This document shows, in pieces, positions 1 to 28,529 of a stretch of 28,529 bases of DNA (position 1 is the first letter of the stretch; each line of letters opens with the position of its first letter). The notes under the pieces are model-generated. The model was not told the DNA's origin and searched no databases. It saw nothing but the letters and a program-made list of their open reading frames with translations. The DNA lies in the IMG/VR virus record IMGVR_UViG_3300046751_001047, positions 1-28,529 of that record, one strand, 5' to 3'. Origin of the DNA: a virus. A program made the position numbers and the translations under genes.

Positions 1-167
1 AGACCATCCAAGTCACCGTCACCGTCAAAATCGCCAAACCCAAGTTTAATAGAAGCACCCCGAGCTGCTTTCTCTTCAAGGTATTCCCGGCTATATTTTC
101 GGGTGTACCTTTTCTGCGCGATATTGGATAACTTATTTGACCGGTATATATGGCGGAGTTTTGACAT
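1..167 (-). CDS. Partial protein with a Ca-binding DxDGDGDxDG motif, cut by the window edge
   Basis: The frame opens with ATG at 167 and stays open to the window edge, giving 55 residues of an N-terminus (begins MSKLRHIYRS). Residues 1-36 are strongly basic (many K and R). Residues 43-55 read GFGDFDGDGDLDG, the aspartate ladder seen in EF-hand-like loops and FG-GAP/VCBS-type repeats, where it binds calcium. The start overlaps the stop of the preceding gene as TAATG, the same coupling used elsewhere in this operon, which supports both the start and its reality. It follows the portal and one small gene, so it probably belongs to the virion module. The fold and role of the full protein cannot be judged because most of it lies outside the window. 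Confidence 0.6.
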   Translation of the reverse strand, partial: MSKLRHIYRSNKLSNIAQKRYTRKYSREYLEEKAARGASIKLGFGDFDGDGDLDG

Positions 168-394
168 TAAGCAACGCTGTCAGCCCGGTGTGCTTTTGAA
201 ATCTCTCCTGTAGCTTGAGTATATACTACACCTAATGAACCACCCATTGCTGGGTATTTGGTTCCATAGATATTTTCTACAGATTTATGATTAGAAGCTT
301 TACGGAAAGACTTTTTCCTCTCGGCTGCTTTGTAGTTATTAGCGGGTTTGCTGTGTTTATATTTAACTGGTGCTGGTGTTGATGGTGCGCTCAT
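167..394 (-). CDS. Small basic hypothetical protein downstream of portal
   Basis: A 75-residue protein rich in lysine, serine and alanine, with a proline-rich N-terminus (MSAPSTPAPVKYKH) and a glycine-containing middle (MGGSLGVVYTQ). It starts 3 nt after the portal stop and ends in a TAATG overlap with the next gene, so it sits inside the late operon and is probably translated by coupling. No family is recognised. A small structural or assembly protein would fit the position, but nothing in the sequence shows this. No transmembrane segment or signal peptide is visible. Confidence 0.6.
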   Translation of the reverse strand: MSAPSTPAPVKYKHSKPANNYKAAERKKSFRKASNHKSVENIYGTKYPAMGGSLGVVYTQATGEISKAHRADSVA

Positions 395-397
395 AAT

Positions 398-2419
398 TTA
401 TTGTTGGTATTGGTTCATGCCTTGTGGGTTACTGTTTCCCATGCCGGCGGTTGCTGCGGAAACTCCATCCTTTGGCTCATTGGCATTCTCCATGGCCGAT
501 GCATTATCACCAAGCATCTTGGCAATTTCTGCTTCGCTCTTTGGATCGGGAGGTGCTTCCTGAGGCAATAATTCATCCGTTCTTTCAAAGCCCATAGCAT
601 CGAGGATGCGCTTGAGCATAGGACGAATGAACGGACGCATTTCGGGAGGTGATTGGAAATATCTGTCCTGTGTTTGCAATGCGAGATTTGCTTTCTCAAT
701 AGCCCTTTGGCCTTGGTCCTGCGACAGGATGACTCTGGTATTTATACCAATGTTCCTGATCGCTTCCGGGGTCATTACACCAAAGGCTCGGACATCACCT
801 TCCATGTATTCAAATACTTCTTCCTCGTCCATCGTTGCCATGGATACCTGAACGAGCTTGGTCAAATGCTCCTCGAATCCACGAACGATTCTGCGCATCC
901 AGCGACGACCAATCTTCGATGCTTCGCGCAAGGTTGCTTCGACTCCGGTTGCTGTATTGGCAGGAGCCAATGCCTGATAATCACCCTGTGCCATATTGGA
1001 AACTCCCAGCCAGAGCTGAACAATCCCAAATATAAAATCAATCAGTTCCTGAGTGCGTACATCAACATTTGGAATCGCAGAGAATTGTAGAAAATCATCA
1101 ATGTTATATTGATCCTTTAATTCAAAGATCTTACCAGCATGGAGTTCCACATCCTCCGGCTCATCCTCTACGGCCTGCGGGTTAACACCTATGACCGGAT
1201 TGGCTGCGAGTTCATTTCGATAGCTTTGGGAATTAAATTGTTTATCAACATATTCCTGGAAAGATCTGATTCTTTCAGGCAAGCTACGACCGCACCATCG
1301 ATTTCTTTCCTTACCGATGGATACGGCCGTATACGGAATCCTGTTGTCGGGGGTGAGCTTTGCCACAAATTCGTAATAAATTGGTTTCTCAGTCTCCGGA
1401 TCTATGAATACACAGAATTCCTGAGGGGAACCTGTTCCGAGGACATCTCTTTTTATCCAGCATTCAAGAACCTGAATGCTTGGATTTTCCTCATTATCAA
1501 AATCTAAATTCTCCGTCCTTTCCTCATTCTTTTCGATCGGACTTCTTGGATTAGCATCTTTGTTTACCAAGTTGTAAAAATCACCAAAGGATAACCATTC
1601 ACGCTCAAGAAACATGCTATTCGCCCAGCGTAAATCCTTATCGTACATTTCCACAATGATATCGGATGAATCCAGAGACTCGGAGGTCGTGGGGCAGAGG
1701 AAACGGTCGGAATCTATGACCTCCGACCTGGGACCTTTGTACTTTACCTGTTGGGTCGGAACTCCTTGGGGTAATGGTTGAAATTCGTGGACACCGGGTA
1801 TCATCTGAAAGCTTGGATCTGTTGCCAAGCGCATCTCAGTCTCTCCGGTCATTGGATTCATTTCAGGAATAAATTGTGCCTCTCCTTCAATGATTGGACC
1901 TTCTCCGGGAATCTCTTCAAATTCTCCGCGTTCATTATTGAACAGTCCATTTCTTTCGTAATCGTACCATGTGGAAATTTCCTCCTTATAGGTAGATTTT
2001 AAAATCAAAGCCCGTTGGATGAAGAGATGAAGATAGGATTCTTCCAATCTTTCGCGGGTCTTGGCCACATCCTCAAGCTTCCAATTAAAATATTTATCAA
2101 AGGCTTCAGCCATTTCCTGATCGGCCGCACCCTGTGCTTCAAATTTAAAGTATGGGCTTGTGCCGGTGATCTCATCCTCGGCCCGTGCCATGAAATGATC
2201 AACGATCAGAGATGTCATCGGAACTGACATATTGGACTGGCTGAAAATACTGTCGTACCCTACCCGATCGCTCCGGTCATTATGATAAGTCTTCCATGAT
2301 ATTTTATCATGCTCGATCCTCTCGCGATTGTCCTCCTTGAGTTGTTTAACTCTATCGAGCACATACTTTACGAGCTTATCCTCCTGCTTCTTGGTTAGCT
2401 TTAGATTGGTTTCCTTCAT
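398..2419 (-). CDS. Portal protein
   Basis: A 673-residue protein of podovirus-like portal type. The portal is the dodecameric ring at one capsid vertex through which the terminase pumps DNA and to which the tail attaches. Supporting features: a charged helical N-terminus; a region around residues 50-90 with SNMSVPMTSLIVDHFMARAE followed by TGTSPYFKF; a middle part with a basic SIGKERNRWCGRSLPERIR stretch followed by a long helix (FQEYVDKQFNSQSYRNEL); and a C-terminal helical part with LGVSNMAQGDYQALAPANTA and TGVEATLREASKIGRRWMRR, a pattern typical of portal stem and crown regions. The C-terminus is acidic, then Q/N/G-rich. The ATG directly abuts the TAA of the giant gene (TAAATG) and no strong Shine-Dalgarno is present, so coupling is likely. 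The assignment rests on pattern and on the terminase nearby; no single diagnostic motif exists. Confidence 0.78.
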   Translation of the reverse strand: MKETNLKLTKKQEDKLVKYVLDRVKQLKEDNRERIEHDKISWKTYHNDRSDRVGYDSIFSQSNMSVPMTSLIVDHFMARAEDEITGTSPYFKFEAQGAADQEMAEAFDKYFNWKLEDVAKTRERLEESYLHLFIQRALILKSTYKEEISTWYDYERNGLFNNERGEFEEIPGEGPIIEGEAQFIPEMNPMTGETEMRLATDPSFQMIPGVHEFQPLPQGVPTQQVKYKGPRSEVIDSDRFLCPTTSESLDSSDIIVEMYDKDLRWANSMFLEREWLSFGDFYNLVNKDANPRSPIEKNEERTENLDFDNEENPSIQVLECWIKRDVLGTGSPQEFCVFIDPETEKPIYYEFVAKLTPDNRIPYTAVSIGKERNRWCGRSLPERIRSFQEYVDKQFNSQSYRNELAANPVIGVNPQAVEDEPEDVELHAGKIFELKDQYNIDDFLQFSAIPNVDVRTQELIDFIFGIVQLWLGVSNMAQGDYQALAPANTATGVEATLREASKIGRRWMRRIVRGFEEHLTKLVQVSMATMDEEEVFEYMEGDVRAFGVMTPEAIRNIGINTRVILSQDQGQRAIEKANLALQTQDRYFQSPPEMRPFIRPMLKRILDAMGFERTDELLPQEAPPDPKSEAEIAKMLGDNASAMENANEPKDGVSAATAGMGNSNPQGMNQYQQ

Positions 2420-5400
2420 TTATGAGATTCCGAGCGATTGCGCCTGCTTGATGACCTTAACCATTAGATTTAACTCTTTCTTCTGAAGATCGTCCACCCG
2501 TTGGGTTTTCTGCTCCTCGGTCAAAGTCTTGGATCCTTCGATCTGTTTCTTGAGCCTACGCATCTTGTTCTTCTGCTTATCGAGCTGGCTGATTGATGAT
2601 GATAGTTTGAGCAGTTCGCGGTTATCGTTGAGCACGGCGGTGTATGTCTTCGCATTAATTTGTTTTGCTGACTTCACCGCTTTCTCTGCATTTTTTACTG
2701 CGTCCCGAACCTCATAGAATGTGCCTCTGGTCGCAGAGCCGTAGGTCGTGGCTCGTAGAAATCTGTTTACTATAGGTATGTCGTTAACATTTTCTATGGA
2801 AGGTTTACCGCTTCCGGCACTGAACAAGGAGCCGAAAAGAGCATCTGCTTTTTGACCGGGGCCGCCAAGATATCCCATAACCAAATGTCTCATTTGATTA
2901 CCGGAGATATCAAAAGTTATGTCCTCATCGGAACGGTAGTATAGCGGGTTATTGCCTAGCATTCCGGCAAAGGATCCTTTTACATCATCACTACCTCCCA
3001 TGAAACTGTTGATAGCCTTTGATAATTTATTCCAGTGTTCAGGAGTTCCTTTCGGATCCTGCATATGCCCAGGTTTTGGTACCTCAAATGGACGATCGGC
3101 ATATCTAATAGGAGAACCCATGAAGTTCTTATTCGCGTAAAGCTCAATCAATGGGACGAAAGGAGTTGGTGTCAGGGCAACAGCTAATCCGCTTGATCCA
3201 CCTACGGGGTTGAACGCACTCATCGCACTGTCGGTAAATCGTGTTGTGGCTTCGACTAATCCTGCACCACCCCTACCAAATACATTCTTCGCAAACATAT
3301 CACCCATGACCTGTCCCATTGTCCAAAATAAGTTGTAACCTAAAGGAAGCGGTAAGCTGAAGAATCCTGTATCCTTCTCATCATTGAAGAACTCTGGTAA
3401 ACCCGCAGGAAGGGGCAGAATTGCGTTGGTATCTCTTTTGTAAGAGCTGATGGTATCGTAATCCGGCATCTCCTCATCTTCGTCATCATCCATCAGACGG
3501 TTGAGTATATTTATAATAAATGCGGCTCCTGCGATACCAGCGATAAGCTTGGCTCTTTCTTTAGGAGATCTTCTTGAGAAGGTAGTAAAGAACCGATCGA
3601 TCGAATTCATGGATGCTCCAAAGAACACATACAAAGATCCAAATGTCTGGGTAAGATTTCCCTTTTGGTTGAAATCAACAGTTACATTCCTGGCGATTAC
3701 TGCCGCTTCATCTGGGCCTCTACCATCTTTGATTGCTGCCCAGAAAGTAGATGCACGAATCGAGTTTTCGACAGCCGTATTGGCGGTATCTACAAAATCC
3801 CAGAACTTTTTCCACGATGCTTTTGTCCACCCGTCTTTTCCATCAAGAGATTTTTGAATGTCCTTTATTTTTTCAACAAGGGTTGGATGTCTAAACATAT
3901 CAACCTTACCACCGTTCTCCTTGTAGTATTGATACATCGCCTGACGGTTTCCAGACTCCAAAATCTTTTTGGGATCTCTCAAAGCTAATATCTTTGAGAT
4001 CTCTTCTTTACGATTTGGGTTGATACCATTCTTTATGTCAGCTTCGGTTTGATAAATAGATTTCATAAAACCCGCGAGATTCTTGCGATTCAGTGCGTCT
4101 TTTATGAGTACCTTTTTATTGTCCTCACTAAGATGAATTCTTGCGGTTAATACATCACGGAAAAAGTTGGGGAGTATGAACGCGAGGTTGGCCGAGGTGA
4201 ACATCTTAGCCATTAAACGAGTACCAACATTGAAACCTCCAAGAATCGGGGGTAGCGATTCGTATCGTAAATTGTTCATGGCATCCGCCATGCGGAGCCC
4301 TTCGTCTGTTTTTGGATTAAAGCGGATGAAGTATGGTTGCCCCGCTCTTCTAAAAACAAAAACATTCTGGTCGTTTTTAAACTCATTGCTTAAGGTTCTC
4401 CGAACCAGACCTATTTTCGAGTCGGCGATACCCGCATCATCAGTTTTGACCTCGTAAGCCATTTTTGTTTCCGAAGGCTCGAACGGTTTGTCGAACACTT
4501 TATTGAACTCTGCAGTAAGCTCCTTCAGAAGGTCTTTATTTTCCGGTTCGTGTATTGTTTGAAGCGTTTCGAAAATCTCTTTAAGCTCAGGATCTTGGTT
4601 TGCGAAATCAAAAAACTCGCTGCTATCTTTTGCGGGGTTTTTAGTCGGATTTAACACCGAGTATAAAAGTGCATACATATTTCCGAACGACTGGGATACC
4701 TCATTCTTCTTAGCCCGGATCATAGCTGATGTATGCTGGTTGATAGCATTACCCACAACGGTTACCGGGTCTGGCCCGTATGACTTAACCCCATCACTCT
4801 TACGACCAAAAGCCCCCTGAAGAACCAAAGCCCCTTTTGGTTGGTTAAATCCTTTGCCGGCCCCTGTGCTCTTAGATCCAAACTCTTCCCAGGCTTCTTC
4901 CTGATCAAAAAACTGTTCGGTCTCACCCTCAAATCCTTGAAGTGGAGAATATGCATAGTTGTCCGCAAGCTTTACTTTTGATGTGTATTTATTGCCGTAC
5001 TTATCCGCCTTACCCGTATTAAAATCAAAGCGGGAAGCTGCGGTTATCATTGCAGTCTTTTCATCAATGGACTGAATCTTTTTACCCTCTGCGTCGCGTA
5101 TTTCGGACATAATCAACTGACCATAGGAAAGCTGATCTAAGCCATCCTTGTTCATATCGTAATAGACGGGGAGAAACTCTTTTAGAAACTCTACAAATTC
5201 TGGCTTTGATTCCATATTAGCCATTACTTCCAAAGCTTTCTTTGTTTCCACACCGGAATTACGAATAAAATTCCCGTCTTTGTCGTAATAAAAATCGTAG
5301 AGCTCTTTATACTGTTTTCCTTTCCCCTGCTCGTCTTCCTTTCGCATATCCGATAATACCTCCTCGGCTTTTGCTTCGATTTGAAGATTTTTACTGGGTG

Positions 5401-8400
5401 CAGCTCGTGCAATCAGGTACTCGCCGGCTTCCTTCTGTGTAACATTATGCTTCCGCATAATCTCAGTCAGAGGATCGTAATAATCTAAACGACTTTGCTC
5501 TAAACCATTGCCGCCTTTTCCAAAATACTGATGCGAACGGCCGTGCACATCCAACCAGTTATGAAGAAGACTACCTTTCTTAAGCCCGAGCTTTTCGAAT
5601 ACTTCGAGAGATGACTGTGACAAAAGCTTAACCGGGCTCATCCGGTCGATCATATTCATCCGGAAACTACCCTTATCGTAGCTTTCTTTTCTGGTGGCCG
5701 CCCATTCCTTAAATTCGTTCTTAAGCTCCCGATCGCCCGCGATCTTGGATAGCAGGGTCGCTTTCGTAAGATTTGGGTTAACATCGCTGGTTAAAACCCG
5801 GCCGGCATCGGAATTTAATGTGCGGGGGCTGGTGCCATCCTTTTTGAATTTGCGGGCTTTGGTAATTAAATCACTGATGCTGCCCCCAAAGCCTTCGGCT
5901 TCGACCTGTAGGTCTATGGCTTCCGGATCATCATTTATGTCCGACCATTTATTATTCATGACCATATCATTAGACATGAGCTTCTCTATAAATGCGGTTT
6001 CTTGCTGGGCTCTTTCGGCGTCTCCTTCCGCCATGGCTGCCCGTGCGGATTTTAAGGATTTCAATAATTCCTCAGCTACCTGCACATCGGATTTTCCGCC
6101 CTCGTAGGTTGAACGATCCCGAGCTTTGAAATGGATCGCGGATAGCTCATCATAATCCCATTGGGATCCGAGCTCAGCAATACGGGTAAGAGGGATTCGC
6201 TTCTTCGTGAGGGCGATTATCTTGCGCACAACATTTAGATCATTGATCGGCTTGCCGGCATCGGAATTTAATATTTTACCTGAGCCATCTGATGTAAATG
6301 CCTGATTGAACTCTCTGCGGGTGGCTCTTCTTTCGAGCTCTTTCTGAAGAAGTTCATTAACCTCTTTACCCATATCCTCCTTCATGAATTCCGAGAGTTG
6401 CTCGTATGACATACCTTCAAGAGCTCCGGCTACTTTGGGGTCGTCCTTGTACTCAAGCATGATTCTCTCCCGAAGAGCTTGCCTGTCAGTATCACCCCGG
6501 CCAAAAATAGTTTCGCCCGCTTCGGTTTGTTTCTCATCAGTATCGGACTTTTTGCTAGCGACCTGAGTATCCTCATTCCCGCTATCGTCTCGTATCTCCG
6601 CGCTGTTCTCATCGGCATCGGTTGCTTCTCCCATTTGGGTATCGCGCTCAAGCACAGTCTCAGAACGAGGGTCGAACTGTCCATAGACATCGATTGCTTC
6701 CGCATCCAGGACTGCCTGAACGATTGGCTTGGATACATCGACCATATCATTGGCTAATGTTTCCAAATCGGCGGGTTTGATTACTCCAGCTTCTTTGGTT
6801 CTTGTACCCTGCTCATTTACCTGCTCCTGGGATATTTCATTAATTCGATCGCGGATGGTTTGAATCTGATCATCAAATCCTTTGACTCCAAACTTCTTGT
6901 GCATCGCAGTAATGAAGTCCGCGAATACGAAAGGCAGCAATCCTTCGCCCAAGCCACCACCCAATTGATTGATTGTTTTCTCGGTGTACTGCGATGATGG
7001 AATGTCTGCCAGTTTTATCATCTGACGGGCAGCCCGGGATCTGCCGGTATCTCCTTTATTCTTTTCGGACTGTTTCTCTCCACCCAGAAACCACTGAGCA
7101 AAATCAACTGCATTGATATCGACAGAGGATAAAAGATCGGCACCGGTTTCCATAGTGGTCGGTCTGTCTATATTCTGCTCGGTCTGATCGATGGTTGTTC
7201 TTTGCTTCTCAAACTCTCCGGCCTTCAGCTCACGACCTTTGGCATACGCCTTGATGACATCAAAGGTTTCGTACACCTTGCTTGCAGTAAAGGCTCCGTG
7301 ACCATTCTCTGCTTTTACGGTGACATCCGTGTCTTCAAGAGGTCTGCGGAAATTGAAATTCTTTTCGTTCTTCACCTCAAACCCTGCGGTATTGACCTCT
7401 GTACTTTGGTCTTTGACCAATTGCTTAGGATATGGGACGACGGCGTTAAGTCTTTGGGCAAACAGCTTACTCTTTGGATTCTTTACAAGCTCGGTGTATC
7501 CTTCAACAATCTGTCCATCGATCGTTTCGCGCATTTTTTCAAGAGCTTCCAGTCGTGCCTTTTTTTCGACTTTCTCTCCTTCAACATCTTCCTTTACTAC
7601 CTTGTCGTATTTATCAAGGAACTGCCTGCGGGCTGTGAGACTGATGATTTGGGATAAGGTTTTAGATAGCGGTGCTCCAGGCTTTACCCGCATGAACGGA
7701 TCTTCAGATTCTTCCGCATACTCAAATTGATTATTGAGATCCAGTATTAGATCGGCTTTACCAGCTTCGGTCGAACTGATCTGCTCCTCCTGCATTCTCT
7801 GTCTTTCGACAACATACAGAGCCATATCAAAATCTTTGTGGGAGTCGGAGGGATCTCCAAGACCTTCGAGTGTGGCACCTCCGGCTATTTTTAAAGCGAG
7901 AACTTCTTCGGTCGTTGGATTTTCAGTAAACACGGGCACCCGTTCTATTTGAGGGACTGCTTTTCCGTCTTTGTCTTTTACAGGCTTACCCTCTTCGTCC
8001 TTAACCGAGCGGTTCATTCTGCGACGGATTCTTTCCGCCACGACTGCACCAAAAGTAGTCTCTTCGCCGAAGTTCTCAGGATATGATACAACCCGTGAGT
8101 CGGTGGTTATTGCATCAGATCCGATATTTTTTTGCTGTTTCCAACGGGCAGATGCACGGGCTGCTTCCAAAAGCATTAAGTATTGGTTTAGGCTTTTTCC
8201 TCCAAGAAAAGATTTAGGCTGGTTTCTGTCGCCTTTTACTTTTTTCTCATCGAAACCGCCGTTTACAAAATCCCAAAGTACATGATGTGGTTTCTGATTC
8301 TCTGTCTTTTTCTGTCTTTTGTTATTTACAGTGCTGTAGATCTCGTACTTATCGAAATCTTTCATATTAGCGAGCATACCCAAAGTGAGATCTATTCTTC

Positions 8401-11400
8401 CGCTCACACCTTCCTTAGTGATTCTTTTTACATAATAAAGACTGTGAACAGTGTCCCGCCACTCAAAGGTTCTTTGTTCAGGAGCAATGACCTGAATATA
8501 GGCTTCCGCCAGTGCTTTTTTCTCTTCTAGAGATTTTATTTCTTTTTGGGCTTCTTTAACATCAGCACCCTTCTTTAATGAATCTATCTGCTTATCAATT
8601 TCTGCTACACGGTTTTCAAGCTGGCCTACTACATCATCAATTCTTTCGCGGGCTTCAGCCAGCATATCCTCGACCGCTTTTGTTGTCTGCAGTCTCTGCT
8701 TACCTTTACCGCGTTCGATCTGAGATATTTCTTTTCTAAGCTCTTTAATAATTGATATTGGAGCTGCATCAATCATCGGACCAAATCGTAAAACCTCCGC
8801 AATGATTGAGCCTACAGAAGCCTTATTGCCTAGTTTATTAACAGCTTCGTCGATTCTCTTATTTAAAGCATCTTCGTCGGTTAAAGTTTTTTCAACCTGT
8901 CTTACAGTCGCTAGTGCTCTGCCAAGGTTCTTTCTGTCGGCTTCGCTTTCCGGTATCAAACGATCCAGCTGCGAAATCTCTGTTTCTGCTGCTTCTCTTT
9001 GATCGGGTAAAGATCCTTTCGCCTGTGGCTGCTTGGCTCGAAGTTTAGCCTCTTGAGCAGGGAGCAAAGGTCCTTGGTTTTGCTTATAGCTCTTTTGCGG
9101 AGCTTTTTCCTCCGTCTTCTTTTTCTCGGCACCTTCTTCGGACTGCTCATCGACTTCTTTCTCCGAAGCAGCGACAACAGCCTGACGCTCCATATTTGTA
9201 TAGAAACTCGCGCTCTCCGTAAGAAGCTTCTGCCCGGCCATGGCATTCAATGCGCGGGCGATCATGGATTTCTCCTGCGGGGTTCCTGGCATTGCGTTTA
9301 ATGCTGCCTGTGGATCTGAATTTATTCCGGGCTGGGGTGCTGGCTGATTGATTGTGGTTTCGGGTGCAGGTCCGAGGCCGAGCTGGTCAAACATCAGTTT
9401 GAACAGATCCTTACCTTTAGCATCTGTTCCCGAGTATTGAGTATACGCATCGCCAAGCTGGTCAGCATATGTCTTGAGCTCTGCTTTTACATCATTCTCA
9501 ACCTGAGAGTTCTCACCTAAAAGATACTGACCGAATTGATATGAAAACCATTCCTCTGCGAGTACAGCATTGTCAGTTTTATTGAATGCACTCTCAACTT
9601 TTGCCTGGGTTGCTTCATCCAGGTCCTTGAAACTAATCCCTACCCGCTTGGTGTAATACTGTGCATAAGCATCGAGCTGTGCATCCTTACCAATCGTGCT
9701 CCATACATCCATGAGCTGCTTTTCATCCATGGTGATGACACGGGCCAAGTGACCTGCTTCATGCATGAAGGTTGCCATGGGATCTGCGGAAAATTCTTTC
9801 TCATTTAAATAGATGAGAGTCTGTCCATCGCGGGCTTCAAAGGTTCCGCGATTTTCCATATTTGCATCAGGAGTTCTTGGGCTGATCGCAATCTTGAGAT
9901 TAGCCATCGCTTCGGGATTTTTAGCATAAAGCTTGGCAATCCAGTCCTTGGTAAATTCAACAGCTTCCGGATTTGCATTCGGAAGAGTGGATAAATAATC
10001 GCCCATGGATTCAGCATCGTTGAATGTCTGATATGGTGCGGAATATCCTGCTCGGGTAACGGTTCCGGTTGTTCCTGTCTCAGTAGTCTGCTCGCCGCTG
10101 ATCTCAATGGGGGCATTACTAAAGTAGTTCGCGTTACGCCCGCGCATCTCCAATGCGGATGACAATATGCCCGGGCCAACTCCGACCAATCCTTCAGCCG
10201 CAATCGCATCCCAGTCCCATGCTTCGCCCGGTTCTTTCGCTGCCCACTGCCCAAGATATTCACCGGACATACCCATGGTGGAATCAAAACCTAATTCGGC
10301 GGCTGCATTTCTAGTTTTTTGAAAAGTTGTGAATCGAGCAACAGATCCTGCTGATTTATTCCATGCTGCTTTATCAAGAAGCTTACCCCCTTTGAACATC
10401 GCATTACCGGTGTGATTGGCGACACCCATAACCTTGCCAGCCATGAAACCGGTAAGCATATCGGCAGCTGCAATCGGGGCACCCTTCTGCACCATTTTCT
10501 TCTGGATCTTATTGCGAATGCTTTCATTGGTCCATGCAGCGGCAAATACTTTTGGATTCTTCCAATCAACTCCTAATTCCTGCATCCCTTCCAAAGCCAT
10601 GCCGGATGCTTCGAGAACAAAGGAGGCAACACCCCAGGATGCTTTGGCACCAACACCTGCTCCGGCAAGAGTTCCTGCGCCAGGAGTTATTGCTGTTCCA
10701 ATAGCAGCTCCTGTGGGAACTGTAACAATCATGGATTTTATCGCGGCAGGAAGAAATGATGATAGTGACTCCACGAACATTTCCGGAATCGCTGCGGGAT
10801 TATCAAATAATAGATTACCCATAGCATCGAGAAACCCGTCGGACTTGGTCTCTCTTACCCGTTTCATGGTCGAGCTAGTCGGAAGCTTTTCTATCTCCGA
10901 TGCGATCTCGATAAATTTCTGCATCTCATCCGCATCCAATGTATTCGTGAGAAAGTCGGGAGTATAATCGCTCATCTCACTCATGAGCACACCCCGCTGA
11001 ATTGCATTTCCTAACCCACCAAGCCAGCTGGTACTCTCAGCCTGCTCGAACAATTCATTATCCAAACCATTTTCAGCAGCCAGAGATATTACTTTTTGCA
11101 TATCATCCCGGGCGGCTTCCATCTTTTCGCGGGCTTTTTCAGCTTTAGCGCTGCCGGCTACTTTTAGAAATGTTAACTGTGCATCCTCATAGTTGCTCTT
11201 GGCACCATAGACGGATTCCATGATCTTGGCTGCTTTTAATCTCTCTTCTCCGCCAAGCTCTTCCATTGCGAGTTCCAATGGTTTTCCGCGATAGCTGGTC
11301 ATGCCAGCAGCCTTCATCTCAGCAATATCGAGAAGATCGACATCGTTACGGGAAAGACCAATGGGTCGGCCATCAATCAATCCATTCTGAGAAAAGAAGA

Positions 11401-12361
11401 TTCCTTTATCCCGAAGATTTCTTTCCTTCTTTACCAAATCGCGACGGGCGAGGACTCCGTCAATATCTCCGCGCATAGCAGCCGATAATCTTTGTTTTTG
11501 CGCATCAAAGGATTTGGAAGTCTTGCCGGTTAAATGGTCGGTAGCGGAAGGGACTGCTTTTCTGGGATCGGTTTTTTCTAAATTGATAACTTCACCCGTC
11601 ATGTGATCAACAATCGGAGCCTCAAAAGAATATTGATTCAATAAATCATCAGTCGCTTTCTTGCTCTTAGGTGATGCGCTCCTAGCCTTGAGCTGTGCAT
11701 CCATTGCATCCCGGGCAGGGATTGGAATGTTGGTCAGCTGCTCGAATAATTGAAATTCTTGATTTCTGGCAGCGTCTGCGGTCTGTCTTCTGCGATCCTT
11801 CTCAGCTTTTAATCTAAGATATTTATCCCGCAATCCATTGGTGCTATCCCATGCTCCAAACTTTTTTAGATTCTCCTGGGCTGCAATCTTGCGGTCGGAA
11901 GATCCTCCGAAAAAGCCGTCCTCTTCCTGACTCGCTTTTACTTCCTCCGCTTTCATCTGATCGATGAACGAAAGCATTTCGTCATCATTATCAAAATCTC
12001 CGAATCCGCCGACGCTGTTGAAAAACGGTTGGAACTCGTTCTTTACAAAATCATCATACAACCCTTCGTAATGCTTGGCAGATCTTTCGTTCTCGGTAGC
12101 ATACTGTTTGAACTGACCGTGAGCTTTTTTGATTCCGTCATAGGCATCGAGTTCATCAAATACATTACTCGGACGCTGTGCAGGCTGAACCTCGTATCCG
12201 TAATCAATGGGTTCATATTGTGGCTGTGGAGCCTGAGGCATTGGGCCTCCGAATGGTTGATACTTTTTCTGTACCGGTTTGCTGGTAAATTGACTTAGGC
12301 TATCTTTCTTTTCGCCTGAGTAATCATCAGCCCCCAGATCTATATCGTCGAAGAGGGACAT
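2420..12361 (-). CDS. Giant polyvalent virion protein with HEAGH metallopeptidase-like motif
   Basis: A single uninterrupted 3313-residue frame, about 35% of the window. It resembles phage large polyvalent proteins, which are usually packaged in the capsid and ejected into the host. Visible parts: a Q/P-rich N-terminus; a glycine/alanine-rich hydrophobic stretch near residues 530-590 that could contact membrane; a zincin motif HEAGH at residues 867-871 with a possible downstream glutamate ligand in LAEEW; charged coiled-coil stretches roughly 1050-1300; two identical LNSDAG segments near 2030 and 2182; a helical region near 2260 (DVHGRSHQYFGKG); and a C-terminal region near 2890 (ARNVTVDFNQKGNL) followed by a hydrophobic helix (LIAGIAGAAFIINIL) and PLPLGYNLFW, which looks like large-polyvalent-protein-associated domain 38. 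The end is a lysine-rich coiled coil. It lies between the 794-aa gene and the portal. Peptidase activity and ejection are inferences from family knowledge. Confidence 0.8.
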   Translation of the reverse strand: MSLFDDIDLGADDYSGEKKDSLSQFTSKPVQKKYQPFGGPMPQAPQPQYEPIDYGYEVQPAQRPSNVFDELDAYDGIKKAHGQFKQYATENERSAKHYEGLYDDFVKNEFQPFFNSVGGFGDFDNDDEMLSFIDQMKAEEVKASQEEDGFFGGSSDRKIAAQENLKKFGAWDSTNGLRDKYLRLKAEKDRRRQTADAARNQEFQLFEQLTNIPIPARDAMDAQLKARSASPKSKKATDDLLNQYSFEAPIVDHMTGEVINLEKTDPRKAVPSATDHLTGKTSKSFDAQKQRLSAAMRGDIDGVLARRDLVKKERNLRDKGIFFSQNGLIDGRPIGLSRNDVDLLDIAEMKAAGMTSYRGKPLELAMEELGGEERLKAAKIMESVYGAKSNYEDAQLTFLKVAGSAKAEKAREKMEAARDDMQKVISLAAENGLDNELFEQAESTSWLGGLGNAIQRGVLMSEMSDYTPDFLTNTLDADEMQKFIEIASEIEKLPTSSTMKRVRETKSDGFLDAMGNLLFDNPAAIPEMFVESLSSFLPAAIKSMIVTVPTGAAIGTAITPGAGTLAGAGVGAKASWGVASFVLEASGMALEGMQELGVDWKNPKVFAAAWTNESIRNKIQKKMVQKGAPIAAADMLTGFMAGKVMGVANHTGNAMFKGGKLLDKAAWNKSAGSVARFTTFQKTRNAAAELGFDSTMGMSGEYLGQWAAKEPGEAWDWDAIAAEGLVGVGPGILSSALEMRGRNANYFSNAPIEISGEQTTETGTTGTVTRAGYSAPYQTFNDAESMGDYLSTLPNANPEAVEFTKDWIAKLYAKNPEAMANLKIAISPRTPDANMENRGTFEARDGQTLIYLNEKEFSADPMATFMHEAGHLARVITMDEKQLMDVWSTIGKDAQLDAYAQYYTKRVGISFKDLDEATQAKVESAFNKTDNAVLAEEWFSYQFGQYLLGENSQVENDVKAELKTYADQLGDAYTQYSGTDAKGKDLFKLMFDQLGLGPAPETTINQPAPQPGINSDPQAALNAMPGTPQEKSMIARALNAMAGQKLLTESASFYTNMERQAVVAASEKEVDEQSEEGAEKKKTEEKAPQKSYKQNQGPLLPAQEAKLRAKQPQAKGSLPDQREAAETEISQLDRLIPESEADRKNLGRALATVRQVEKTLTDEDALNKRIDEAVNKLGNKASVGSIIAEVLRFGPMIDAAPISIIKELRKEISQIERGKGKQRLQTTKAVEDMLAEARERIDDVVGQLENRVAEIDKQIDSLKKGADVKEAQKEIKSLEEKKALAEAYIQVIAPEQRTFEWRDTVHSLYYVKRITKEGVSGRIDLTLGMLANMKDFDKYEIYSTVNNKRQKKTENQKPHHVLWDFVNGGFDEKKVKGDRNQPKSFLGGKSLNQYLMLLEAARASARWKQQKNIGSDAITTDSRVVSYPENFGEETTFGAVVAERIRRRMNRSVKDEEGKPVKDKDGKAVPQIERVPVFTENPTTEEVLALKIAGGATLEGLGDPSDSHKDFDMALYVVERQRMQEEQISSTEAGKADLILDLNNQFEYAEESEDPFMRVKPGAPLSKTLSQIISLTARRQFLDKYDKVVKEDVEGEKVEKKARLEALEKMRETIDGQIVEGYTELVKNPKSKLFAQRLNAVVPYPKQLVKDQSTEVNTAGFEVKNEKNFNFRRPLEDTDVTVKAENGHGAFTASKVYETFDVIKAYAKGRELKAGEFEKQRTTIDQTEQNIDRPTTMETGADLLSSVDINAVDFAQWFLGGEKQSEKNKGDTGRSRAARQMIKLADIPSSQYTEKTINQLGGGLGEGLLPFVFADFITAMHKKFGVKGFDDQIQTIRDRINEISQEQVNEQGTRTKEAGVIKPADLETLANDMVDVSKPIVQAVLDAEAIDVYGQFDPRSETVLERDTQMGEATDADENSAEIRDDSGNEDTQVASKKSDTDEKQTEAGETIFGRGDTDRQALRERIMLEYKDDPKVAGALEGMSYEQLSEFMKEDMGKEVNELLQKELERRATRREFNQAFTSDGSGKILNSDAGKPINDLNVVRKIIALTKKRIPLTRIAELGSQWDYDELSAIHFKARDRSTYEGGKSDVQVAEELLKSLKSARAAMAEGDAERAQQETAFIEKLMSNDMVMNNKWSDINDDPEAIDLQVEAEGFGGSISDLITKARKFKKDGTSPRTLNSDAGRVLTSDVNPNLTKATLLSKIAGDRELKNEFKEWAATRKESYDKGSFRMNMIDRMSPVKLLSQSSLEVFEKLGLKKGSLLHNWLDVHGRSHQYFGKGGNGLEQSRLDYYDPLTEIMRKHNVTQKEAGEYLIARAAPSKNLQIEAKAEEVLSDMRKEDEQGKGKQYKELYDFYYDKDGNFIRNSGVETKKALEVMANMESKPEFVEFLKEFLPVYYDMNKDGLDQLSYGQLIMSEIRDAEGKKIQSIDEKTAMITAASRFDFNTGKADKYGNKYTSKVKLADNYAYSPLQGFEGETEQFFDQEEAWEEFGSKSTGAGKGFNQPKGALVLQGAFGRKSDGVKSYGPDPVTVVGNAINQHTSAMIRAKKNEVSQSFGNMYALLYSVLNPTKNPAKDSSEFFDFANQDPELKEIFETLQTIHEPENKDLLKELTAEFNKVFDKPFEPSETKMAYEVKTDDAGIADSKIGLVRRTLSNEFKNDQNVFVFRRAGQPYFIRFNPKTDEGLRMADAMNNLRYESLPPILGGFNVGTRLMAKMFTSANLAFILPNFFRDVLTARIHLSEDNKKVLIKDALNRKNLAGFMKSIYQTEADIKNGINPNRKEEISKILALRDPKKILESGNRQAMYQYYKENGGKVDMFRHPTLVEKIKDIQKSLDGKDGWTKASWKKFWDFVDTANTAVENSIRASTFWAAIKDGRGPDEAAVIARNVTVDFNQKGNLTQTFGSLYVFFGASMNSIDRFFTTFSRRSPKERAKLIAGIAGAAFIINILNRLMDDDEDEEMPDYDTISSYKRDTNAILPLPAGLPEFFNDEKDTGFFSLPLPLGYNLFWTMGQVMGDMFAKNVFGRGGAGLVEATTRFTDSAMSAFNPVGGSSGLAVALTPTPFVPLIELYANKNFMGSPIRYADRPFEVPKPGHMQDPKGTPEHWNKLSKAINSFMGGSDDVKGSFAGMLGNNPLYYRSDEDITFDISGNQMRHLVMGYLGGPGQKADALFGSLFSAGSGKPSIENVNDIPIVNRFLRATTYGSATRGTFYEVRDAVKNAEKAVKSAKQINAKTYTAVLNDNRELLKLSSSISQLDKQKNKMRRLKKQIEGSKTLTEEQKTQRVDDLQKKELNLMVKVIKQAQSLGIS
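5801..5819 (-). repeat. 19-nt repeat inside giant gene encoding LNSDAG, copy 2
   Basis: Second copy, encoding LNSDAG near residue 2182, followed by Arg. Identical codons over all six residues suggest a recent duplication or selection on the DNA. Confidence 0.7.
6254..6272 (-). repeat. 19-nt repeat inside giant gene encoding LNSDAG, copy 1
   Basis: Identical in sequence to 5801-5819 and in the same frame; encodes LNSDAG near residue 2030 of the 3313-aa protein, followed by Lys. See findings. Confidence 0.7.
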
Positions 12362-12371
12362 TTCTCAGGAG

Positions 12372-14756
12372 TTAGGAGAAGGGGTTGTATCTTCTACCCT
12401 TAGGTCGATACTCTTCGCCAAACGGGTTATTTTTGCTGTAATAATCTGCCGTCTCCTGATCGACCTCTTTCTTTAATCGATCGGTATTCAGAGTTGGATA
12501 AAGTTTACTCATACGACCGCTGTTAGCGTTACCCAAAGAAGAGAACGGAGATTCCCGCATCTGCTTTTTTGCGTAATCCTGTGCTGCTTTTCTTTGATCG
12601 GAATAGCTGCGGTAACCGACTATTCCATCTCTTCCGTAAATTGGTACCATCTTCTCTTTAGGTCCTTGCATCTCGCTGGCCGGCTCATCCTCAAGGAATG
12701 GGTCTGCGGATGGAAGTTTTGGGGAAGAGGCTGGAGCCTGCGGGGCCGGAGCCTGCGGCGTATTATTCTTTGCTCTTATAACTTTTGGAGCCTGTTCATA
12801 ATTATCCATATCAAAGACATCTGGTATGGCTCTTGATATTTTATTTAGGGCTGCAGGATCGCCGTCGTAAATCGGTCCCATGGTGTCATCAAAGTTCTTC
12901 AAGGCTTTTGCTCGGATCGGTTCAAAACGATTCATGAGCGATGGTGGGGCCTTCCTCATCTTTGCCAACTCGTCGGGAGATATCGGTTTGTTAAACTGAC
13001 TCTGTAGATCATCGACATAGTCATAGAGGTCAAAATTCTTTAATTTATCGAGAAAACCTTCCTCTTGCTTAGGCGCCCTTGATGGGGCGGCAGCGGGTTT
13101 ACTAGCGGGTTTATTTTGTAGAAGCGGATCGGGCTGAGAATATCCACCTTTACCGTCGTATATTCTTCCGTCCGGTTTTGGTAACCTTCGGACGAGGTCT
13201 CGTATATCTCGGTCGTTTTGTAACTCAGAGCGAGTATCGGTACTGACCTGAGACTGTATACCCTCCATATCGATTTCAGGACTTTCGGGGGTTCTTACCT
13301 GCGGGTCGTACGATTCGGGTGATACAACGGGATTTGTTGCGGTGCTTGGCGGAATCGGAGGATTTGCTTTTTCATAAGCATCAACCTGGTTCATCAAATC
13401 AACCGAATCCATAGGTAAAGCCGTAGACATTCCATTGTCTGGTTGCGCGATTGAAGGTGCTGGGGTGTTTAAAATACTAGGCTGCTTTGGTGCAGGTGCC
13501 GGATTCTGTAAACTTGTAAGACCTCGAGCGGGATCGTATGGGGCTTCGCCCTCACGAATACCGCGATTCTGAAAAGCTTGCGGAAGTGCTGCTTGCTTCG
13601 CGGCATCATCCATGGGAGAGACATTTAAAGTTTCGAGTTCCGTCATCGGAACACCGTTGGGTGCAGATATTTGGTCGAAGCCTTGGGTCGCTGTTGTTTT
13701 TACTTCTGGGCTGATTGCGGGAGTTCTTGCAAAATCACGCATCTGATCCGTACGCATTTCATTAAGACTAGGTGCAGGAGCTTCGATTTTTGGGCCTCCA
13801 GCTTCATTTCTTGCTGGAGTCTCTGGAACTACTGGAACTTTCTTACTTTCGTCCCAATAAACTATATCCTCCAACGATCCGCGAGGAGATTCGAGGGCAT
13901 TCATTTTTTGCCCGGTCATCTCGCCGGCGGGTGCTCCAAGAGATCTGTTGATATTATAATTCCGGATCATCTTGATCTTTTGATCGCGATCCATTGCGTC
14001 CCAATCCTCGGCGGAGCGGGCATTACCTTCCGCATCGGGTGTATTTGCATACAGCTGGCGATACTGGTCGTTCAAGGTATTCAGAATTACATCCTCTTCG
14101 CCGGCTCGTTTTCTGGCTTTTTCGGATTTTTTTAACTCGGCAAGCTCGTTTTGAAGGCGGCGCTTAGCTTCCTGTTCGAGTTGAGCCTTAACGGGGTTTG
14201 CCCATCTTGCGTTACCATTTAACCGGTTAATAAAATCGGGCTCGGCATTAGCGGCTGCCCGAGCAAATGCAGATTTTCCATTATCGGGCTGGTCAAGTGT
14301 TGGGCGGGCTGCTTGAGCCTGATTTTGTGGAGCGGGGGCTGCTGGCTGCGGCTTTATACCGAATGCTTTATCGGCTGCCGCTTGCGATGCCTTGGAACGA
14401 CCTGCGGAACTCGTCTGAATTCGTGAGTCTTGCTCAAGTCGTGCATCTTCAGCAAAAATATCATTGTAGAAATCGTCTGATTTTGTCGTATTTCCCGACT
14501 CAACCGCGGTATCTATAAATTTTTTAAATTCATCAAAATCTTTAAACTCAATACCGTTAGACATTAAATTAGTAGCATATGCATCCGATAAACCGAGTTC
14601 CGAGATAAACGCGGTTGGATTATCAATGGTTAAACCGCCTTTTGGATCCGTTTTAAGGCCCAAATCTTTTAAGGATAAATCTTTGGTCTTTTTTACAGAC
14701 TGCTGCTTATTATAATTATCAGTCGGAAAAACCGGAACATAACTATTCTCTACCAT
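12372..14756 (-). CDS. Disordered proline/alanine/glutamine-rich putative virion protein
   Basis: A 794-residue protein between the terminase and the giant protein. Residues 1-120 look ordered and acidic-helical (GLSDAYATNLMSNGIEFKDF, FKKFIDTAVESGN). Most of the rest is low-complexity, rich in P, A, Q, N and S, with blocks such as APQAPAPQAPAS and many short PAPS/PQ stretches, so it is probably intrinsically disordered. A helical patch near residue 560 (EEGFLDKLKNFDLYDYVDDL) and the basic tail EYRPKGRRYNPFS break the pattern. The frame has no interruption, and the stop is 10 nt before the next start. No family is recognised. By position and composition it could be a scaffold, an internal virion protein or a partner of the giant protein; none of these is shown. 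The ATG lacks a clear Shine-Dalgarno. Confidence 0.75.
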   Translation of the reverse strand: MVENSYVPVFPTDNYNKQQSVKKTKDLSLKDLGLKTDPKGGLTIDNPTAFISELGLSDAYATNLMSNGIEFKDFDEFKKFIDTAVESGNTTKSDDFYNDIFAEDARLEQDSRIQTSSAGRSKASQAAADKAFGIKPQPAAPAPQNQAQAARPTLDQPDNGKSAFARAAANAEPDFINRLNGNARWANPVKAQLEQEAKRRLQNELAELKKSEKARKRAGEEDVILNTLNDQYRQLYANTPDAEGNARSAEDWDAMDRDQKIKMIRNYNINRSLGAPAGEMTGQKMNALESPRGSLEDIVYWDESKKVPVVPETPARNEAGGPKIEAPAPSLNEMRTDQMRDFARTPAISPEVKTTATQGFDQISAPNGVPMTELETLNVSPMDDAAKQAALPQAFQNRGIREGEAPYDPARGLTSLQNPAPAPKQPSILNTPAPSIAQPDNGMSTALPMDSVDLMNQVDAYEKANPPIPPSTATNPVVSPESYDPQVRTPESPEIDMEGIQSQVSTDTRSELQNDRDIRDLVRRLPKPDGRIYDGKGGYSQPDPLLQNKPASKPAAAPSRAPKQEEGFLDKLKNFDLYDYVDDLQSQFNKPISPDELAKMRKAPPSLMNRFEPIRAKALKNFDDTMGPIYDGDPAALNKISRAIPDVFDMDNYEQAPKVIRAKNNTPQAPAPQAPASSPKLPSADPFLEDEPASEMQGPKEKMVPIYGRDGIVGYRSYSDQRKAAQDYAKKQMRESPFSSLGNANSGRMSKLYPTLNTDRLKKEVDQETADYYSKNNPFGEEYRPKGRRYNPFS

Positions 14757-14781
14757 AACAGAGAAGGCTAGATACGGGTAA

Positions 14782-16542
14782 TTACGGCATCAACCGCTTG
14801 TAATTCTTCTTAATCGATCCTAGAGGAACACGCATGAATCCATCCGGGCACATGAGGCTGGGATTCTTCTGCAACATACGATTGCTAATCTTCTTCTTTT
14901 TTGGGGCGGTGTATGTTGTTGCATTATCAATGTTATACAAGGCAATCGCCGCGGCCAGGACATGATCATCATGATGACCGGGGGCCGCTTCCGGCTTTCC
15001 GCGATCATTAATTATGAAGGTCTTTAGCTCCCGTAATACCCCCTCATCCGGGACATCAATATTTTCCTCAATAATTTCGGCAGCCATATGATCAATTATC
15101 GTCTTTCTGGTAATTTTATCGGTACTCCATCCAAAACTCTTTTCGACCATACCCATGGAATCATTATATTTTCTCCGGCGATAGACCGTCAGACCCATCT
15201 CCAGTAAATATTTTAATAATGCCAAGCCGGAATTGTTTACTTCCGGGATGATAAATGCATTTCCATAAAAGCGGGCGGCCGCTTCCACTTCATGAGCAAG
15301 GATTCCAATGTCTACACGCGAATGATGCAATGCAACCATTCGGGGGACATGCCAATTGCCATGCCAATCCTCAAAGGGTGCCCGCCAAACCTGGACGGAA
15401 TGATAATCAGGATCCGCAGCCAAGCCCTGAGTCTGCTGGTCTTCGCCCGTACAGGTATCGGCAGAGATCAAATATTTCGAATCATACTCGGGCTCATCAT
15501 ATATTTTCCACATACCCGCACGATCAGGCTGGAATCCCGCCGTTCTGCCCTCCCCTTGTATTGTAAGATTACCAATACGGCTATGCTGACTGGGACATGC
15601 TTTGATCATAGCTTCGACATTGGCAGTATGAAAACGGGGACGGGATGACATTAGGAAACATTCCTCGGGATCAGATGGATATTCCTGACGGAATTTACTA
15701 ATATCACCATTGCATTTGTCCTGAAGAACACGACGACGCCAATTCAATTGCTCGTAATTTACATCGAATCTTTCCATCTCGGTCTTTTCGTCCTCCGTCA
15801 TCGTATCTATAAAATCCTGTTCCTCCGCCTGCGATTTAAATGGAATAATGGAGTCCTCAAATTCAAACCATGCAGCAAATATTTTTGCCCATTCATTGTC
15901 CTGAACCCAGGTACGATAAAACCAACCGGCTGGGCCGTTGGGTGTGGAATCAGCAACAACCAGAGATACATTATCTCCATCGTATAATGATTGAAGATAG
16001 CCAAGTGCAGGGTCTCTTTCTCCCTGCATGGGCCAGAATGCAACCTCGGTCATGTTACCAACCTGAATCGTACCCGATCGTCCGGCGTTTTTAGATCCTG
16101 CGGTTTCTTTACCGTAATTACTCTTGCTCTTTAGCTTGATCAAATCAGCAAGAGATCCGCCCTCCGCAAGAGATCCACCGGCTTCATCCCATGGGAATAG
16201 ATCGTTTTCCGCATATCTTCGATATATCTCGAAAACCTTGTCACTCGTTCCGCTAATATCTCCCATTAAAGAGCCGCTCAGATTCTCATGCTTGCGCATA
16301 TGATGATATGTCAATGCTTGTGCGCAGGTACTCGCTCCTTTTTGTCGAGGTTTCAATATGATCATCTTGCACGGTTTGTCCTCGATCTGACATTGACGGT
16401 AATGGGCGAACATCCGTTTTTGCAGGGTGTTGGGCTTAGGCTTGATATCCTTACCCCGCTTATCCTTGATTACGGCAAATGTACTGAACCAAACCTCTGG
16501 ATCAATACGGATGAGGTCGGTTAGTTGGTCGGGGTCGCTCAC
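14782..16542 (-). CDS. terL: Terminase large subunit (DNA-packaging ATPase/nuclease)
   Basis: A 586-residue protein that cuts concatemeric phage DNA and drives it into the procapsid through the portal. The ATPase half has a Walker-A-like KPRQKGAST at residues 64-72, a Walker-B-like strand ending MTEVAFW with glutamate 166, and the coupling motif ADSTPNG at 197-203. FRQEYPSDPEECF at 284-296 is characteristic of terminases. The RNase-H-like nuclease half has SADTCTGED (Asp362), IIPEVNNSG (Glu434) and GHHDDHVLA (Asp525/526), the expected acidic triad. The start is GTG at 16542, overlapping the upstream stop as GTGA; the next in-frame Met is residue 44, inside the ATPase half, so GTG is preferred. 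A GGGA stands a few bases upstream. The length is normal for the family. Confidence 0.95.
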   Translation of the reverse strand: MSDPDQLTDLIRIDPEVWFSTFAVIKDKRGKDIKPKPNTLQKRMFAHYRQCQIEDKPCKMIILKPRQKGASTCAQALTYHHMRKHENLSGSLMGDISGTSDKVFEIYRRYAENDLFPWDEAGGSLAEGGSLADLIKLKSKSNYGKETAGSKNAGRSGTIQVGNMTEVAFWPMQGERDPALGYLQSLYDGDNVSLVVADSTPNGPAGWFYRTWVQDNEWAKIFAAWFEFEDSIIPFKSQAEEQDFIDTMTEDEKTEMERFDVNYEQLNWRRRVLQDKCNGDISKFRQEYPSDPEECFLMSSRPRFHTANVEAMIKACPSQHSRIGNLTIQGEGRTAGFQPDRAGMWKIYDEPEYDSKYLISADTCTGEDQQTQGLAADPDYHSVQVWRAPFEDWHGNWHVPRMVALHHSRVDIGILAHEVEAAARFYGNAFIIPEVNNSGLALLKYLLEMGLTVYRRRKYNDSMGMVEKSFGWSTDKITRKTIIDHMAAEIIEENIDVPDEGVLRELKTFIINDRGKPEAAPGHHDDHVLAAAIALYNIDNATTYTAPKKKKISNRMLQKNPSLMCPDGFMRVPLGSIKKNYKRLMP

Positions 16543-17549
16543 TTAGGTATCCCGGTTACAGGATCTACTTCAACCCAGTTTTTATTTTTAAGACCTTTAG
16601 TCATAATTGTAGTTTCCGCATACGGATGCGTAATGTGAGTGTTTTTTCTAGTCGGTCCGGAATATTGTTTTCCTGTTGGGTATGTTCCCGCCCCCTCAAA
16701 GTCGTCGTACCTAACTCCTTTTTTATTACCCATAGTCTGTTTGTATTGCTGTCGTGTTAAATCTTGCATGGCTAATTGTTGAGCATGCGGTGTCATAGCT
16801 CTAGGACTTTCAAATTTTTGAAAGTTCTTAGGATTCTCAAAAGTGCGTATTACCGAACCTGTCTTGGTTGGTACGAGATCATGACCACCTTTTGCATTGG
16901 GAACCCACTGCTCCGCTGAACCTGCGTAATGTCTCGCTAACGGTAAATCGCGGCTCGTAAAAAGTCCACGAGTATTGAACTCGTTACCGTAACTTCTAAA
17001 GTATGAAGGGAGTCCCGGGGCACCGCCAGGCGTTTCGACTTCCATATTCATTACGGGTCGTTGCTCTCTTAGGCCATGAAGAGATGGCTGATATCCGTCC
17101 CACTGTCCGCGCATCCCGTGGTAATACGGTTCTCTTCCAAGAAGCTTATTGGCACCGACCACGGCGGCATCACCGATTTTTGTTTTAGGTATTTGCTTAA
17201 CCGCGGGCGGTATCAGTCTTCCGGTAAACATGCCGGGTATAGATCCGGGCGCCATGACCATGTCGGCGGCAGTACCTAAAGGGTCGTTCGCAACACTGTT
17301 AGCAAACTGAGACATGTCCTCGACGAAAGAAGGATTTCTTTCCGGAGGTCTTGCTCCCGCGACGCGAGCTGCATCATTAGCTAAACCTGACGCCATATGG
17401 GAAAACCCTTTTACTGTCTCAACCGGATTTAGCATCTGAAGACCTTTCCTTGCAGCCATATTAAGGCCCTCTTCATACCCCGGCATAGGTTTTCCAGGTT
17501 GCCTCATAGTAGAGGCACTGTCCCAAGGCTCTATCTCGTAATCCTGCAT
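16539..17549 (-). CDS. Putative ADP-ribosyltransferase-fold polyvalent protein
   Basis: A 336-residue protein. The N-terminal 120 residues are Met/Pro/Gly-rich and helical. From about residue 140 the order of motifs resembles ADP-ribosyltransferase domains found in phage polyvalent proteins: YYHGMRG (142-148, H/R-type NAD-binding strand), GLFTSRDLPLARHYAG (195-210, the helix after the conserved strand, with the Tyr position) and a strand SVIRTFENPKNF (232-243). PYAETTIM near 309-316 could supply the final catalytic Glu. Such enzymes move ADP-ribose from NAD to host proteins or nucleic acids. The ATG at 17549 overlaps the previous stop as TGATG and has GGAAG 5 nt upstream, so it is preferred over the GTG at 17555. 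The stop overlaps the terminase GTG. The family call rests on motif spacing only; catalysis and virion packaging are inferred. Confidence 0.55.
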   Translation of the reverse strand: MQDYEIEPWDSASTMRQPGKPMPGYEEGLNMAARKGLQMLNPVETVKGFSHMASGLANDAARVAGARPPERNPSFVEDMSQFANSVANDPLGTAADMVMAPGSIPGMFTGRLIPPAVKQIPKTKIGDAAVVGANKLLGREPYYHGMRGQWDGYQPSLHGLREQRPVMNMEVETPGGAPGLPSYFRSYGNEFNTRGLFTSRDLPLARHYAGSAEQWVPNAKGGHDLVPTKTGSVIRTFENPKNFQKFESPRAMTPHAQQLAMQDLTRQQYKQTMGNKKGVRYDDFEGAGTYPTGKQYSGPTRKNTHITHPYAETTIMTKGLKNKNWVEVDPVTGIPK

Positions 17550-17842
17550 CAGCACTTCCAGCGACGACGCGCCTGTCTTAACCTGCTGTTAGGATTCTTG
17601 GCAGCCTTAGGAAATTTTTTCATCTGACCAGCAGAACGGGCGCAATAAGATTTACGACGCTTGGCCGAGTTACTCCCCTTCTTTACCTTGCCGGTAACCG
17701 CAGTCTTGAGTTTGGATCCTGGATTATCGCGACGATATTTTGCGACACCCTTTTTTGTCATGCCAGCACCACTCTTGGTCGGACGCTTATGGCCTCCCTT
17801 GATCGAGTGACCCTTCATGGTTCCCGTCTTCTTACTTGCCAT
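17549..17842 (-). CDS. Highly basic conserved phage protein (DUF6321-like)
   Basis: A 97-residue, very lysine/arginine-rich protein. The core, with MTKKGVAKYRRDNPGSKL and RRKSYCARSAGQMKKFPK, then KNPNSRLRQARRRWKC, is a pattern I recognise from many marine phages and some algal viruses. I believe it corresponds to Pfam DUF6321, but the number should be checked. Its function is unknown; such basic proteins may bind nucleic acid, perhaps in the virion. It overlaps the preceding 43-aa ORF by 11 nt and the next gene by 1 nt (TGATG). An AAAGGT precedes the ATG. No transmembrane segment is seen. Confidence 0.8.
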   Translation of the reverse strand: MASKKTGTMKGHSIKGGHKRPTKSGAGMTKKGVAKYRRDNPGSKLKTAVTGKVKKGSNSAKRRKSYCARSAGQMKKFPKAAKNPNSRLRQARRRWKC

Positions 17843-17963
17843 AACCTTTACCTTTTTTTACCGCACTTCGAGCAGCAGGCTTTTTTTTTCCGCGCATGTT
17901 CTTAATGGGTTTCTTTTTACCCGACGTTTTCTTTGCTTTGTATGATCTTCCGAATCCTGGCAT
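17832..17963 (-). CDS. 43-aa lysine-rich mini-protein
   Basis: The frame ATG (17963) to TAA (17832-17834) encodes 43 residues beginning MPGFGRSYKAKKTSGKKK, almost entirely K, G, R, A and S. The ATG overlaps the stop of the previous gene as TAATG and a GAGG lies about 8 nt upstream, so translation is well supported despite its size. It belongs to the run of tiny basic genes between the endolysin and the terminase. The composition suggests nucleic-acid binding or condensation, but no family is recognised. It overlaps the next start by 11 nt in another frame. Confidence 0.6.
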   Translation of the reverse strand: MPGFGRSYKAKKTSGKKKPIKNMRGKKKPAARSAVKKGKGYGK

Positions 17964-18220
17964 TATTTTTTCCTCTTTTTTGTGATTGATGATGTTCGTT
18001 TCCCCATACCTACTCTTTTCTTCTCCGCCACGACGGCAGCCTTGCGCTTACCGACACCTTTCCAGGTGACCGGAGTCTTCTTTGAAACTTTTTTGCTGGG
18101 ACGACACTTCTTGACTCCCTTGTTTTTTGACGAGCCACACGGGTTCCCTTTTTCGTCCTTCCACTTTTCCTTGAACCAACGCTTCAATGCCGCTCCCTTT
18201 GCTGTCTTTCTTACGCCCAT
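17963..18220 (-). CDS. Small basic phage protein (KTAKGAALKRWFKEKW type)
   Basis: An 85-residue basic protein beginning MGVRKTAKGAALKRWFKEKW and containing NPCGSSKNKGVKKCRPSKK with paired cysteines. The N-terminal KGAALKRWFKEKW followed by a PCG/KCRPS segment is a conserved pattern in small marine-phage proteins of unknown function (DUF5872-like; the number needs checking). An upstream GTG at 18235 would add five residues, but the ATG at 18220 overlaps the previous stop as TAATG and has GGGAG 8 nt ahead, so the shorter form is preferred. The two Cys could form a small metal site; this is inference. Confidence 0.7.
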   Translation of the reverse strand: MGVRKTAKGAALKRWFKEKWKDEKGNPCGSSKNKGVKKCRPSKKVSKKTPVTWKGVGKRKAAVVAEKKRVGMGKRTSSITKKRKK

Positions 18221-18408
18221 TATGCTTTCTCCCACTTTTTAGCCCAGCGATTGAACTTTTTGATCTTACAGGATTCAGTCCGAACATGCTTTCTTGTGCA
18301 TGCATATCGAAACATCTTTTTTGCTTCCTTTACGCTGTTCGCAAGAAAGTATTTTACGCTCGATTGGGCGCAGCCGACAGGTCGGTATCTGAATTCAAAT
18401 TCAATCAT
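18220..18408 (-). CDS. Small hypothetical protein, 62 aa
   Basis: Encodes MIEFEFRYRPVGCAQSSVKY through EKA, 62 residues, with a beta-like N-terminus (IEFEFRYRPVG) and a basic helical rest including KEAKKMFRYACTRKHV. The start at 18408 overlaps the stop of the 53-aa gene as ATGA. A longer in-frame start at 18438 would lie wholly inside that gene and is less likely. The stop overlaps the next start as TAATG. No family is recognised. The coupling at both ends is the main evidence that it is real. Confidence 0.6.
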   Translation of the reverse strand: MIEFEFRYRPVGCAQSSVKYFLANSVKEAKKMFRYACTRKHVRTESCKIKKFNRWAKKWEKA

Positions 18409-18566
18409 TTCTTCTTGCCCGCGCCTTTCTTTCTGCACTTGGCAATCGCTCCGCTCGCATAGGCGCTCGGGAATACTTTATAGGATGCTTTTACCTTGTG
18501 GTAACATGCGTCCTTTTTGCTCTTAGTCTTTTTGCTTGCTGCGCTCTTTTTCTTTCTGGCTGGCAT
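18405..18566 (-). CDS. 53-aa basic phage protein (DACYHKVKASYKVFPSAYAS type)
   Basis: Runs from ATG 18566 to TGA 18405-18407. After a poly-basic N-terminus (MPARKKKSAASKKTKSKK) comes ACYHKVKASYKVFPSAYASG followed by AIAKCRKKGAGKKK. This C-terminal core is strongly conserved in many marine phages and is also met in large algal viruses; its function is unknown. Two Cys, one at each end of the core, are conserved in that pattern. GGAG lies 8 nt before the ATG. The gene overlaps the 41-aa ORF by 44 nt in a different frame, and ends in an ATGA overlap with the next gene. Confidence 0.75.
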   Translation of the reverse strand: MPARKKKSAASKKTKSKKDACYHKVKASYKVFPSAYASGAIAKCRKKGAGKKK

Positions 18567-18648
18567 TGTTTAGTCTCCTGGCTATTGCCTGACGACGCTT
18601 TACTTCGGCAGGCGTGTTCATAAATTTTATCTCTTCTAAGCTGTGCAT
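18523..18648 (-). CDS. 41-aa charged mini-protein
   Basis: Starts at ATG 18648 (MHSLEEIKFMNTPAEVKRRQ) and ends at a TAA at 18523-18525. It is a helical, charged peptide rich in K, R, E and Q. Its ATG overlaps the stop of the upstream acidic protein as TAATG, with GAGGAGGAG directly ahead, a strong start signal. The last 44 nt overlap the start of the 53-aa gene in another frame, so one stretch of DNA would encode two basic peptides. No family is recognised. It could be a translated leader that opens the 53-aa gene. Confidence 0.5.
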   Translation of the reverse strand: MHSLEEIKFMNTPAEVKRRQAIARRLNNASQKEKERSKQKD

Positions 18649-18836
18649 TACTCCTCCTCCCATTCGAAATCGGCTTCGAATTCGACGCTGGTGTCGCAAA
18701 ATCGCTCGATTACCGCGATCGCAGCTTGAGCCATATCTTCCTCGTCCAGATCGGATTCCTCCCACCAACGGACGAATATTGCGCTTAACTCATTCTCAAA
18801 TTGTTTTTGAGGACTGGTTTCTTTTTTAGATGTCAT
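18648..18836 (-). CDS. Acidic small protein, 62 aa
   Basis: Encodes a very acidic 62-residue protein beginning MTSKKETSPQKQFENELSAI, with FVRWWEESDLDEED in the middle and an FEADFEWEEE tail. An in-frame upstream ATG at 18950 lies inside the endolysin gene; the ATG at 18836 overlaps the endolysin stop as ATGA and is preferred. The charge is opposite to that of its lysine-rich neighbours, so it could bind one of them, but nothing shows this. No family is recognised. Confidence 0.6.
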   Translation of the reverse strand: MTSKKETSPQKQFENELSAIFVRWWEESDLDEEDMAQAAIAVIERFCDTSVEFEADFEWEEE

Positions 18837-19369
18837 AAAGTGCCTCCCCGTAAGTTTGCGGCGGGGGTTACGCCGGTGCCGGGTTTGGTTGAATAAAAAA
18901 TATGTGCGCCATGCTGACCAAGCTTTCGCATCTTTGGGCTCTTGGACCAAGAGGGTGAGACCTTATCCGTATGGTAATGGTCAGCGTCTTTGAACTTCTC
19001 CAAATGAGCGGGTAGCGGTTTGTCTACCATGTCATACGCTTTTCGAAATTCCGGGTCGGTAGAGTTCTCGTTCAAAGACTCCATTTTTGCTCGATTGGGA
19101 TCACCTTTATTCCAAACGCTGAATTGAGAAGGCTGTCGGGTGACTTCATACGCATTGTCCGGCCAATTATATTTATCCTGCTCAGCTCGCATTTTTATGA
19201 CATGCTGAACCAATTTCATGCCGTCAGCACCCTGGTTTCTGGCCTCACCCCATGAGGTTCGGGCCATAGCCATGCGGTTTGGGTCGGTTTTATCCTGAGT
19301 TTCAACGGGATTTACATCATCCGCGTTGTATGGTTGCTTCAAAAGCTCCTCAATCTCGTAATCATTCAT
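18833..19369 (-). CDS. SleB/Hydrolase_2-type cell-wall hydrolase (endolysin)
   Basis: A 178-residue peptidoglycan hydrolase of the Hydrolase_2 (SleB-like) family, expected to degrade the host wall for release. Motifs in order: ARTSWGEARNQGADGM (residues 37-51) with catalytic-type Glu42, RQPSQFSVWNKGDPNR (78-93), DHYHTDKVSPSWS (130-142) and GAHIFYS (154-160). All are hallmarks of the family and none is missing. A 30-residue charged segment separates the second and third motifs. The start at 19369 (MNDYEIEELL) overlaps the upstream stop by 8 nt; the longer start at 19417 would run 56 nt into the previous gene. No signal peptide is seen, so a holin or another exporter would be needed to reach the periplasm. 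A role in entry as a virion enzyme is an alternative. Confidence 0.88.
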   Translation of the reverse strand: MNDYEIEELLKQPYNADDVNPVETQDKTDPNRMAMARTSWGEARNQGADGMKLVQHVIKMRAEQDKYNWPDNAYEVTRQPSQFSVWNKGDPNRAKMESLNENSTDPEFRKAYDMVDKPLPAHLEKFKDADHYHTDKVSPSWSKSPKMRKLGQHGAHIFYSTKPGTGVTPAANLRGGTL

Positions 19370-19754
19370 GATTTTCGAGCTCAACGGGAACTTCTCGCAC
19401 CGATTCCGAGTAAACATCGACGATTTCGTTCAAATCAACACCGGATTGACGGAATCTGGACATAATTTCGGCCGGGCTGACCGATTTTGCACTGCTATCG
19501 TTAACTGTAATCTCTGCCCGGGTCGCTGGTTTACCAAATCCGTACTCAAGCATGAGTTTTGCGGCGGTTAATCGAACCGTATGGCAGGGTTTTTCGGCAT
19601 ATTCCACGCCTCTTTCACCATCTGCGCGGTTTTTTCTAACTGTTTGCATAGCTCCGAGCCCTTCGCGAAGGGCGTTCATCGCTAATTCAAAGTCTTCATC
19701 CTTAATAAACTGATGAATGTCTTCGCGTAATCTAGTTACTTGCTTGCTTGCCAT
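19362..19754 (-). CDS. Possible small terminase / DNA-packaging protein
   Basis: A 130-residue, mostly helical protein. The N-terminus (LREDIHQFIKDEDFELAMNA) leads into LREGLGAMQTVRK, then RLTAAKLMLEYGFGKPATRA followed by EITVND. The pattern of an Ala-rich helix ending in GKP followed by a short strand is common in phage small terminase-like and packaging proteins, in which the N-terminal part recognises the DNA end. Position at the head of the late operon, a few genes before terL, fits. No clear helix-turn-helix could be assigned, so the call is tentative. The ATG lacks a visible Shine-Dalgarno and lies within the end of the 51-aa lipoprotein gene (23-nt overlap). Confidence 0.45.
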   Translation of the reverse strand: MASKQVTRLREDIHQFIKDEDFELAMNALREGLGAMQTVRKNRADGERGVEYAEKPCHTVRLTAAKLMLEYGFGKPATRAEITVNDSSAKSVSPAEIMSRFRQSGVDLNEIVDVYSESVREVPVELENHE

Positions 19755-19887
19755 GTGTTGGTGATTCTTTTTTCGATTCAGGTGGAATTAACTCGATATA
19801 CTGCTTCTGGTGGTACCAATAGTGTTGGTGCCTGTGGGTTTCACACCCGGTAAGCGCCAGCAAAATTAGCAGCAAAGGAGTCCTCAT
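19732..19887 (-). CDS. 51-aa lipoprotein, o-spanin-like
   Basis: The frame ATG 19887 to TAG 19732-19734 gives 51 residues. It begins MRTPLLLILLALTGC: a basic start, a hydrophobic core and a lipobox LTGC with Cys15, the signal of a bacterial-type lipoprotein. The mature part (CETHRHQHYWYHQKQYIEL) is His/Tyr-rich, then contains IPPESKK. Small phage lipoproteins next to an endolysin are typically outer-membrane spanins that finish lysis of Gram-negative hosts; two genes downstream is the SleB-type hydrolase. No inner-membrane spanin partner is seen. It overlaps the next gene by 23 nt in another frame. No Shine-Dalgarno is obvious, which lowers confidence. Confidence 0.5.
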   Translation of the reverse strand: MRTPLLLILLALTGCETHRHQHYWYHQKQYIELIPPESKKESPTHGKQASN

Positions 19888-20370
19888 TGTTATACAGGCT
19901 ACTATTTTGGTACCCCACCTACCACCGGTTGGGGGGCGCCTTCAAAAAGATACTTTTTTATTTCTGTGATTGATAGGCGACTGCGAGTGGTAGTGATAGT
20001 GGTACCCCCGGGGATGTGGGGGGTGGTACTACTGTGAGCAAACAGCACGGATTGTGCACCGATGTCAGTATTGACTTTGGCAACTAGCTGTTCACCAAGG
20101 ACTTGCGTACTTTAACGCACAGGATTCACAATCCGGTCGAAGGCTTGGGGCGGAGGTCGGCTGATGTAGGCGTCCCTTACCCTCAGTTTATTTACGCCAC
20201 AAGATATGTGGCAGTGGAGGATTCTGTCAATCGGAGCGAGCTTGCTCGTGACCACTTATTAGAGGGCGAGGCATCACGGCTTGGGCTTTAGGGCACCAGC
20301 ACTCGGAAGCTTGCTTCCGTTAAGTGCGAAGGGAGTGATGCCTCGCCCTCTGTCTTTAATGACTCGGGAC
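19888..20370. other. Non-coding region ahead of the late operon
   Basis: No convincing gene is seen on either strand; open frames here have poor protein character. The left part (about 19900-20035) holds G/C-rich, partly complementary blocks containing two GGTACC sites. Short hairpins are possible at 20104-20119 (TGCGT/ACGCA), near 20122 (GGATT/AATCC) and 20236-20247 (CGAGC/GCTCG). The 17-bp inverted repeat at 20261-20351 fills the right part. The late-operon promoter should lie here, but no -10/-35 pair is convincing. Confidence 0.5.
20261..20351. repeat. 17-bp perfect inverted repeat with nested hairpins
   Basis: AGAGGGCGAGGCATCAC at 20261-20277 is an exact reverse complement of 20335-20351. 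The 57-nt loop has a nested stem GCACT/AGTGC (20299-20303 with 20323-20327) enclosing CGGAAGC/GCTTCCG (20304-20310 with 20313-20319). No T-run follows on either strand, so it is not a classical terminator. It could be a structured RNA, a recombination or packaging site, or an origin hairpin. Confidence 0.7.
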
Positions 20371-20406
20371 AAAAAAAGACCCCGATACCGTGATAGTATC
20401 GAGGTC
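20371..20406 (-). terminator. Rho-independent terminator of the 124-aa gene
   Basis: On the minus strand an 11-bp stem GACCTCGATAC/GTATCGGGGTC (20406-20396 with 20388-20378) and a 7-nt loop are followed directly by seven T (20377-20371). The single non-Watson-Crick pair is U-G in minus-strand RNA but would be C-A in plus-strand RNA, which confirms direction. It lies 14 nt after the stop of the 124-aa gene. Confidence 0.85.
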
Positions 20407-20420
20407 GTGGGGGTTAGTAA

Positions 20421-20795
20421 TTACGCGAAGGTACAATTGAAGAGCTTAGTACCATTGAGTGGAGCAAGGTCAGCTTCTTCGACAACCATATCAAAGTACT
20501 CACCAACAGCATCATTGAGAGATGCAACGATTGATTCACGCATTGCAAAATCAGATTCGAAATCAGTTTCAAGATCAAAGGAAACTGAGTTACCGAGTTT
20601 GCTCATCCAAATTGGCAACACCCAATCAAGCTGATCAGGCATTACTGACTCAGACGCAAGACCCTCATGCTCATTGGAACCGAAGAGAATGGCAATTCTC
20701 CCGTTATTAGCATCATGTGTTGCTTTAACAAGACGAAGAGAGTGAGTACCTGCGGAGAGTTGAGACTTAGCGATTAAGTTAGCGATAGTAGGCAT
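20421..20795 (-). CDS. Monocistronic acidic protein of unknown function, 124 aa
   Basis: Encodes 124 residues beginning MPTIANLIAKSQLSAGTHSL. The first half looks beta-rich (HSLRLVKATHD, GRIAILFGSNEH); the second half is acidic and helical (DLETDFESDFAMRESI, VGEYFDMVVEEADLAP). The frame is open further upstream to 21047, but that extension crosses the shared repeats and has no protein-like pattern; the ATG at 20795 follows ATTACTAACT, as another gene here does (22736), and is preferred. It stands alone, with its own leader and a strong terminator, so it is probably regulated separately and may be well expressed. No family is recognised. A DNA-binding or decoration protein is possible but not shown. 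Confidence 0.7.
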   Translation of the reverse strand: MPTIANLIAKSQLSAGTHSLRLVKATHDANNGRIAILFGSNEHEGLASESVMPDQLDWVLPIWMSKLGNSVSFDLETDFESDFAMRESIVASLNDAVGEYFDMVVEEADLAPLNGTKLFNCTFA

Positions 20796-20872
20796 AGTTA
20801 GTAATGAATCGAGAGTTAAGTAGTTAGTTGAATACAAGCGAACCGAACTGTACGGATGCCTGCCTCTCTCCT

Positions 20873-20897
20873 CACCCCATAGGATCTTAAAATCCTG
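20873..20897 (-). repeat. 25-nt repeat, copy 1 (with AGGAT/ATCCT hairpin)
   Basis: Identical over 25 nt to 27688-27712. On the minus strand it contains AGGATTTTAAGATCCT (5-bp stem, 6-nt loop) followed by ATGGGGTG. It lies 78 nt upstream of the 124-aa start; the other copy lies 55 nt upstream of the HNH gene. GCTCA upstream and GAG downstream are also shared. It is probably a regulatory leader element; the function is unknown. Confidence 0.75.
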
Positions 20898-21009
20898 ACT
20901 TGAGCCCCGTGTTGTGGGGAAGGATTCACCCTGTGCATAAACGAACGGATAGGTAGATATGGAATGCATAGATAAACAGACTTGAGCTGTGAAGTATTCG
21001 AATATTGGA

Positions 21010-21030
21010 ATGTATGATAGTAGGCTAGCC
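21010..21030 (-). repeat. TGTATGATAG..GCTAGCC motif, copy in 21-kb leader
   Basis: Matches the two tandem copies at 27879-27900 and 27905-27926. On the minus strand the three read GGCTAGC or GGCTCGC, then 2-4 nt, then TATCATACAT. It lies in the leader of a minus-strand unit here and in the control region at 27.9 kb. It could be a promoter or an operator. Confidence 0.55.
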
Positions 21031-21045
21031 ATGATGACTCGGGAC

Positions 21046-21083
21046 AAAAGTAAACCCTGCCAACACGATGTGTGCTGACAGGG
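21046..21083 (-). terminator. Terminator of the accessory operon
   Basis: Minus-strand RNA can form CCCUGUCAGCAC/GUGUUGGCAGGG (21083-21072 with 21066-21055), 12 pairs including two G-U that would be mismatches in plus RNA, with a 5-nt loop. A T-rich tail TTTACTTTT follows. It lies about 30 nt after the stop of the 150-aa gene and ends the 21-27 kb transcription unit. The tail is followed by the same sequence as the other terminator (see findings). Confidence 0.75.
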
Positions 21084-21114
21084 CTGACTATTACTAACTA
21101 ATGAACAAATGGGC

Positions 21115-21567
21115 TTACTTGGTTTTTATTTTTGTTCGATTAACAATGCGGGCTTCGTCTTTCCAAGTACCGCTGATTTCTGGGTCGTTATCTAATTGAT
21201 TGAAGGCTAGTTCTTCTGCTTCATCTACCGTATTAGCAGCAACTGTGAATGTACGATAGGTAGTGGCAGACATTTCTATTTCGTATGATTGTGGTTTGGG
21301 TATTTTATTTGCGACCATATCGTTACGAAAGTCTAAGTCTGCGTGTATATAGTTACCTGATTTATCCCAATAAGCTAATTCAAGTACATCTCCACAGTCG
21401 GATTCGATATCATGTTTATTGGTCCAAGTTTTCCATTCATCGATATCAACTTTGGCGATGTTTAGTAACCAATCATTTAGATCTGATTTATCTGAGATTG
21501 TACCGTTTTGGTTTACATATAATTCTCCGTGAGAACTTATGAAGTGTATAGTATTTTGAATGCTCAC
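21115..21567 (-). CDS. Hypothetical protein with DpnD/PcfM-like C-terminus
   Basis: A 150-residue acidic protein, the last gene of the accessory operon. The N-terminal two-thirds are unrecognised (contains WLLNIAKVDIDEWKTW and DVLELAYWDKSG). The C-terminal 50 residues, YEIEMSATTYRTFTVAANTV then DEAEELA, match the beta-strand plus EA-helix pattern of DpnD/PcfM-like and related small phage domains of unknown function. The start is a GTG at 21567 overlapping the upstream stop as GTGA, so translation is coupled. A terminator follows about 30 nt downstream. Confidence 0.65.
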   Translation of the reverse strand: MSIQNTIHFISSHGELYVNQNGTISDKSDLNDWLLNIAKVDIDEWKTWTNKHDIESDCGDVLELAYWDKSGNYIHADLDFRNDMVANKIPKPQSYEIEMSATTYRTFTVAANTVDEAEELAFNQLDNDPEISGTWKDEARIVNRTKIKTK

Positions 21568-21854
21568 GATACAGGTTGAATAATTTGTACGGTGTCATTG
21601 GTTTCAAGCCAGACATGTGCGCCACATGATAGTGGTTTGAATGGGCTGTAGGTTAGACGAAGTGAATCGTTAACCATGACTTGATAGGCATATGTATTAC
21701 GGTTGTATTCTTTGACCGTGAATACTGGTTTGAGATCATCAATGGTGATTGATTTACCATTATCGTGAGCTTGTTTAATAAGCTTATTGTTATGCTTGAT
21801 GTTATGTTGATTAACATGAATCTTTTTAGTGTTGGTATTTGTTATGCAGTTCAT
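21564..21854 (-). CDS. Hypothetical protein, 96 aa
   Basis: An Asn/Lys-rich 96-residue protein (begins MNCITNTNTKKIHVNQHNIK). The second half looks beta-rich (YAYQVMVNDSLRLTYSPF, HVWLETNDTVQII). The ATG overlaps the upstream stop as ATGA and is preceded by AACCACACACC with only AA between. The element itself encodes the end of the upstream protein (PHTK). No family is recognised. Confidence 0.65.
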   Translation of the reverse strand: MNCITNTNTKKIHVNQHNIKHNNKLIKQAHDNGKSITIDDLKPVFTVKEYNRNTYAYQVMVNDSLRLTYSPFKPLSCGAHVWLETNDTVQIIQPVS

Positions 21855-22186
21855 TTGGTGTGTGGTTGATTGTTTGAATAATGTAATATGTGTTTATATA
21901 TGTCGGTATTGAGCCCGTAGCGGAAATCATTGTCTTCGCATGGTTCATCAACTTGATATGCTGAGACATCCCAATTCCATCGAGATGGGTCTTTGTCTGC
22001 TCCGTTGTCACATTCGTAGATATTGTAATCGATGAAGTTACCGTCAGGTAATTCGTAGCTGTTCCAATAGTCGAAGTTGTCACCTTTTGTTTTTACATCA
22101 GGATTGGCTTCTACTTTTTTGATGTGATTAATAGCTAGATCGATTAGTTTTTGTTCGATGGTTGGATCGATAGTTAGATTGCTCAT
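21851..22186 (-). CDS. Hypothetical acidic protein, 111 aa
   Basis: A 111-residue acidic protein with a helical N-terminus (IEQKLIDLAINHIKKVEANP) and an aromatic, Asp/Asn-rich remainder (FDYWNSYELPDGNFIDYN, SRWNWDVSAYQVDE). The C-terminus NQPHTK is encoded by the pre-start element of the next gene, with an ATGA overlap. The start at 22186 lies 2 nt after the previous stop (TAATCATG); no Shine-Dalgarno is visible. No family is recognised. Confidence 0.65.
   Translation of the reverse strand: MSNLTIDPTIEQKLIDLAINHIKKVEANPDVKTKGDNFDYWNSYELPDGNFIDYNIYECDNGADKDPSRWNWDVSAYQVDEPCEDNDFRYGLNTDIYKHILHYSNNQPHTK
21857..21867 (-). promoter_or_regulatory. AACCACACACC pre-start element, copy a
   Basis: Exact copy; 2 nt (AA) separate it from the ATG at 21854. 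It takes the place of a Shine-Dalgarno sequence, which is absent. It lies inside the coding end of the upstream gene. Confidence 0.7.
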
Positions 22187-22188
22187 GA

Positions 22189-22479
22189 TTATTGAATGTC
22201 ATTTATGCTTGTACCTGTACCATCGGGATTGAGTTGCCAGGATGGTGTTTGCAATGTGACATCTTGATAATGTAGTGGACCAAGATGTGATTCGGGTGCA
22301 GGCACGATAGTGAATGGTGAATGTTCAACGCTTCGTGTCATGTTAGCTTCATGATTACGAATGTCTCGTATGCATGACCATAGAGTACCTTGATGTATGG
22401 GTTTACCGTTTTCCATAATTAGGTGAGATTTTTCGATGTGATATCTTTGTTCTGTTGGGAAGTTTTCTAGTATATTCAT
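22189..22479 (-). CDS. Hypothetical protein, 96 aa
   Basis: A 96-residue protein beginning MNILENFPTEQRYHIEKSHL, with conserved-looking IRDIRNHEANMTRSVEHSPF in the middle and a Pro/Gly-rich C-terminus. The ATG is preceded at 2 nt by an exact AACCACACACC element, which supports this start. It is followed after 2 nt by the next gene. No family is recognised and no membrane segment is seen. Confidence 0.65.
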   Translation of the reverse strand: MNILENFPTEQRYHIEKSHLIMENGKPIHQGTLWSCIRDIRNHEANMTRSVEHSPFTIVPAPESHLGPLHYQDVTLQTPSWQLNPDGTGTSINDIQ

Positions 22480-22481
22480 TT

Positions 22482-22492
22482 GGTGTGTGGTT
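22482..22492 (-). promoter_or_regulatory. AACCACACACC pre-start element, copy b
   Basis: Exact copy, 2 nt (AA) upstream of ATG 22479. It overlaps the TAA stop of the preceding gene. Confidence 0.7.
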
Positions 22493-22736
22493 AGATTATT
22501 TTAACGGTGTATTGACCGCCTGTCGGTTCGCAGTTGAATGCGCGGCCGAAGTATTCGAGAGTTTCGACGGGTTCGAACCATTTCATGATTTTTGTTTTTG
22601 TTATGTTTTGGTTAAACAGTAGGCATGTATATCCGTATCTGTAGATATTACCTTTGCTGTCTTTATTTATTGATTTGAATACTGGTCGATTGAAGTTATC
22701 GATACCTTCGAATGTTACTGTGTCGTGAATTTTCAT
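22491..22736 (-). CDS. Hypothetical small beta-rich protein, 81 aa
   Basis: An 81-residue protein, MKIHDTVTFEGIDNFNRPVF at the start and GGQYTVKII at the end. Alternating hydrophobic residues and NIYRYGYTCLLF, then MKWFEPVETLEYFG suggest a small beta-barrel. The ATG follows ACTAACT, as in the 124-aa gene, and the CACACACC element lies 41 nt upstream, separated by a conserved hairpin. No family is recognised. Confidence 0.65.
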   Translation of the reverse strand: MKIHDTVTFEGIDNFNRPVFKSINKDSKGNIYRYGYTCLLFNQNITKTKIMKWFEPVETLEYFGRAFNCEPTGGQYTVKII

Positions 22737-22745
22737 AGTTAGTAA

Positions 22746-22790
22746 ATGAGCAGTTATTGCGACATACTCAGGTCGTTGGTGTGTGGTTTA
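22746..22790 (-). repeat. 45-nt leader repeat with conserved hairpin, copy 1
   Basis: Matches 23051-23095 at 40 of 45 positions. On the minus strand it holds the pre-start element (22778-22788), then CGACCTGAG and a stem TGAGTA/TGCTCA with a 12-nt loop. The difference from copy 2 within the stem turns a C-G pair into U-G, so pairing is kept. It lies 10 nt ahead of the start of the 81-aa gene. Confidence 0.65.
22778..22788 (-). promoter_or_regulatory. AACCACACACC element, copy c (distant from start)
   Basis: Exact copy but not next to a start: AACGACCTGAG follows, and the next ATG is 41 nt downstream, behind the repeat hairpin. Confidence 0.6.
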
Positions 22791-23042
22791 CTGTTCTAAT
22801 TTAGTTTCAATGACATTTGTGAATGTGTCGTGGTATTCCATGAGGAAGTATTTTATTTTATCGAATTCGTTATCGGATATATTTTGTGCATCTTTACTGT
22901 TGATGTATTCGATATACCAATCGGATTCTTCTAGATATTCGGTGAGGTGTTTGATTATTGTTTTATTGGATACATTGTTTTTGTAGATGTGTATGATTTC
23001 GTCGTGTCGACTGTTAGCTATTATTAAGTATTTTAATTTCAT
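22788..23042 (-). CDS. Hypothetical helical protein, 84 aa
   Basis: An 84-residue protein beginning MKLKYLIIANSRHDEIIHIY. It has a beta-like first strand and then helices rich in E, K, I and Y (TIIKHLTEYLEESDWYIEYI, DKIKYFLMEYHDTFTNVIET). Not a membrane protein. Its start follows the second 45-nt leader repeat. The gene leads directly into the first repeat (its stop overlaps the element). No family is recognised. Confidence 0.65.
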   Translation of the reverse strand: MKLKYLIIANSRHDEIIHIYKNNVSNKTIIKHLTEYLEESDWYIEYINSKDAQNISDNEFDKIKYFLMEYHDTFTNVIETKLEQ

Positions 23043-23050
23043 GATTAGAT

Positions 23051-23095
23051 ATGAGCAGTTGTTACGACATGCTCAGGTCGATGGTGTGTGGATTA
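23051..23095 (-). repeat. 45-nt leader repeat with conserved hairpin, copy 2
   Basis: Second copy of the repeat at 22746-22790. On the minus strand TGAGCA/TGCTCA pairs perfectly around a 12-nt loop. It lies 9 nt ahead of the start of the 84-aa gene. An alternative stem CGAC/GTCG would exclude the first, so a two-state switch is conceivable. Confidence 0.65.
23083..23093 (-). promoter_or_regulatory. ATCCACACACC element, copy d (variant, distant)
   Basis: Variant of the element (AT instead of AA at its 5' end), followed by ATCGACC and the leader hairpin; the next ATG is 40 nt downstream. Confidence 0.55.
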
Positions 23096-23099
23096 GATA

Positions 23100-23315
23100 T
23101 TAGATGACGCGGAACCAGAGACCGCTGAGATCTTCTGCACTGAAGCCGTGAACTTTGTCATTGTCGCAGTCATTGAGCCATTCAATGAATTCGCTGATCA
23201 TTAGATCTGAATCGCCCAATCCTTTAGTACTGACGGTCGTCCATCGGTCGTTGTCTTCTGTATCTTCGCGATGAACTTCATCGATGAAGCCGCATTGTAT
23301 TTGTGTGTAGCTCAT
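23100..23315 (-). CDS. Hypothetical acidic protein, 71 aa
   Basis: An acidic 71-residue protein beginning MSYTQIQCGFIDEVHREDTE, with LMISEFIEWLNDCDNDKVHG and an aromatic end (LSGLWFRVI). A longer in-frame start at 23372 would overlap the upstream gene by 50 nt; the ATG at 23315 lies 7 nt after that stop and its context (GATCATGAGC) resembles the 22186 start. No family is recognised. Confidence 0.6.
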   Translation of the reverse strand: MSYTQIQCGFIDEVHREDTEDNDRWTTVSTKGLGDSDLMISEFIEWLNDCDNDKVHGFSAEDLSGLWFRVI

Positions 23316-23322
23316 GATCGGA

Positions 23323-23931
23323 TTAATGCAGAGGTTTGAGATCGGAGACATATGATAGATCGTCCGGGTCAATCTTATCGTTGCGTAGCTCCATCAATAG
23401 TTGATAGGTCGAATGCCATGAGTCATTGGCGTCATATTTGCCACCCATTTCGCTGTATAAGATGTAATCAAGTACGGCGGTCACACAGTTTGCTGTGGGT
23501 AAGGCTGTGACATTTTTTGTTTTGTTTTCTTGGATCGATTGTACAGCTTCTTCTACACTTGTTCGTGCATTATCGATAAGATATTCTTCTTCGAAGTTTT
23601 CTGTATTGTTAGATAACCAATCAGCCATATGTTGTGCTGTTGTATCGAGTTCTTTGATCCAGTGATCGAAGTCGTTGGTTATCTTTTTTGGCTCATCAAC
23701 AATTTTAGCAGCGCGTGTTTGATGATAGTCAGTTGATTCGATTACTTGTGTGATGTTTGCACTGTAGCAGTATTCTGATTCAATTAGCTGCGCATATAAT
23801 TTTTGTGCGTAATCTAATGATTCGCATACTTGGTAATTATTTGTTGTTACTTCTGGATTTAGTTCAGATTTTTTATTAGTTGTACACCAGACGACGATGT
23901 AGGTTTTATCAGATTCTTTATTGTTATTCAT
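23323..23931 (-). CDS. Hypothetical protein, 202 aa
   Basis: A 202-residue acidic protein. The N-terminus (TYIVVWCTTNKKSE, then YQVCESLDYAQKLYAQLI) looks like a beta strand plus helix of a small alpha/beta domain, followed by charged helices (WIKELDTTAQHMADWLSNNT, NARTSVEEAVQSIQENKT). No catalytic motif is seen. The start lies 13 nt after the gp88-like stop, with no Shine-Dalgarno and no CACACACC element. No family is recognised. Confidence 0.65.
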   Translation of the reverse strand: MNNNKESDKTYIVVWCTTNKKSELNPEVTTNNYQVCESLDYAQKLYAQLIESEYCYSANITQVIESTDYHQTRAAKIVDEPKKITNDFDHWIKELDTTAQHMADWLSNNTENFEEEYLIDNARTSVEEAVQSIQENKTKNVTALPTANCVTAVLDYILYSEMGGKYDANDSWHSTYQLLMELRNDKIDPDDLSYVSDLKPLH

Positions 23932-23944
23932 ATGTAGTTAGGTG

Positions 23945-24697
23945 TTATACGGATTTGGCAGCAGAATAGCCGGTGTATCCGTGGTTCTTGCTAAGGTTAC
24001 GCAAGGCTTTGCTTGCATCAGATCCGGCAGGTTGGGTGCCGTGGATTAATTGACCGAATGATGGTCCTGGGTTGTATGCATGACTGTCGTCGTGATCAAG
24101 TTCGAGACCTTTGCGATCAGCTTCGTCATAGGAGTATATAACTTCGGCAGACTTTAGATTGTGCTCATCAATTAAATGATCGAAGCGTCCACCACGACTA
24201 GCGTTCAATTCGAAGTTTGAAGGTATTTGGTCGAGGTTTTGAGTCCAGAGGTCGATGCGTTTTGTGTATGCATAGAACTTTGTAGGCTTGAACTCTTTGG
24301 CTAATCGCATCCACGCAAGGAAGTAACTTCTGTTGAAGAAATCACCACCGACATGGGCTCGGATGATAGGTCGTTGGCCGTGGTTTTTGATGTATTTGTT
24401 ATGCAGTGGTTGTAAGCTTGCATGTAGTTTTGTGAACATTTGTTTGCTTGAGCATTTGCGTAATATATTGAAGTTAACATTACGGTTGCGTCGTACTGCA
24501 CTGTGTCGTGCTTCCATTGTTGCTGCGTAGCAACGATAGACTGTATCAGGACCGTCGGTAATTTTACCTGTTTTTGGATCAGCTTTGGACAAACACTCAA
24601 GAGCAGCAGGGCACGAATGCCCCGATGCTAGTGAGAAGTGAATAATACGTTTGGGTAACTTGGCGTTACCGTGTTGCCAATTGAGTTTATTGTTCAT
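23945..24697 (-). CDS. gp88-like phage protein
   Basis: A 250-residue protein resembling the GP88 family of phages (named after gene 88 of mycobacteriophages; function unknown). The diagnostic N-terminus is present: LNWQHGNAKLPKRIIHFSLA (5-24) followed by SGHSCPAALEC with Cys29 and Cys35, and YRCYAATMEARHSAVRRNR with Cys56. These cysteines may bind metal or an iron-sulfur cluster; that is inference. Later parts include RAHVGGDFFN, KFYAYTKRIDLW and a charged C-terminus. An in-frame upstream start at 24793 exists, but the ATG at 24697 is 8 nt after an AACCACACACC element and overlaps the stop of the CxxC mini-protein as ATGA, so it is preferred. Confidence 0.75.
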   Translation of the reverse strand: MNNKLNWQHGNAKLPKRIIHFSLASGHSCPAALECLSKADPKTGKITDGPDTVYRCYAATMEARHSAVRRNRNVNFNILRKCSSKQMFTKLHASLQPLHNKYIKNHGQRPIIRAHVGGDFFNRSYFLAWMRLAKEFKPTKFYAYTKRIDLWTQNLDQIPSNFELNASRGGRFDHLIDEHNLKSAEVIYSYDEADRKGLELDHDDSHAYNPGPSFGQLIHGTQPAGSDASKALRNLSKNHGYTGYSAAKSV

Positions 24698-24819
24698 GCT
24701 GTTTTGGTGTGTGGTTTTATTGTTTTCCATTGTAAGCAGGGGAAACACCCCCCTAACTGATATTGGTTGTAGTAGATGATGCGTGAATTGCACATTGGGC
24801 AGATTCGCATCGAGTTCAT
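24694..24819 (-). CDS. 41-aa CxxC...CxxC mini-protein (possibly longer)
   Basis: From ATG 24819 the frame gives MNSMRICPMCNSRIIYYNQY followed by QLGGCFPCLQW and a basic tail. CPMC and CFPC 15 residues apart form a small zinc-ribbon-like site. The stop overlaps the gp88-like start as ATGA. Upstream the frame stays open and protein-like (GFALKILRNRKKYTPTEISE) to about 24921 but has no ATG, GTG or TTG; only ATT codons (24918, 24909) are available next to the DUF932-like stop. Either the short form is made or a rare start is used. It may bind nucleic acid; not shown. Confidence 0.5.
   Translation of the reverse strand: MNSMRICPMCNSRIIYYNQYQLGGCFPCLQWKTIKPHTKTA
24706..24716 (-). promoter_or_regulatory. 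AACCACACACC pre-start element, copy e
   Basis: Exact copy, 8 nt upstream of ATG 24697 (gp88-like). It lies in the end of the CxxC mini-protein frame, where it encodes KPHTK. Confidence 0.65.
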
Positions 24820-24904
24820 TATTTCGACAGTGCGGTTAGCTTCTGAGATCTCTGTAGGTGTATATTTTTTACGGTTACGGAGGATCTTGAGGGCGAATCC
24901 GAGA

Positions 24905-25729
24905 TTAATTGTTGGAATCTATTAGTTGTAGCTGACCTTGAGATTGATTGTATTCAAGCTCAGGAACATATGATGACATTTCATGTTCGATTTGATTGTT
25001 GCAGAAATGATCGAATACATTGTGCAGTGCGATACCACGCTTGGCTGAGTCAGCGATTTGTACTGGGGATTCTTTGTGAATCTCAGTAAATGCGTTGAAT
25101 GCAGACCAGGCATTGCGATCGGAGAATGCATCGTGACGAGGTTCAACATACTCTTCGAATACTTTGCGAGCTTTGCTGGGGTTGATTGCTTTGTGGATGA
25201 TAGCATCACCAAGCAATTGAGCGAAGTCGGAGTCAGATAGCTCAGTAGCTTTGTATCCGTTGTATCGATGTTCGTTCTTGATCCATGTATTGATGACACC
25301 GTTGAACATGTCAGATACACGATTATTGAACGATTCGTGTACATTTTTCGTGTGCTTGCTGGAGATGATGTGATCACCAGAGAAGCAACCGTTACTGCAT
25401 ACGAGAACAGATGAACCGGAACATGCGGATGCACCGAAGCGTTTGTTGTGGCTGTTACGAATGCCCAGCATGTTACGGTAGACACCATTGTCTGATTCCA
25501 TGTACATGGTTGCGAACATGTCAGGGTATGGTTGAACAATACCGTCAGACATTACATCGACAAGGCTGTAGTGAATCTCGTCGATTGCTAGGTTGCGAGC
25601 ATCGGCATGTTCGATGACAGTTTCCATGACACGATGGTGTGCCATTGGTTGCCATGTATCGGTGGCACCGGGCGTTGGTACTGATGATAGTCCGTTGAAG
25701 TCAACGGTGCGTGATTTATTTAATCTCAT
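24905..25729 (-). CDS. DUF932-like phage/plasmid protein
   Basis: A 274-residue protein resembling the DUF932 family of phages and plasmids, whose role is unknown. The recognisable core is NMLGIRNSHNKRFGASACSG (86-105) then VLVCSNGCFSGDH (108-120), where the CSNG turn is the family signature. A helical C-terminal half follows (AQLLGDAIIHKAINPSKARK, AWSAFNAFTEIHK). The N-terminus LSSVPTPGATDTWQPMAHHR fits the usual lead-in. Length is typical. The ATG at 25729 has an AACCACACACC element 18 nt upstream; the spacer is longer than in other copies. Confidence 0.78.
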   Translation of the reverse strand: MRLNKSRTVDFNGLSSVPTPGATDTWQPMAHHRVMETVIEHADARNLAIDEIHYSLVDVMSDGIVQPYPDMFATMYMESDNGVYRNMLGIRNSHNKRFGASACSGSSVLVCSNGCFSGDHIISSKHTKNVHESFNNRVSDMFNGVINTWIKNEHRYNGYKATELSDSDFAQLLGDAIIHKAINPSKARKVFEEYVEPRHDAFSDRNAWSAFNAFTEIHKESPVQIADSAKRGIALHNVFDHFCNNQIEHEMSSYVPELEYNQSQGQLQLIDSNN

Positions 25730-25747
25730 GATATTATTGTTAGTTTT

Positions 25748-25758
25748 GGTGTGTGGTT
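25748..25758 (-). promoter_or_regulatory. AACCACACACC element, copy f
   Basis: Exact copy, 18 nt upstream of ATG 25729, in the gap after the WYL_2-like gene. The spacer contains ACTAACAATAAT. Confidence 0.6.
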
Positions 25759-25766
25759 GTTGTTGA

Positions 25767-26111
25767 TTAAGCCATAGACAGAATGTTGTCTGGCTGTTTA
25801 GAGGTTGTAGTTGTCAGATCGATAAGCTCAGTAATAGGCTGAGGTTTGATGTTGTATACGCGTCCGTATCCTCGAACTTGTAGCACAGTGTCGAGGTTGA
25901 GTGTTCGATATCCACCATCGTTACCCATGAGCCAGATTGTAATGTAGCTGTTATCTGGTTTTGCGATTGATCGACCAGTACCTTTGAGATGGCGTTTAAC
26001 TTTCATTCGGGCATTGGCAGATCTGATGTCGCCGTTTTTCTTGATCCATGTAATATGGAATATTGAACCCTGTAATGATCTCAGGAATTCTAGGAGTTTA
26101 GTTCTGTGCAT
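25767..26111 (-). CDS. WYL_2-like (DUF2693) small-barrel protein
   Basis: A 114-residue protein. Residues 10-70, SIFHITWIKKNGDIRSANAR then KVKRHLKG and later YITIWLMGNDGGYRTLNLD, follow the pattern of WYL_2/DUF2693 proteins, a Sm-like SH3 barrel found in phages and thought to bind nucleic acid or ligands. The C-terminal part (YNIKPQPITELIDL then a Thr-rich tail) is unrecognised. The frame is open to 26174, but the ATG at 26111 lies 2 nt after the stop of the 28-aa membrane peptide, so it is preferred. Confidence 0.6.
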   Translation of the reverse strand: MHRTKLLEFLRSLQGSIFHITWIKKNGDIRSANARMKVKRHLKGTGRSIAKPDNSYITIWLMGNDGGYRTLNLDTVLQVRGYGRVYNIKPQPITELIDLTTTTSKQPDNILSMA

Positions 26112-26113
26112 AT

Positions 26114-26200
26114 CTATTGCGTAGGATAGTTGAAGAACAGATCGTAGATCATGTATCCAAGAATGCATGACCACGGTAGCGTTAGTATTAGTAGTTCCAT
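26114..26200 (-). CDS. 28-aa membrane mini-protein
   Basis: ATG 26200 to TAG 26114-26116 encodes MELLILTLPWSCILGYMIYD followed by LFFNYPTQ: one hydrophobic helix with an aromatic end. The ATG follows ATCCACACACC with 2 nt between, the same geometry as at larger genes, and the stop is 2 nt before the next start. It could be a small toxic or regulatory membrane peptide, or only a translated leader for the WYL_2-like gene. No family is recognised. Confidence 0.5.
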   Translation of the reverse strand: MELLILTLPWSCILGYMIYDLFFNYPTQ

Positions 26201-26202
26201 AT

Positions 26203-26213
26203 GGTGTGTGGAT
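26203..26213 (-). promoter_or_regulatory. ATCCACACACC pre-start element, copy g
   Basis: Variant copy (AT at 5' end), 2 nt upstream of ATG 26200; it reveals the 28-aa ORF. Confidence 0.6.
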
Positions 26214-26801
26214 TTAGTTGTTATTGGATGATTCACGCCAGAGTTCTAAGTCGAGCTCACGGGGTGACATGTTGAATTTACAGGCACACCCAAGGAACAT
26301 TGCTTCGAGACATGCATATTCATTAGGATCCTGTGGTGTTTGTTCAGGCACGGGATATTTTGGGAATTCTCGTGCAAGAAAGCGTAATATATGAACATCG
26401 AGAGCGGCGACTTCTTGCCATGGTCGATTGTTCATTACAAAGAAGGATGCGGTTTTGAGACCGATACCCGGGATGATAGTGAAGTCATCTCGGTGAGCGA
26501 ACCGGAGGAAGTTACCGGATCGTATTTTGCGTCCGTCTTCTAGCTCGCCGAAGCCGATTGTTTCCCATGCTTTGGTGAGTCGATCGTATTGACCGATGCC
26601 ATGTTTACGGAGTAATCCGCGTATACGATTACCGTGCGAGCGTATAACACTAGTTGCAGGCTCATCTTCCATTAATGCATTGAAGCGTGGTGTGATCGTT
26701 GCGGATGATTTGCCAGCTACACAGGTTGTCCAGAGCAGGAACTCTGTTAGCTGACTTACATCCCGAGATGCAGAGTATGGTTTTTTGTAGTCGATAGTCA
26801 T
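26214..26801 (-). CDS. HhH-GPD DNA glycosylase/lyase (8-oxoguanine glycosylase-like)
   Basis: A 195-residue enzyme predicted to remove damaged bases, probably 8-oxoguanine, and nick the abasic site. The hairpin motif IIPGIGLKTASF (109-120) has the catalytic-type Lys116, and AALDVHILRFL (132-142) has Asp135, the pair used by bifunctional glycosylases. The N-terminus TEFLLWTTCVAGKSSATITP and KHGIGQYDRLTKAWE (67-81) resemble the archaeal-type (AGOG-like) glycosylases rather than MutY. The endonuclease-III cluster pattern C-x6-C-x2-C-x5-C is absent, as expected for that type. The longer start at 26867 lies in the HNH gene; ATG 26801 follows an AACCACACACC element at 3 nt and is preferred. Repair may protect the genome or serve the phage in nucleotide recycling; the substrate is inferred. 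Confidence 0.78.
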   Translation of the reverse strand: MTIDYKKPYSASRDVSQLTEFLLWTTCVAGKSSATITPRFNALMEDEPATSVIRSHGNRIRGLLRKHGIGQYDRLTKAWETIGFGELEDGRKIRSGNFLRFAHRDDFTIIPGIGLKTASFFVMNNRPWQEVAALDVHILRFLAREFPKYPVPEQTPQDPNEYACLEAMFLGCACKFNMSPRELDLELWRESSNNN

Positions 26802-26804
26802 GAT

Positions 26805-26815
26805 GGTGTGTGGTT
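26805..26815 (-). promoter_or_regulatory. AACCACACACC pre-start element, copy h
   Basis: Exact copy, 3 nt upstream of ATG 26801 (glycosylase). Confidence 0.7.
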
Positions 26816-26817
26816 GA

Positions 26818-27633
26818 TTAAGCGGCTTTTTGCCAGTTGAGTTTTGAGCCCTTGGATAGATTGTCATATGCCCAGAGCGGTTGAAGATTAGTGTAATGAA
26901 AACACTTTTTTTGTTCAGATGGTTTGGTTAGATCAAAGGATGCACAGGGTACGATGTGATCGATGTGCCACGCACCTTGATTTTGCCAAGACATGCCTAT
27001 TGTGAATTGTGATTCTAAGTGTTGTCTTAATTTAATTAGAGTACACCCTACTAGTTTTTGAGAAGAGAAGTACTTATCGGCTTTGAAGTTACGCAAAGCA
27101 TTTCTAATTCGGTCACTAATTAATTTTCTTAGTACGAAGTGTGGATCTGTTGCGTAGCGTATGGCTCTTTCAATTCTTCGTTTTTGTTTATATTTTTCTG
27201 TGTTTTGGTACGCTCGATCTGCTAGATTTTTATGTTTTTTATTTTCAGGTATTGCGTAGTGAGCTTTATGAATTTCAAGGTATTTTGCATAGTCTTCTGT
27301 TGTGAACCAGCGTTCTTGATTATATTTTGAATTCCACTTGTCATAGACTAAGTTAGGTTCTGTTGGATGCGGGTATCCTCGTTTGAAAGTACCTTTAGGT
27401 AACCCTGTCTTTAGTTTTGATTGAGGTATTTTTGTAACATTTTTAGTAGCTATACACTTCGCGGTTTTGCTATTTTTATGAGTCCAGTGTTCAGGAGTTG
27501 TATTACTGGGTCTGTAACCTACAAATAAATAATTCTTATTATTTGGGTGTATGTGATTTCTTTTAAATGTGTTTTTGGGTAGGTGGGTTTGAAGTTTAAA
27601 GTTAATGTGATTTTTATTTGTTTGATTTGGCAT
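26818..27633 (-). CDS. HNH endonuclease with duplicated N-terminal module
   Basis: A 271-residue basic protein. The C-terminal HNH domain reads GMSWQNQGAWHIDHIVPC (213-230), then ASFDL and CFHYTNLQPLWAYDNLSKGS (244-263), the WHIDHI...NLQPL.NLSKGS pattern of phage homing-type HNH nucleases. The N-terminus has an internal duplication: residues 13-50 (KLQTHLPKNTFKRNH...EHW) match 73-109 (KLKTGLPKGTFKRGY...ERW). These modules may bind DNA. The A/T- and K/N-rich composition differs from the late genes, which suggests recent entry as a mobile endonuclease. The ATG lies 3 nt after a variant of the pre-start element (AACCGCACACC), and the gene is the first of the minus-strand module. Confidence 0.85.
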   Translation of the reverse strand: MPNQTNKNHINFKLQTHLPKNTFKRNHIHPNNKNYLFVGYRPSNTTPEHWTHKNSKTAKCIATKNVTKIPQSKLKTGLPKGTFKRGYPHPTEPNLVYDKWNSKYNQERWFTTEDYAKYLEIHKAHYAIPENKKHKNLADRAYQNTEKYKQKRRIERAIRYATDPHFVLRKLISDRIRNALRNFKADKYFSSQKLVGCTLIKLRQHLESQFTIGMSWQNQGAWHIDHIVPCASFDLTKPSEQKKCFHYTNLQPLWAYDNLSKGSKLNWQKAA

Positions 27634-27636
27634 GTT

Positions 27637-27647
27637 GGTGTGCGGTT
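27637..27647 (-). promoter_or_regulatory. AACCGCACACC pre-start element, copy i (variant)
   Basis: Single G-for-A variant, 3 nt upstream of ATG 27633. It is the only copy with this change and also the only one with a complementary partner nearby (27720-27728). Confidence 0.65.
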
Positions 27648-27687
27648 AATTGTTAGTTAGTAGCAGGACACTAACCCCTGCTTTCTC

Positions 27688-27712
27688 CACCCCATAGGAT
27701 CTTAAAATCCTG
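27688..27712 (-). repeat. 25-nt repeat, copy 2
   Basis: Identical to 20873-20897, here 55 nt upstream of the HNH start. Contains the AGGAT/ATCCT hairpin and, on the minus strand, GGGGTGGAG, which might be part of a ribosome-binding or regulatory site. Confidence 0.75.
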
Positions 27713-27992
27713 CCTGAGCTAACCGCACCGCCTTCCCCACCCTTCCGTTGTAGAATATTGGATCTGCTGAATATGCAGGTTTTAGGATGCAGGGATGCAG
27801 GTTTTGGGGTAGAATCCGTAGGTTATTGGTCGGAACTAGGTAGGATGCAGGTTTTAGGATGCAGGAAGTACTGCTCACGCATGTATGATAGTTGCTAGCC
27901 AAATGCATGTATGATAACTGCGAGCCATCGATATTCGATTGACTCGAGCTCGGCCGGGGGGCATAAGAAATGCGTACAGTTGGTAATCTCAT
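27702..27992 (-). CDS. Doubtful 96-aa ORF across the repeat region
   Basis: ATG 27992 follows an exact AACCACACACC element at 2 nt, so translation may start here; the first codons ATGAGATTA equal those of the DUF932-like gene. The protein (MRLPTVRISYAPRPSSSQ...) has no protein-like pattern after residue 20, because it runs through the direct repeats (ILKPA occurs twice) and ends in the 25-nt repeat. It is probably a gene remnant or a chance frame. Confidence 0.25.
   Translation of the reverse strand: MRLPTVRISYAPRPSSSQSNIDGSQLSYMHLASNYHTCVSSTSCILKPASYLVPTNNLRILPQNLHPCILKPAYSADPIFYNGRVGKAVRLAQAGF
27773..27865. repeat. Iteron-like cluster of ATGCAGG repeats
   Basis: Five copies of ATGCAGG start at 27773, 27787, 27795, 27845 and 27859. 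The 21-nt unit at 27773-27793 recurs exactly at 27845-27865. Lying between divergent transcription units, such repeats are often binding sites for a replication initiator or regulator. No initiator gene is in the window. Confidence 0.6.
27879..27926. repeat. Tandem 22-nt repeats GCATGTATGATA..TGC.AGCC
   Basis: Copies at 27879-27900 and 27905-27926 differ at 3 of 22 positions and start 26 nt apart, between two and three helical turns. A third relative is at 21010-21030. Binding sites for a regulator, or promoters on the minus strand, are possible. Confidence 0.6.
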
Positions 27993-27994
27993 AT

Positions 27995-28005
27995 GGTGTG
28001 TGGTT
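27995..28005 (-). promoter_or_regulatory. AACCACACACC pre-start element, copy j
   Basis: Exact copy, 2 nt upstream of ATG 27992 of the doubtful 96-aa ORF. Confidence 0.6.
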
Positions 28006-28020
28006 AGTAACATGTATTGA

Positions 28021-28049
28021 GGGTCAGGTTGCCGCCTGGCCCTTTTTTT
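28021..28049 (+). terminator. Plus-strand rho-independent terminator without an obvious gene
   Basis: GGGTCAGG (28021-28028) pairs with CCTGGCCC (28035-28042), loop 6 nt, followed by seven T. The one imperfect pair is U-G in plus RNA but C-A in minus RNA, so it acts on plus-strand transcripts. No plus-strand gene precedes it in the 2 kb to the left; it could end a small RNA from 27.65-28.02 kb or insulate the genes to the right. Confidence 0.75.
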
Positions 28050-28119
28050 GGGTCAAAGGTGATTACATACGTATTACAATGGATTGCATGTCAATCACAG
28101 GTGTAAAATAATTATTCAC

Positions 28120-28362
28120 ATGCCAAAGCCACGAGACTATAAGCGTGAGTATAAATCATACCACAAGAAGCCTGCTCAGAAGAAGCGAAGGGCTCAGAGG
28201 AATACCGCGCGTCGAAAAATGACCAAGGCGGGTCTTGTGCGCAAAGGTGACGGCAAGGATGTCGATCATAAGAATCGAAACACGGCGGATAATCGTCGGA
28301 AGAATCTTAGGGTAGTCTCAAAGTCCAAAAATCGTAGCTTCTCAAGAAAGAAGAAGAAGTGA
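28120..28362 (+). CDS. Small HNH-like basic phage protein
   Basis: An 80-residue very basic protein: MPKPRDYKREYKSYHKKPAQ, then KGDGKDVDHKNRNTADNRRK and NLRVVSKSKNRSF. The DVDHKN...N-x-NLRV...KNRS pattern is the core of an HNH nuclease (His50 metal region, Asn residues of the second helix), and this form is widespread in marine phages. It is shorter than most HNH enzymes, so it may be a nicking nuclease for packaging or have lost activity. The in-frame ATG at 28084 is less likely because the family starts MPKPRDY. No Shine-Dalgarno is seen. It is the first clear plus-strand gene. Confidence 0.8.
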   Translation: MPKPRDYKREYKSYHKKPAQKKRRAQRNTARRKMTKAGLVRKGDGKDVDHKNRNTADNRRKNLRVVSKSKNRSFSRKKKK

Positions 28363-28493
28363 GCGAGGAGTCAGAGGTCACACATACGCATGTGCTGGCT
28401 GACTTCGATAACGGATTCGTTGTAGTCCTTTATACCAAGAGCAATACGCTAAATTGGCCCAATGTGTTGGTAGAACTTATTAAAACGCTGTAA
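28359..28493 (+). CDS. 44-aa hypothetical protein coupled to the HNH-like gene
   Basis: GTG at 28359 overlaps the HNH-like stop as GTGA, and the frame runs to TAA 28491-28493: SEESEVTHTHVLADFDNGFV then VVLYTKSNTLNWP and LVELIKTL. It has balanced composition and a plausible alpha/beta pattern, so it looks genuine. No family is recognised. A second gene starts 2 nt after its stop. Confidence 0.55.
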   Translation: MSEESEVTHTHVLADFDNGFVVVLYTKSNTLNWPNVLVELIKTL

Positions 28494-28495
28494 AT

Positions 28496-28529
28496 ATGTA
28501 TTATTTCCGGCTTTTAGAAAGCATATCCG
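28496..28529 (+). CDS. Start of a plus-strand gene, cut by the window edge
   Basis: ATG at 28496, 2 nt after the previous stop, with an open frame (MYYFRLLESIS) to the window end. Only 11 residues are visible; support is the tight spacing and shared strand. Confidence 0.35.
   Translation, partial: MYYFRLLESIS

Follow-up and report, generated by a model that had tools for sequence, protein, structure and literature searches.

Start-associated signals in phages

Cluster K mycobacteriophages carry a short start-associated sequence (SAS), GGGATAGGAGCCC, which has an AGGAG Shine-Dalgarno (SD) core and is present in 11–19 copies per genome, 3–7 bp before ATG; its function is unproven. In a subset of sites (ESAS), the word is preceded by an imperfect inverted repeat of 17 bp (Pope et al., 2011; PMC3203893). 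Other signals near starts are also on record: ACA motifs enhance initiation, in one gene more than 100-fold, without strict spacing (Yang et al., 2014; PMC3879156); C-rich ribosome-binding sites without an SD are functional in vitro and have been found in some phages (PMC3310771); and the operators of the T4 RegA repressor are unstructured sites at or just 5′ of the AUG of many early mRNAs (PMC3014915).

Where does a word repeated ahead of the small genes of an uncultured phage, AACCACACACC, belong? The nearest described element is the cluster K SAS, and AACCACACACC is a new variant of start-associated sequences. Like SAS, it is short, asymmetric, repeated in one orientation a few nucleotides before starts, restricted to non-structural genes, and attached to genes that are not homologous. 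Unlike SAS, it consists only of A and C and contains no SD: it does not match GGGATAGGAGCCC within two mismatches and lacks AGGAG. Because this core, a defining feature of SAS, is missing, the element is filed as a variant and not as SAS itself. The upstream inverted repeat of ESAS is absent, with no conserved upstream column; a subset of copies has a 29-nt pseudoknot instead, which is not tied to one side of the motif, and spacing is looser than in cluster K. With the ACA enhancers silenced by the small RNA GcvB, the word shares ACA repeats in the initiation region and loose spacing (0–45 nt here), but those enhancers belong to enterobacterial host genes, where they work alongside an SD, and have no single fixed word. 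It is C-rich, SD-less, and directly before AUG, as are the C-rich ribosome-binding sites; these, however, are a loose class selected in vitro for which 16S pairing was proposed, whereas pairing here is at chance level with E. coli 16S. RegA operators resemble it in location but are A+U-rich and show no clear sequence conservation, and their repressor is known. The sequence-only reading held that no element of this form had been described, which SAS and the ACA enhancers show to be too strong; a literature search for the exact word, which 380 papers contain, gave no phage element of such kind among the 25 matches listed.

A strand- and module-specific word

The window, i.e., the whole stretch of DNA analysed, is a 28.5 kb viral contig (28,529 nt) with no close cultured relative: its terminase is 26% identical to that of Roseobacter phage CRP-7 and its GP88 38–40% identical to cyanophage proteins, and a search of 84,980 genomes for a terminase relative that might indicate the host found none. 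Most relatives of this uncultured family found here look marine. In the right third of the window, small genes follow one another on the minus strand, among them DUF932, GP88, WYL_2-like, and endonuclease VII-like genes; to the left of this third, on the same strand, lie the genes for terminase, portal, and an LPD38 polyvalent protein of giant size (3313 aa). Each of the ten minus-strand sites that the sequence-only reading had listed was recovered, seven exact and three with one mismatch:

27995–28005, minus strand: exact motif copy, 2 nt before ATG 27992
27637–27647, minus strand: motif copy AACCGCACACC, 3 nt before ATG 27633 of the endonuclease VII-like gene (271 aa)
26805–26815, minus strand: exact motif copy, 3 nt before ATG 26801 of the phrog_11575 gene
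26203–26213, minus strand: motif copy ATCCACACACC, 2 nt before ATG 26200 of a 28-aa hydrophobic microprotein, MELLILTLPWSCILGYMIYDLFFNYPTQ
25748–25758, minus strand: exact motif copy, 18 nt before ATG 25729 of the DUF932 gene
24706–24716, minus strand: exact motif copy, 8 nt before ATG 24697 of the GP88 gene
23083–23093, minus strand: motif copy ATCCACACACC, 40 nt before ATG 23042, with a pseudoknot in between
22778–22788, minus strand: exact motif copy, 41 nt before ATG 22736, with a pseudoknot in between
22482–22492, minus strand: exact motif copy, 2 nt before ATG 22479; the TAA stop of the preceding gene takes its AA from the motif
21857–21867, minus strand: exact motif copy, 2 nt before ATG 21854, overlapping the coding end of ORF 21851–22186

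The gaps agree with those first reported (six of 2–3 nt, one of 8, one of 18, and two of about 40), as does the coding overlap, which gives a protein ending in ...NNQPHTK. One-base variants are borne out; the two-base variants also allowed for are not needed, and the two further matches with two mismatches (22946 and 25706) lie within coding sequence and are not start-associated. The GP88 gene has an alternative in-frame ATG upstream, at 24730, which would place the motif within the ORF; at 26203, the ATG two bases on opens the microprotein and not the longer ORF. Specificity for strand and module also stands: at one mismatch or fewer, the minus strand between 21 and 28.5 kb has ten matches, where dinucleotide shuffles give 0.29 on average (at most 2 in any of 200; about 34-fold), with seven exact copies against 0.01, while the plus strand of the window has none at this threshold and the late region has none either.

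Conservation across the family

Relatives were gathered by terminase, GP88, and DUF932 searches in IMG/VR (contigs of up to about 69 kb, many of the records being fragments). Presence ahead of orthologous genes in related phages, the test proposed with the original observation, was found: nine contigs besides the window carry the clustered word (G001–G003, G006, G007, and G009–G011, plus G008, in which it reads AACAACACACC). In most of the nine, the clusters occupy both divergent non-structural arms, in sense orientation; two relatives are motif-poor, G004 with traces at most and G005 with none. Ten gene families have at least two members with the motif, and no structural family is among them. 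Across 84 copies with unrelated flanks, conservation is confined to positions 1–12, AACCACACACCA.

The word persists where its surroundings do not. The DUF932 leader has a match (at most one mismatch to AACCACACACC or AACAACACACC) in 9 of 11 family members, and in DUF932 and MR(L/F)NPDFFE-type genes it is kept at gaps of 3 to about 28 nt while the remaining leader is replaced; before orthologous DNA polymerase genes, too, it is kept while flanks and spacing change. The microprotein has relatives in G003, G011, and L253, with the motif 2–3 nt ahead in three of the four genomes, and tandem copies are present in G001 (57982/57994) and G009 (35005/35019). In G008, 7 of 11 copies begin with AACA-, whereas other genomes have mainly AACC-; this shift to AACAACACACC suggests a trans-acting reader.

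AACCACACACCAWATG is found in 51 stretches. Apart from L279, a repetitive coding stretch, the multi-copy ones appear to belong to this family, judged by appearance rather than contig by contig; single copies look like chance, and occurrence of the motif in unrelated phages was rejected on this showing.

Position, leader composition, and the missing Shine-Dalgarno

Family-wide, 95 copies are non-redundant by flank identity (not by tree). A sharp peak of 33 end 2–3 nt before an ATG; the nearest ATG is 0–5 nt away in 40 (11.2 expected), and 72 have one no more than 20 nt away, against an expected 34. Where an ATG lies within 45 nt, it opens an ORF of at least 45 aa in 61 of 83 cases, against a null of 34%. 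All 83 of these starts lack an SD-like site (GGAG, GAGG, AGGA, or GGGG, 4–18 nt before the start), which extends to the family the absence first noticed in the window. The leaders are also distinct in composition: 5% G versus 18% in late-gene leaders, and 3.0 versus 0.6 ACA per 35-nt leader. Sequestration of the motif by 8–10 nt complements (GTGGTGTG) was considered and rejected: in MFE folds of four DNA polymerase leaders, the motif is almost wholly unpaired.

The late operon lacks the motif, as claimed, but the GGAG-like sites also attributed to it did not hold up as a general feature: a clear GGAG is seen in only 1 of 12 late-side starts inspected (18566, ccaggagac), and SD-like sites precede 11% of late genes, with starts picked mechanically, versus 10% of random 16-mers. 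The SD was therefore rejected as a late-module signal, and the late/early contrast in SD use is weak. SD-less starts do not depend on the motif, since many family genes have neither motif nor SD. Against E. coli rRNA, which may not match that of the host, the longest run of 16S complementarity is 7 nt (null mean 6.6), and no unusual complementarity to 16S, 23S, or 5S was found.

A separate pseudoknot module

The inserts next to two of the copies had been read as hairpins. They are indeed structured, but the form indicated by sequence and covariation is an H-type pseudoknot rather than a simple hairpin:

23052–23080, minus strand: H-type RNA pseudoknot CGAC-c-TGAGCA-t-GTCG-taacaac-TGCTCA
22747–22775, minus strand: H-type RNA pseudoknot CGAC-c-TGAGTA-t-GTCG-caataac-TGCTCA, with a G-U in stem 2

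On these grounds, the inserts at 22778 and 23083 are elements of the type N-GAC-C-UGAGCA-U-GUC-N′-nnAAAC-UGCUCA. The outermost stem-1 pair, which was left out of the search, is standard in 71% of 118 different elements versus 36% in shuffles (maximum 53%), which do not correct for shared ancestry; all four Watson-Crick types are about equally frequent. Stem 2 varies as UGAGCA/UGCUCA, UAAGCA/UGCUUA, UGAGUA/UACUCA, and UGGGCA/UGCCCA. Rfam 15 has no match for the pseudoknot in eight loci and none anywhere in the window. The element is found in many unrelated phages, often ahead of an SD: before scaffolding genes of Lactobacillus and Staphylococcus phages, before primase or tRNA in crAss-like phages, and after the ribonucleotide reductase gene in Zobellviridae. 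A similar architecture, though this is a resemblance only, is seen in the pseudoknot that nucleates gp32 repression in the leader of T-even gene 32 (PMC3014915).

Within the family, the pseudoknot is found on either side of the motif, which marks the two as separate modules. Some copies lie 3–4 nt ahead of it, and in several genomes such upstream copies are 40–52 nt from the ATG; in G009, L137, L184, and G008, the order is pseudoknot, motif, ATG, and the motif fills the position of AAGGAG in other phages that carry this pseudoknot.

What might the word do?

The word probably serves SD-less non-structural genes as a common signal for the start or the control of translation. In the specific form to which we give an even chance, AACCACACACC(A) would act in cis, as an mRNA element within the translation initiation region, most likely promoting or gating SD-independent initiation as an ACA/CA-type element. 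The motif genes are non-structural and probably early or middle. In the commonest spacing, the motif would fill the –3 to –14 zone usual for the SD, in a G-poor and presumably unstructured leader, and may be bound by the 30S ribosome (e.g., via S1) or by a start-marking factor of phage or host that recognizes a specific sequence; the gap to AUG, 0 to about 45 nt, would be as loose as for ACA enhancers. Action on RNA, at initiation, is favored by the ATG-proximal peak, by the absence of SD together with the scarcity of G, and by use before a tiny conserved hydrophobic protein. Several observations go against this reading: an exact 11-mer has more specificity than would be expected of a generic ACA enhancer, the copies 40–52 nt from ATG lie beyond a pseudoknot, many family genes have neither motif nor SD, and complementarity to E. 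coli rRNA is not unusual.

If the leader only had to be unstructured, why would the word be so exact? Its exactness and the concerted change in G008 favor a specific reader over a merely unstructured leader. The boldest version, a dedicated SD-independent initiation code in which a factor that the phage encodes or recruits recognizes AACCACACACC (AACAACACACC in one lineage), steers ribosomes to early genes, and replaces the SD module-wide, is nevertheless rather unlikely. A reader could activate or repress. It is possible, if doubtful, that the word is the operator of a coordinate translational repressor like T4 RegA, or the target of a G/U-rich sRNA like GcvB, for joint shut-off of early starts. 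One word common to many genes at or near AUG would suit such a role, as would the tandem copies, and the lineage-wide base change would fit a co-evolving reader; about 30 mRNAs have a RegA binding site at their AUG or directly 5′ of it (PMC3014915), GcvB pairs with ACA enhancers and silences them (PMC3879156), and the module itself encodes an Sm-like WYL_2 protein (a match below Pfam's cut-off). However, RegA sites differ from AACCACACACC in being rich in A+U and weakly conserved, no RegA homolog is among the proteins scanned, and in predicted folds of the DNA polymerase leaders, the anti-motif favors a different partner.

Could the word act on DNA instead? A per-gene promoter element for a phage or phage-modified RNA polymerase appears improbable. 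The motif is oriented, intergenic, and module-specific, and the phage encodes a sigma-70 region-4 protein, but a member of this family is also encoded by the motif-less G005, the 84 copies share nothing beyond the 12-mer and have no –10/–35 partner, and neither the peak at 2–3 nt from ATG nor the overlap with coding ends suits a promoter. Promoters of single-subunit phage RNAPs are conserved over about 17–23 bp, and the polymerase is phage-encoded. Here only 12 bp are conserved, and PF00940 (single-subunit RNAP) is absent from 11 records, possibly incomplete genomes, in a scan that detected the T7 control. A promoter with partner boxes was rejected, and one of the single-subunit type, and with it the earlier suggestion of a phage promoter, is not supported.

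Still less probable is an RNA processing site, at which an endoribonuclease would cut at ACA to give monocistronic, near-leaderless mRNAs. The repeated ACA, the location between genes, and a pseudoknot 3–4 nt after some copies, which could cap the new 5′ end, would fit, but other copies have the pseudoknot ahead of the motif, no nuclease was identified, and the sharp ATG-proximal peak would be left without reason. Least credible of all is a gene-boundary word retained through recombination (module exchange) with no expression role, which would match the location at gene borders, tandem duplications included, but hardly the lineage-wide substitution or the retention near ATG at orthologous borders with unrelated flanks.

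Implications

As a start signal, probably one acting in translation, AACCACACACC would offer a clean natural SD-free case, one that recurs throughout a phage module and is conserved in relatives, with a lineage-wide change, and a second, sequence-unrelated example beside the still unexplained mycobacteriophage SAS. The motif can also help to find genes, as it does with a conserved microprotein of 20–28 aa, whose start it flags. How bacteria initiate on SD-less leaders is an old question, which these phages may make directly testable.

A widespread pseudoknot

Phages of very different kinds carry covarying H-type pseudoknots of 27-30 nt, either in leaders or between genes, and two of these pseudoknots lie in the window:

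22747-22775, minus strand: H-type pseudoknot
23052-23080, minus strand: H-type pseudoknot

The element is present in more than 120 IMG/VR stretches (L132-L211 among them) and in stretches L302-L310, its carriers being Lactobacillus, Staphylococcus, crAss-like, Rhizobium, Roseobacter/Lentibacter and marine phages; the window and eight loci searched against Rfam 15 gave no match.

Composition and proteins

GC skew switches in 21000-28000 of the window: the non-structural module has an A/C-rich, G-poor coding strand, and most of the late region differs. Three protein genes stand out in the window and a related contig, G002:

Window 26114-26200, minus strand: unlisted gene, 28-aa microprotein MELLILTLPWSCILGYMIYDLFFNYPTQ
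Window 2420-12361, minus strand: giant polyvalent protein, 3313 aa
G002 12630-13175 (stretch L100): protein containing sigma-70 region 4, encoded by the phage

The microprotein gene overlaps the next one, and similar peptides are found in contigs G003 and G011 and stretch L253. The polyvalent protein, whose gene is flanked by portal and terminase-side genes, has an LPD38 domain near its end; the sigma-70 region 4 protein has relatives in most family members.

Leader elements

Several genes are preceded by palindrome-like GTTATAC/GTATAAC sequences, possibly repressor operators, and the DNA polymerase A leader is conserved in G001, G002, G003, G007 and G011:

G002 8252, G001 61891, G011 23084, G008 6908: palindrome-like sequences in leaders
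G001 64734-64813 (L099): DNA polymerase A leader
G002 17697-17781 (L100): DNA polymerase A leader

In the polymerase leader the motif occurs together with GTGGTGTG and a long hairpin. Two alternative putative pairings exist for GTGGTGTG, one with a partner close by and one with CACACCAC, which lies within the motif or follows it; the two pairings could constitute a switch.
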